Shown: one piece after another, positions 1-64,000 of the stretch
Position numbering within the stretch: the first letter of the stretch is position 1
Layout of the letters: every line of letters begins with the position of its first letter
Source of the DNA: Sinohyriopsis cumingii
Taxonomy: Eukaryota > Mollusca > Bivalvia > Unionida > Unionidae
DNA length: 64,000 bases
Reading direction: 5' to 3'
Assembly: GCA_028554795.2 (NCBI GenBank)
Contig: CM068842.1
Location: 48,257,574-48,321,573 of the forward strand
Made by a program: the position numbers and the translations under genes
The notes under the pieces: generated by a model
Seen by the model: only the letters and a program-made list of their open reading frames with translations
Databases searched by the model: none
What the model was told of the DNA's origin: nothing

Positions 1-1344
1 CTAGTAATCTAGAATGACTTCTCTCAAACTGTTGATTTCTATTGTATTATCAAATTCTGCATACAGGATGACGTTCACTGTGTTCCCTGCTTCCAGTGCA
101 CTCGCAAACTGAATTTCCACACGAATCTGGCCAGATTTTATAGGGTGGAAATGTCCCTCGTCGCTGCCTTGGTCTGGAGTGAAATCGAAAGCCCACAAAG
201 CATAACCTCCTGCGTAATCGGCGTACGTAATGCCGTGACTGGTGTTGGTACCTAACTGGCCCGTGGCTTCGTACAAGGACATGTACGATCTCAAGTAATT
301 TTTGTTGGCAAAGTTAGGCTCGAAAGGTCGGGTACACAAGGTCTTGCCGTCGCGACTGACCTCGATCTTGGACACATTGTAATGTTGAAACTCAAAAGGA
401 TTTTCGTTGTAGGCTCCGTTGAAGGCTGTATTCTTGACGATACCAACAATCAAACGCTTGGGTAACTGTCCTTGGAACAGATGATCTTCGATCATGGATC
501 GCTGTCCAGCAGGAATGGTGAAGGTTTTCACTTCTACGCGTCGGATCGGGTACTTGGCGGTCGTTCTGCTCAACGTCTGACTGATGTCGTTTCCCACTTT
601 AGGCAACACTTCCACACGACGCACGTAAAGTCTGGCTTCTTGAATGACGGTTTTGTAAGAAGGGATATCATCACCAACACCAGACATCAAATGGAAAGCG
701 GCACTGCTGCGATTCAGTCTCAGGCGGACATCCACCCCGTTCAGCAAATACTTTTCTTGTAACCATATGTCCAAATGCAAGCGATCCATCAGTTCTAAAC
801 TACGACTTCCAGCAATTTTCTTTCGTCGTTCTACAAATCCCGATAAATTTTGAGCATCCCCAGCAATTGTAACGGTGTTGAACCTATTCACTTGGTCAGG
901 TTTCCATACCACGCAAGCATCCAGATGAGTGTTCTTGGCTTCTTTTCCGTACGTCAAGAGATTTTCCAGGTAGGCTCGGTAAGGGTAAGTATCCATGCTG
1001 CTGCTGACTAGTTTGTTATTCAAGTACAAGTCCACTTCGCTAAACAAGGAATGCATGAAATTGTTGACGGGAGCTACTGCATCATTATTGTCTTGGTTAG
1101 TGTTGGGTGGTTCGATCACTTTCACTTTCAAGTACAAGTAACTGCTATTCAGATCGATGTAATCTTCGGGCTGTCCTTTGATTTCAAACTCGATGGGAGA
1201 GGAATCGGTCAATGAGGAGACGGGGTGAAATTCCACCCACTGGGATTCTTGCATGGTCATCATGTGGGGGGCATGGCAAACATATCCAGTTCCGTCTTGG
1301 AACAAGCGCAAGACTCTCGGTGCATCATTTTTTCTGTGTCTCAA
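1..1344 (-). CDS. Polinton major capsid protein candidate (double jelly-roll, F54H12.2-like)
   Basis: This 447-residue ORF resembles the abundant invertebrate family annotated as F54H12.2-like. I recognise that family as a Polinton-borne protein that sits beside the integrase and penton-like genes. Family-type segments seen are SPIEFEIKGQPEDYIDL (about residues 49-66), NNFMHSLFSEVDLYLN (94-109) and a C-terminal DEGHFHPIKSGQIRVEI. Length and position next to the penton-like gene fit the hexon-type major capsid protein that builds the icosahedral shell; that role is inference. The stop codon (TAG) is at 1-3 and the start ATG overlaps the stop of the upstream 138-aa gene by 4 bp. A TATAAA sequence lies at 1,483-1,488, inside that upstream gene. 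The frame is intact, with no internal stops. Confidence 0.72.
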   Translation of the reverse strand: MRHRKNDAPRVLRLFQDGTGYVCHAPHMMTMQESQWVEFHPVSSLTDSSPIEFEIKGQPEDYIDLNSSYLYLKVKVIEPPNTNQDNNDAVAPVNNFMHSLFSEVDLYLNNKLVSSSMDTYPYRAYLENLLTYGKEAKNTHLDACVVWKPDQVNRFNTVTIAGDAQNLSGFVERRKKIAGSRSLELMDRLHLDIWLQEKYLLNGVDVRLRLNRSSAAFHLMSGVGDDIPSYKTVIQEARLYVRRVEVLPKVGNDISQTLSRTTAKYPIRRVEVKTFTIPAGQRSMIEDHLFQGQLPKRLIVGIVKNTAFNGAYNENPFEFQHYNVSKIEVSRDGKTLCTRPFEPNFANKNYLRSYMSLYEATGQLGTNTSHGITYADYAGGYALWAFDFTPDQGSDEGHFHPIKSGQIRVEIQFASALEAGNTVNVILYAEFDNTIEINSLREVILDY

Positions 1345-1757
1345 TAATCGAAAACGTCTAAGTCTCGAACGGTTCTTCTTTTCTTGGCCTTTCTCGCTTG
1401 AAGTCTGGTGAAAGGGTGTTTTCTGAGTCGTCTCTTTCTGCCTTGTCCTTGCTGAATGCCTGACTCGGTAGCGTGCAGGGCATTTATAGGTGTGTCTCGT
1501 CGGCCCAAAATGTCTTTGCCCGTTTGCAGCAAGACATTTTTGCCAGCCCTCATGAAGGCTTCTTTAGGGTTTTGTTTGTCGATGATGACATTTTGGAGAA
1601 ATTCTTTGCCTTGCGTCAGTGCCGCATCTTTCAAGGCGTGCAATCCGCGTGTCACCATCGGTTTCAACACCGGGGCCACCGAACGAAAGGCCGATTTTAA
1701 CATATCTCCTAAACCGTGTCCTCGCTGTCGAGCAACCCCTCGGTACACTGGATACAT
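1341..1757 (-). CDS. Small basic virion-type protein
   Basis: This 138-aa protein is rich in Lys/Arg, with a very basic C-terminal third (for example GRKRRLRKH and RKAKKRRTV) and an N-terminal amphipathic stretch (GLGDMLKSAFRSVAPVLKP). It lies between the penton-like and capsid genes and overlaps the capsid gene by 4 bp. The pattern, an amphipathic helix plus a basic tail, recalls adenoviral internal proteins such as pVI or pVII/pX in general design, but I see no diagnostic motif. A role in genome condensation or membrane lysis is inference. A decayed homologue occurs in the same relative place near 50.8-51.1 kb, which supports this being a genuine member of the module. Confidence 0.6.
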   Translation of the reverse strand: MYPVYRGVARQRGHGLGDMLKSAFRSVAPVLKPMVTRGLHALKDAALTQGKEFLQNVIIDKQNPKEAFMRAGKNVLLQTGKDILGRRDTPINALHATESGIQQGQGRKRRLRKHPFTRLQARKAKKRRTVRDLDVFDY

Positions 1758-1764
1758 GACTTAC

Positions 1765-2697
1765 TTACGAGTCGTGAGAGAACCGTTTTCGAAAATGGAG
1801 TTTCACCGTGACTTTTCCTTTGGTGAATGGAATATTTTGTCCCAAATCTCCTTTTATAGCAATGTTGACCGTGTTCAAATACGATTTGCTGACCGGTAAA
1901 TAGTGAGGATGGACAAATTCGCGGTGAACGTGGTAAGTATTTCCACCTTCCTCGTCAGCGTTCGTGGCAGAATCCACTTTGAAAGGAATGACACGCAGTA
2001 ACGGTATAGAGGTGTGTCCCACCAGGTTATACTCCACCACATCGGAGTACACAAACATCAAATTCAGTCCTTGGTTCAGTTCTACCGGGGCACGAAATAA
2101 CTTGCTAAAAGACTCGTTGTCGTAAACGATGGGTGATTCGTTTTTCTTCGTCATGGCCATTCTCATGTCCATGTCTCCGCCCAACATGTCAAACAATTCA
2201 GGACAAAATAAAATGGACAGGATTTTACTCCCGTCAAATTTCATCAAGAAGCGACGAGCTGTTTTGTGGTATTCCATGGTGACACTTTTTTTGACACTTT
2301 CCAAAGCTTTCAGAAACACGACATTAAACCTGGAGGTAATGGTGCTCACCAAATGTTGACCACTAAAATAATACCCTGGGGGAATGAACAAGTGATAGGT
2401 GGTGTACTTTTGATTTTTTGTGCCAGGGGTTTTCTTGTCATATTTGCCATAGGTATCCAAGTACTGTTGCAATTGTTCGTCATGAACTTCCACATCAAAA
2501 ACATTTTGATTGGGAAGGACATTGAGGACTTGGGTCGGGTGAATGATTTCCACTAAAGCCACTTCCCAATGGGCTTCGTGATCTAAGGGGATGGTCTGAG
2601 GTAATTTGGCCGTGTAACAGCACAACGTGTTATGGGGAAACACCTCCATGGAACTGTCACTGGGTAAGGTTAAGTAAAATTGGTTTTGGTGACTCAT
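1765..2697 (-). CDS. Penton-like minor capsid protein candidate
   Basis: This 310-aa ORF begins with QFYLTLPSDSSMEVFPHNTL, followed by a segment of the type WEVALVEIIHP. That N-terminal signature is typical of the conserved Polinton protein regarded as the single jelly-roll minor capsid (penton) protein. It would occupy the fivefold vertices of the capsid next to the major capsid protein. It sits two genes upstream of the capsid gene in the same direction and overlaps the upstream membrane protein by 4 bp (2,694-2,697). The frame is intact. A decayed C-terminal piece of the same gene is found at about 51.11-51.29 kb. The family assignment is by recognition; the jelly-roll fold is established for the family but not visible here. 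Confidence 0.68.
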   Translation of the reverse strand: MSHQNQFYLTLPSDSSMEVFPHNTLCCYTAKLPQTIPLDHEAHWEVALVEIIHPTQVLNVLPNQNVFDVEVHDEQLQQYLDTYGKYDKKTPGTKNQKYTTYHLFIPPGYYFSGQHLVSTITSRFNVVFLKALESVKKSVTMEYHKTARRFLMKFDGSKILSILFCPELFDMLGGDMDMRMAMTKKNESPIVYDNESFSKLFRAPVELNQGLNLMFVYSDVVEYNLVGHTSIPLLRVIPFKVDSATNADEEGGNTYHVHREFVHPHYLPVSKSYLNTVNIAIKGDLGQNIPFTKGKVTVKLHFRKRFSHDS

Positions 2698-3122
2698 AAT
2701 TCCAGAGTTCTGTGGCTGTCCGAGGGGTTATTACTGGACGTCAGAGGCGTGTCTCCGCCCAAAATGGGGTTCTGATTATGGTTGGACTGGTGACTGACAC
2801 TGGCACTGGACACAAGGTTCTCGTTGTTCTCGTTGGAAGAGAATTTCAGGGAGGGATTGGGAAGCAGGTAACCGATGCAGCTGCTCAATAAAATGGTCCA
2901 CAATTGTTTGTCTCCTTGTTGAAAACTTAAATTGGCGATGGCTGCCCCGATGACACAATACACCACGAAGATTTGGCAGAAAAAGACGATTTGCATTTTA
3001 GGCACACGTTCTCCACACCACACCCACAAAGGTTGTTTTTGTAAATCTTGCAGAGAAGAACTAGGTGAAGGAGGAGTGGTCGACGTAGCTGCGTCTGCTG
3101 TGTGAAAGGGCATGATGGTCAC
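2694..3122 (-). CDS. Small membrane protein of the virion module
   Basis: The 142-aa ORF has a Ser/Pro-rich N-terminal 30 residues, then two hydrophobic segments, about residues 44-62 (MQIVFFCQIFVVYCVIGAA) and 76-88 (LWTILLSSCIGYL). The C-terminal 50 residues are polar and Asn/Ser-rich. A TATAAAAA box at 3,126-3,133 lies only a few bases upstream of the first ATG. Transcription from it would start inside the ORF and favour Met44 (position 2,993), directly before the first membrane segment; that start choice is inference. The gene overlaps the integrase stop and the penton-like start by 4 bp each. It is likely a membrane or envelope component; the precise function is unknown. Confidence 0.55.
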   Translation of the reverse strand: MTIMPFHTADAATSTTPPSPSSSLQDLQKQPLWVWCGERVPKMQIVFFCQIFVVYCVIGAAIANLSFQQGDKQLWTILLSSCIGYLLPNPSLKFSSNENNENLVSSASVSHQSNHNQNPILGGDTPLTSSNNPSDSHRTLEL

Positions 3123-4258
3123 TTCTTTTTATAGTCGATGACTTGCGAAGCGTCGATCCAAGAATCAAAACTGGGTGGATATCCTTTCCAACGTACTTTG
3201 ACTTCTTTGACACGTCGTTTGCCCACTTTACGGGTTCTGCGTTCGAGAATGCTTTCGATGTCGTACACGTCGTCTTCTTTTTTGGTGACACGTTGTAACT
3301 CGGGTAAATAAAACGTTCCTTTGAGTACTTCTCCGTTCATGTCTTCCAATTTATAGACGGTAGGATGACGGCCATGCACTCGTGCAGTGACGCGAAACAA
3401 TTCGGTCGTCCAGTTAGGTAAGTAACCTTTGTCGAAAGTGCGTTTGGTTTTGCCAATGCGCACCCAATCTCCTACGACCAACTCTCCACTTTTCTTGGGG
3501 ACAGCCCTCGTCGGGGACGTACCAAACAGACGCTCAAACACCAACACTTCGTTGTCGGGAGTCACGTCTTGCGGGGCACGTCCGATGCTTCGATGGTAAG
3601 ATTGGTTGTACGCTTGCACCAGGTGAGGTAAGATGTCGATGTACTTCAGAGTGTGGTGATGCGTAAAATATTTCCACATGCGTTCTTTCAAAGTGCGTTG
3701 AAAACGTTCCACGATGCTGGCTTTGGTTTCGGGATTCTCGGTGGTAAAAAAATGAATGTCACGTTTCTTTAATTCTTTTTGGAAAGCTTGGTTCAGAAAT
3801 TCGGTGCCTTTGTCCGTTTGCCATCGAAGAGGGTGACGACCGCTTTGTTTCAGCACCCGTTGCAGGGCTCGCACTAACTCGCTGCTCGATTTGGAAGTCA
3901 AGGGCACGACCCAGGCAAATTTGGAAAAGACGTCGATGACACAAAACAAATATTTGTAGCCACGATTGTAGCTGGCCAAATGAGAGACATCGGCTAAATC
4001 GGCTTGCCATTGATGATCGATGCCTTCCACTCGGGTGCGACTTCTGGCAAACTTGCGTCGAATGGGTTTGTGTAAAATGTAGGTAGCTTGTTCTTGTAAC
4101 CATCGTTGCACTTGAGGTAAACGGAGACTTTTCAATCGAGTTTTGGCAGCACGATACAATTTTTGAACCCCTGCGTAACCTGCAGGATGGGAGGGATCAT
4201 AGTAAATGCTGGCTAAGACTTTTTCCATTTTTTTTTTGTGTGTTAATAAGTCACCCAC
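3119..4258 (-). CDS. Polinton integrase: rve DDE domain plus C-terminal chromodomain
   Basis: This 379-aa protein inserts the element into host chromatin. The retroviral-type catalytic core spans about residues 75-245. D87 (in WQADLAD), D149 (in WQTDKGTEF) and E184 (in NPETKASIVERF) form the catalytic triad, with 34 residues between the last two. A basic SH3-like stretch follows. The last 55 residues are a chromodomain (YDIESILERR near the start, VRWKGYPPSFDSWI near the end), known in Polinton and chromovirus integrases as a tether to modified histones. It is of the F54H12.3-like type. The gene overlaps the next two genes by 16 bp (4,243-4,258) and 4 bp. The frame is intact with all catalytic residues present, so it could be functional. 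Confidence 0.92.
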   Translation of the reverse strand: MGDLLTHKKKMEKVLASIYYDPSHPAGYAGVQKLYRAAKTRLKSLRLPQVQRWLQEQATYILHKPIRRKFARSRTRVEGIDHQWQADLADVSHLASYNRGYKYLFCVIDVFSKFAWVVPLTSKSSSELVRALQRVLKQSGRHPLRWQTDKGTEFLNQAFQKELKKRDIHFFTTENPETKASIVERFQRTLKERMWKYFTHHHTLKYIDILPHLVQAYNQSYHRSIGRAPQDVTPDNEVLVFERLFGTSPTRAVPKKSGELVVGDWVRIGKTKRTFDKGYLPNWTTELFRVTARVHGRHPTVYKLEDMNGEVLKGTFYLPELQRVTKKEDDVYDIESILERRTRKVGKRRVKEVKVRWKGYPPSFDSWIDASQVIDYKKK

Positions 4259-4905
4259 TCTTCGGTGATGCTACTTTGGGTGGGACGGAAGGGTGGTTTG
4301 GAAACGGATTTACGTGTCCGATGGGCTACGGGAGTAGAAGTCGAAGGTAGTGGTGGTGGTGGAGGTGGCAATGGAATGGCTTTGGTTTTCTTTTCTTTTT
4401 TCGCTTCTGGTTTCCCTTCTTTCTTTTTCACTTCTGTCGAAGGAGGAGTGGACATCATCTTTTTAACCCAAGCTTTCATTTCTTCTCGTTGGGGTATTGG
4501 GGACGGTGTCAACAAGGATGCTGCAATCTTACTTGAAATGGGAGCTGCTGACGGTGTTTGAAACACTTCTCGCATCTCTTCTTCCTCAGGTCTTCGTGGG
4601 GTAGCATCTCTGGTGACCCCTGGGGATGGTAGTAGTGGTGGTGGTGGTAATAATGATGGTGCTGGACTTTTCATCAAGGTCTTAAAATCTTTCAAAGTGG
4701 GTAGAGCTGTTTCGTCTAAAGCTTTCTGGTGAAAGAGTGGCAGTCGTTGCAAGAGTTGACCGTACTTTTGCGATTTTTCTGTTTCGGACAAATCTTGGCG
4801 ATCCATCAAGGACTGCAATTCGTGTTGTAACTGGGACATCTCGCTCAAATTTGGATTGGGAGGTAAATGCGGGGTGCGTTGTTCTTGCCACCGATGGTAT
4901 TCCAT
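4243..4905 (-). CDS. Proline-rich protein of unknown function
   Basis: The 220-aa ORF has a coiled-coil-like, Gln/Leu-rich first 70 residues (MSQLQHELQSLMDRQ, KYGQLLQRLPLFHQKAL). These are followed by a low-complexity Pro/Ser/Lys region with poly-Pro runs and a basic tail (HRTRKSVSKPPF). It overlaps the integrase start by 16 bp. I do not recognise the family. An overlapping ORF on the plus strand and one in another minus frame are shadows of this low-complexity stretch. A GATAAAAA sequence at 4,993-5,000 is a possible TATA-like element. Position among virion genes suggests a structural or scaffold role, but this is only a guess. Confidence 0.55.
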   Translation of the reverse strand: MEYHRWQEQRTPHLPPNPNLSEMSQLQHELQSLMDRQDLSETEKSQKYGQLLQRLPLFHQKALDETALPTLKDFKTLMKSPAPSLLPPPPLLPSPGVTRDATPRRPEEEEMREVFQTPSAAPISSKIAASLLTPSPIPQREEMKAWVKKMMSTPPSTEVKKKEGKPEAKKEKKTKAIPLPPPPPPLPSTSTPVAHRTRKSVSKPPFRPTQSSITEEWVTY

Positions 4906-4996
4906 CCATCATTTGTAAGGCACTAAAGCTAGTTTTCGTCCTTCCATGGGGTTGTCAGCGGTCGATTCTGAGATCTTGGGACTTCCGAGGGCCTTT

Positions 4997-5230
4997 TTAT
5001 CTTGCTCCCATCAGTCCTCCCAACATGGTTCCCAAGACTCCTTTCAGTATGGGGCCTAACAAGAGAGGCAAAATACCTCCACGTTGCACTAACATCTTCT
5101 TTTTTTGACGAATGGGAATTTTCTTTCGAACCATTTGGCGAAGAACGTGACGATGTTTGCCTAAGCATTGTTTCTGGTGTTTGGACAAAGGGATCGTGCC
5201 TTTCAAAACGTTCAAACAACATTCGCACAC
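4997..5230 (-). CDS. Small Cys/His plus glycine-rich hydrophobic protein (virion core-like)
   Basis: The 77-aa ORF begins MCECC and has H and C spaced as in a C2HC finger (C-E-C-C, then H-x3-C near residues 19-23). A basic stretch (VRKKIPIRQKKKMLVQRGG) is followed by a Gly/Leu hydrophobic tail (LPLLLGPILKGVLGTMLGG). The combination of a basic segment, RGG and a hydrophobic Gly tail recurs in small Polinton/adintovirus proteins compared with adenoviral pX/mu. I recall this only at pattern level. It overlaps the next ORF upstream by 19 bp. A longer ORF in a different frame (4,929-5,318) overlaps it, but that composition looks random. Confidence 0.6.
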   Translation of the reverse strand: MCECCLNVLKGTIPLSKHQKQCLGKHRHVLRQMVRKKIPIRQKKKMLVQRGGILPLLLGPILKGVLGTMLGGLMGAR

Positions 5231-5466
5231 GGTATCGATGACCTCTTTGGAGGCCGTTTGAATGAGTTTTTTCGTAGGGGTGGAGAAGCTTTGGACAGGA
5301 CAGATAACATGTCCCCATGTTTGGCTAAACGTGGTGGCAGTCCTTTCCTTTTCTTTCCTTGGGGTTTTCTGGAGGGTGACATCTTTGAGTCTTCAGGAGC
5401 ACCAAAAAAAACACTGATACCCCCGACTTGGTCACAGGCCTTTTTTATACTGGAACGCGTCGCCAC
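5212..5466 (-). CDS. Short basic protein, unknown function (start probably at 5,382)
   Basis: The open frame encodes 84 residues from the first ATG (5,466). A TATAAAAAA box at 5,441-5,449 lies inside that start region. If it is used, transcription begins near 5,415 and Met29 (ATG at 5,382-5,380) becomes the first start, giving a 56-aa Lys/Arg/Pro-rich product (MSPSRKPQGKKRKG...). The ORF overlaps the 77-aa gene by 19 bp and the 318-aa gene by 22 bp, matching the tight packing of the neighbours. No family is recognised. Because it is short and basic it may be a chance ORF, so confidence is moderate to low. Confidence 0.4.
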   Translation of the reverse strand: MATRSSIKKACDQVGGISVFFGAPEDSKMSPSRKPQGKKRKGLPPRLAKHGDMLSVLSKASPPLRKNSFKRPPKRSSIPCANVV

Positions 5467-6401
5467 TGATTGTCTTTACGTCGTATCAGTTTGAGGACAG
5501 GCATGACACGACGTGCAGGGGTACGCAACGGACTAAATCGAGCCAGTTCTTGCTTGGACAAATCCAGTAAACTTTGTAACATGCCCGATCTTTCATGGAC
5601 TTTGATTTTGGGAGAAGGTACTTTGTGAGCAGCAGCCACTGCCACTAAATTGGAGGGTCCTGCCACTGGGGAAATTCTTTTTGGGGTCATCAACGGAGAA
5701 GTTCTTGGTGTGATCAACGTCTCCAAGTACTCTTCAGTTCCTGGTGTCATCAACGGAGAAGTGGATAAACGTGAGGCTGCCAGAGACACAGTCACCGACG
5801 TGGCAGGTCGTGGTTTGCGAGTGTAAGGTTGCGTCCTGGCCGAAGTGCCTCTCTTGCGACTAGTTTTCTTCTGTGGACTTTTCTTTTTCTGGGGACTTTT
5901 TCTCTGTTTCTTTTTCTGGGGGCTTCTTTTCTTTTTTCGGGGTGGTGTCTGGAAAGAGGAGGGTCCCGCCACTGGAGAAGTTCTCCTTGGGGACTTGGTC
6001 TTTTTCTTCTTCTTCTTGGGGCTTCGTTGGACTTTTTTCTTGGAGATAACTTTGGTGGCATTAGGATCCCATCTTAAGAGTGAGCGAATGATGACGCCTC
6101 CTAGAGTACCGCTCCCTCCAGGTTTCAAAATGATTTGTTTTTTGGTTTGAGTGTCGATGCGGGGATCGGCCAGTTGGACCAAAGCGACTTTGTTTCGATC
6201 GAAAAAGCGTTTGGTTTGATGAGGAATCTGAATGATTCCTTGGAGTAATTGACGTGCCGTCACCGTGAACCATCGTAAGACTTCTTTGAGACTAGCTTCT
6301 AAGACACGAGCTCGTGTTTGTGGATTTTTTTCTCGACTGATGCCATACAAGGCACGAATCAATTTGACGGGAAGATGCGACTGAAGGGACGTCATGTTCA
6401 C
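5445..6401 (-). CDS. Conserved N-terminal domain plus long Ser-Pro/Lys-rich tail
   Basis: The 318-aa ORF has two parts. Residues 1-115 look globular (PVKLIRALYGIS, RWFTVTARQLLQGI, LKPGGSGTLGGVIIRSLLRW). Residues 120-290 are very basic, with iterated SPKKK / SPQKKK / RTSPLMTP motifs and two copies each of SPVAGPS and TSPLMTP. The repeated (S/T)-P-x-K patterns resemble DNA-binding tails of histone H1 or viral core proteins and are potential CDK-type sites; this is inference from composition. A TATAAAAA box at 6,435-6,442 lies 34 bp upstream of the ATG and fits a short leader. It is probably a virion DNA-associated protein; no named family is claimed. Confidence 0.6.
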   Translation of the reverse strand: MNMTSLQSHLPVKLIRALYGISREKNPQTRARVLEASLKEVLRWFTVTARQLLQGIIQIPHQTKRFFDRNKVALVQLADPRIDTQTKKQIILKPGGSGTLGGVIIRSLLRWDPNATKVISKKKVQRSPKKKKKKTKSPRRTSPVAGPSSFQTPPRKKKRSPQKKKQRKSPQKKKSPQKKTSRKRGTSARTQPYTRKPRPATSVTVSLAASRLSTSPLMTPGTEEYLETLITPRTSPLMTPKRISPVAGPSNLVAVAAAHKVPSPKIKVHERSGMLQSLLDLSKQELARFSPLRTPARRVMPVLKLIRRKDNQWRRVPV

Positions 6402-6434
6402 ACTGTGTATGAGACAGACGAAAAGGGCCTGAGG

Positions 6435-6442
6435 TTTTTATA
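6435..6442 (-). promoter_or_regulatory. TATA box of the 318-aa gene
   Basis: The minus strand reads TATAAAAA, 34-41 bp before the ATG at 6,401, in the short gap between this gene and the ATPase stop. The spacing fits a core promoter with a short 5' leader. Confidence 0.5.
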
Positions 6443-6448
6443 GATTTT

Positions 6449-7192
6449 TTATGGGGAGTGAAATGAAGTCGAGGACGGAGACGTGTACAGGACAGGCCCT
6501 CCGTCTTGGCACCAGTGGTGAAACAAGTGGGTACGAAATCGCAAATCCTCGGGAGTGGTAGGTTTCAAATCGACGAGTAAATAGGCGTGTGGCGTTTGGG
6601 TGGCATCGTCGTAGGCCTGAGTCAGCCAAGGCGTTCCTAACTGTTTGGCTAAGACTTGCACTTGCGATTTATCTCGAGGGCTTTTAAACAAGACCACGTA
6701 ATGCGCATTGAGACTGATGGTGCGATGGGCTTTACTTTGTTGAAACAAATTTTGGGTGATGTAAACGACACTGGCATTACGGTGATGCCCTTTGCGCGTA
6801 AACCACAGTTTAATTTCTTCTTCGTCTTCTCCTAACATGTCGTCGAAAATGACCAAATGGGTTTGACGGGAGTCCGAGACGATGCCGTCGTCTTCTTTAG
6901 GAATGCCTTCCACAAACACGATGGAATCGCCTTGACTTTCTCGCAAGAGGTTGTACGCCGATTGCCACTCTTTGTAACACCACACGATCCGTTGAGGTGG
7001 TCGATCGATCAAATGATGTTTATGTTCGATCAAACGTTTGACGAATTCGGTTTTGCCTGAACCGCTAGATCCAGCAATGAGCATGTTAAAAGGATGGCGA
7101 AGATACAAAGCCTCCCAACTGGCACGATCTAAGTGTTCGTCGATGACTTTGACAGTAAAGGAAGAGGGAGCAGAGACAGCAGAGGTAGCCAT
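6449..7192 (-). CDS. FtsK/HerA (A32-like) DNA packaging ATPase
   Basis: The 247-aa protein is a P-loop ATPase expected to pump element DNA into capsids. Walker A is GSSGSGKT (residues 41-48), preceded by the beta strand NMLIA. Walker B is THLVIFDDML (111-120). A conserved downstream strand reads ASVVYITQNLF, with the sensor-like Q/N, followed by LNAHYVVLFKSPRDKSQ, which is typical of the packaging ATPase family of Polintons, virophages and nucleocytoplasmic viruses. Length matches the family. The frame is intact with all motifs present. Its own promoter, a TATATAAA box at 7,239-7,246, lies about 50 bp upstream, next to the polyadenylation signal of the preceding gene. Confidence 0.93.
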   Translation of the reverse strand: MATSAVSAPSSFTVKVIDEHLDRASWEALYLRHPFNMLIAGSSGSGKTEFVKRLIEHKHHLIDRPPQRIVWCYKEWQSAYNLLRESQGDSIVFVEGIPKEDDGIVSDSRQTHLVIFDDMLGEDEEEIKLWFTRKGHHRNASVVYITQNLFQQSKAHRTISLNAHYVVLFKSPRDKSQVQVLAKQLGTPWLTQAYDDATQTPHAYLLVDLKPTTPEDLRFRTHLFHHWCQDGGPVLYTSPSSTSFHSP

Positions 7193-7238
7193 TGTGTCAG
7201 AAATGTCACTTGTGACACGAAAACAAACAAGACAAGAG

Positions 7239-7246
7239 TTTATATA
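7239..7246 (-). promoter_or_regulatory. TATA box of the packaging ATPase gene
   Basis: The minus strand reads TATATAAA about 47-54 bp before the ATPase ATG (7,192), a normal distance for a TATA box plus a 20-25 base leader. Confidence 0.55.
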
Positions 7247-7262
7247 CTTTTTTCAGAACACG

Positions 7263-7268
7263 TTTATT
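7263..7268 (-). terminator. AATAAA polyadenylation signal
   Basis: The minus strand has AATAAA 13 bp after the stop codon of the tail-anchored ORF (7,281) and just before the ATPase TATA box. Transcripts of the small-gene cluster at 7.3-8.0 kb probably end here. Confidence 0.5.
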
Positions 7269-7280
7269 GAATGTTTTTTT

Positions 7281-7652
7281 TCAAACATGAATACGACAGA
7301 CAAAAATGCATAAAAGCCAAAGGCTTAAGTACAAGGATAAAAGGCACATAATAACCATGAACGTGGAATAAACACAAGTGTCTGTACAACAACATGTTTT
7401 GGGTAATGTTCTAACCAGTTCTATAGTAGGGGGTAAGGTCACACAAGTGTCCTCCCGAAAGGGTCTTTCAGGCCTGTCCACGACAGTCCTGTCCTGGGTG
7501 ACGGGTTCTTCTGGCACCGTCACTAACACGGGTTTAAAAGTAACTTTTTTCCTTGAACAACTCTCGTGCATACTGGGCCACTTCTTGGGTCCAAGCCTCA
7601 AAACCCCATTCTTTCCAGGCACGGACATCTGTCCAATGGGGATGTAAGTCAC
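7281..7652 (-). CDS. Small protein with C-terminal membrane anchor
   Basis: The open frame is 123 aa from 7,652, but Met28 (ATG at 7,571) is the more compact start because it overlaps the preceding gene by only 38 bp; that gives 96 aa. The middle is charged and Thr/Pro-rich (VTVPEEPVTQDRTVVDRPERP). The C-terminus is a hydrophobic helix of about 20 residues (FMVIMCLLSLYLSLWLLCIF) with few residues after it, the layout of a tail-anchored or type I membrane protein. An AATAAA signal follows the stop. No family is recognised; a role in virion membrane or host interaction is possible. Confidence 0.5.
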   Translation of the reverse strand: MTYIPIGQMSVPGKNGVLRLGPKKWPSMHESCSRKKVTFKPVLVTVPEEPVTQDRTVVDRPERPFREDTCVTLPPTIELVRTLPKTCCCTDTCVYSTFMVIMCLLSLYLSLWLLCIFVCRIHV

Positions 7653-7791
7653 AAGCTACACACACATCGTCATACACGTCTTGGGTCGCTAAAAGTTGAC
7701 GAATCTTTTTTTCCCGTTGAGGTCGAGAAGTATCCAGATGAAAACGCAAGGCTTTGAGCAAAAGGAGTTTTTCGTGACCATTTAAGGCCAT
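7534..7791 (-). CDS. Small helical protein, unknown function
   Basis: The start is taken as the internal ATG at 7,791, because the ORF can extend to 7,875 only through sequence coding for the preceding gene in another frame. The resulting 85 aa are helical and charged (KLLLLKALRFHL, REKKIRQLLATQDVYDDV, WTDVRAWKEWGFEAW). It overlaps the stop of the 74-aa ORF by 10 bp and the start of the next ORF by 38 bp. No family is recognised. The close spacing to both neighbours supports it as coding. Confidence 0.45.
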   Translation of the reverse strand: MALNGHEKLLLLKALRFHLDTSRPQREKKIRQLLATQDVYDDVCVACDLHPHWTDVRAWKEWGFEAWTQEVAQYARELFKEKSYF

Positions 7792-8006
7792 TGAGGTGGT
7801 AAGTACTGATCGTAAAGAGTCCACAAGGAATCGGCTGGTAAACGAAATCCCAGAAAACAAGTCACTAAGACACACACCACTTGTCGTCCCAAATTGAATG
7901 GATAAAGTTCTTGTAATAATCGATGGTAATGATCCACGGTTTGAATATGGTCATTGAGTTCCTTCCACGGAATCTGTTGAATGATATGTGACATAATCCG
8001 TGGCAT
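7782..8006 (-). CDS. Small protein, unknown function
   Basis: This is a 74-aa ORF with two possible starts (8,006 or Met5 at 7,994). A TATAAAA box at 8,017-8,023 lies just upstream. It has an amphipathic N-terminus (IIQQIPWKELNDHIQ) and one hydrophobic stretch (VVCVLVTCFLGFRLP). It overlaps the end of the upstream LP-E-LRERIY family gene by about 50 bp, which is long for this element, so one of the two may end or start elsewhere. No family is recognised. Confidence 0.4.
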   Translation of the reverse strand: MPRIMSHIIQQIPWKELNDHIQTVDHYHRLLQELYPFNLGRQVVCVLVTCFLGFRLPADSLWTLYDQYLPPQWP

Positions 8007-8475
8007 GGCAACTTGATTTTATAGTGTCTTTGTTTCGGAAGCAATAAATGTAATTTCTAACCAAACATGTTCGTTCTCCAGTAGGGAATTTAAATGTTAC
8101 ATACCGTAATTGAAACGTCAGAGTTTGTCTAGATGTTTCGTCTTTTTCTAAGCAGATTCCATGTAACAAATGTTGGTAATCCTTTAACTCGTCTTCCTCA
8201 ATACGTTGCAGTAAGTGAATCTCGAAGTAACCAAAATTACGAACGTCTGGTCCATCATCATCCCCAAACTGAAAGTGTTCAACAAGGTCTGACCACTGAA
8301 AAAATTTCTGACGGATCAGTCCTCTTATACCATTCAGGTACCAGTGGTTAAAGATCTGGTGACGTAACGGATGCAATTGCTCTTTACGTTTCACTTGTAT
8401 TTTCACCAGCTCTCGGTAAATCCTTTCTCTCAACTCCTCAGGCAAGCCCAAAATGTTCTCTTGTAAAGTATCCAT
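7951..8475 (-). CDS. LP-E-LRERIY family protein, copy 1 (F-box-like N-terminus)
   Basis: I start this at ATG 8,475 rather than 8,553 because the next copy (9,178) begins with the same residues (M-D/N-TLQENI). The 174-aa protein opens with TLQENILGLPEELRERIYRE, then VKRKEQLHPLRH and HWYLNGIRGLI. The LPxELRERIY motif resembles the start of F-box domains, which bind Skp1 in ubiquitin ligases; that resemblance is suggestive only. The C-terminal half has a conserved His/Leu segment (HLLQRIEEDELKDYQHL) and a Cys-containing end (CLVRNYIYC). It is a tandem paralogue of 8,723-9,178, probably a host-interaction gene family expanding within the element. Confidence 0.6.
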   Translation of the reverse strand: MDTLQENILGLPEELRERIYRELVKIQVKRKEQLHPLRHQIFNHWYLNGIRGLIRQKFFQWSDLVEHFQFGDDDGPDVRNFGYFEIHLLQRIEEDELKDYQHLLHGICLEKDETSRQTLTFQLRYVTFKFPTGERTCLVRNYIYCFRNKDTIKSSCHATDYVTYHSTDSVEGTQ

Positions 8476-8710
8476 AAGTATATACACTGTTTTTGGAATC
8501 CTTGGGTGGTGGCCAATAGCCTCGTTTAACTTTGTGCCTAATGTAATATCCACTCATAATCAGTCTTCTTGTACTTTGGAACATAGCATAATTTAAAAAC
8601 GGACGAATCACTTTGAGTTTGCGTTTCACTTGTATTTTGATCAGTTCTCGCTAAATGCGTTCTCTCAACTCCACAGGCAAAGCACGAACGTTCTCTAACA
8701 AAGTATCCAT
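8438..8710 (-). pseudogene. Broken third copy of the LP-E-LRERIY family
   Basis: An ATG at 8,710 opens the same N-terminal motif as the two flanking copies, but codon 20 is TAG (8,651-8,653) where the others encode Tyr of RERIY. Similarity continues to about VKRK (8,629) and then stops: the frame stays open to 8,438 but reads sequence unlike the family (LKVIRPFLNYAMF...) and runs into the start of copy 1. It is a 5' fragment left by unequal duplication or deletion, carrying a nonsense change. Confidence 0.65.
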
Positions 8711-8722
8711 GAATAGGTCATA

Positions 8723-9178
8723 CTAAATCCTCTTTGGTCTGACACAAGAAATGTACCGTTTGCACAAACATGGTTTTACTTCAGTGTCGAATTTAAATCG
8801 TTTAGTCACTAATTTGCACATTACAATTCGTTCAGAAGTTTCCTCTTTCACTAAGTTGACATTGTGTTCAAGATGTTGGTAATTCGTTAACTCTTCCTCT
8901 GGAATTCGATGCAGTAAGTTTACAATGATGTAGGTAGAATCGTCCATAACAAACCAATCCTTTTTAAAACTAGAGGATCGTTCATCAATGTCTGTCCGAT
9001 GGAACACTTTCAATTGAATCAGTCCTTGTATAGCCTTCAGGTACCAGTGGTTCAAACACCGGTGACGTAACGGATGCAATTGTTCTTTACGTTTCACTTG
9101 TATTTTGACCAGCTCTCGGTAAATGCGTTCTCTCAACTCCACAGGCAAAGTACGAATGTTCTCTTGTAAAGTATTCAT
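8723..9178 (-). CDS. LP-E-LRERIY family protein, copy 2 (F-box-like N-terminus)
   Basis: The 151-aa ORF parallels copy 1 over its full length. It has TLQENIRTLPVELRERIYRE, then VKRKEQLHPLRH, HWYLKAIQGLI, a middle LLHRIPEEELTNYQHL and a C-terminal Cys pattern (CLCKRYISC). The N-terminal 45 residues are nearly identical between the copies while the remainder has diverged strongly. That suggests either recent gene conversion of the 5' part or strong constraint on the motif with diversifying C-termini. It lies just downstream of the BIR gene in the same direction. Function is unknown; F-box-like adaptor activity is a hypothesis. Confidence 0.62.
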   Translation of the reverse strand: MNTLQENIRTLPVELRERIYRELVKIQVKRKEQLHPLRHRCLNHWYLKAIQGLIQLKVFHRTDIDERSSSFKKDWFVMDDSTYIIVNLLHRIPEEELTNYQHLEHNVNLVKEETSERIVMCKLVTKRFKFDTEVKPCLCKRYISCVRPKRI

Positions 9179-9204
9179 GAACAGATTATTATGGTAAAGT
9201 TACT

Positions 9205-9813
9205 TCAATGTCTCGGTCCCACTAAGGGTAAGTAATGACAATTCGGTGACCATCGAGCATGTTCTACGTAGGCCGAATCTTGCGGTTCCCAGTGGTGAAG
9301 TGACACACCGCAACTGAAGCACCTGACTTTATCTCCTTCGCCCAAGTAGAAAAATCCGGCTCTGGCTAATTCTTCGGGGGTCGGTCCTCCCAGATACTTA
9401 GGCCATTTTCCTTTGAAGGATTGAAGACGATTTTCAAAGTCGCAGTATTCCGACAAACGCACAGGGAACGAATATTCGTCTTTCACAGGTTCGTTTCGAT
9501 GAGGGTTGAGTGACATGGGTAGGAGTTTGCTCAGGGCTGGATGACATCCGTAAGGGGGTAGACGTGAAGGTGAACATTCCCCTTTAAAACGAAACCCAGT
9601 AAAATGTCCAAGAGGACGAGCGGTATCCCTTTCGCATCCCTCAGGTTTGACACGCACAGCATCACTTTCCATGATAGGGGTAGTGACACTAAAGTTCCCA
9701 TGATGCTTTAGGCCATCGCTCAGGTCACAAGGTACAGCATCGTATCCATCACAAGGCTCACAATCGCATTCCACTTCCGAAGCCCCACACTTGAATTGTG
9801 CCTTTCTAAACAA
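9205..9813 (-). CDS. BIR-domain (IAP-like) protein
   Basis: The 202-aa protein carries one C-terminal baculoviral IAP repeat, about residues 128-195. It opens with RLQSFKGKWPKYL and reads GFFYLGEGDKVRCFSCGVSL through the first zinc ligands. The ligands are C165-x2-C168-x16-H185-x6-C192, the exact BIR spacing, with the usual Trp (HHW) after the first pair. There is no RING finger. The N-terminal 100 residues are Cys-rich (VECDCEPCDGYDAVPCD) and unrecognised. BIR proteins of animals and their viruses bind caspases or IAP antagonists and block apoptosis; that role here is inferred. A TATATAAAA box at 9,901-9,909 sits inside the end of PolB, giving the gene its own promoter. Confidence 0.9.
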   Translation of the reverse strand: MFRKAQFKCGASEVECDCEPCDGYDAVPCDLSDGLKHHGNFSVTTPIMESDAVRVKPEGCERDTARPLGHFTGFRFKGECSPSRLPPYGCHPALSKLLPMSLNPHRNEPVKDEYSFPVRLSEYCDFENRLQSFKGKWPKYLGGPTPEELARAGFFYLGEGDKVRCFSCGVSLHHWEPQDSAYVEHARWSPNCHYLPLVGPRH

Positions 9814-9888
9814 CTTGTTTTGTGTTTCTCTGAAAGTATTTATCTTGTTCGCTCGGTCTTGGTAGTCACAATGAACTATCGATCTTGC

Positions 9889-12800
9889 CTAGGGTTCCTT
9901 TTTTATATACAGACCAATACCGACGTGACCGTACGGCAACGTAAAGTGATTGGGAAGTCTCACTCGCTTCTGGTACACGATTTGATAGACTTTTTCCAAG
10001 GGCCGACTGACGATGTGGTGAGTGGGTAAACGTACAATTTTGTTCGGTTGATAGGTGGTCACTTTAAAGTTTGCATCCTCTCCCGATTGCAAGGCTTCTT
10101 TCAATACCCCAAAGTTCACCACACGACTGGTACGATGATTCAGAGTCAATCCTTTCACTTTACACGTCGTGTGCAATTCTCCTTGTGGGTCCCGGTATTC
10201 GTAGCCGTAATTTTTGGGACCACCACTGACGAAACTTAGAATCTTGTCGTCGGGGTGTTCGTCTGTCCAGGCTCCTAAACGGTCTCCTTCGATGTCTGGG
10301 TGATGTTGAATCGGGTGATGGATGTAAATGCAACTGTCCGTGTCAAAGTACAGGACGCGTTCCCCTAACAGTTCTAAAGCTTCGTACAATTTTAAGCGAG
10401 CATGAGCTGTCACGTAAGCCGCAATGATGACATTTCTAAAAGGGTCGTCTTGTACAAAGTCCAGATCTTCTTCGTAATTGACCAAGATCAAATCCTCGCG
10501 AACGACGTCCACGTGTTTCATGTATTTGGTTTTGTCGTGAATCATCTGGAAGTAGCGGGAAGGTTCTGTCAAATATTCCGTCTTGGGTAAACACGGTCGT
10601 TGTGCCATTTTACCCCACAAGCAATTTAACATCACTTTGGCAAACGACCGCCTGCCTTCGTTTTTCTCGATGTGGTCTAAAGTGATGCCTTCTTGTTCAT
10701 AGTATTTCTCTTTGAATTGTATTTGGTCTTCGGGAGTGTGACACCAGGAAGGATAGCCGCTGGCTTCTTGCTTCAGTTTCAAAAAGGCATCCACGTAGTC
10801 AGCGAAAATGCCTTTCTGACTGGGGTCACCCTTGTGGTATTGTTGTGTCTTGGGAAAGTGGCAAATTTCGTACACTTCTAACAGTTGGTATCCCATGTCC
10901 AAAGCTTTGAACAATTCTACGCTGACCCAGGTTACCGTCAAGGCCCGTTCTTCCTGGCTGTGATGACAAGGCTGGTCTTGGTTGCACGTTTCGGCACAAG
11001 TACGGCACAAGGGAAACATCAGTTTGCCTTGACAATGGTGAGGTAAGACGGGATGGTATAGGTTCGTGGGAGGCAAAACTTTACACTTGATCAAGCCTTC
11101 GTATTGTCGAATGTTGACCAGGTCGATGTGTTCCGTTAACAATTGTGGGTGCCCTACAGGAAAGCGACACTATTTGCACACGTAGGGATACAGCGAACAC
11201 ACGTCCAAGTATTGGATTTCTTCTCCTTTGTCTTTGTCGGCTTGGTACAGCAAACAGGTGGCATTGGTCCTTCCTCCGTACAAACTATCCCTCGGGTTCA
11301 GCGGGTCCATGAACTGGTAACTTTCCACGATGCGTTTAAACTCGGGATCGGTTTTCATACGGTGATCGTACTCGTGTTCCCACATTTCCACCACTTGGTA
11401 TCCTTGCTGTTCTAACTTTTGGCGCCGCTGACAAGTGTCCTGGTACAAGTCTTCCATGGTTCGTTGCAAAAACTGATTTTTAGTGCCACGGTCAGGGTAA
11501 CAGACGGGACATCCGTGAAATAAGCAACCGTTAAACTCGTACACGATCTTGGGGTTTTCTAAGTCCCAGCCATCGACCAAATACGTTCCGATGGTCTTTT
11601 CGCCTCCTCCGTTGCGGACATGCTAAATCCATTTTGTCTTCCTTGTCGCACAAGTAATGTAACCAACGTAGGGCTTTGACCGAGTATTGACGTTTGACAA
11701 AGTGGGTCGTTTGAGGGCTGATGACAGCCACGGTGTTTTCAGGCATGAATCGTTGTCGATACACTAAGGAACACGCTTTGGCAATGGTGCAAGCTTCTTT
11801 CAAAGGATCGACCCCTCCGTGTTCCATGAACAGTTCTCGAAATTTTCCACAGCAACGCCGTAAAATGTCCACGTCGGAACGACAATACTTTAGCATTTCT
11901 TCCTGAAAGTCGAAAGGGTCCGAAGCGTGAGCCTGGTACCACGCGTAGAAAGCTTCTCGTTGTTCGGTACGCATGTTGTCGGGGTCGTAATAGTGAGCCT
12001 CAGGCAAATGGGGTAGAACGGCGTGTTGATTGGCTTCCGTATTGAAAAAGTGTGGAAAGTACCCTTTAGCCATTTCTGTCATTCCAAACGTTTTAGGCAT
12101 TCGACTCAAAGGCATGGCCAAGTAACTCATCGAATCTTTAAACTGCACTTGTCCCACTTGCATGAAAATGATTTTGGCTCCGTTCAAAGTCACTTTAGGA
12201 CGCTCGGTGCCTTGTTCCGTATAGTATCTCAAAAGAAACTGTCCATCGTATCCGGAGAAATTGTGAGCCATCACCGTGGCATGACGATGACAATCTCCGT
12301 AACGTTCGATGTCCTCTTGGCTCCACGTCTTGTCGATGGGGTCTAAGACCCATCGAGCGAAATCGGCTAGCGTGTTCGGTCCCCGAAAGATTTTTTCACG
12401 TCCTCCGGGAATCTTGCTGCAGTGAGGGCAATGACTGAAGATAGGTTCTTGAATGCACTTCTCGCACGCTCGATGAGCCACGCAGAAATTAGGGATGTGA
12501 ATGCCAGTCTCTTGCATGCATTCAAAATCGAAAAAGATGAAATTCCCTTTCTTCTTTTGACCGTCCTCTTTCTCTGGTGGGGGTTGGTATTTTTGCACGT
12601 AGCATTGGTGTTCCAAGTCCACGATGTGGTGACAAATGTGACATTTTTTCTTTCCTCGACATACGTGTGCCTTGGCATTATTGGTAAGTATGCCTTATCC
12701 ACAGGTAGGGCACAATTTCAGAAGTTGACAAGCACATTTCTTCTGTGAACCTTGTGTTTTCAAATGTTGTTGGTAACAGGTAGGGCTGACAAACGTGCGT

Positions 12801-13945
12801 AGACAAGTTGAACAAGGCACTGGTTCTTCGCTCAGACAGGGTGGAGAGGCCAAACATCCTGAGCATTTCAATCCACAATGCTTGTGTTGCTCTCGATTAT
12901 TATAACCATAATCACATTTCTCACAATAATAAATATATCCCAGGAATCCAGTGATACTGGTAATGGTATCGAAATGGTCATCGTGATAATAGACATGAAT
13001 GTATTTTCCGTCCTTAAATTCTTGGCCTCGAAACAACAGAGGCCCGCGCATTTCTTGAGGGTGCACTTTCAAGGTGTAGCGTGGAGCTAGGGCATCTTGC
13101 AATTTTTGCATCTCAGGAATGCCACAGGGTGTGTCTTTGGACAGGCCAGCTTGTTGCAACAGGAGTTCTGCTTCATTTCGTTGTTTGGTTCGGTTCGATT
13201 TTCGAATGTTCTCCCAGGTTCTTTTCCATTCTACCGTGTCGTTCTTGTTGGCATAGGTTCGTCCCACCACGATGGCACGGGCTAAGCACATCTGGTCTTG
13301 AGGGTTGTTAATTCGGACGAGACTCTTTTTGGTGTTGCGAAGGTCGTCCACCAATAAAACCTTTTTGCGTCCAGTCCCTTGAGGAAGAGAAACGTGAGCC
13401 ATTTTCAGTGTGGCTTTTCCATCGGTGATGTCAAACTGGTCATTAGATTGTTGTACGTGTTGAATCTTGTCCATGATTTTGGAAGGGGTTAGTTCTGCGG
13501 GTCTGCTAAACTCGATCCAAACAGGGGATTTCAAACCGTCGTGATCTATGGATAGTGTCAAGCGATCGTGTTCTTTGGGTTGACATTGTCGCTTGAGTGC
13601 AGTGAGCAAAGAATCCCACATCTCGGTGATAAACCCTTCTGCTTTCTCTAAGGGTACGTCGGCCTTGAAATCTTTAAACTTTACCGTGTAGGTGTAAGCC
13701 GTGGTTCTAAATTTTCTAGAGGAGCGCTTTTCTGTCTCTCGAATGGAATAGTATTTTTCAGGGTTGACTAAGGGTGACGAACTTGGTTTAGAGGTTTCAA
13801 ATTCTGGTTCACTCATGTCCTCTTCAAAATCACTGGCATGCATTTGTGCCAAGATGTCAGCTCTGGTACGAGGCGATAGATCACGTTTCTGCCTCTTACT
13901 TTCGTCTTCTTCTTCTTTCTTCTCGAATGAATGGGATCGTTTCAT
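9889..13945 (-). pseudogene. polB: Protein-primed family B DNA polymerase, broken in three places
   Basis: The gene would encode about 1,350 aa replicating the element with a protein primer. Open pieces run 13,945-12,695 (N-terminal domain ending in Cys/His zinc-binding pairs), 12,622-11,531 (3'-5' exonuclease: FFDFE, HNFSGYDGQFLL, YCRSDVDIL), 11,580-11,170 (start of palm; motif A in LDVCSLYP) and 11,142-9,889 (KVMLNCLWGK as motif B, YFDTDS as motif C). The breaks are a frame change near 12,680-12,700 after the zinc-finger region, a second frame change near 11,615-11,630, and an in-frame TAG at 11,170-11,172 six codons after SLYP. Catalytic motifs are otherwise preserved, so inactivation is recent, or one or more breaks are assembly errors. 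Confidence 0.92.
9899..9909 (-). promoter_or_regulatory. TATA box of the BIR gene, inside the PolB 3' end
   Basis: The minus strand reads TATATAAAAAA, about 87-96 bp before the BIR ATG (9,813), within the last codons of the polymerase. Transcription would start near 9,875. Confidence 0.5.
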
Positions 13946-14004
13946 CTTGAGTGTAAAAAGTCAAATGACTCAAGTTTAAACACCATAGACCTAGCAGACC
14001 AGCG

Positions 14005-14014
14005 TATATAAAAG
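14005..14014 (+). promoter_or_regulatory. TATA box of the zinc-knuckle gene
   Basis: TATATAAAAG lies 54-63 bp upstream of the ATG at 14,068, in the 120-bp gap between the divergently transcribed polymerase and zinc-knuckle genes. Spacing fits an RNA polymerase II start near 14,038. Confidence 0.65.
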
Positions 14015-14067
14015 GGTGTGTGTCTTGTCCTTTCACTATTCATTTCACTCTCAAGCCGAGCACAACG

Positions 14068-14538
14068 ATGGAAGAGACTAACCAAATCGAACGTTTCGTC
14101 AGAGCTTTGCGAGGAGTCATTAGAAAATTCTCTTCAGACCAGCCTACGGACTACTCTCCTTCTTTTCGAGATAAAAGTCAAGATACTTGCTATATCTGTC
14201 AGAAGAAGGGACATTGGTCTTCAGAGTGTCCAGACCGTCAAAAAAGAACAAAAACAGGGGCTAAAAAAGACAAAAGTCAAGATACCTGTTATTATTGCAA
14301 AGAAAAAGGACACTGGTCTCCAGATTGCCCAAAAAAGAAACAAGAGGAGTCAGAAGAAAAAGGGAATTCTTCAGAAGAAGAGAGGGATTCTTCGGAAGAA
14401 GAGAACGATTTTTCAGAGGAAGAAAGCAGACAGGTGAAGAAAAAGAAACAGGAGAAGAAAAGAAGAAGGGAAGAAAGCGAGGAGGAAGAAGAGGAAAAGA
14501 GTGTGACGGTGAAAAAATTCAAAAAACAGAGAGACTAA
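14068..14538 (+). CDS. Two-zinc-knuckle (CCHC) protein with Ser/Glu and Lys-rich tail
   Basis: The 156-aa protein starts at ATG 14,068. An in-frame ATG at 14,020 lies only about 6 bp after the TATA box and would be upstream of the transcript start. Two CCHC knuckles of the C-x2-C-x4-H-x4-C type are seen: CYICQKKGHWSSEC (residues 41-54) and CYYCKEKGHWSPDC (74-87). Each is preceded by DKSQDT, so the second arose by internal duplication of about 33 residues. After residue 90 the sequence is Ser/Glu-rich (candidate CK2-type sites) and then Lys/Arg-rich. It is the only rightward gene of the main module. Such knuckles bind single-stranded nucleic acid; a replication, packaging or RNA-binding role is inferred. 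Confidence 0.75.
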   Translation: MEETNQIERFVRALRGVIRKFSSDQPTDYSPSFRDKSQDTCYICQKKGHWSSECPDRQKRTKTGAKKDKSQDTCYYCKEKGHWSPDCPKKKQEESEEKGNSSEEERDSSEEENDFSEEESRQVKKKKQEKKRRREESEEEEEEKSVTVKKFKKQRD

Positions 14539-14570
14539 ACAAGGAGAAAGAAGAAGTCAATGAACTTTTT

Positions 14571-14576
14571 ATTAAA
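14571..14576 (+). terminator. ATTAAA polyadenylation signal
   Basis: ATTAAA lies 32 bp after the stop codon of the zinc-knuckle gene and is followed by a TG-rich stretch, as expected for a conventional polyadenylation site. This contrasts with the stem-loop ends of the next two genes. Confidence 0.45.
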
Positions 14577-14762
14577 GTGTTGTGTTGTGAATTGTGAATT
14601 GGATTGTAAAAAAATGGATAAAAGAATACATTAATGATATAAGGTAAGTGTCTTTGAGTTTTGATTTTAAAATAAGAACGTACACTCACGTACTCATAGA
14701 CAGAAACGTACTATATGGGTAAAATGGGTGGGGTTTTTATTTTTTATTTTTTTTTAGTTATT

Positions 14763-14822
14763 GGCAAATTGAAATTGTATTTCTTTTCGAGAAATGTGGG
14801 TGGCCCTGAAAAGGGCCTTTTT
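14763..14822 (-). repeat. Inverted repeat arm 1 (histone-type 3' end)
   Basis: About 60 bp that match, as reverse complement and with a few mismatches, the segment at 15,897-15,956. The shared block includes a 16-base stem-loop, a purine-rich CTCGAAAAGA element and flanking CAATTGAAA-like sequence. The arms face outward from the divergent gene pair between them, so each arm is the 3' end of one gene. Confidence 0.8.
14802..14817 (-). promoter_or_regulatory. Histone-type mRNA 3' stem-loop of the 192-aa gene
   Basis: The minus-strand transcript reads AAAGGCCCTTTTCAGGGCC followed by ACCCA. That is a 6-bp GGCCCT/AGGGCC stem, a TTTC loop and the A-rich 5' and ACCCA 3' flanks that define the metazoan replication-dependent histone mRNA end bound by SLBP. 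It starts 27 bases after the stop codon (14,845). About 10 bases downstream comes TCTCGAAAAGAAAT, placed and composed like the purine-rich histone downstream element paired by U7 snRNA. No AATAAA lies between stop and stem-loop. Confidence 0.82.
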
Positions 14823-14844
14823 TCTTTATGGTGAAGGGGTGAGT

Positions 14845-15423
14845 TTAAGCAATCAACTTTAACTGCCTTAAGCCTTTGCCACGGCCAAGGCCTACTTCTG
14901 GACTGCGTAATGTTGATGATGATGATTGGGTTGAAATCACTAAGGGTGGTACGGTAGGCTTAGTCACAGGGTTGACGTGTTTAGCTCGGGAAGGTCGTAT
15001 TCTCTTCGGTCGTAATAAAGAAGTCTGATACATTTGTTTCAGACTTCTTAACTCCGCTACAATGTCCAACAGTACCGTGACCGTTTGATTTTCACCCTCT
15101 TGTTTCTTTGCTGCTACTTCTTCTTGCTGTTGTTGCTGTTGTTTTTTTCTTACCTCTTCTTCTTGCTGCTGTTGCTGTAGGAGAAAAGCTTGTTCCGCTT
15201 CCTTTCGTCGTTGTATAAATTTCTCCAATTCTTCTTTCTGTCTCTGTCTAAAATTCTTCACTTGCGGTAATGAAGAAGGTAACGCAGGTTCCGGAACAAA
15301 TTCTTGCGAGGAGAGAAAATCCACAAAATCCCAATTCACCTCTTCTGAAAGTAAGTCCGGGTTCCCTTGGACAGTCTCCCCTGTTGGTGCACCCCAATGG
15401 ATCGTTTTCTGAGTTTCCGTCAT
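14845..15423 (-). CDS. Gln/Glu-rich coiled-coil protein with histone-type 3' end
   Basis: The 192-aa ORF has an acidic N-terminus (NWDFVDFLSSQEFVPEP), a long Gln/Glu/Lys-rich segment (about residues 58-110, with runs of Gln) predicted as coiled coil, a heptad-like LLDIVAELRSLKQMYQ, and a basic C-terminus (KRIRPSRAKHV, then GLGRGKGLRQLK). It is not a histone. A TATA-like CTATATAG at 15,471-15,478 lies 48 bp upstream in a promoter shared with the divergent 77-aa gene. Its message would end in a histone-type stem-loop 27 bases past the stop, predicting S-phase-linked, non-polyadenylated mRNA. Function is unknown. Confidence 0.65.
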   Translation of the reverse strand: MTETQKTIHWGAPTGETVQGNPDLLSEEVNWDFVDFLSSQEFVPEPALPSSLPQVKNFRQRQKEELEKFIQRRKEAEQAFLLQQQQQEEEVRKKQQQQQQEEVAAKKQEGENQTVTVLLDIVAELRSLKQMYQTSLLRPKRIRPSRAKHVNPVTKPTVPPLVISTQSSSSTLRSPEVGLGRGKGLRQLKLIA

Positions 15424-15470
15424 GTTGAATCACTGTCGCATAGATTGACTGCACACAAGCGCTAACGAAT

Positions 15471-15598
15471 CTATATAGACCACGTGACGTCACAGACTGC
15501 TCTCTTCGGATTGGATGCGAGCTGACTGAATTTTGTAACGCGTGTTCGGATTGGTGAATGAACTCAATCCGTTTCAATCCTTCCTCTGCCTATAAATA
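15471..15598. promoter_or_regulatory. Bidirectional promoter with CRE, E-box and CCAAT boxes
   Basis: The 219-bp gap between the two divergent start codons holds CTATATAG (15,471-15,478) for the leftward gene and TATAAATA (15,591-15,598) for the rightward gene. Between them are CACGTG (15,481-15,486) overlapping the palindromic CRE TGACGTCA (15,485-15,492), and two exact copies of TTCGGATTGG (15,505-15,514 and 15,545-15,554), each containing an inverted CCAAT box. This resembles the promoters of divergent histone gene pairs. Confidence 0.6.
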
Positions 15599-15642
15599 AG
15601 CGCAGTTCACTGCATTGATTCACCTGTTCTCGTCGCTTCAAG

Positions 15643-15876
15643 ATGTGGACCACACTTGAGTCATCCACCCTTGTGTCTTCCATGATGTTTAGGACGGACA
15701 TGCTCATGTATGTCCGGTCCAAGTGGACTATTGTTGATAGGACAGATACTAGTCTATGGATGAGAAGAGTTTACATAGAAAGACAAGGATGTCTCAAGAG
15801 GGTACATGTGTATGGACCTGCAGTTAGAAGGAGTTTAAGAAGAAGAAGAAGATGTGACAGATGCCATCTATGTTAA
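15643..15876 (+). CDS. Arginine-rich 77-aa protein with histone-type 3' end
   Basis: The ATG lies 45 bp after a TATAAATA box. The first 50 residues contain repeated Met/Ser/Thr and strand-like segments (RSKWTIVDRTD, LWMRRVYIERQ). The C-terminus is very basic and Cys-ended (GPAVRRSLRRRRRCDRCHLC), resembling a protamine- or pX-like DNA-binding tail with a possible Cys/His zinc or disulphide site. It is not a histone. Its transcript would reach a histone-type stem-loop 24 bases after the stop. A small nucleic-acid-condensing protein made during S phase is an attractive but unproven reading. Confidence 0.6.
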   Translation: MWTTLESSTLVSSMMFRTDMLMYVRSKWTIVDRTDTSLWMRRVYIERQGCLKRVHVYGPAVRRSLRRRRRCDRCHLC

Positions 15877-15896
15877 TATTAATATTAACATAAAAC

Positions 15897-15956
15897 CAAA
15901 GGCCCTTTTCAGGGCCAGCCATATTTCTCGAAAAGAGATAGCCTTTCAATTGCCTA
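15897..15956 (+). repeat. Inverted repeat arm 2 (histone-type 3' end)
   Basis: This is the partner of 14,763-14,822. Similarity covers the stem-loop, the purine-rich element and the CAATTG-containing flank, and ends before the AT-rich block at 15,961. It implies that the two gene ends descend from one sequence by inverted duplication. Confidence 0.8.
15901..15916 (+). promoter_or_regulatory. Histone-type mRNA 3' stem-loop of the 77-aa gene
   Basis: CCAAA then GGCCCTTTTCAGGGCC then AGCCA: the same six-base-pair stem, TTTC loop and flanks as the metazoan histone 3' end, with one change in the 3' flank (AGCCA for ACCCA). It is followed 11 bases later by CTCGAAAAGAGATAG, a purine-rich candidate histone downstream element. 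It begins 24 bases after the TAA at 15,874-15,876. Confidence 0.85.
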
Positions 15957-15960
15957 CCCC

Positions 15961-16230
15961 TTTTTTTTAAATTTAAATTTAAATTTAAATTTAAAAAAAA
16001 TTTTAAAAAAAATAAAAAAATCCCATATTCAATTCCCCTTGTCCCTAGACAAGCCCCAAACTCTATTCCCATGTTAATTTCCCTTGTCCCTAGACAGACC
16101 CAAACTCTATGTTAAATTCCCATTGTCCCTAAAGTGACCCACGATTTTTCTCCATGTTAAATTTCCATTGTCCCTAAAGTGACCCAGGGGTCTTTTTAAT
16201 GCTAAGTCCCATTGTCCCTAAAGTGACCGA
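15961..16230. repeat. AT-rich block and short tandem repeats at the probable element end
   Basis: A run of T and repeated AAATTT units (15,961-16,020) is followed by five imperfect units of 42-46 bp, each with TTGTCCCTA (two as TTGTCCCTAGACA, three as TTGTCCCTAAAGTGACC). After 16,230 this pattern ends. Such arrays are plausible subterminal repeats of the element; no terminal inverted repeat can be tested because the other end is outside. Confidence 0.5.
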
Positions 16231-17150
16231 CTTTACTACTCGTATTCTTGAACGTTTAATGGTTGGCTAGATCGAGGTGTCGCATTGGCAGGCTTTTCAC
16301 TCAAATTATTGACATGCTTAATTGATATATTTGATATTTCGTCCTCAAAAAATCTCGAGTTTTTTGGTTTTACAACCTGAAAATCTATATGGGGCTTGGA
16401 ATTAGATTATGGGGCTAACTGAACAGCAAACAAGTTTAATTTATTGTCCAAAATTTCAAGAGAGTTTCATTTATTTGATACGAGTTTTTCACAGACCTTT
16501 ATCATGAGTTATGTTAATAGTGAGAGAAATAAAATCTTCTGTTTACTTTGAAATTTATTTCTTACTATTTTTTATGCTAAATTTCCCGAAACGTTTTTCG
16601 CATTTCGTTTGGGAAATCTGATTGTCTTCAAAATGAATGGCATTGTTTTCTTTGAATGTCGCACGGCCATAATAATTAAGCTGATAGACAACCTGAAGAT
16701 CTGGAACTAAAATGTATAAAATGTTTCGTCAATGTTCATATATCAGATAAAATCGAGCTGAATTAAAGATATATCATGCACATGGGAGATCGTCAGAGGC
16801 AAGTGCCATGCTAGGTCACTGAAATACAGTATTTATAGTACAGCCACTTACCACCTTCTTGGTAGTGTCGGAAGAGTTTTCTGTTTGCGGGGTGGAAGGC
16901 ATTATTTATGAATGTTGAAAGAAAAACGTACATTCTCTTATTGTAATTTATCGCTTCATTTATCTACAAGCTCTATATAATCTCCTTGTTCACGTACTTA
17001 AGAATTCAGAGCTAAGTGAATACCATCCACAACTTGACAAAAGGTCTGAGTTACGTATAACACATTATTTGTTGACGTCAATTAATCAAGGTCAAGACTA
17101 ACATTTAAAGTCTACATCCATCACATATTTTCCGTGGCGGATAATCTAAA
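16231..17150. other. No gene recognised; one weak exon candidate
   Basis: AT-rich sequence without a convincing ORF. One weak candidate on the minus strand is a 51-bp coding piece, 16,902 down to 16,852. It starts with ATG, encodes MPSTPQTENSSDTTKKV and ends at a canonical GTAAGT donor (16,846-16,851). Without a matching downstream exon it remains speculative. Confidence 0.3.
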
Positions 17151-17159
17151 TCTTGGTTT

Positions 17160-18425
17160 CGTGAACGTCTGTTTGGAGACGTATAATTTTGAGTAGATGC
17201 AATGCTTTCACGCAAAAGTCTTGATCTTGCCCTGGCAGTAAAGCTTCTTTCAAAACGTCAAAGTTGACTACTTTACTGGAACGATAGTTTAGTGTCAGTT
17301 TTTTTATTTTACACTTGGTGTGTATTTACTCCTGTTGGTCTCTGTATTGGTATCCGTAATTTTTGGAGCTACCGCTGGCGAAACTGAAAATGGTGTCTTC
17401 TGAGTGCTCGTCCATCAATGCACCTAACGGTCCCCTTTCGATGTTTGTGGATGATTGAGACCTATGGATCTTCATACAGCTGTTAGTTTGAAAATGAAGG
17501 ACTCGATCTCCTAAAAACTACAAAGTATCATACAACTTTAAACTGACATCTAGTGTCACGTGCGTTGCAATACGGCATCTCTAAACTGGTCGGGAGGTGC
17601 AAACACTCTCTCATCTCCGTAATAGACCTATATCACATTTTCAAGGAGGATGTTTACGTGTGCCATGATTCTTTCCTTTTTAGTCACCAGTTGAAAGTAG
17701 CCACTTAGATCTGCCAAGTAGTCTGTCTTGGGTAATATCGGACGTTGCGCCTATTTTCCCTACAAACGATTCGACACGACTTTAGCGAACGATCGTCTTT
17801 ATTCTTTCTTTTCCACGTATTCCAATGTGATACCTTCAAAGGATCTGTCTCGTTATTTAATGTTTCATTGTCTTCTGGACTCGAACTCGAAGATGGATAA
17901 TCACAAACTTCATGTTTCAATTTGAGAAACTCGTTGACGAGGCCAGAAAAATCCCTTTTTGGAGCCATCGTGCTCAATATTGTTCTATAGTAGGAAATTG
18001 TCAAATTTGGAATATTTTGAGCAGATGTTATCCACAGTCCAGAGCAGGAAACAATTCCACACTCATCCCCTTTCCATCGAATAGTGTTATTCGTCATTGT
18101 AGCAACATGGTTGATCTTGATTACATGTTTTAGCAAACATAAATCATGAAAGAAACATCAGGTTTATTTTGCTACGATGTTGTAGGAGAGCATGTTAAAA
18201 AAATGAGTTAGGGGTAAGACTTTGCATTTGATCAATCATTTGTATTGACGAATGATTTCCTCGTCTATGTGATAAACATTTCAGTGTGCCCTGTGAGAAA
18301 TCTGTATATCCAAGAATATCGATAACACACGTACTTGATTTATTTCGACGGGATTCTTCCACGTCGTACAGCAACAGTGCCTCATTGGTTCGTCCTCCAA
18401 ACAAGCTATCATCAGCATTATTAAC
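17160..18425 (-). pseudogene. Decayed second PolB, C-terminal and palm part
   Basis: On the minus strand many short frames match the intact-looking polymerase at 9.9-11.3 kb in order. Examples are GGRTNEALLLYD at the upstream end (about 18,400), a piece matching the KNEGRR region (about 17,820), and DNA near 17,250-17,500 matching the segments after motif C. Stops and frame changes occur every 50-200 bp. The copy is far older than the polymerase of the main element but in the same orientation. Confidence 0.8.
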
Positions 18426-18809
18426 AGAAGTAAATATGTTTATTAGGGTTTAGGTCAAGATTATTGAAATTTACCTGGTCTACCTGACATAATCAAGGTC
18501 CTCTATTTTAATATTAATAATAGGTTTCTAATAACAACTAAAATTTTTATTTTGTGAACATCAGTTATTTTCCATTAGGTAATATTTTCTTTAAAGAAAA
18601 TGCTAATTGTGACCTGAGTTCAAGTTGAAGACTATATAATCTTGTCACTGAATGGAAAATTCATTCATGCTTTAAGTTATAGCACAATCAAGTCGTATTA
18701 TATATTGTGTACTGTATTTCGTTTCGGGCTGGAATCTAATTCTTCAAATTTATGAATTACAGTGATTAATTTCTCCGGAAATACAAAAGTGCTTTAATAA
18801 AATTACTGG
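18426..18809. other. No feature recognised
   Basis: AT-rich sequence between the decayed polymerase and the solo LTR. It should correspond to the polymerase segment between exonuclease and palm if the remnant were collinear, but I see no residual similarity. The last 5 bp (ACTGG, 18,805-18,809) are the left target duplication of the LTR. Confidence 0.4.
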
Positions 18810-19990
18810 TGTGAAGTGGCAAATTTTATGTCGATCTAACAAGAATACATTAGTGGAGACCAGAGAACCATTAATTAGATTTATGGAGACAAGCGCGTAT
18901 CATATCGCCATACTACCGTATACGGTAATGTCCTTTAGAGGGAGAATTCTGTTCCTAATTAAACATTTGTTTATACAGCAGCCAGGCGGATTATTAAGGA
19001 CAAGGAAAACTTCATTTTCATGGTAAAGTTGTCACAATTGAGAGAACGCAGAAACTCTGTTACTCAAACTACCAGGGTCAAGCTGACCCTGACTTTGGCG
19101 CCTCTGGAAAAAGGCGGCAGAGATATTTGATTCTGATTGGTTACGTTAAATGAGAGGGCGTGTTCCAACACAAAATTTCATAGGTTTTAATATCGCCCGC
19201 ATCGAATTTAAATCAATCTATACTTTTCCTGCAAGAGGAGACCCAAAAAATAGGACTCCGGGAATTTGCAAGAAATTTCCGTAAAACAACTGTTGTTCAA
19301 AAGGGGACTAATGTCGAAAGGAACCGATGAACTAATTTACCGATTAGAGGGAGGAACGTTGAAAGCAAAGGGAGAAAATAGCTCCTGAGACGATGAGACC
19401 TCTGAGACGTATTATCCTGAGACGCAATATGCTGAGACGTATGGGAAGTATGAGACGTATTATCCTGTGACGCAATCCTGCGATGTATTAATTTATGAAG
19501 ACATATTCTGAGAATATCCTGAGACGGATGGTAGAAAGATCATCCTGAGATCCAAGGGTCTGAACAGTTACAGAGAAAGCAAAACAGACTGAGGACGAGC
19601 AGGTTATGAAATCGTGAAGGACGTTGACTTCGATTGTCCACTCGATCCCATGATGAATTAAATCTATCAGTAAACAGATCGACTATTTTATTTAAATCTA
19701 TTTGCGTTTTTCTTTGTATTTCGGTGAAAGTTAAATTTCTAAAAGCAGAGTACATTCCTGATGTAATGAATTTTCAGTGTTTGTATGTAATTGATTAAAT
19801 TGTTTGTTTACATGTACGGGGTCTCGTGTTGGTTTGTTCTATATACCTGCTCAGATCTCTATCTATTTCACCTATAAGTTTCACCACTTATATTTACAAT
19901 TACTCGAACCGGGCAATAACATCGAGGGCGGTCAACCCCTAGATAACGAAAACCAAATACGGAGTGACAATCACTCCCCTCGTTTTAACA
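18810..19990 (+). mobile_element. Solo LTR of the Gypsy element, target duplication ACTGG
   Basis: The sequence begins TGTGAAGTGGCAAATTTTAT and ends near CGTTTTAACA. It matches, in reverse orientation, the LTRs at 37,545-39,314 and 43,675-45,415 at both ends. ACTGG is found directly on both sides (18,805-18,809 and 19,991-19,995), the 5-bp duplication expected of Gypsy integration. At 1,181 bp it is about 590 bp shorter than the intact LTRs, lacking their middle, and carries a local array of TGAGACG-like units (about 19,385-19,540). It is older than the full-length copy. Confidence 0.92.
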
Positions 19991-20329
19991 ACTGGATAGA
20001 GACATTCACTAGAATTTATAGTGAATTCAAATCTGGAATTACATTACTGTGATTCAACCAAAGACTGTTGGCACATTAACACTCTACAAGTTACAACAGA
20101 CACATCAACACCTTCAGATTTGGAGTTAATTTGAACTTCTACTAAATTTTATTCAGGACTTTAAATCATTAGTACTTGTGTCTGTAATTCTGGAATAATT
20201 TTGGGATTTAATTCACAATACCGTAAGTTCTTCATTTTCATTTTCACTTTGTATATGAGGAAAATAATTTGCTTGTTGAATGTTACAAAGCCTATTGCTT
20301 TTCACTACTTTATGTTACTTATTTTAAGA

Positions 20330-22200
20330 GCATAGACTCGTAACAACTTTTTTCGATCGAATAATCCACACGTTTTAGCGATGGTAGAAGCTTCGTTGAA
20401 AGGATCTATACCTCTATGATCCAGAAATAATTTCAAAACTTTTTTTTACAACATCGACGTGCAATGTTCCAGTCAAGACGGCAATACTTAACATTACTTC
20501 ATGAAAGTTGAACGTGTTTAAAGAGTGGATTTGGTACCAAGCGTAGAGTCGTTCTCTTTGTTCTGTGTGCATACCATCATGGTCGATGGTCGTAGTAGCG
20601 TTCGTCGGGCAAACGCTTCAGCACAACGTGCTGATTAGCTTCGATATAGAAAAAGTGTGGAAAATAACCTTTGGCCATTTCTGTCATTCCAAATATTTTA
20701 GTTATGGCCAAATAACTAGTAGAATTTTTAAATTGTACCTATTCCACTAGAATTTTTCTCCGTGCATGGTGACTGTGGGTCATTCGGTGCCTCGTACAGA
20801 ATAATATTTCAAAAGAAATTGTTCGTCGTAACCGGAGAAATTGTGAGCAATGACAGTAGTAAATCGATGGCAGTCCCCGTAACTCTGGATATCCTCTTTG
20901 CTCAAGTATTACGATTGGGTCTAAATTTAATTAGGCAAAATCGGCAAGACTCCATGAGACCAGGAATTATTTTTTCACGTCCTCCTGTACGTTCTTCACA
21001 ACTGGAACACAAATATAGACTATCGCATGCGTTTCTCACAAGTACCAGAATGTGAATACCATTTTCTTGCTTACATTCAAAGTACAAAAAGAAATTAAAT
21101 CCATTTGTTTGTTTTTCTTCTGTTGCTGATCTTCCTCTCAGTCTTATGTCATTTCATTGTCATCCTTTTGTATGTAGTATTGATCCTTGAAGTCAACGAT
21201 TTAGTCATAAAAACGACATCTTTGCCTTTCTGGCATCATTGGTTTGAATAAGATTCACAAGTGGAGCACATTGTAAATAATTATCAAGTACTTTCCTGAT
21301 GTTCAGCTTGCTTCATACGATGTTGTTAGTAACACGATGGACTGACAAAGATTTGCTTGCAAAAAGAGCAATTATTTCGTTCTGTTCCCAGGAATTCATG
21401 GTTGAGTCGCTAAACAGAACCGACATCTCTCGCGACAATACTTGTGTTGGTCCAGATCGGTAAATCCTTGACCACATTTCTAGCAATAGTAAGCGTATCT
21501 AAGAAATCATGTGATATTAATAATTGCATCGAAACGCTCTTGAAGATGATACATAGGACAGTATTTCCGTCTGGAGAATCGGGTCCTCACAACATGAGAG
21601 CTCTGTGAATGGCTTGAGAATATACCTTTGCCATATAGCGAGATGCCAACACAGCTTGTAGTTTTGGCATTTCAGGATTTGCCACATGGTCTCCTCAGAA
21701 GTCTCTACTTGATGTAAAAGGACTTCTGTTTGTCTCTGTCCGATTTTAGTTGCTCTCCAACGATCTTTTCCATTCTGCGGTCTTGTTCTCCTCTATATAG
21801 GGTCTACCCACTATGATTACACAGTGAACACATCTGATCTTGAGAGGCGACAGCTTGGTCTTGCGAATTTCGTCAATCAATATTACTTTTCTGCGTCCTC
21901 TATCTCTAAGAGGTAAAACCTGTTTCATGGCTTTTCCATCGGTGAGTGGATTGTTGAACGTGTTGAATTTTGTCAATAACTTTGGAAGGTGTTACTTCTG
22001 CCGGTGTACTAAATTGGAGACAGACAGGAGATTTTCCAACTATCTTGATGGATGGAGAGTCTGAATGGAACTTCCTCTGTGGCTTGCCATTAGGCCTACC
22101 ATCTAAATGTTTCTAACAAGGAATCCCACAGGTCTGTTATGAAACCTGATGCTTAAATTTTTACTACGTATGTATAATCCATGATTCTAAATTTTCTGTA
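20330..22200 (-). pseudogene. Decayed second PolB, exonuclease and N-terminal part
   Basis: Minus-strand fragments parallel the polymerase at 11.74-13.7 kb in order. They include sequence matching the exonuclease region (20,340-21,100, with FECKQENGIHI near 21,080), then the Cys/His zinc-finger region (21,250-21,500), then the N-terminal domain (about 21,750-21,980, with RDRGRRKVILIDEIRKTK and VGRPYIEENKTAEWKR). The frame is broken many times. With 17,160-18,425 it forms one old gene separated by the LTR insertion and a replaced stretch. Confidence 0.8.
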
Positions 22201-23867
22201 AGTCAATATTTATTATAAACTGAATTTTACTCTATGACACACATTTTTATATTGGTCTTTTATAAACAGCACCCCCATTTTGTATAATGTGCATCATAGG
22301 AACTACTGAATTCAAGTAGTATGGGTTGTCACATATTTTGATTTTGTGTAGTAAAGGAACATCTTTCATCCATCTGAAATACCAAATAGTTTGTAAGAAA
22401 CTACTTTCTCTATCTGAATGACATTTACGAATGATGTGGTCACATTTGAAGAGTATCGCCTCTTTCGCATTGTTTCTCATTGTTTCGGAAAAGTAGAGAT
22501 AGATTCAATTCAAAGAGCATTAACGACACCTATAATTTGTGTTGAAATTTTGATGGCGAAAGTAATTTAGAAAGAGTTCGGTTTGCTAATCTGGCAATTT
22601 GATATCAGTTGATTACCAAGCTCTTGGGAACTTTTTTTGAACCCCTTCCTAGTTTGTTTTCAATTAATGTGCTTTATAAATATAGACTATTTTTTTCAAC
22701 GAATTCTTCCTGAATAAGTAAGAACTTCGTAGAATGTGCGTGGTTCTGCTGACACTGTGCTTGACACGTTACTTTATAAACTACACACACACAGAGACAC
22801 AGGCAAATATATATGTTATGTGATTAAAACTTCTCAGCAGCTTTAGTAGCAAGGTTATGATAAACTGATCATAAGTCGGACAGCTGCACGCTTTGCTTCT
22901 TAGTGCCGCAGGAGACTTTCGCGCCTACGAGCTAAAGTATGATATGTTCTCTTCGAGTCTTGTGACAACGAATAGCGTCATTTTTGTTGTATTGTCCTAG
23001 TGATGACTGTGTACAAGACAGTCGATTAACAACCATACATTGATAATTGTATATAAATATTGTATTTGAAAAAAGCTTAACACCAAAAAACTCAAATGCT
23101 TTCTAAGCAAAATACCTTTCATTCCATTATCCAGTATGATGTTCTCACTGAGCTGTCGATTTTGATCTGTGTCATACAGTGGAGTATACTGCAGTAATGC
23201 AAATATAAGTCAGCACCAAAACCCCACTTGAGTGTCAGAAAATCTTATAGTGCTTTAACTGATACACATGTATGTGAAGATTTGATATTGTCTGATAGAG
23301 GTGACACAATTTTAAATTGTAATAAATAAAATAAATAACCCGTACGAAACTGACATATTCAAATTGGTAATTTTACTTGAAACTAGGCGACAATATGATT
23401 ATCTTTGCAATAAAGTCAAAACATTTAGTAGTGTCATCTTTTTTATTTCATCAGAGCAGTATGGGCAAGTCACTATGACTCGGTGTGACTTTGAATGTGG
23501 AGCAAAAATCTAGACGAGTCTAGTGGCCACTCTTTGTACATTCTACCCAATCTACATATACTTAATTTTGGAGTTGTGATAATCGCAGCAAAGGTTTCTG
23601 TTACCGATTGGATTGTTATTTTGTTTACGTTTTGGTTTAAGCCACTAGCTGATGGGTTTTTGGTGTTATTTCTTTGCTCATTTCCTTTATTTTATTTTAT
23701 TTGCCTTTGTTGTTGATGTCTCACCTTATAATGTTTGTGCTTCTCCCCGTTTCTTTGGTACTTGTTCATAGTTTTGGTCTTGAAGAACCTTCTCCATTCT
23801 TTTTATTGTAATACCTTGCAAGTTTTTCTTTCTTTATTGTTGTTTGTTATTGCTTTACTTCTAAGCA
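22201..23867. other. No gene recognised
   Basis: AT-rich DNA with only short random ORFs. If the old element were complete, the zinc-knuckle and stem-loop genes should follow the decayed polymerase here, but I find neither CCHC codons nor a GGCCCTTTTCAGGGCC-like hairpin. Confidence 0.5.
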
Positions 23868-24172
23868 TTAGTGTTTTGTAGAAGACGGTTCTTGCCTAAT
23901 GGTTAGTGTTTCGTAGAGGATGGTTCTTGCCTAATGGTTAGTGTTTTGTAGAAGACGGTTCTTGCCTAATGGTTAGTGTTTTGTAGAAGACGGTTCATGC
24001 CTAATGGTTAGTGTTTTGTAGAAGATGGTTTTTGCCTTATTGTTAGTGTTTTGTAGAAGATGGTTCTTGCCTAATGGTTAGTGTTCTGTAGAAGATGGTT
24101 CTTGCCTAACGGTTAGTGTTTTGTAGAAGATGGTTCTTGCCTAATGGTGAATGTTTTGTAGAAGATTGTTTT
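23868..24172 (+). repeat. 35-bp minisatellite, about 8-9 units
   Basis: Tandem units of the form TTAGTGTTTTGTAGAAGATG followed by GTTCTTGCCTAATGG. The period is 35 bp, with the first two units starting at 23,868 and 23,903. Units differ by a few substitutions (GACGG/GATGG, TTTTGT/TTCTGT). Confidence 0.9.
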
Positions 24173-25132
24173 TGTTTTGCTTAAGGTGATTCTTCCTTTT
24201 TGCGGCCATCTTTTCCTTGTCAGAAGTTTGAAAATTAGTGCTGCAGGTATTACATTTGAACCGAGGGCCTGGATCCCTGACACAGCTTTCAGCTGCCTGG
24301 ACATGCGTGTTTTGACCCCCTCAGGTCCAAATGAAGCAGTATATTTTGATAGGGTTCCTTGTGCTTTTTATTAAGTGTCTGATCTACATAAAAGGATTTC
24401 TCCCCACAGTGACACCTTTTCGGTCGATTGACCCTGGTTAGAATATCCACATAGGATGAAATGTGTGTCTAATAAGCAGAAAGAAACCTAAGTGCACTTT
24501 AGACAATTTAAATCAAATGCAATAGTTACCTCTATCTGTATTAAAGTCTTTGCATGTACTAGTTGTAAATTTGACTTTGATTTAATAATGTCCGATGAGG
24601 ATTGTTTCAGTAGCAAAAAAAAAAAAAAAAAAAAAAAAGGGATGAATTAAGTCCTAGTAATCAACTAATCATCAATTAAGTTCACTTAGACTAGCATATA
24701 TTCCGAATAGTCTTTGCAAAGTTTAGATTGAAAACCTACAACTATGTTATTGCCGTAGATGCGAAAGAAGTCTCGGATGTGAATACTGAACGAGGCTGCT
24801 GAAGAACAGGTAGTTCATAGATCAAAGAAAAGATAATGGCAGTCAGATTGAGTAGAAAAATTCCTTCCGCTGAGAAAATGTTGATGTTTGTTCCTCGTGT
24901 GTGGAATGAGGAAATGCGAACTGTTTTGTTAGTGAATGCTGTGGCAGAGAGGTTTGCTGGGAAGAATAAGGTAACAGTACAGATTCTGCAACAAACTTGT
25001 ATTTTCAGTTGTAACAATTTATTGTCACAAGTCAATCCGTTTTAAACAATCGTTGGGGATGGTGGGGGAAGGAGAAAGTCACTAGTGGTTTATAATGAAT
25101 AATATTATTGAAAACAAATTTCTTATGATCAT

Positions 25133-25135
<3 letters not shown>
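24173..25135. other. No gene recognised; poly(A) tract
   Basis: Unique-looking AT-rich DNA containing an A-run of about 23 bases near 24,616-24,638. The run could be the tail of an old retroposon, but no body is recognisable. Short ORFs on both strands lack coding character. Confidence 0.5.

Positions 25136-25182
<47 letters not shown>
25136..25182. repeat. (TA)n microsatellite
   Basis: About 47 bp of alternating TA, directly followed by a degraded SINE. Confidence 0.95.
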
Positions 25183-25189
25183 CGCAGGG

Positions 25190-25362
25190 CCTTAGGTAGC
25201 AGTGTTGTCAAAGGCGATTTCACCATCTCACTTCTGTCCATCGCGCAAGTTCATGTTTTTGGCGCAGCCTTGTGGGAATGTGAGAAACTCGATCAGTAGA
25301 TTCCCATGGATTGGTGGTTCCTCCCTTGATATCGCCCGGGGTCTTCCTCCATCAGCTATAGT
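25190..25362 (+). repeat. Degraded tRNA-derived SINE fragment
   Basis: The segment parallels the SINE at 27,577-27,830: CACTTCTGTCCA, TGTGAGAAACTCGATCAGTAG, a GGTGGTTCCTCCC segment and GTCTTCCTCCATCA align in order. The tRNA-like head is unrecognisable and the 3' tail is replaced by a TG repeat (25,361-25,375). Confidence 0.6.
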
Positions 25363-25375
25363 GTGTGTGTGTGTG

Positions 25376-26500
25376 TCATAGACTGATCAAAATATACATG
25401 TAAATAGATACAGCTTGAAAACTCGTAGCAATAATCGTTTTGGCGTCTGAAATATCTTTACCTCAACCTTTCAGTTTAAAGAAATTAAATTTTTAATACA
25501 TTTAATGTGTTATTTTTCTTATGACGGAAAAACATGCACAAAACGATATGCAACAAAACTTTATTCAGACTATATTTTAAAGAGTACATGAATGTATGTA
25601 TGTATGTATGTGTGTGTGTGTCTGTGTATGTATGTATGGTAATAAGATACTTTATTTGTAATAACATCAACTGAATATCCTGCAATTTATTTATTAAATC
25701 AAAATGCAGTGATGCAGTGTATTTAGCAATGTGGATTTATGAAGAAATAAGGAAATGTTCATTCCCACGCCACTAATTAATCAGTGCATACCTCGACCAT
25801 AGTCTAATTATGCTATCTTGATTTTATGTCTCATCATAATCGTTAAATGAATACATCCTCCAGGTTGGTTACACGCTGTAGCAAATGAAGTGCCAGATCT
25901 CCTCATCACAAGGCGCACCTGTCGCTCATAATCAAATTCGTCAGATCTTTATGATATTGAGCTATATTCAAAATTTTTACGATATTTCTTGTGCCAATCA
26001 AACGCCATATCACCTCATCGATTTATTCATGATCAAACTAGTCTTCAATGTATAAACATACGTACCAAGTTTGACCAAACTCTGTTCAGAAATAAGGTCT
26101 CTGATATGGTAACAAGCTCCGGCAATCACTCGCCATATTGCTTCATTGATTGGGCGAATCTCGCTCGCAATAGAACTTTTCGAGATCATGATAATTGCAG
26201 ATTTCTTTTCTATGTATGAGGAAACAAATAATTTCGAGAATTAATGTCATATATAGTTACAAGCAAAGTTTCCCAAGGACGACAGACGTAGGGCCATACC
26301 ATGCGGTCATTTGCTCTTAAGGCCAGGCGAACTAAAAGCCACTCAGACTACTTCGCGCTAAGTATCTCTATCATTGTACACTTTTTAGCACACGTCGTTG
26401 CTTCACAATGTACGAAGTGACAACTTGATTTCCACCCTACTCACCAGAGAGTCATAGTCACGCATTATATGTTTATGTATGTATATTATGAGACACCGCC

Positions 26501-26534
<34 letters not shown>

Positions 26535-26600
26535 TCGGTGCCGAACACTTCGTAGAAAGGGCTTCATTCGTTGTCTCAAACAGCCGTCGGAAGAACCATG
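25376..26600. other. Non-coding host DNA with short simple repeats
   Basis: Contains (TATG)n/(TG)n near 25,590-25,635 and (CA)n at 26,502-26,532. No gene is supported. It lies downstream of the secreted-protein gene whose last exon ends at 26,601. Confidence 0.5.
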
Positions 26601-27339
26601 CTATCCCACCACCAGCAGATCCTGGAATCCATCCCCCATCTTGTAATCATATGAGACTCCGTAGTCCCACTGCACCCACCACCAGATGCCAGAGCTGTGA
26701 CCTGTTACCGTGCCAAGGTAACCAGGACCATCCTTCACAAAAAAGTGATAATAATCAGACTTCAGCTTCTTAGTCATTTTTTTTGTTGGTATTTTTTTAA
26801 ATTGCACTATATAATAGCAAATGCATACAAAAATGACAAAAGTATTTTTTTTGTGAGAGCCGCGATCAACAAATCGAAGATTTTGTGTCTAAGTTATTGA
26901 ACACAGATGACTGTGAGGTTCACAGGTGCAGTATTCCGCATAACCTTTCCTTTTTTTTGTATACATTTGATGATAGCAAGGATATTTGTTTTGTATTCAG
27001 CTTTAGTCTTTCATCAACGCGTGCCACGGTCGAAAATCTCCTCGTTTCTCGGTAATATACATAAACGAAACCGGCGTCATCCTCAAGCCATTGAGAAAAA
27101 ACTTGTATGCGTCAACAGAAGTGACTTTATAACGATTTTTAAGTGCTTGTGTTGGGAAGTGAACACCCAATTGGCTCAATGAGTCAGCATCAAAAGTCAT
27201 ATTGGGTTATCATTACGAGAAAGTTTTACCTGGGCTTCCAATGGTTGGCTAAATAGCTTTATGAATATTCATCAGAAACGAGGAACTCTTATCACAGGCG
27301 CCCTGTGTGAAAAGTGTGATAGTCATGTCTATACCATAC

Positions 27340-27436
<97 letters not shown>

Positions 27437-29595
27437 ATAGACACAATTGTATTTATGATGATCATTTAACTTACCTCATTACCCCAAGTCCACGTAGGAC
27501 CTCTGGTCACTCTGTCTCCGACCTTGACCAGATAGCGACCTGTAATAACAATGAGATTAATTTAGCAATTTTTGGCGGGGCCCCCGAGTGGCCGAGTGGT
27601 CTAAAACGCTCTTCGTTACGGATCACTGCCATCTCACCTCTGTCTGCGGCGGTTCGAGTCTAAGATTCAGCCAATGTGGGCATGTGAGAAAGCTTGCCAG
27701 TAGCTTCTCGTGGGTCGGTGGTTCTTTCCGGGGTTTTCCGGGTTCTTCCTCCACCATTAATACTGGCCGCCATGTATAGCCTATCGTGCTGAAAAATGGC
27801 GTTAAACCCAACAACAACAACAAAAAAAGTAATTTTTGGCCTACTGTCGAAGATATTACTTGACATGAAAGATCATGTATCTGTATCCCAGATTTTCGTG
27901 GTTGAATCGGATGAAATATCTTTGTCAACTTAAAATGTATCGATTCAGTTAATTCAACTTACTGAACCTTTATGTCCCAAATACAAGAATATTCTTGGCT
28001 ACATTACCGAAATTTGTAAAGTAAACAGTTAGGCAAATTGAATTTCTAAAAAATATAAAATATAATGAATTATAGTAATCACGATAGAGAGCCAAGAAGT
28101 TAAATTACTGTATTTTCAAATTCTTTCAGACAGATTTCGATGAAGTGTTAGCTGCTGTAACTGTATTAATCAAGACGAATGCTATACAGATAAACTATTT
28201 CACTGTTGCCAAAGGAAGATAAACCAGGACAGTTTATGAAAACCACATGATCGATATTTTTGTTCGATTTCCTTTATAACATCAGTTGCAATCGGTGACA
28301 AAAAGATTATTTAAAAATTCATTGAAATGCAAATCCGAAAGCAACAAAGTTCAAGAGCACATAGATTCTATAAAATATTGAATGCTAAATTAGTGATTGA
28401 TGAACCGAAGTGTATTCGGTTTAAAATGAAATCACTCTGCAATGTGGATGCGGAATTAAATAATGATCGAATTAATCATTAAAGTCACACAACAATTTAT
28501 TCTCCTTTTCAAAGTAGGTTTCATAAATGACAGCATTTTGTCTATTTTATAAACTGTTAGAAGAAACAGTGAGGTATTTGTTTTGAAGTGTAACAATTTT
28601 GATTGTAAGACTTTAGTTTTTGAAACATAAAACTTTAAAAGAGACTTAAAATTTACTCAATATTTCGTTTCATTAAATAGCGAGTCACACGCGTTTTTGT
28701 ATTATTACTCGTGTGTACATTGTATGCTTCTATTATGAGGAATTTTCTTTATCTGGTGAAAATATAGATACCGCTTGTGAAATCCTGGCAATAGAAAACA
28801 TACTTCACTAATATAAAAATGTAAAATATGTAATATGACCTTGGAAATGGTAGTGGCAGAAAATAAAGATAAAACACATTGTCGCAGTAGTTACATATAA
28901 AGGAAATAATAAATATGTGAAAAAGGAAATAATTATTACAAAATGGGTTTAGAAAAAGACAGATTTCTAATATATGTAAAGTTCAGGCCGCACATATTGA
29001 ATTGTTTTGTTAAAAGTTTTTATATTATAGGACAAGTGAAATAATGAAATGCATATATCTATATATCTATCTGTCTGTCTATCTATCTGGCGCAATAATA
29101 TGTCTAGAAAAGCATTCTTGCAACGGCGCCCTTCCAACTGTGTGCTGTCCACTCATTAATCATTAGCGCCGTATGAAAATAACGGAAACAAGTATAAATA
29201 ATCCACGTTTTCTAAATGAATTTCGTATGGTACACAATTTCATCACAATCCTTTCTGCTTTCCGTTTTCCCTCACCTCTCATGCATAAGGGACAAATTAC
29301 GCAGAAATCTGGAGGGAGAGAAAAAGAATTTAGGCTGGATGAAAACCTTGAAATTGAACTTACACCAAGTAACCTACAAGAATATGGTTCGTCATAACCG
29401 TATGTTTGCACTTCCTTGGGAATTATAAACAGTGTTTATATAATCAATGATACAAAGTTTCAAACTCTGTCGACATTATACGGTAAGTTTCTCGGTTACG
29501 TGGTATGATGTATTTAATGTTTTGTTGTTGTTGTTTCTTAAATCTATTATGCTGTTCTAAAAATCGATTATTATTAAATATGAAAATGTCCAAAG

Positions 29596-29641
<46 letters not shown>

Positions 29642-29766
29642 CCATCGTAGCAAGATTCGGGTTAAAATCTATGAAAAGACGAGCAAAGAGGATTTTCGGT
29701 TGTGTCATCCCACGTCGTGTCTGGACTTATGAAAGATGGTAAAAGTTAAGTCAAACAGACCAAAGC

Positions 29767-29805
<39 letters not shown>

Positions 29806-29833
29806 TTTAAAAGTCAAACCGACCAAAGGGGGG

Positions 29834-29886
<53 letters not shown>

Positions 29887-30481
29887 GTTTTATGGTCGGT
29901 AGTAATGACTTAGATCAACTGTAAATATATTATAATATTTGAATTACCTCTTGCTGGTTCCTCATTTCGCTTAGTTTCTATTCCGCACTAATTTCCATGC
30001 GCCGGTACGTAAATGGCTGAGCGTTCATGTGAATGATTGAGCTACCAATGTGTTTGTAGTGCTCTGCTTTCTTCATTAAGCCATCTTTCATGTTTCAATC
30101 ATAAGAGTGTCTTATATTGATATAATAAATATGAATAAAAACAAACTCAAAAAAGAAAACACCCAATTTATAAATGTGGAAAGATTATTGTAAATATCAA
30201 AAAATATACAGAACTACATTTTGTAGCGGTCACACACAAAAGGGATGTTAGGAGTTCATTCACTCGGTCAAAACAGAGTTGCCTGTAGTAAATCTTAAAT
30301 TCCATTCAAAGGGCAAGTATATGTATTTGCATGTGATATAAATAAATATATGTACAGTATTACGCTGTATAAATGATATAACACTTGGATAAATTTTTCA
30401 TTAAAAGTAAACTCTTCAAGTCTCGTTTCCTTTTAATAAAATATTTATACATCTCGTGGTATATCAATGATACAGCGTAAA

Positions 30482-30553
<72 letters not shown>

Positions 30554-31063
30554 TGAATCAAAACATAATGGGTAGACACATCAATATCTTTTGTTCAAAA
30601 TTTTGACAAAGCTTTTCGAACTAATGCTTTACGTTGTAAACTCGTTACACATAAAAGTGTTTAAAGTTAACGCTCGTGTCATTATCTTGTGTAATTCTGT
30701 GACCTTTCTTCGCATGCATTTTCTAAGGTAATTACCTCGAGATCCGAAATCAGCATAGGTGACTGGTCCACTCAAATTTTCAAGAGAACGTGGAAGGCTG
30801 TCGTTGGTCAGTTGGCATAGTTTCGACTGGGTCCTAAAGTAGATAGAATGGCAGTAGCCATTCGAGAAACAATACTGGACACATTCTACCAAAGTTCTCA
30901 CTGAAAATTCTTCCTGGATGATAGATAGATTTAGAGTCTCCTCCTGGACATTAAAGAAAACCATGTGCGCTTCCTTGATCTGGGGGAATGTCTCTTGTCC
31001 TGACGTTAGGAAGAAACCAAAAACCAAAAGTAGTAGATAAAACTCTATCTTCTCCATTTTCAT
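26601..31063 (-). CDS. Host gene: secreted PAN/apple plus MIB/HERC2 domain protein, three exons
   Basis: Exon 1 (31,063-30,736) encodes a signal peptide (FYLLLLVFGFFLTSG) and a PAN/apple-like domain with C61, C65, C71 and C83, ending at a GAG|GTAATT donor in phase 1. Exon 2 (27,539-27,475) follows a TTATTACAG acceptor, encodes RYLVKVGDRVTRGPTWTWGNE and ends at GAG|GTAAGT in phase 0. Exon 3 (26,732-26,601) follows a GTGAAG acceptor and encodes DGPGYLGTVTGHSS through WWWVQWDYG to the stop. Exons 2 and 3 together make one MIB/HERC2 domain (VGDRV, RGPxWxWG, GTV, VQWD, DL). Phases agree at both junctions, giving about 174 aa. A secreted, lectin- or matrix-like role is inferred. An alternative donor in exon 3 leading to more exons is possible. 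Confidence 0.75.
27344..27439. repeat. (TA)n microsatellite in intron 2
   Basis: Nearly 100 bp of TA with one TTTA interruption, 36 bp beyond the exon 2 donor of the PAN-MIB gene. Confidence 0.95.
27577..27830 (+). mobile_element. tRNA-derived SINE, target duplication AATTTTTGGC
   Basis: The head has an A box (TGGCCGAGTGG, 27,589-27,599) and a B box (GGTTCGAGTC, 27,651-27,660), the pattern of a type II (Ser/Leu-like) tRNA promoter. A conserved body and a 3' end GGCGTTAAACCCAACAACAAC follow. The 10-bp sequence AATTTTTGGC flanks it (27,567-27,576 and 27,831-27,840). It lies in intron 1 of the PAN-MIB gene with its target duplication ending 26 bp from the exon 2 acceptor. It is a retroposon, not a functional tRNA gene. 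Confidence 0.92.
27841..29595. other. Intron 1 of the PAN-MIB gene, no other gene recognised
   Basis: AT-rich intronic sequence on this model. A (TATC)n/(TGTC)n run is at about 29,053-29,090. Small ORFs at 29.17-29.43 kb overlap on both strands and lack family features. Confidence 0.45.
29600..29882. repeat. (CT)n and (GA)n tracts
   Basis: (CT)n at about 29,600-29,639, (GA)n at about 29,770-29,803 and again at 29,836-29,881. The two GA tracts are preceded by similar sequence (AGTCAAACAGACCAAAG and AGTCAAACCGACCAAAG), so the second is a tandem duplicate of the first. Confidence 0.9.
30484..30552. repeat. (TA)n microsatellite
   Basis: About 68 bp of alternating TA in intron 1 of the PAN-MIB gene. 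Confidence 0.95.
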
Positions 31064-31730
31064 ATTTTAAAATCACTTCTGCGGTAATGTTTCAGAGTTC
31101 TTTTAAACTTGTATACGGCAACAATGACAACTTTTTCCAGTAACTTACTTGCAATTTAAAGTTCCACGTATGACTTAGCTGCCAAGATCTTTAATGCTTT
31201 TAGCTCTTTTTTTTTGAACGATGTCACAAGCCAATTTTTTTTCTTAAATATTCTATGTAACGAATGTTTAGTTTAGTTTAATATCCAAATTGATTACATC
31301 GATCACCAACTGGTCCTTATATTCGATAGGTATAAGAACAATGAAGCGTCAATATTTTGCCAGTGCCTAAGCAATATTGAACAATAATACTACGTTAAAT
31401 TTGTAAATAGTTACTCGTACAATAAAAAAAGGTTTTGAGAAACTAACTTGTTTACAAATTAATTATTTAAAAATAATCCAATATAACTATTCATCATTTT
31501 AGGAATTATTGTTTCGTGCATATAATTCATTGCAGAGCTTCCAAAACATATTTGCTTTTCTATATAATAGTTTAGTTTCCAGTCTGACTTATTTAACACG
31601 TATTGATGTCCTGAGCTAAAATATAAATATGCTTTCATTTGAAGTCAATTTTCTCTTTCTACAGGTCCAGATGATAACATGACGCTATATAAATCACAAC
31701 TCTTCAACATTTGTGGGTAAAGTGTTAATT
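31064..31730. other. 5' flank of the PAN-MIB gene, nothing else recognised
   Basis: AT-rich upstream DNA. A TTTAAAAG sequence on the minus strand near 31,102-31,109, about 40 bp before the ATG, is a weak TATA-like candidate. Confidence 0.35.
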
Positions 31731-32215
31731 GCCAGTATCTCGTGCAGAAGTGGAATACACACAGACAGAGACAGAGAGGAAAATCGGATAAAGAGAGAGA
31801 CTGACAGAGACAGAGAGGGTGAGCGGACAAAGAGAGAGAGAGAGAGAGAGACTGACAGAGATAAAGAAGGAGAGCGAGACAGAGGGACCGAGTATAGTGC
31901 TAATCGCGAGTGTCTCGTGCTGATTTGGAGACACACACAGACAGAGAGGGAGAACGAACAAAGAGAGAGACTGACAGAAACAGAAAAGGAGAGCGAGACA
32001 GAGGGACCATGTACAGTGCTAATCGCGAGACAGTGAAATAGAGACAGAGGGACCGAGAGACAGTCATAAAGACAGAGACAAAACTAGTTGTCAATATTAA
32101 TGCACGCATGAACGGGGAATAAGAGGTGCAACAGAGAGAGAGAGAGAGAGAGAGAGAGATACACAGACAGACATACAGATAGACAGACAGACAGACAAAC
32201 ACACACAGAGATTTT
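31731..32215. repeat. GA/CAGA-rich minisatellite with three degenerate long units
   Basis: Units begin with AGTATCTCGTG, GTGTCTCGTGCTG or GTGCTAATCGCGAG and continue with ACACACAGACAGAGA... and GAGCGAGACAGAGGGACC. The period is roughly 100-170 bp, and the array ends in pure GA and CAGA runs near 32,130-32,205. Open frames across it on both strands are artefacts of the repeat. Confidence 0.8.
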
Positions 32216-32548
32216 TTTGAATACAGTTATTTTATTTTTCTTGTAAGAAAATAAATTATGTCCAACATGTATTTGAAATCACCAAATTTTTGCGAATTTA
32301 CAGAGCCAGTTTTCGCTATGTTAGTTAGTATTTTGTGCCGAAACTGTTGTATGGTTAAACGCTGACGACTACAAGGACAAATTGACTCAGGTCACAATTA
32401 TTACGAATGTAGTCTCAGCTAGATTTAGGCATTCTTGGTATTGATTTAAAGGTAATTGTTTATTCTTTAAAATTTAAACATTATGGTGTGGTTTTCTGCG
32501 TGTATTTTGGCGACAGTGAACACTGAGCAATGAGGCATTGATGCTGAT

Positions 32549-32556
32549 CCGGAAGT
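32549..32556 (+). promoter_or_regulatory. ETS-type site (CCGGAAGT) upstream of a possible first exon
   Basis: CCGGAAGT is the ETS/GABP consensus common near TATA-less animal promoters. It lies 53 bp before an ATG in good context and is rare in the surrounding AT-rich DNA. Confidence 0.35.
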
Positions 32557-32608
32557 GAAATCTGTAACCCTTTGTACGGTATTTGTTTACAGTCCAGAGT
32601 CTCACAAA

Positions 32609-32639
32609 ATGGCGGATTACCTATGCCAAGAACTTCACC
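32609..32639 (+). CDS. Possible first coding exon of a host gene
   Basis: CACAAAATGGCGGATTAC gives a start codon with a strong context, encoding MADYLCQELH, then a perfect GTGAGT donor at 32,640-32,645 in phase 1. With the ETS site just upstream this looks like a housekeeping-type first exon reading rightward. I cannot find the following exons in the window, so this rests only on local signals. Confidence 0.35.
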
Positions 32640-32659
32640 GTGAGTTAATCTTTGAATTT

Positions 32660-34697
32660 ATGTTAGATTAACTTATTTTATTAGGATTTGGACACGTGGA
32701 AGTTCAGAACTAAGAAACAAACGCAGAGACGACATAGAAAAAAATACGATTTGAGTCCTGTATGTGCCAAGTTTAGAATGTTATCCCAAGTTTATTATTA
32801 AAGCTAGACACATTAAATTTTCATATGTTGTGTAGACTGACTTATAAAAAAGAACCATAAAATTAAAAATTAAAAAATATTAACTGAAAAAACTAAGTGA
32901 CTTTAGAAAGATGAATATATTTTAATTTACGATTCTACGGCCTGAAACATAGTAACATAAAAAACAACTTTAGTCCAATTCGACAAATAGTTTATTTCCC
33001 TAGAATACAAAAGTGAAAATTTAAAAATAACTTAGAGTATCGTGAATTAAATCCCAAATAGTCCTGAAAATTCTATCACAAGTCAAAGACTATAGAATAT
33101 ACCAAATGAGATCCAGTGGTGTTCTGAAAAAGACCAATTTTGAATGCATTGATGTGCAAGTAGCCTTGAATAGTGTTAATATGCTAACAGTCTTCAGGTA
33201 TCACAATGATATGATCCAACATGTCTTTCAATGAATTTCACAGTAACTCCAAAATAGTTATTAGTCATAAAGCCTATGAGCACTTTGAAATTTCAGTGAA
33301 CAATTGAAATAAACAAATCCTCTCAAATAAAAATCGAACACAACTAAATGTATCCACTACATATGTTTAATACAGGAATAACTAATTCTGTTATTCACTA
33401 CCTTATATAAAAAAAACCTAAGAAATAATTTCAAAATCAGGATGATGGTCATAAATTCATTTCCAAAACATTCTAACTTGTCAAAAATGTCAGGTCCTTT
33501 TAGCAGCCAACTAATCAGAAATAATGTGGGTCAGAACTTCCTGGGGGGAAACCAGTGACCTAAACTCAAACACATCTAATTCGTCCACAAGATCACTTCT
33601 ACATTTAACAAGGTCAACAGGCCACATACACATGTTTATCCAAATTAAAAGTGCAACCTACTATCCCGAAACTACGTAGTGTGATTAATAACACGACTCT
33701 TTACGATCTGCAATCAAGGCAAACAAACGAAACATATAATATAGATGTATATCACAAATACATTGTCACCTGTCACGCAGTTGTTGCACCAATGATCAAA
33801 CCTCACTATCCCCACATTGACTTAAACTGTATAATATAGCTAGCATACCTTATTAATTATCTACCAGAAAATGACTGAACATAATCCGTTACATATACTT
33901 CTAGAAGCCTCATATACACTTGGGACGAATAGTCCCTTAAATACATGACAAATGCTTCACATTTCTGAGTGTCACTATGTCGAGTTTAATTGGTTTTTTT
34001 TTCTTCTTCCGTGTTTGCTTCCTTAATGTCATTTTTGAAATCTCCATATCTATCACATGTTAACTTCATTTACCTACATCTCACTGATCTTTACGATTAA
34101 GTGAAACGTGTCGTATCTCTTCTAGCCTGGTATCTGGAATAAGGTGGAAAGGCTTGATAAAGTTGGAAGCTCTCCTATAGTCAGGTGGTGATACTAAAAT
34201 TTATTAATATATATTCAATGTGCGTGCCATATGTGACCATAATTACATCATATTACCACACTGATATATAGCATCTCAAAGACATTGATTAGGTCTTCAT
34301 GGAGGGATCAGTACCATTGTTCAGTAAGGTAGAGCCTCCATGGAACTGTACTTTCCTGTTACATTGTCGATTTTGTGGCAATTGATATTACTATAAAAAA
34401 ACATGGTCCTGATCCCATCGTAATGGGAAATTTGAGTGCTCTGTTATTTATACTAACAACCTAACACAATGAATGTGTAACATATACACTGTCCTTGTTT
34501 CTTTATGCCTTTGAATAGGCACACTGCAATCACTGTTAGATGTCTTGCTTCACTAACCCTGGACAAAATGTTATAAGTTGTACAGATCCTAACTACCACT
34601 TGTTTTAAATACCATTCATTAGCCAACTTTGCAGTCTAAACATTTGTCAGTTTGAATTTTAAAATTTGTTAAAATATAATTTCTCGTTAAAATTTAG

Positions 34698-34776
<79 letters not shown>

Positions 34777-36849
34777 TTTCAGAGAGAAGAGAACTTATTT
34801 TGCATTGCATTTAAGTTTTAACTACATTGAAAATTCCAATAATTAATTAAGATATCGCAAATTTTGTTTGGTTTCTCAAGATCAATTGACCCGAAACTTT
34901 CGCCCTGTGCAACATCAACACTACACACTTTCTCACAGCTGTCACACACTTTGTCTGCCATGAAACTCAAAATTATTTCGTGTGTAAAGTTGGAGTAGGC
35001 GTGGCATGCAAATATTGAAGTTTGACTAAAAGCTACTTTAAATAATTTGGACTGATAGACTCAGGTCACAATTATTACTTCTGGTTCAGTTCCCACGAAT
35101 GCAGTTCCATCCGATTTGTAAAATATTTTTTTCCACTCTCATTTTGGTGTTTTAATTACAACATTCTTCAAAATCGGTAGGAATTAATATGTTGGCTTTG
35201 ATAATCTCTCGTGTTGAAATAACTTGACATCATTTCCTTTCTTCCATAGCAGGAGTCATCGGTTTGGTCCAAATAGGTTCAAATAACCACCACAAAAATA
35301 TGGCTGCCAATTCGTTAAACTTTTATGCCGCTAAAATGCTGTCATTTAAGAATGGCTAAATTTAAAGATAAAAAATGTTGTGATTTATAGAATGTATTTC
35401 GGTCACACCACTAAATAAATAAATAAATACCAAAAAAGATTAATTGTACAATTATAAGCATTTTCAATCTTTTTTAAAATCTAGTTGGCTTCCGTGTACT
35501 ACTTCTCTTTAATAATTATTTTCAGGTGAAATGCAGTTCTTCAACAGGTTTTCTCGGATTTGTGACTTCTGATGTAGGCTTAAGGTAGATAATGATATTT
35601 TGTGTGAAGTTACATTATGAAAAATAATACAGTATTTAAACGATAATGATGAAATACAGATAAGTCATTCTCATAAAATTGTATCATATCTTTGGATCCT
35701 CACTTTTAGACACATACAGTTTGGCAGAATGGACGAAAGGCACTAGACATGTAAATATATAAGGAGTAAGATTAGCAAGCATAAGACAAAATGACAAACT
35801 GGAGATAAATGTAGAAAAACGGTAAAAACACAATCAGCTTCTGCATAAAAAGAAACTAGCATATTCTTATGTGCTCGGGAAATTACTAATATATTAATAT
35901 ATATAGTACTTGATGTTGATTGTCATTTTTAATTTTACGTACAGGTCAGATGGAATCTAGTTAAAGAAAGTGAAACAAAATCTTAAAGTTTATTTGTATA
36001 TTACCTTAGCATGAATATATCAGAAACTTCCATCCATCTGCTTGCTGCCCCACTAGTCCCATCTACCTAATACATGAATATACTTTCAAAAGGTAATAGT
36101 TTTCTAGAATGATTATTAGATTATTTGTTTTTCGTTTATATTTGACCTCCAGAATGAGTGTCTCTTTGTAAGCATACAATGTGTCCCCCCCCCCATAAAA
36201 TAAAGGTCACTTACAGTTTTTGGGTACGTAGTAGACGGCAAATGAGACCTATAGATTAAGATCTTGAAAAGAAAGAGAGGGGAAAAAGAGAGACGGGTGG
36301 ATACAAACAGTAATTCAACCCCACTGTGGATGTAAAATATACGGTAAATTACGTACATTGCAGCTGTAAAGACAGAATCTACCACAAGCGTACACTGCTT
36401 GTGTTTTACACCGCTACAGCGAGAGGCAATGTGGGCCGAATTAGGGTCAAACACAATTAACATTACGCTTCATGTTTAAATTAGGGGAAATCGGGTCCAA
36501 CTGGAACTTAACACTGAGGCCACATTGTTGCATTGTTAGAAGATGTTGATCTTAAATGGGGCTACATTGCTACACTCTAAGAAGTTTTTGATCTTAAATG
36601 GCATACATACTATCCAACGCATCGTCTGTAGAAGCCAGAAACTACTACTACACCCGACATTACACCATCAACACGCCAATATCACAGACTATACCATGAA
36701 ACATCAAATACACAACAATATACCATCAACATGGTATCAATAGCGATCAAAACCCCACACTTACTATGCAGCACGACGTGTGTACTGACCAGTACAACAT
36801 ACTATAATCACTGGACTACAGCCAAATCCTTTCCGAAATAAATGTAGTC
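32660..36849. other. Non-coding DNA with a (TA)n tract
   Basis: AT-rich sequence without supported genes; (TA)n at 34,699-34,772. The 21-base sequence of 32,386-32,406 (GACTCAGG... to ...ATTATTAC) recurs at about 35,059. An octamer ATGCAAAT (35,006-35,013) lies about 45 bp upstream of a minus-strand ATG at about 34,962 opening a 40-residue Cys-rich frame; too weak to call. A degenerate CCATCAACA-type repeat occupies about 36,600-36,830. Confidence 0.45.
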
Positions 36850-37544
36850 GCACTTAACTATTTCTGGGTCACTGAGAACGAAAATGATGCTTACAACTGT
36901 TGATCGGTTCTACTGGGACAGTATATAGGATCCTTGACTTGGGAATGGCGGAGGATAAGTGAGTTAAAAAGAGAAGTGATCTTAATTTAAACTCAAATAC
37001 ATCTTTGACTGGATCTATGAAAAAATCTACGACTGGGTTTTGACAGTACTTGCTTTTAGACAAAACAATCAACGATGCAATCTGAAGCTGGTGTTACGTC
37101 ATACACGATATGAATTGCATCATGTTATTTCTAGAAGTAATGGATGATGCAATCATAACAAAGCTTACATCACTCTGCTGAACAAATTGCCCTATATCAG
37201 CTCTAGAAATCATACAGTGTCGTCCTCTCTTATTTGTCAGTGCTTGATTTTGCAGCGGGACACATTTCTGTTTAGCCAAACTGAGCAGAGATGCTCGTAC
37301 TTGTGTGAACAATGTAGATAACTTTTTCTATATTTGTGGTGAAGTGGCGTTTCATCACTAAAGCGCAGTATAACCACTGTGGCTGAGACAGACTATCACC
37401 TTTATTTTGGCTGCAAAATTGGAGATCAGAACAACAGGTGGGCATAGCGTATATGCTGCAACACTTGTGCAGGAAAGAAAAATATATGCCTTTTGAAGTG
37501 CCAATGATTTAGAGAGAGCCAACATTAGCAATTGCTAATTCTGC
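36850..37544 (+). repeat. Repeat unit copy A, left part (before the Gypsy insertion)
   Basis: The sequence is the inverted relative of about 60,010-59,330. Matched segments include CTTGACTTGGGAATGGCGGA, GAGAACGAAAA, the GATATAGGGCAATTTGTTCA block and the GGAGATCAGAACAA block. It stops at 37,544, where the Gypsy element begins, and resumes at 45,416; TCTGC (37,540-37,544) is the left target duplication. One minus-strand frame (37,312-37,094) stays open and matches an open plus-strand frame in copy B. Confidence 0.85.
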
Positions 37545-39314
37545 TGTTACACGGGGGGAGTGAATGTCCCTCCGTATTTGGTTTTCGTTATCTAGGGGTT
37601 GACCGCCCTCGATGTTATTGCCCGGTTCGAGTAAGTATAAATATAAGTGGTGAAACTTACAGGTGGAATAGATAGAGATCTGGGCAGGTATATAGAACAA
37701 ACCAACACGAGCCCCCGTACATGTAAACAAACAATTTAATCAATTACATACAAACACTGTGAAAATTCATTACATCAGGAATGTACTCTGCTTTTAGAAA
37801 TTTAACTTTCGCCGAAATACAAAGAAAACGCAAATAGATCTAAATAAGATAGCCGATCTGTTACTGATAGATTTAGTTCATCATAGGATTGAGTGAACAA
37901 TCGAAGTCAACGTCTTGTATGATTTCATAACCTGCTCGTCCTCAGTCTGTTTTTGCTTCCTCTGTCGCTGTTCAGACCCTTGGATCTCGGGATGATACTT
38001 TCTACCACCCGTCTCAGGACACTCTCAAAATACTTCTTCAGAGATTAATACGTCGCAGGGTTGCGTCACAGGATTATATGTCTCACTGCACTCTTCTCTA
38101 TGCTTCTCCGTATAGGTCTCAGAATAACATCCCTCATTCGTTCTATACGTCTCTGGAGCTATTTTCTCCCTTTTAAATAAATATAAATAGAGACAACCTA
38201 AATTTCCCGTTATTTATGAAACGGTTAATTCTTCATTATTCTCCCTCGTTATCAGATTTCACTATCAGTGCTAAACAGACGCTAAGGCTATCAATCGACT
38301 CCACATGTCCTATAATGACCCTAGTTAGTCAAATGGCTAATTCGTTACGCCTTGACCTTACACATTACCACATACACAGCGAATAAATAGGATACATCAC
38401 GTCAATCAATTACTAGATCATTTCCGTCAATACACACTTATTCTTAATCATACGTGGAATCTTCTAAATTCGGCGAATTCACACGGATTCTTGTAATCAT
38501 ATTAACTAATGTAATGCATTAAATTCTTAGAACATAATTCTTATGCAAACAAGACGACAAATTCAAACAATTCGTCAAACTTATCTAAAGAAGATTAATG
38601 TACAACTTCCTATGCATAAACTCAACACAGTTATACTTCATAAAGCAAATTATTACACGAATGTAGAAAAAAGATTCATGCAGATACAAATAAATAACTT
38701 CAGCAAAGCATTATATATGGCATAAACAAATTACATGGAATTGTCACACTACCTTTGCTGTCACGTTTCTCCCTCTAATCGGTAAATTAGTTCGTCGCTT
38801 CCTTTCGACAATCGTCCCCTTTTTTGGACACCAGTTGTTTTACGGAAGTTTCTTGCAAATTTCCGGAGTCCTACTTTTTGGGTCTCCTCTTGCAGGAAAA
38901 GCTTAGACTGATTAAAATTCGATGCGGGCGATATTAAAACCTATGAAATTTTGTGTTGGAACACGCCCTCTCATTTAACGTACCAATCAGAATCGAATAT
39001 CTCTGCCCCCTTTTTTCCAGAGGCGCCAAAGTCAGGGTCAACTTGACCCTGGTAGTTTGAGTAACAGAGTTTCTGCATTCTCTCAATTGTGACAACTTTA
39101 CCATGAAAATGAAGTTTTCCTTGTCCTAAAGTGTCCGCCTGGCTGCTGTATAAACAAATGTTTAATTAGGAACAGAATTCTCCCTCTAAAGGACATTACC
39201 GTACACGGTAGTATGGCGATATGATACGCACTTGTCTCCATAAATCTAATTAATGGTTGTCTGGTCTCAGCTAATGTATTCTTGTTAGATCGACATAAAA
39301 TTTGCCACTTCACA
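37545..39314 (-). repeat. 3' LTR of the Gypsy element
   Basis: 1,770 bp starting TGTTACACGG and ending ACTTCACA on the plus strand; the element reads leftward. It is nearly identical to the other LTR except for a 28-29 bp segment near 37,613-37,641 that the other lacks. A short minus-strand ORF at 39,098 onward is shared with both other LTR copies. Confidence 0.95.
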
Positions 39315-39328
39315 TAGGCCCCTCCTTG
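39315..39328 (-). other. Polypurine tract candidate
   Basis: Directly next to the 3' LTR the minus strand reads AAGGAGGGGCCTA then TGTGAAG. This purine-rich run is in the expected position for priming plus-strand DNA synthesis. Confidence 0.55.
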
Positions 39329-39384
39329 AAGAGTAAAATCAGGGATTTTGCTCTCCAAATTTTTGGAGATCTAATCTTATTCAG

Positions 39385-41184
39385 TTACACGACCTCAGGT
39401 GAACCCTTCACCTCAGACGTCCCTAGTCTACTTAAGCAGTCAGCTCCTACATTCTCGCTGCCTTTAATGTATCGTACCTGGACTTGGTACTGCTGTAGAA
39501 ATAATGACCATCTCATTAGTCGTCCATTTGTCAACTTAACTTGAGCTAAATAAGCTAGTGGTTGGTGGTCAGTTTCCAAAATAATTTTTCGTCCATACAA
39601 GTAACGTTGAAATTTAGTTATCCCAAAGATAATCGCCAAGCATTCTTTCTCAGATACCGAATAATTACGTTCTGCAGTCGACAATTTCCTGCTACTGTAA
39701 GCAACTGGGAATAAGCTTCCGTCATGCTCTTGTAATAACACTGCCCCTAAACCTCTATCACACGCGTCAGTACGTAAGACAAAATCTCGGGTCACATCAG
39801 GCAATTTCACTACTGCGTCTGACGTCAGTCTGTCCTTTAACGTCTGAAATGCTCGTTCACATGCGTCTGTCCATACAACTTTAGTCGGAGCTTTTTTCCG
39901 AGTTAAGTCAGTCATTATAACTCTCATGTCTATCATAGCTTGAATTTCATTTCGGACAGTTTCTAATTTTGCATAGGGTAGGGGATATGGCTTTAACTTC
40001 ACTGGTTTCTCATCCAGTAATTTCAGGGTGAACTCCTCCAACTCCGTCTTGCCAGGTCGTTCTGTCAAGACGCTTGAATAATCTTGGAGTAACGACTCCA
40101 CTTCCTTACGTTGCTCTGACGTTAACGTCCCGTCAAGCACAACGTCGACGTAGGTTTCTTCCCTCGTCAAAGGACAACTAGGGAGTACTTCCGCCTCTCC
40201 TCCGTTGTCGTCGACTTCTTCTGTTACAACTGTAGCTACCACGAACTCTGTGGGTGTTTCTCTTTCATGGTAACGTTTCAGGAGATTTACGTGGTACAAC
40301 TTCTCCTTGTCTCCTACCCGGATACGGTAGTTCTGTCCACCTTTTCTCTCCGTTACCACGAATGGTCCCCTCCATGAGACTTGAAGTTTGTTGTCTTCTA
40401 ACGGTAGCAACAACAACACCTTGTCACCCACCTCGAAGTGACGTTCCTTTGCCCTGTTGTTGTAATATTTGGCTAGACGTCCCCTTGCGTCACAGAGATT
40501 CTCCTGAGCCAATTTCGAAACCTCTTCCAGCTTGTTGCGGAGATCACCAACATATTGGTATGTTGTTCGCACTTCCTCCGATGCTTTCTCATCCGTCCAT
40601 AATTGTTTTAACACAGCCATGGGTCCCCTGACTGTCCTTCCATATACTAATTCAAAAGGTGAAAAACCCAAACTTGCCTGTGGCACTTCTCGATACGCAA
40701 ACAGTATCGCGGGAAGGTATCGATCCCAATCCCTAGGTCGACTTTCACATAGCTTCTTCAGAGCCTGTTTCGATGTCCCACTGAAACGCTCCACCAAACC
40801 ATTACACTGCGGGTGATACGGGGTAGTCGTCAGGTGTCTAATAGATAGTAATCTATTTACTTCTTCCATCACCTGGCTCACGAACTGCGTCCCCTGGTCA
40901 GTCAGTATCTCCTCAGGGACACCAACTCTAGACCACACTCCTAACAAGGCCTCAGCCACCGTGACTGAGTCAATGTTCTTCAAGGCCACTGCCTCTGGGT
41001 ACCGAGTGGCGTAATCTACTATCGTTAATATATAACGATTACCGCTTTCTGCCGCCGGCTTTATCGGACCTACCAAGTCCATCGCCACCCTCGAGAAAGG
41101 TTCGTCAATCAGTGGGGTGGTTCCTAGTGGCACCGGGCGATGGTAGGTCTTGGGCGCCACCCGCTGACACTTGTCGCACGACAA
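39385..41184 (-). pseudogene. Pol: integrase core followed by truncated RT and RNase H
   Basis: The 599-aa frame starts with CDKC, the second half of the integrase HHCC finger, then the DDE core (VAMDLVGPI, LTDQGTQF, PYHPQCNGLVERF). A chromovirus-like linker follows (VGDKVLLLLP, WRGPFVVTERKGG). The RT N-terminal flank is present (YPLPYAKLETVRNEIQAMI), but it jumps straight to KKAPTKVVWTDACERAF near 39,900, so palm and fingers, including the YxDD box, are absent. RNase H follows (RTDACDRGLGAVLL, SEKECLAI, ETDHQPL, GADCLSR). RT-dependent mobility would need trans help. Confidence 0.9.
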
Positions 41185-43067
41185 ACAATACCTCCGAACA
41201 TCCCATACACACCTGGCCAGTAGAACTCCCTCACCAACCTATCTCTGGTCTTCGCCACGCCCATGTGGCTTTCAAGTAGACCCTCATGTGCCAGCCTAAG
41301 CACTTCTGCTCGCTTCGCTCTGGGCACAACAACTTGCTTGAACGTATCGGTCCCTTTCTTGGCGTACCGATACAAAATACCGCGTTTCGTCGCGAACTTT
41401 ACCTCGCCGTCTGGCATTCTCCGTATAGACCCATCTTTTGCGTACCTGCGTACCTTGTTGAGAGACAAATCTTCCTCTTGAAGTTTCCTCAACTCGCCAG
41501 GTAGCAAATTGTCTATGGGCGAAGTCGTGGGTCGTAGCGGCTTTGACCCTGACCTTCGCTTCATAGCCCTCGTCTCAACAGACCCGACGTATACAGGTGT
41601 ACACGTCATAGGGTTAGGTTGCGGCAACACATACCTACACCCTAATATTACATCATGAGACAGTCCCGACAAACACGCTGCTTGAATTCGACCCTTTACA
41701 TACGGCGAATCAAGATCAATGCTAACGACCGGAAGCGAATCCTTCGTCCGGTTAGCAAACTGGACTTCAACCGTCTCGCCTGTATAATCCCCAGGCTTGA
41801 CATACTTACTATCCACCAAGGCAGGATAACTGCAGCCCGTATCATACAGTACGGTTGCCCTCTTACCGTTAACCGTAGCTACTGCTGTGTTAGTCAACTC
41901 CACTGTTTCTTGTCTCTTAACAGTATTCGGAGTTACCGAATTAATCGTTGTCGGACGATATTTCCTACAATCCTTAACGACATGGCCTGGTCTGTTGCAG
42001 CCGTAACACACCGGCTCACCTTTCCTCCCCGTGGCATCTTTCTCTACCCCCTGAGTCTTCCCCGACCCACGGAAATGTTCTCGGCTGAGATTTCCGGCCC
42101 CTGGCCTCCCACCATTCTGTCCATTCCGTCTTTGGGGTGCCACCTCAGTGGTCTTTCTATGCTCGCCGATTCCAGGTCGGTCCCTGCCACCCCAGGTGGT
42201 TGCATGCGAGTGCGCGCTCTCATAGCGCTCGGCCATCACGCTTATGTCATCCAAGGTCGAGAATTCACGCTCCGCTAAAAATACTATTAAATCCTTCCTG
42301 TACGTACTGAAGACGTGCTCTTTCAAAATTTCTTCGCGTATGCCTTCATACGTTAGCGCGGTGCCAGACATTTTCATCCATTTATCAAAAATTACGCGTA
42401 CTCGGCTATGGAATTGCGCGTGCGTTTCGGTAGCTTTTTTCGACGATTCTCTAAAGAGTTTCCGGAACGTTTCTGCCGACAGCTTATAGTGCCGTAGTAG
42501 CGCTTTCTTCAGAGCGTCGTAGTCGTCTATCTCCTCCGGTGTCATATTGTGGTAGACGTTTTTCGCGGCTCCCTGTAAGAATGCTGAAACATTGATAGCC
42601 CACTGGTCTCTGGGTAGCTGATGAACCAGTGCCAACTTTTCGAACTGTGTCAAAAAGTTGTCAACAATTTCGTCCTTGTCATTGAACATGGGCATGGTGA
42701 TCTGTATTGGTCGTCTGTCTTCAGATCGTCTACTTGTGGACCCTGGACGTTCGTTCAGATCTTCACCCCTCCTGAACTCGGCTTCGATCCTCAGTCTCTC
42801 CATGGCTAACATATGTTCGCGTTCTCTAGATTTCTCCTCGGCCTGCAATCTGGCTAATTCAAGCTCTCGCTCACGCTCAGCTGCTTGTCTGTCTTTCTCA
42901 CGTTCACGCTCAGCTGCTTGTCTGTCCTTCTCTCGTGCCGCGGCTAATTGCTCCTTGTGTTCCCTAACACTTCGTTCGACAAAGTCAGCTAACTGAGTTC
43001 CGTCGTAACCTAATTCCTCTCTTCCTATTGATTTAAATTCCCTAACTAATTGTCTGTCTGTCGCCAT
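41124..43067 (-). CDS. Gag (SCAN-like capsid, CCHC knuckle), protease, first half of integrase finger
   Basis: The 647-aa frame has a charged coiled coil with duplicated EKDRQAAERERE (about residues 44-70). A SCAN-related capsid region follows (about 135-290: FEKLALVHQLPRDQW, FRKLFRESSKKATETHAQF). Then come a CYGCNRPGHVVKDC zinc knuckle, an aspartic protease motif (LYDTGCSYPALVD) and the HHCC histidines (LAHEGLLESHMG). It overlaps the pol frame by 61 bp, and the shift falls inside the HHCC finger, where programmed shifting is unlikely. The break is therefore probably a mutation. Confidence 0.9.
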   Translation of the reverse strand: MATDRQLVREFKSIGREELGYDGTQLADFVERSVREHKEQLAAAREKDRQAAEREREKDRQAAERERELELARLQAEEKSREREHMLAMERLRIEAEFRRGEDLNERPGSTSRRSEDRRPIQITMPMFNDKDEIVDNFLTQFEKLALVHQLPRDQWAINVSAFLQGAAKNVYHNMTPEEIDDYDALKKALLRHYKLSAETFRKLFRESSKKATETHAQFHSRVRVIFDKWMKMSGTALTYEGIREEILKEHVFSTYRKDLIVFLAEREFSTLDDISVMAERYESAHSHATTWGGRDRPGIGEHRKTTEVAPQRRNGQNGGRPGAGNLSREHFRGSGKTQGVEKDATGRKGEPVCYGCNRPGHVVKDCRKYRPTTINSVTPNTVKRQETVELTNTAVATVNGKRATVLYDTGCSYPALVDSKYVKPGDYTGETVEVQFANRTKDSLPVVSIDLDSPYVKGRIQAACLSGLSHDVILGCRYVLPQPNPMTCTPVYVGSVETRAMKRRSGSKPLRPTTSPIDNLLPGELRKLQEEDLSLNKVRRYAKDGSIRRMPDGEVKFATKRGILYRYAKKGTDTFKQVVVPRAKRAEVLRLAHEGLLESHMGVAKTRDRLVREFYWPGVYGMFGGIVCRATSVSGWRPRPTIARCH

Positions 43068-43452
43068 CCTGGTCTACTTGTAAGGTGACACAAGAATTAA
43101 GTCTTTTACCTATAACTTAAGTTTTACTGCCCTATTTGAAAATAGCCCCTCACGTATTTATCGTATGCCTGACTCAGTTAAACCAGACGGTCCCTGTACC
43201 AATCAATCAATAAATAAACAGGCAGTACGCAGCTGGAATGCCTCCCCAAATTAGTGCAGCGCTTAACCACTAACAAGGCGTAATTTATTACTGCGGGATT
43301 TGCCTAAATATCTCTTCTCACAAGAGAATACAAAGGAAATTTTCCACTTTACCCCACAAATTTAGAATACGACTTGATAGCAAAGGTATGTGTCTCAATT
43401 CTTACAATATTCTCATCACAATATGAAAAGAAATGGCAAGAAATTAACATGC

Positions 43453-43514
<62 letters not shown>

Positions 43515-43650
43515 TAAACAAAATAGCAGACAATGACTCGATTCACTCTGATCCTTATTTCTTATAGTAATAATGGAATTATCACTATCTAGATACTGAT
43601 TTTGTTCTATATTTGCTCAGACTCATTTACTCGAATGCAAGTGTTCTGAT
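43068..43650. other. Gypsy 5' untranslated leader with (TA)n
   Basis: Non-coding leader between the primer site and the Gag ATG. It contains a (TA)n tract at 43,457-43,511 and no ORF of note. Confidence 0.6.
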
Positions 43651-43670
43651 ATCCCGGACGAAAGCCCCCA
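43651..43670 (-). other. tRNA-Pro-like primer binding site with a 2-base insertion
   Basis: Four bases inside the 5' LTR the minus strand reads TGGGGGCTTTCGTCCGGGAT. This is the classical tRNA-Pro complementary primer site with TT inserted after TGGGGGCT. Confidence 0.6.
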
Positions 43671-43674
43671 AAAT

Positions 43675-45415
43675 TGTTACACGGGGGGAGTGAATGTCCC
43701 TCCGTATTTGGTTTTCGTTATCTAGGGGTTGAGTAAGTATAAATATAAGTGGTGAAACTTACAGGTGGAATAGATAGAGATCTGAGCAGGTATATAGAAC
43801 AAACCAACACGAGGCCCCGTACATGTAAACAAACAATTTAATCAATTACATACAAACTCTGTGAAAATTTATTACATCAGGAATGTACTCTGCTTTTAGA
43901 AATTTAACTTTCGCCGAAATACAAAGAAAACGCAAATAGATCTAAATAAGATAGCCGATCTGTTACTGATAGATTTAGTTCATCATAGGATCGAGTGAAC
44001 AATCGAAGTCAACGTCTTGTATGATTTCATAACCTGCTCGTCCTCAGTCTGTTTTTGCTTCCTCTGTCGCTGTTCAGATCCTTGGATCTCGGGATGATAC
44101 TTTCTACCACCCGTCTCAGGACACTCTCAAAATACTTCTTCAGAGATTAATACGTTGCAGGGTTGCGTCACAGGATTATATGTCTCACTGCACTCTTCTC
44201 TATGCTTCTCCGTATAGGTCTCAGAATAACATCCCTCATTCGTTCTATACGTCTCTGGAGCTATTTTCTCCCTTTTAAATAAATATAAATAGAGACAACC
44301 TAAATTTCCCGTTATTTATGAAACGGTTAATTCTTCATTATTCTCCCTCGTTATCAGATTTCACTATCAGTGCTAAACAGACGCTAAGGCTATCAATCGA
44401 CTCCACATGTCCTATAATGACCCTAGTTAGTCAAATGGCTAATTCGTTACGCCTTGACCTTACACATTACCACATACACAGCGAATAAATAGGATACATC
44501 ACGTCAATCAATTACTAGATCATTTCCGTCAATACACACTTATTCTTAATCATACGTGGAATCTTCTAAATTCGGCGAATTCACACGGATTCTTGTAATC
44601 ATATTAACTAATGTAATGCATTAAATTCTTAGAACATAATTCTTATGCAAACAAGACGACAAATTCAAACAATTCGTCAAACTTATCTAAAGAAGATTAA
44701 TGTACAACTTCCTATGCATAAACTCAACACAGTTATACTTCATAAAGCAAATTATTACACGAATGTAGAAAAAAGATTCATGCAGATACAAATAAATAAC
44801 TTCAGCAAAGCATTATATATGGCATAAACAAATTACATGGAATTGTCACACTACCTTTGCTGTCACGTTTCTCCCTCTAATCGGTAAATTAGTTCGTCGC
44901 TTCCTTTCGACAATCGTCCCCTTTTTTGGACACCAGTTGTTTTACGGAAATTTCTTGCAAATTTCCGGAGTCCTACGTTTTGGGTCTCCTCTTGCAGGAA
45001 AAGCTTAGACTGATTAAAATTCGATGCGGGCGATATTAAAACCTATGAAATTTTGTGTTGGAACACGCCCTCTCATTTAACGTACCAATCAGAATCGAAT
45101 ATCTCTGCCCCCTTTTTTCCAGAGGCGCCAAAGTCAGGGTCAACTTGACCCTGGTAGTTTGAGTAACAGAGTTTCTGCATTCTCTCAATTGTGACAACTT
45201 TACCATGAAAATGAAGTTTTCCTTGTCCTAAAGTGTCCGCCTGGCTGCTATATAAACAAATATTTAATTAGGAACAGAATTCTCCCTCTAAAGGACATTA
45301 CCGTACACGGTATTATGGCGATATGATACGCGCTTGTCTCCATAAATCTAATTAATGGTTGTCTGGTCTCAGCTAATGTATTCTTGTTACATCGACATAA
45401 AATTTCTACTTCACA
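43675..45415 (-). repeat. 5' LTR of the Gypsy element
   Basis: 1,741 bp, TG...CA, nearly identical to 37,545-39,314 apart from a 28-29 bp deletion after the GGGGTTGA near 43,730 and a few substitutions. It is followed by TCTGC (45,416-45,420), the right target duplication. Confidence 0.95.
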
Positions 45416-45924
45416 TCTGCATGGTACCTCCGGTTGGGAAATGTGTGTCAAAGAACAAAAAGCAGACTGTGCATTATCCAAACATTCCATCATCTATACG
45501 CCCAATACCCCACGGAGAAGGTCTGCCGGTTCCTGATGCACCTGAATCATTCTCAGTTGAGTCAGACGAGGAAGAGGAAGATGATGAAACTTCTAGTCAT
45601 ACACCATCAATGTCACATAACCCATATTTTCACCCAACCTCCTCGTCTGCTCCACACTTATTAACACAAGTTGAACTGAATGGCCTTATCAGGGATTTGG
45701 AACTGTCCAAGAGTAAGGCAGAGTGTTGGGCTCCAGACTACAGCAGTAAAATCTCCTGGCAGGTGATGTTAGGGTTTCCATGTTCCGTGACCTTCAAAAG
45801 GATTTTGTACCATTCTTCTTAAAGTGTTACATAAACAGGACCGGTGAAATATTATCATGTAAATCAGCCATAAACAAATGAAAAGACCTATTTCTACAAC
45901 TTTGATTAAAATTCTACTATCTAC

Positions 45925-45930
<6 letters not shown>
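45416..45930 (+). pseudogene. Repeat unit copy A: N-terminal part of a repeat-encoded protein
   Basis: A continuous frame runs to 45,822. Its repeat-derived part has VPDAPESFSVESDEEEEDDE (acidic) and LTQVELNGLIRDLELSKSKA, matching the inverted copy at about 59,250-58,880. I recognise it as the N-terminal part of a protein family that recurs in many copies in invertebrate genomes and behaves like a transposon product; its enzymatic nature is unknown to me. After 45,830 the sequence jumps to what is 57,740-57,830 in copy B, so the rest of the gene is deleted. The frame extends back into the LTR by chance. Confidence 0.65.

Positions 45931-45992
<62 letters not shown>
45928..45992. repeat. (TA)n microsatellite
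   Basis: About 65 bp of TA between the two partial units of copy A. Confidence 0.95.
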
Positions 45993-45995
<3 letters not shown>

Positions 45996-46009
45996 GTAAA
46001 ATGTAGAAA

Positions 46010-46395
46010 TACTTAAGAATAATCGTTAATTTTGGATTTATTACGTGGATGGGATATACATACGAACAATCTTTGATATAGATTGATTTCATTAATGGGA
46101 AATACATAAGAACAATCTCTAATTTTGGATTTATTTCTTGGATGGGAAATGCATAAGAATACTCTTTAATTTTGGATCGATTTCGTGGATGGAAATTGCA
46201 ATAAAAACCCAATCTTTAATTTTGGATTTTTTTTTTCATGGATGGGAAATATATAAGAAAACTCCTTAATTTGGATTGATGTTATAGATGGGAAATGCAT
46301 TTAGAACACTCTTTTTGGATTGGCTGCATTAATGGGAAATACATAACACTCTTTTATTGGGATTGATTCCATGGATGGTAAATGCAACTATAACT
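46010..46395 (-). repeat. Divergent array of the 46-bp satellite, about 8 units
   Basis: Units of about 46-50 bp contain a TTTTGGATT...GATTTC...ATGGATGGGAAATGCAT pattern. This is the reverse complement of the array at 61.65-64.0 kb, but much more diverged between units. It stands immediately before the segment shared with 60.2-61.6 kb, as in copy B. Confidence 0.85.
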
Positions 46396-46399
46396 CTGT

Positions 46400-47960
46400 T
46401 ATTCTTATGTTTCGTGGTGCCATTCGTCTCTATGGTCTGTGTCTGAGCTGAGCATGCACATTGAAAATGATTCCTTTGTTAAAAACATCAGTACTTGCAG
46501 GATGGCGGAACTAGAAACATTGGTACAGTTACTGCAAATAATGGCCTTATTGGTACCGACCACTGGTGGCATGTCTCGTGGGATCTTGGCCAAATTAACA
46601 ATTACCGGATGGATGCAACTTACCAGGATATGATAACTGTCGGATGACGATGATGCGAGAATACGAATAACACGCTCAGCTGTGACAATCTCAAAAGACA
46701 TGAGTTAATGTCCTTCGGTAGTGGAGACTTTTTTTCAGTGTAAAGATTCAAAAGAAAGATACTATTATCTTTAAAAATTGACCGTGAATCTATGTAGTTC
46801 TTGAGTGGGTGGGTATGATAGTTTAAAGATTTGTGAGATTTTGAGTTGATTTGAAATAAAAGGCAGACATATTTGCTTTGCTCCAGTTTCTTCTTGAGCA
46901 GAATTATCTAGAACGTCAAAAATTTATACACTTCTACTGTGTGCAGCGGATGTATTTTGATTTAGTCCTGTCCATGCGTCCGTATATCCTTCTGTCCGTT
47001 CGTCCGTCCAAGAATCCAAGAAAGCTCGTTGGCAGTCTTGCCCAACACTAGCCAACAAAAACAATTGAAATTTGGTAGGTATATTTGTATGCTTATTTAG
47101 ATGACCTGGTGTAATACTGAGGCATTTATAACATTTTTTGTGCACATTGTATGCCATTTTGGACATGTACTTTTCTTGGGCAAAACGTCTTGTTAACATG
47201 ATGAGGTGAAAAACCACACGAGATGGAAAAGTAAAATTTTATAGGCGTATTTGCATTCATATGTAGTCAACCTGCTATGAGCTTCAGGCGAGTTCAGTAA
47301 TTATTCACTTAAAAAATATTTTTGTTTGAAAATTTCGGGCTAGGTCTATTTTTGTTACTCAAACCTTGTTTGGACGATTAAGGAAAATACAAAAAACATA
47401 CCAAATTAAAATCTGCTAGGCATATTTGCATATACGAGGCTATTTCTTCATTAGATTTTCAGGCCACAATTTTGAAATAATATTTGTTGCTGAGGTTCTT
47501 GTTGAATCTCAAATGAGAATACCAAACACCAGCCTGTTGCTTGCATCACTTTATTCTGAATAGCTGATAAAAACCGTATTTCGCGTGAGAATCTTTGAGC
47601 ATGCGTATACGTACATGAATACATAGCATGTTTCAAATACATAAAAACATATTCTATTTCAATATTGAAAACTATTTTATCAGCATTTATGCAAAAACCA
47701 TTTCAAGAAGATCAATGAAATTTAATAATATGTACTCGCAAGTAGATATGAATTGGTTTGGACAGTACTAGCTTTTTAGGCAAAACGATGAACGATGAAA
47801 TCTGAAGCTGGTAACGTAAAATGTAGAAACCTAAATATCTTGGAAACAGTAGCAATCAGTTGTTTTAATTGTCATATTTGAATTCAGCAATCAAAATCCA
47901 TAATAAGTAGCACATTTTATCTCTGAGGCAGACGATTTCTAAAAAATTGAAGACCAGTCT
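46400..47960 (+). repeat. Repeat unit copy A, second part, with internal deletion
   Basis: 46,400-47,745 matches 61,560-60,200 in reverse, including a conserved short frame (MSFEIVTAERVI... on the minus strand here). 47,745-47,815 matches the start of the gene segment (59,800-59,740). 47,815-47,960 matches the far end (57,720-57,610), with a 27-bp insertion. The entire gene is missing between, so this is a short deletion derivative. Confidence 0.8.
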
Positions 47961-49500
47961 AATTAGCTATCTACTATCCAAAACCCCGCACAATGCCATT
48001 CAATAACCTACACGTACCATCGAATACGCCTTGTATAATAACTATCATTTATATATCTATTATCCAGCACACCATTCCATACCATCAACATGCCGTGTGT
48101 GGCCACAAGACTCCACACGTACCATCCAGCACGACGATTGCAGTGACCAACACCCAGTCACCTATTATCCAACACTCCACATAATACCATGAACAAGTCA
48201 TACTTCATTACCTGCTGTCAAGTGGCTACATGCATGTATCTGAGATATTTATATGAAGCATTACCTATATCTCACATAATGTTGGAGGTGTCAGTATGTT
48301 TGTATTTACTGTACTGATTCCGAAACTCATACGAACTTTGGAAGGGATTACAAAATGTCCAGAAAACTTTAAAATATTTTCGAGACCAAAAATTATACTA
48401 AAATAACTAAATTTATCACAGACCAAAAAAAACATTGTCCTTAAAATGTAAAATACGTGAAAAGGCTGTTTAGAAATTAATAAAAACATCTTAAGAGTGA
48501 ACTATTTACGAATTTTTATATAAAGAAACTCAACAAATTATACTGAAATAAGTACTGCTTCGAACAACATTATAATTTGCAATTTTATTTCCTTCAAATT
48601 GTAGAAGTATGTTTTAAATTCTTAATAAAACTTTTAACAAATTCTGAAATATATGTATCAAGAATGAAAAATTGTATGCTGTTTTGAGTTGAAGAAAATA
48701 CACAAAATATTGTCCACAGACAATGTAATCTAATATTTTTAGTATTACATTATTGAATTTAGTGGATACAAGATTTCTTTTCATTGCGTCAATGATATCG
48801 TCTTTCAGAGGAGAGGTGATACATAAGAATCAAAATATTCCACACTGTGGCCGTTGGGAAACAGACAGCTAAACATTTGCTTCCTGGATAGTGACTGTCT
48901 TCTGTGTTGATGATATGACGCGAACGTCTTTACGTTTTCGATGAGGAAGTCCATCTTTAATATACACCACTTACTTCAAAGAATCTATGTACGAACTGCG
49001 AGTCAGAATATAATGAAATTCCCAGGTTTTGATTCTTTTCATAGGTAATAACGAGTCATGAGTTCACACTTGACCTTTTCCTTGACAATATATATCAGAT
49101 AAGTCGATGAACGAGAAGACTATGTACTCGTTTGCAAGAGAGCTTCTATGCGTTTCGGTTCCAAAAGGAGCCAATGGAAGTAATGAATGGTTTACACAAG
49201 CCTTTATACCACTATTTCAAAAGTCTTCTCTTCCGCGATGAGAGTCCGTGCATCTATCAGATAGTCCTCCAACCTTTCTTTCCGACTCATGGTATTTTTA
49301 TCGTCAAATTGTTTCTGACAAGAATGATTGATTTGACAGCATCGACAATGCTTTATAGCCAGGCTTTCAATTCCTGCAGCAGGGGACGAACAAACCAGGC
49401 TGAATGTTCTTCTTGTTCTAACCATCTTGTCATCGTGACTGTAATTTTGTCTTCTCCACTTGTGGTCTTTGACTGTTACTGTTATTCTGGATAGAAAACA
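47961..49500. other. No gene recognised
   Basis: AT-rich DNA. 47,970-48,190 holds a degenerate CCATCAACA/CCAGCACGACG repeat like that at 36.6-36.83 kb on the other side of copy A. A minus-strand stretch near 49,430-49,340 reads TRWLEQEEHSAWFVRPLLQE and could belong to the gene left of the capsid gene in the old element; unproven. Confidence 0.4.
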
Positions 49501-49514
49501 TCATCTTCGCAAAT

Positions 49515-51290
49515 CTACATAGATTTAATTTTTTACTAGTCTATGTTCAGTTCTCAAAAACTGTTGATTTCCAGAGTTATAAATACATATTACGTTCATT
49601 GTGTTCGCTAGAGCTTCTGCAAAATTAAGTTCCACACGAAGTTGGCGTTGTTTTTTCGGGTGGAAATGTCCTTCTTCACCGCCTTGATCTAGAGAGAAAT
49701 CAAAATCCCCACAAAGCGAATAATAATGCATACTCGTCGTATGGACTGTCGTGGCTACTGTTGATTCCTATTTGTCAAGTGGCTTCAATCATAGTCAAGA
49801 AAATTTCACGAAATTTATTTTGGGAAAAGTTAGGTTTAAAGTGGCTGGTGCTCAGCGTCTGGCCCTCTTGAATGATTCTATCTTGGACACGTTAAAGTGT
49901 TGAAACTCGAAATTATATCATTGATAACATCGTTGAAGACCACATTGCTGACGAATGTTATAAAATAACAGCTTTGGTAGTCGACCGTGGAAAACATGAT
50001 CTACGATCTTGGATCGTAGTCAAGACACATTAGTAAACGGTTTGATCTCCACTGGTCGTGGAGGATAAGTTGTTCTACATAGGGTTTGATTTGATTTCGT
50101 TTTCCACTTTAGCAAAGACTTCCACACGTATAGTCTGACTCGTTTGAAGTTCATTTTGTACTCGTTTACATTATCCATCACATAGAATATCGAATTACTT
50201 CACTCTCATGCAACAAATGCTTGTCTTGCAAGCACATTTCCAAGTTCAAACGATCCATTATCTCTAAACTACGTCGTAAATTCCATGAAATGTGTCGTTG
50301 ATATTGGTCAAAATGTCAGGTTTCCACACCTCGGAATCATCCAGATGTGTTATTTGCTTGTTTCCAGACGTCATGAAAGTTTCAAGTTACGCTCAGTAAT
50401 GGCAAGTGTCCATGCTGTTGGTCACCAGTTTGTTACTCAAGTACGAATACACTTTGCTCAACAACTAATGCATTATATCGTTGATGGGAGCTAGTCTGGC
50501 ATCGTCCTCTGGATTGGTGTTGTCCTTTTAGAGAACTTTGTCATTCAGGTGTAAATGTCTGTTATTGTAATAGATGTAAGTTTTGGATTGTCCTTCGATT
50601 GAGGGGTCAAAGAGAACACAGGATGACAGTTTACCAACTGGTATTCTTGCATCGTTGTCATCGTGGGTGGCATGGCAAAATATTCAATTCTCATTTGGAA
50701 CATTCGTTTCAATTTCATGGCATCAGCAGCTGTTCTTCGTTTCTTATCCTGTTTCTGATCGAGTTTATGTGGTCTGACGGGTCTTCGAATTCTCTTTTTC
50801 CTTTTCCTTCTTGCGGTGTAGAGGAAGAATTAATGTCTTCGCCAGAATTTACGGCGGTGTCTCGGCTCCCGATGAAGTCTCCTTCTGTCTAAATAAACAT
50901 ATCGTTCTGTATTTCACCAAGGCTTCTTAGGACTTTGTTTTTCGATGAATATGCTTTGGAGAAATTATATTCCTTGCGTCAAAGCTGCATCTTGTAAAGC
51001 ACACAATCCTCGAGTGATCATCGGTTTTAAGATTTGTGCTACTGCATGAAACGTTGATTTTATCACATTTCTCAAATCATACCCTCGCTTTCGAAAATTT
51101 AGTTTGACCGTGACATTTTCTTTCGAGAATATAATATTTTGTAAAGATCTTAGTTTATATTAACACTGACACTCTCAAAATACGATTTAGCGACAGAAAG
51201 ATGATGACTATGTACAAATTCAAGGTGAAGGGGATACGTGTTTATGCCATCATCGTAAACAGCTATGTTAGAATCCATTTCGTTTGACTT
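49515..51290 (-). pseudogene. Decayed capsid module of a second Polinton (MCP, basic protein, penton end)
   Basis: Collinear with 1-1,985 of the main element at DNA and protein level. A frame with EEGHFHPKKQRQLRVELNF (49,731-49,525) matches the capsid C-terminus. 50,290-50,500 matches the stretch around 880-1,030, 50,760-51,110 the 138-aa basic protein and 51,110-51,290 the penton C-terminus. Frames are broken throughout, and it stops where the penton gene should continue. It is not adjacent to the decayed polymerase and lies on the other side of it from where the module order predicts. Confidence 0.82.
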
Positions 51291-51696
51291 GGACAAATTA
51301 TGTACTAAAATAAGAAATAACAGGAAATTTAAACGGCTGCGCGTTGACGCTGCTAACTTTCTGATTGTAAAGTTATAAGAGTAACTAATGTGGAGTAATG
51401 TCCAAATAAAGTCTAAATCATCTATGCCCCGTTACAATCAGATAATGTAAGTCTTATGAAGTTTGTTTTAAATTTCTTTTAGAAATTGTATGTTTACGTG
51501 TATACACCGCAACTATGAGAATCAGCCGATGTGAATATTTCCCCATTTTGGACAGACTACACCATAGCACACTACATATCCTAGCTTTTTTCTTGATATA
51601 TGAATTAAAAATAATGCACTGGAGAGTCTGTAAATTACTAAACTGATTGGTATATGGGTGGTTAGAAGGAATTTGTCTGATACAACGTGTCTTACG
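51291..51696. other. No feature recognised
   Basis: AT-rich flank between the decayed capsid module and the SINE, with no coding signal. Confidence 0.4.
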
Positions 51697-51709
51697 TTCA
51701 TGTAAGGTT

Positions 51710-51958
51710 GTTGTTGTTGTTGTTGGGTTGAACGCCATTTTTCAGTACACGATAGGCTATGCATGGCGTCCAGTATTAATGGTGGAGGAAGAACCTGGGA
51801 AAAATCCGGGAAGAACCACCGGCCCACGAGAAGCTACTGGCAAGCTTTCTCACATACCCACATTGGCTGAATCCTAGACTCGAACCCACGCAGACAGAGG
51901 TGAGATGGCAGTGATCCAAACGGAGAGCGCTTTAGACCACTCGGCCGCTCGGGTCCCC
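51710..51958 (-). mobile_element. tRNA-derived SINE, 13-bp target duplication
   Basis: Second good copy of the family at 27,577. The head (CGGCCGAGTGGTCTAAAGCG on the minus strand), body and GTTCAACCCAACAACAACAA tail all match. TTCATGTAAGGTT is present exactly on both sides (51,697-51,709 and 51,959-51,971). Confidence 0.93.
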
Positions 51959-52174
51959 TTCATGTAAGGTTACTTACTACACTCGAAAAGAAGACAAAGA
52001 ACTACTTAACTTTTTTCAACTGGATAACCAGTAACTTTGGGATATCAATAGCAACTGTATTTCTTTTTCTCACGATTAGGTCAACACAAATGAAGAATTG
52101 ATTTGTCGATTTCCAAGAACTGCGGACTTCTTACATTCTCTTTTTGCAATACATAAGTAATTAGGTCGATCAAA

Positions 52175-52318
52175 ATGACAGAACAAGTTCGATCACATAT
52201 AGATTTTATAGTCCGAAAAGCAGGACAGATCTGGTCAAAGGTCATTGAAAGATGTTTCCTTGATCCTCGTTCACCCGAAGAAATTATCCAAAGAAGTTAT
52301 ATATTTGTGAGAGTCATG
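52175..52318 (+). CDS. Possible coding exon, unknown protein
   Basis: The ATG in good context (ATCAAAATGACA) opens 48 codons of coding-like composition (VRSHIDFIVRKAGQIWSKVI, then FLDPRSPEEIIQ). They end at CATG|GTAATA, a plausible splice donor in phase 0. The frame stays open further, into an AT-rich and (TG)n stretch that looks non-coding. No family is recognised and no second exon was found. Confidence 0.35.
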
Positions 52319-52508
52319 GTAATAAATATAAACATTGCTCATAACATTTGTCAAGAAATAGGCTATACCAATTTTTGTATTAAAAGAAATGTGAGTACAC
52401 GCTTGATATATCTGCTGAGCCAGAATACAAATTTGAACATAAAACAAGCAATCAATGTTTCGTTCCATTTCAATAAGGATTTCGTTTTCAAATACTATTT
52501 CAAACTCT

Positions 52509-52517
52509 GTGTGCGTG

Positions 52518-52554
<37 letters not shown>
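52509..52554. repeat. (TG)n microsatellite
   Basis: About 45 bp of TG with a few TGCG interruptions. Confidence 0.9.
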
Positions 52555-52556
<2 letters not shown>

Positions 52557-52559
52557 CTT

Positions 52560-57430
<4,871 letters not shown>

Positions 57431-57609
57431 TAGTAGATATATATTTTTGTGCAGAAGAGCTTCAAGAAACGGAACTACAAATCGGTGAGTGAAATAAATA
57501 TATCCATATCAAAGATATTGTTGAAACAAGCCTGTTTTAAAGCCTGTTTCTGTTTTGCCTCGACGTGGAAAATATTATATTTTGCACACTCATACTATTT
57601 CATAACACT

Positions 57610-60010
57610 GGTCTACAATTTTCTAGAAGTAGTCTGCTTTAGAGATAAAATGTGCTATTTATTATGGATTTTGATTGGCTACTGTTTCCAAGATATTTAA
57701 GTTTAAGGATTTTACGTCTATGTATATTGTGTAGATAGTAGAGTTTTAATCATAACTTGCAAACCTAGGTCTTTTCATGTGCCTATGGTTGCTTTACATG
57801 ATAATATTTAAAATGTCCTATTTATGTAACACTTAAAAACAGCAAAAGGGTTAATCAACAAAAGTTATTATGAAAATAAAGGCAAAAAATATTATGCATA
57901 TATAAGTACATAGTTTAGTTCTTATTCATTGTATAGGCGGCTCTTCTTGGATTGTCTCTTGTATTCATTAAATTGAGCATCTCTTGTCACTGTCCAGCAA
58001 TAGTCTACAAGCATTGATAGGTTCCATTTGCCGTGAGAGCGTTTCTCCATTGTTGCAATGTCGTGGGGAAATTGCTCCCGTGCTCGTCTCTCAAAAATTC
58101 TAAATAAGGGTTCAAAAATGTACTTTTAGTGGAATTTTGCAACCAAGGTTTTTGAATACCTTGATGAGGTTTTCAACCAACTCTCTGTAGTTGTCTGCCT
58201 TGTTGTTTCCGAAGCAATGTGCTGTCACTAACTGGAAGGCTTTCCAAGCCGTCTTTTCCTTGCCACGCAGTGCACAGTCAAATACATCATCTGGATGAAG
58301 TTCACGAATCTGGGGACCAATGAAGACACCTTCTTTTATCTTAGCTTCACATGACCTTGGACATTTTCCACGGAGATACTTAAAAGCTACTTGTAGTTTG
58401 TTCATGGTCTTGACAATGTTCTTCATCAGATCCAGCTGAATGTGCAAAGGTGGTAACAAAATGTTTCTTTGATGCTGAACACTTTTCATCCCAGGCTCAA
58501 ATGACTGTCGGAGTGACCAGTCTCTCTTGATATAGTGGTAATCTCTCGCACGATTATCCCGTTCGAAGAGAAAACAGCAGTACCTTGTGTATTCAGTCTG
58601 CAAACCAAGCATGAGGGAAAGAACCTTCAAATCCTCACAAAGCTGCCACTGATGTTAGTCATAGTTTATGCACGTCAAACGTTGTTTCGTGATTTCATAG
58701 GTTTCATTCATATGGACTGCATGACCAACTGGAATTGATGGCAATACATTGCTATTATGCAGCGAAAGAGCTTAAAAACTCTTCTTCGATGAATCAATGA
58801 ACAGTCTCCACTCATCTGGATCATGAACGATATTGAGGGGCGCCATCACACCAGCGATGTTGTTGCATGATACAAGATCAGCTACCATGAAGAAGAATGG
58901 TAAAAGATCCTTTTGACGGTCACAGAACATGGAAACCTAACATCACCTGCCAGGAGATTCTACTGCTGAAATCTGGAGCCCAACAGCTCTGCCTTGCTCT
59001 TGGAATGTTGCAATCCCTGACAAGGTCATTGTGTTATTGTGTGTGGTTCAGAGTAGAAGGATGGGAGAAGATATGGGTCATGTGACATTGATGGTCCAGG
59101 ACTAAAAGTGTCATCTTCTTTCTCTTCCTTGTCTGACTCAAGTGAGAATGATTCTGGTGCATTAAGAACCGACAGTCTGGGGTACTGGGAATATAGCTGA
59201 TGGGATGTTTGGATATCGCAGAATCCACTTTTTCTTACTTGTCACATCTTTTTCTTATTTGACACAACTTTCCCAACAGAAGGCAACATGCAGAAGTAAC
59301 AATTGCTCATATAATCTTTTGGCTCTCTCCAAATCATTGGCACTGCAGAAGGCATAGATTTCCTTTTCCTGTTCAGCCACAGGCAAAAATCTGTTGCGAA
59401 AGTGTTGTACCATATGTCTGTGGCCCACCTCTTGTTCTGATCTCCAGTTTTGCAGCAGTGGTAATACTGCGCTTTTGTGATGCAAAGGTTACTTCACTGC
59501 AAACATGGCAGAAGTTACCTGCATTGTTCACACAAGTCCGAGGCACCTCGCCTCTCTTTCGCTAAACAAAAATGTGTCCTTCTTCAAAATCAAACACTGA
59601 CAAAAAAGAGAGCACGGCATTGTATGATTTCAAGAGCTGATATAGGGCAATTTGTTCATCAGAGTCATGTAAGCTTAGTTATGATTGCATCATCCATGAC
59701 TTCTAGGAATAACCTGATGCAAGTCATATCATGTGTTACGCAATACCAGCTTCAGATTCCATCATTCAATGTTTTGCTTAAAAAGAAAGTACTGTCCAAA
59801 CCTAGTCATAGATTTATTCACAGATCCAGACAAATATGTATGTTGTCATTTCTGGTTTAAATTGAGATCCTTTCCCTTTATAAGTCACTTATCTCCGCCA
59901 TTCCCAAGTCAAGGGACGTATATACTGACCCACTATCATATCTTTAAAACTAATGCCAATCAACAATTTTAAGCATCTTTTTCGTTCTCAATGACCCAGA
60001 ATTAGTAAAG
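57610..60010 (-). pseudogene. Repeat unit copy B: repeat-encoded protein gene, most complete copy
   Basis: The minus strand reads a long but interrupted gene. The acidic N-terminal part is near 59,200-59,100. The longest open piece (58,630-58,112) contains LLPPLHIQLDLMKNIVKTMN, EGVFIGPQIREL and NYRELVENLIKVFKNLGCKI. The C-terminus runs to about 57,919 and contains EKRSHGKWNLSMLVDYCW. These motifs characterise an uncharacterised protein family found in high copy in invertebrate genomes, which I take as transposon-derived; the mechanism is unknown. Stops and frame shifts between 58,700 and 59,100 make it a pseudogene. A plus-strand frame at 59,477-59,860 is also conserved with copy A. Confidence 0.72.
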
Positions 60011-60199
60011 TTTGACAAAATTTATCTCGTAAGCTTTGGTCGTTGATCAGTATAATCAACCATTGATTAGATCATGCTAAAGAGGAAATTGTTTTTCATT
60101 TTAACAAGATTTATATTTGTAAATGATGACTGGCATGGAGACCAAAACGTCGAAGCAAAGTCAGAAATTTTCAAAATTTAAAACAGTTATATAACTCCA

Positions 60200-61560
60200 T
60201 GAAAACCTAAGCACGGTATGTACTTGCGAGTACATATTAGCATTTTAAATTTCATTGCTCTACCTGAAATGGGTTTTGCTTAAATGCTGCTAACATAGTT
60301 TTCTAATGAAATTCAAAACGTTTATTTTAGAAATATTGAAATAGAATATGTTTTGGTGTTTTTGAAATATGCTATGTATTCATGTACGTATAGCATGCTC
60401 AAAGATTCAAGCACGAAATGCGGTTTTCGTCAGCTGTGAGAATAAAGTGATGTGTGTTTGACATTCTCATTTGAGATTCAACTAGAACCTCACTAACAAA
60501 TATTAGTTTTCTGCAAAATATGTATCAATATTTTTTAAAATTGTGGCCTGAAAATCTAATGAAGCCATCGCCTCGTATATGCAAATATGCCTAGCAGATT
60601 TTAATTGTTTTGTATGTTTTATGTGTTTTCCTTAGTTGTTCAAACAAGGTTTGAGTAACAAAAATAGACCTAGCCCGAAATTCTCAAAAAATATTTTTTA
60701 AAGTAAATAATTACTTAACTCGCCTGAACCTCTTAGCAGGTTGACTATGTATGAATGCAAATACGCCTATAAAATTTTACTTTTCTACCTCGTGTGGTTT
60801 TTCACCTCATCATGTTAACAAGACTTTTTGCCCAAGAAAAGTACATATCCAAAATGGCATACAATGTGCACAAAAATTGTTATAAATGCCTGTCTCACAC
60901 CAGGTCATCTAAATAAGCATACACATATACCTACCCAATTTCAGTTGTACTTTTTTGGGTTAGTGTTTTGCAAGACTGCCAACGAACTTCTCGAATGGAC
61001 GGACGGACAGATGGATATACGGACGCATGGACAGGACCAAATCAAAATACATCCGCTGCACACAGTTGGGGTGTATAAATTTCTAACATTAAAGAAGAAA
61101 CTCGAGCAAAGCAAATATATATGCTTTTTATTGCAAATCATCACAAAATCTCACAAACCTTTAAACTAACATACCCACCTACCCACCTCAAGAACCACAT
61201 AAATTCAGGGTCAGTTTTTAAAGACAATAGTGCTTTTCTTTTTCACACTAAGAAAACGTCGCCACTACCAAAGGATTTTAACTCGTGTCTTTTGAGATTG
61301 TCACAGCTGAGCGTGTTATTTTTATCCTCGCATCATGGTCATCCGACAATTATCAGATCCTGGTAAGTTGCATCCATTCGGTAATTGTTAATTTGGCCAA
61401 GATCCCACGAGACATGCCACCAGTGGTCGGTACCAATAAGGCCATCATCTGCAGTAACTGTACCAAGGTTTCCAGCTCCGCCATCCTGCAAGTATATTTA
61501 TAAAACATAGAATCATTTTCGCGTTACATAATCAGTAAAGACCCAGACCATAGAGATGAA
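60200..61560 (-). repeat. Repeat unit copy B, segment next to the satellite
   Basis: Inverted match to 46,400-47,745 throughout, including a conserved short frame on the plus strand (61,285-61,503) and the reverse-strand frame MAELETLVQLLQ seen in both. It has no recognised protein domain. It lies between the gene segment and the 46-bp satellite. Confidence 0.8.
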
Positions 61561-61649
61561 TGACACCACGAAACATAATAATAGCAATTGTACTTCTGAA
61601 GAAGTATCAATGCACGACTAGAGTAAAACTACTTGAAACAGAGTTGTAG

Positions 61650-64000
61650 TTTTATTTCCCATCCATGCAATCAATCCCAATAAAAGATTGTCCTATGTAT
61701 TTCCCATCCATGCAATCAATCCAAATAAAAGATTGCTTGTATGTATTTCCCCTCTATGCAATCAATCCCAATAAAATATTGTTAGTATGTATTCCCCATC
61801 GATGCAATTAATCCCAATAAAAGAGCGTTCTTATATATTTCCGATCCATGCAATCAATCCAAATAAAAGATTGCTAGCATGTATTCCCATCCATGCAATC
61901 AATCCCAATAAAAGATTGTTAGCATGCATTTCCTATCCATGCAATCAATCCTAATAAAAGAGTGTTAATATGTATTTCCCATCCATGCAATCAATCCCAA
62001 TAAAAGAGTGTTAGTATGTATTTTCCCATCCATGCAATCAATCCCAATAAAAGATAGTTAGTATGCATTTCCTATCCATGCAATCAATCCTAATAAAAGA
62101 GTGTTAGTATGTACTTTCCATCCATGCAATCAATCCCAATAAAAGAGTGTTAGGATGTATTTCCCATCCATGCAATCAATCCCAATAAAAGAGTGTTAGT
62201 ATGTATTTTCCATCCATGCAATCAATCCCAATAAAAGAGTGTTAGTATGTATTTCCCATCCATGGAAACAATCCCAATAAAAGATTGTCCTTATGTATTT
62301 CCCATCCATGCAATCAATCCTAATAAAAGATTGCTTTTATGTATTTCCCCTCCATGCAATCAATCCCAATAAAATATTGTTAGTATGTATTCCCCATCGA
62401 TGCAATCAATCCCAATAAAAGAGTGTTAGGATGTATTTCCCATCCATGCAATCAATCCCAATAAAAGATTGTTAGTATGCATTTCCTATCCATGCAATCA
62501 ATCCAAATAAAAGAGTGTTAGTATGTATTTCCCATCCATGCAATCAATCCCAATAAAAGAGTGGTAGTATGTATTTCCCATCCATGCAATCAACCCCAGT
62601 TAAAGAGTGGTAGTATGTATTTCCCATCCATGCAATCAATCCCAATAAAAGATTGTTAGTATGCATTTCCTATCCATGCAATGAATCCCAATAAAAGAGT
62701 GTTAGGATGTATTTACCATCCATGCAATCAATCCCAATAAAAGTGTTAGTACGTATATTCCATCCATGCAATCAATCCCAATAAAAGAGTGTTAGCATGT
62801 ATTTTCCATTCATGCAATCAATCCCAATAAAAGAGTGTTAGTATGTATTTACCGTCCATGCAATCAATCCCAATAAAAGATTGTTAGGATGAATTTTCCA
62901 TCCATGCAATCAATCCCAATAAAAGAGTGTTAGTATGTATTTCCCATCCATGCAATCAATCCCAATAAAAGATTGTTAGTATGCATTTCCTATCCATGCA
63001 ATCAATCCTAATAAAAGAGTGTTAGTATGTATTTCCCATCCATGCAATCAATCCCAATAAAAGATTGTTAGTATGTATTTCCCATCCATGCAATCAATCC
63101 CAATAAAAGATTGTTAGTATGTATTTCCTATCCATGCAATCAATCCCAATAAAAGATTGTTAGTATGTATTTCCTATCCATGCAATCAATCCCAATAAAA
63201 GATTATTAGTATGTATTTTCCATCCATGCAATGAATCCAAATAAAGGAGTGTTAGTATGTCTTTTCCATCCATGCAATCAATCCCAATAAAAGAGTGTTA
63301 GGATGTATTTTCCATCCATGCAATCAATCCCAATAATAGAGTGTTAGCATGTATTTTCCATCCATGCAATCAATCCCAATAAAAGAGTGTTAGGATGTAT
63401 TTTCCATCCATGCAATCAATCCCAATAAAAGAGTGTTAGGATGTATTTTCCATCCAGTCAATCAATCCCAATAAAAAAGTGTTAGGATGTATTTTCCGTC
63501 CATGCAATCAATTCCAATAAAATAGTGTTAGTATGTATTTTCCATCCATGCAATCAATCCCAATAAAGGAGTGTTAGGATGTATTTTCCATCCATGCAAT
63601 CAATCCCAATAAAGGAGTGTTAGGATGTATTTTCCATCCATGCAATCAATCCCAATAAAGGAGTGTTAGGATGTATTTTCCATCCATGCAATCAATCCCA
63701 ATAAAGGAATGTTAGGATGTATTTTCCATCCATGCAATCATTCCCAATAAAATAGTGTTAGTATGTATTTTCCATCCATGCAATCAATCCCAATAAAGGA
63801 GTGTTAGGATGTATTTTCCATCCATGCAATCATTCCCAATAAAGGAGTGTTAGGATGTATTTTCCATCCATGCAATCAATCCCAATAAAGGAGTGTTAGG
63901 ATGTATTTTCCATCCATGCAATCAATCCCAATAAAGGAGTGTTAGGATGTATTTTCCATCCATGCAATCATTCCCAATAAAATAGTGTTAGTATGTATTT
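61650..64000 (+). repeat. 46-bp satellite array, about 50 units, runs off the window
   Basis: Units read TATTTCCCATCCATGCAATC then AATCCCAATAAAAGAGTGTT then AGTATG, period 46 bp, with high similarity between neighbours. Variants cluster (AAAGATTG versus AAAGAGTG; GTATG versus GGATG; TTCCC versus TTTCC; AAAGG toward the right end), indicating recent local expansion. Every unit carries an AATAAA. The array starts directly beside repeat copy B. Confidence 0.97.

Follow-up and report, generated by a model that had tools for sequence, protein, structure and literature searches.

The 64-kb window (the whole stretch of 64,000 nucleotides that was analysed) holds most of a Polinton, whose right end is the segment carrying two divergent small genes, p192 (192 amino acids; 14845..15423, − strand) and p77 (77 amino acids; 15643..15876, + strand). 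Another 3,909 bp of the element lie beyond the left edge of the window (L142:5966-9874). An earlier note on this DNA had placed the gene pair in a Polinton, and this setting is borne out by the complete element, 20,149 bp long, with terminal inverted repeats and a 6-bp target-site duplication. The right terminal inverted repeat (15892..16240, +) aligns over 349 nt with the left repeat (L142:5966-6309) at 96.8% identity, the tips of the repeats are AGTAGT and ACTACT, and the duplicated CGTATT (16241..16246, +) is found as the same six bases to the left of the element (L142:5960-5965).

The element encodes a DNA polymerase B region in four open reading frames (9889..13945, −), two of which match PF03175 (Pfam; E 2.7e-16 and 3.7e-8), a retrovirus-type integrase with a chromodomain (3119..4228, −; rve E 2e-14, Chromo E 1.2e-7), a packaging-type ATPase (Pox_A32/FtsK; 6449..7192, −; Pox_A32 E 3.2e-8, over the cut-off) and, in the left extension, a protease-like gene whose match to Peptidase_C5 (E 0.005, 17 bits) lies under the curated cut-off of 21.3. 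A candidate major capsid protein (1..1263, −) has no Pfam match and is labelled from the names of its 1273 relatives; among the 120 listed, the animal-named ones are bivalve 'F54H12.2-like' proteins, a name that we take to be a marker of Polinton capsids. The penton label is likewise our assumption. The CCHC zinc-knuckle gene (14068..14538, +) is without a histone hairpin and is followed by ATTAAA at 14571 and GT-rich sequence. The element is a Polinton, and adintovirus-like: it has in common with Polintons (Mavericks) and adintoviruses the terminal inverted repeats, 6-bp duplication, PolB, integrase with chromodomain and ATPase, together with protease-like and capsid-like genes, and differs from the known ones in that its terminal genes have histone-type ends. 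Passages of an adintovirus survey give as a criterion for that group a PolB with an N-terminal OTU-like domain (PMC11071296).

The ends of p192 and p77 had been described as carrying GGCCCT-TTTC-AGGGCC 24–27 nt after the stop codon, and exact 16-mers are indeed found at 14802..14817 (−) and 15901..15916 (+), 27 nt from the stop codon of p192 and 24 nt from that of p77. Their 3′ flanks are ACCCA and AGCCA, as claimed, with CTCGAAAAGA next, and in both cases GAAAAG starts after 13 nt, the purine-rich downstream elements being TCGAAAAGA for p192 (14782..14790, −) and TCGAAAAGAGA for p77 (15928..15938, +). As a test for the conserved histone stem-loop with A-rich 5′ and ACC-type 3′ flanks, Rfam RF00032 (Histone3; gathering score 34) matches both hairpins over its full length (1–46/46), scoring 41.2 bits for p192 (E 9.6e-9, over 14778..14822) and 35.6 bits for p77 (E 1.2e-6, over 15896..15941). 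Dinucleotide shuffling of the window, repeated 100 times, never gave two matches to the 16-mer, with 2 mismatches allowed. The folding z-score is −3.98 for one window hairpin (0/200 shuffles fold as well) and −3.03 for the other (2/200).

Beyond the window, the left extension carries three more small genes (A, B and C). All three have a hairpin of histone type after them, so that the element has five such genes in total. The hairpin of gene C in this copy scores 35.6 bits with Histone3, above the cut-off; those of A and B, where the closing pair is A-U, score 29.3 and 21.9 bits, below it. The earlier note's statement that neither p192 nor p77 is a histone stands, with no Pfam match at E 0.1 for either. 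p192 contains a basic PKR.RPSRAK stretch and has 20 database relatives, and p77 is very basic (pI 11.0). A, B and C have no Pfam histone match, C having one sub-cut-off match (DUF5427, E 0.006). When broken frames are left out, pooled dN/dS is below 1 in all five genes (0.16–0.49), with values of 0.49 for p192 (12 distinct intact frames) and 0.16 for p77 (14 distinct intact frames).

Comparison with the host's own histone genes, which had been proposed as a check, was positive: H1, H2A, H2B, H3 and H4 share this kind of hairpin. GAAAAG follows after 13–14 nt in 5/5 element ends and 5/5 host histone ends, the chance per position being 219 of 127,920. Likeness to the host histone ends reaches beyond the hairpin, with z from 1.2 to 6.4 over 25 comparisons in which the GAAAAG part is included. 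Rfam RF00066 gave no match to a U7 snRNA in the host, a result that is uninformative, since it also gave none in 14 control genomes. A pattern search for U7 returned 10 host matches (reversed control, 3), all of which we read; none is convincing as U7, and two lie in Polinton integrase-like sequence. In two of the ten, L210 and L206, the 3′ side can fold (−10.3 and −6.9 kcal/mol).

Some histone promoter sequence of the host also recurs in the element. In the host histone repeat GTCCGCGC precedes H4, H2B and H1, and in the element it occurs five times before A, B and C; there are no occurrences in the 64-kb window, and p192 and p77 are without it. The promoter of gene B has an exact 21-mer in common with that of H4, against a maximum of 12 in 150 controls taken from the core of the element. 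Of 56 sites of this promoter word, 40 are followed on the same strand, at no more than 1,200 nt, by an exact hairpin (random placement, mean 0.98), and 16 have no exact hairpin near. The region between p192 and p77 (15424..15642) contains a TATA sequence at 15591-15599 (+) and ATTGG, of CCAAT box type, at 15510 and 15550, with TATATA about 54 nt before the start on the p192 side (−). The p77 promoter resembles the host H2A promoter with a local score of 21, which is reached by 0/300 shuffles and narrowly exceeds the highest score among 1500 controls (19); in seven other copies, the same comparison gives 19 twice and 17 once. The p192 promoter has no match beyond chance to any host histone promoter.

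The hairpin together with GAAAAG has 52,797 exact matches genome-wide and the reversed pattern none; we estimate the copy number to be of the order of 10,000. A search with the p192 protein found at least 150 copies among the matches listed, and 20 of these, picked regardless of the hairpin, were read. The hairpins are not absent from these orthologous copies, a possibility that the earlier note had raised: the p192 side has the exact 16-mer, an ACC[CA]A flank and TCTCGAAAAGA in 20/20, and the p77 side has hairpin and GAAAAG in 19/19 readable copies (one slice is N), although many copies are near-identical and their agreement is therefore partly recent descent. The p77 hairpin is exact in 18 of the 19, the remaining one having a C-to-T change that retains a U-G pair. 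The p77 3′ flank, which differs from ACCCA, varies among these copies, being AGCCA in 14/19 and something else in 5. In 11 large loci, all but one of them picked for a hairpin, Histone3 gives 16 matches over the cut-off. Twelve of 30 hairpin-picked loci lack p192 and p77 and were considered as host histone genes, an assignment that was rejected. The twelve resemble one another, and the seven that were read in 9.9-kb context carry genes from the left end of other copies, six of them together with the capsid candidate.

These genes are like metazoan replication-dependent histone genes in the kind of hairpin, the flanks, GAAAAG and its spacing, and in being short single-frame genes; A, B and C are so too in a promoter word that they have in common with histone genes of the host itself. 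They are unlike them in that all five products are non-histone and in their location, a mobile element with very many copies. Judged on its sequence, a hairpin-ended gene of the element is one that would work like a histone gene but encodes none. We favour, with a probability of about 0.8, the reading that five small non-histone Polinton genes use the replication-dependent histone expression cassette of the host. SLBP would bind the stem-loop at each transcript end, and U7 snRNP would cut between the hairpin and the purine element, for which TCGAAAAGAG is the putative partner in U7 pairing, to leave an mRNA without poly(A). The histone promoter word at A, B and C would make transcription peak in S phase, when the element DNA can be copied. 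Ordinary poly(A)-type signals are found after the long gene block, which ends with the protease-like gene, and after the CCHC gene. The arrangement suggests that the mRNAs of p192, p77, A, B and C are poly(A)-less and S-phase-linked, the S-phase part gaining support because A, B and C carry the word of the host histone promoters; cleavage by U7 and capture of the signals from host histone genes are likewise probable from sequence. More tentatively, at somewhat less than even odds, the five genes have turned replication-dependent histone-type as a set (3′ end in all, promoter in at least three) and yield S-phase mRNAs that lack poly(A). The place of their synthesis would possibly be the histone locus body, with the shared promoter word drawing element DNA there. 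On this more tentative reading the element would, in addition, compete on a large scale for SLBP, U7 and the histone locus body, having over 50,000 processing signals compared with, by our estimate, some 550 in the host histone genes.

A different use of the same hairpins, as SLBP-binding mRNA elements that tune stability or translation of transcripts mostly cleaved and polyadenylated further on, is unlikely. In this copy AATAAA does occur downstream of both window hairpins (16011, +; 14748 and 14741, −), as this alternative would have it, and the same signal lies within 150 nt of one host histone end out of five. Over the copies, however, the signal is not enriched, being present within 150 nt downstream of 5/57 hairpins compared with 343/2554 background stretches. 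The purine element would moreover be useless to such transcripts, yet GAAAAG holds the host spacing in all five element genes.

The hairpins could instead be relics, hitchhiking without function after pieces of histone genes were acquired by chance. Capture would leave a likeness to host histone ends that goes past the hairpin, as is observed, but four further observations make functionless relics improbable. First, the p192 hairpin is less variable than its surroundings, with 4/207 aligned bases changed (and one gap) compared with 49/370 downstream (p 1.4e-6). Because the 30 loci had been picked by a hairpin, the analyses of conservation use the 20 protein-picked copies and, for this count, 13 loci picked by the other hairpin; loci without both hairpins, and L111, L112 and L131, which were picked by the p192 hairpin, are omitted. 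In the same comparison GAAAAGAAA, counted as the purine element, has 10/115 bases changed, which is no less than the 5′ UTR (22/308). Second, stem pair 1 is G-C in 57/74 hairpins and A-U in 14/74 (hairpins without downstream AAAAG or AAAAA omitted), and in two gene classes the A-U pair substitutes for G-C on both sides of the stem. Third, the stems persist while synonymous difference among copies rises to 0.40–0.55 per site in p77, B and C. Fourth, hairpin and promoter word occur together.

A role at the level of DNA, with the hairpins acting as cruciforms or as sites in the terminal repeats for replication or transposition, would fit the outermost two, which lie inside the terminal inverted repeats, that of p77 at the inner edge of the right one. 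The other three of the five are outside the repeats, the downstream element is asymmetric, and in ten large copies 28/31 hairpins follow a same-strand frame that ends 15–93 nt before them (under 40 nt in 24/28), so that we consider this role very improbable. A degraded host histone cluster present by accident would account for the histone-like hairpin, promoter word and purine element, but has next to no probability given a complete element with target duplication, from a family with tens of thousands of exact hairpin matches, and the lack of any tblastn match to H2A, H2B, H3 or H4 in the 30 hairpin-picked 3-kb loci; the earlier note had listed such a cluster as a possible refutation.

According to a passage of PMC12819152, no protein-coding mRNAs of animals other than the histone mRNAs of S phase are considered to lack poly(A), and five non-histone genes with histone-type ends would break that rule. 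If the favoured reading of a borrowed histone cassette is correct, it describes a novel means by which a mobile element links its expression to host DNA replication. The element offers a natural experiment, in which the same end is placed on unrelated coding sequences, with two stem variants and in thousands of copies, in the genome of the histone genes themselves. Whether SLBP and U7 depend on histone-coding sequence nearby, and whether one word of a histone promoter is enough to bring a gene to the histone locus body, thereby become testable questions. Because such transcripts would escape RNA-seq after poly(A) selection, elements of this kind may be miscalled as silent.

The hairpin alone proves nothing, because the 16-mer by itself is not rare in viral contigs. 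GGCYCTTTTCAGRGCC occurs in 101 stretches of viral contigs; one of these stretches has an AGCCA flank, none has GAAAAG at the histone spacing, and Histone3 at its gathering score matches none of 15 of the 101 loci. IMG/VR yielded no confirmed relative by integrase, 192-aa alignment or capsid alignment, and no match to the hairpin with an ACCCA flank. Histone3 matches neither of two Polinton fragments from other sources whose capsid candidates are 40–42% alike. Rotavirus and other viruses have mRNAs without poly(A), and we know of none among them that is processed by SLBP and U7. Searches of openly licensed papers turned up no title or abstract on histone-type ends in Polintons or in any other viruses, which is weak evidence of absence. 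The adintovirus survey has two occurrences of words starting with 'histone', in passages that concern histone-like proteins and not mRNA ends, and none of stem-loop (PMC11071296). Bracoviruses, as mentioned in a passage of PMC12819152, also engage the histone system of their host, but they encode a histone (H4), whereas in the Polinton only the regulatory parts are histone-like.

The element carries five hairpin-ended genes rather than the two described in the earlier note, and all five have the histone-type hairpin, flank, spacing and purine element (a downstream element with GAAAAG). The two already described form a divergent pair near the right end, p192 (192 aa, 14845..15423, minus strand) and p77 (77 aa, 15643..15876, plus strand). 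Their hairpins, at 14802-14817 (minus strand) and 15901-15916 (plus strand), are both exact and have the positions and flanks claimed for them, and the reading as histone-type ends is borne out by Rfam Histone3 (RF00032), which covers them end to end at 41.2 and 35.6 bits (gathering score 34). These are the only RNA-family matches in Rfam at gathering score in the whole 64 kb. Consistent with the statement that neither protein is a histone, p192 and p77 have no match at E 0.1 in Pfam; PHROGs likewise gives none at E 0.1.

The other three genes, A (MCSKLAKLNE...), B (MSSRLTKLME...) and C (MASNQMDKMQ...), lie in tandem left of the window on stretch L142 and point to the left tip, with a minus-strand hairpin behind each (L142:8041-8056, 7101-7116 and 6285-6300, respectively). 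The starts of A and C were set from the frames of other copies of the element, as both frames open further upstream in L142. Histone3 scores the C hairpin at 35.6 bits, over the cut-off, and those of A and B below it at 29.3 and 21.9; the latter two have an A-U rather than a G-C closing pair, and B has an extra U-G pair. The order capsid candidate, A, B, C, each gene ahead of its own hairpin, recurs in copies L136, L137 and L140, and in L141 A and B precede their hairpins, the third hairpin lacking an intact frame ahead of it. Across ten large copies, a same-strand frame ends less than 120 nt upstream of 28 of 31 hairpins. Copy L133 (4733-7067) contains the p77/p192 pair twice in tandem, with a hairpin for each p77 and one p192 match spanning only residues 1-143. 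The pair in L132 is flanked on both sides by hairpins belonging to C- and B-type genes (5233-9044), perhaps reflecting insertion of one element into another.

On the features tested, the element qualifies as a Polinton. It totals 20,149 bp, made up of the left part of the window and 3.9 kb past its left edge; its terminal inverted repeats align over 349 nt (96.8% identity), its tips are AGTAGT...ACTACT, and CGTATT flanks it on both sides. Domain searches identify an integrase with chromodomain and PolB; a packaging-type ATPase gene is present, and the protease-like gene has a weak adenovirus protease match. Among the 120 relatives listed for the capsid candidate, the animal-named ones all come from bivalves (Mercenaria, Crassostrea, Ostrea and Saccostrea), which points to a bivalve as the probable host; one further relative is in the bacterial MAG Thiodiazotropha. 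PolB is spread over four ORFs (9889-13945, minus strand) separated by gaps of ~70-180 nt, which may be introns and not damage because the PolB matches in L133 and L138 break at like places. Also within the Polinton is a gene for a protein with a BIR (inhibitor of apoptosis) domain (9205-9672, minus strand, E 3.2e-24). A gene at 7951-9178 (minus strand) is present as two tandem copies of 174 and 151 aa that share 53% identity, a third, remnant copy lies at 8618-8710, and five copies of a ~45-nt repeat of the CCCATTGTCCCTAAAGTGACCC type lie at 16021-16238 within the terminal inverted repeat.

The earlier note expected the hairpins to recur in orthologous elements. The exact p192 hairpin is found in all 20 copies taken by p192 protein from 150 listed, and a hairpin in 19/19 of the readable p77 ends among them; this agreement partly reflects descent, as their proteins share 95-98% identity with p192. 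In 13 copies picked by their p77 hairpin and compared with the window, the p192 hairpin differs at 4 of 207 aligned bases, with one more base in a gap, against 49/370 in the stretch downstream (Fisher p 1.4e-6) and 173/2835 in the intergenic region (p 0.009). The spacer differs at 20/91 bases and the p192 coding sequence at 348/7304. The purine stretch scored here, GAAAAGAAA and not TCGAAAAGA, is changed at 10/115 bases, no less than the 5' UTR (22/308), a point against the reading proposed here. Across 74 hairpins the first stem pair is G-C 57 times and A-U 14 times and is disrupted in 3; pairs 2 and 3 each have a single disrupted case, and pairs 4 to 6 are invariant. Pooled dN/dS over distinct intact frames is below 1 for p192 (0.49, n = 12), p77 (0.16, n = 14), A (0.24, n = 7), B (0.24, n = 9) and C (0.18, n = 7), and this range of 0.16-0.49 speaks for all five being real protein genes.

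Among 5.8 billion database proteins, p192 has 20 relatives (57-96% identity) and p77 one, on a 1455-base contig from jgi and ena. Because one p192 relative is on a contig of the same size and sources, the two may be joined there, suggesting conservation of the pair elsewhere. P0012, a p192 relative 65% identical in protein, continues beyond the usual stop with a tail, WPISGPPTSLEKRY, that resembles a one-frame translation of the window's 3' end, RPFSGPPTFLEKKY; judged from this tail, the hairpin and purine element seem to be almost unaltered, apart from a change in at least one base beside the loop. Another database protein, P0020, joins the p192 N terminus to a piece resembling the first PolB ORF and is perhaps a deletion derivative or an assembly chimera.

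Comparison with the host's own histone genes, proposed in the earlier note, supports the likeness. Sinohyriopsis cumingii has tandem histone repeats (unit ~8.3 kb; 114 H4 matches in the genome), of which two stretches, L158 and L159, were sampled. H1, H2A, H2B, H3 and H4 each have a hairpin with loop TTTC, TTTT or TTTA, scoring 35.0-39.4 bits with Histone3 in L158. The element's five genes share hairpin, GAAAAG and spacing with these replication-dependent genes: GAAAAG starts 13 or 14 nt past the hairpin in 5/5 host and 5/5 element ends, and occurs at that spacing by chance at 219 of 127,920 random places in the window. Over the 45 nt past the hairpin, GAAAAG included, 25 element-host comparisons show greater similarity than shuffled sequence (z 1.2 to 6.4); the nearest host end is H2A for p192 and H2B for p77 and C. 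Element ends are on the whole more alike to one another (z 3.6 to 14.9).

Likeness to host histone genes extends upstream to differing degrees. The word GTCCGCGC, found upstream of host H4, H2B and H1 within the histone repeat, occurs five times in the element, once before A and twice each before B and C, and is absent from the 64-kb window. Gene B and the H4 promoter have the exact 21-mer TTTCTTTTAGGTCCGCGCGTT in common, and TCACGTCCGCGCT, part of a longer block of similarity, is common to A, B, C, H2B and H1; in 150 randomly chosen element-core stretches shared words reach 7 to 12, and in p192 and p77 only 9 and 8. Local alignment of the A, B and C upstream regions with H2B and H1 scores 22-25, with 0/300 shuffles as high and the upstream regions of 11 core genes at 6-12. 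The p77 upstream region aligns with the H2A promoter over ~90 nt with a score of 21 (best of 1500 controls, 19; seven other copies, 17 to 24), and that of p192 shows no similarity to host histone promoters beyond chance. The sequence case for a histone-type promoter is thus strong for A, B and C, suggestive for p77 and absent for p192.

These ends would bind SLBP and be cut under direction of the U7 snRNP, leaving the five mRNAs without poly(A), and the genes would be on during host DNA copying. An integrated element would thereby have a simple clock, with its small terminal genes active in S phase and needing neither splicing nor polyadenylation. The hairpins of C and p77 are the outermost and both lie within the terminal repeats, such that both outward transcripts would end short of the tips. 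The predicted proteins are very basic for p77 (pI 11.0), moderately so for p192, A and C (9.2-9.5) and near neutral for B (6.6). AATAAA is not enriched downstream of hairpins (5/57 versus 343/2554 background stretches). Elsewhere in the element, AATAAA lies 115 nt beyond the final stop of the long gene block that closes with the protease-like gene, and ATTAAA 33 nt beyond the stop of the CCHC gene, each followed by GT-rich sequence; because of these poly(A)-type signals, the element seems to have mRNA ends of two kinds.

Polintons and histone ends are each already known, and what is new is their union, for which the sequence support is good. We found no precedent for histone-type mRNA ends in a Polinton in the openly licensed literature searched, and a passage of a 2026 paper (PMC12819152) calls S-phase histone mRNAs the only animal protein-coding transcripts lacking poly(A). 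Such ends are not shown to be a general feature of Polintons. Two bacterial MAGs in GTDB, a Thiodubiliella symbiont from Bathymodiolus (L180) and Breoghania (L181), contain Polinton genes, probably as host contamination, with capsid candidates 40-42% alike to the element's. Neither fragment has a Histone3 match, and comparable end regions may be missing from both because neither matches p192, p77 or PolB. Older, diverged Polinton pieces lie at 17170-22200 and 49585-51281 in the window, with no Histone3 match at gathering score. The window also contains a retrotransposon-like ORF (39385-41082, minus strand, 565 aa) with RNase H and integrase domains, adjoined by a second long ORF (647 aa) in a region spanning 39385-43067 (minus strand).

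The signals are abundant. Exact matches counted on both strands of the 2.9-Gb genome number 31,863 (15,748 + 16,115) for the promoter block GTTTTCCNTCACGTCCGCGC and 52,797 (26,132 + 26,665) for the hairpin with GAAAAG, and reversed-pattern controls give 0 for each. Dividing by four, up to five, sites per element, we estimate of the order of 10,000 copies, whole or partial. From the 114 H4 matches we estimate ~550 host histone ends, so that element signals would outnumber them about ninety to one. Of 56 promoter sites in the first 3.1 Mb of one contig (C1), 40 are followed within 1,200 nt by an exact hairpin on the same strand (random mean 0.98), and 0/56 by one on the opposite strand over that distance.
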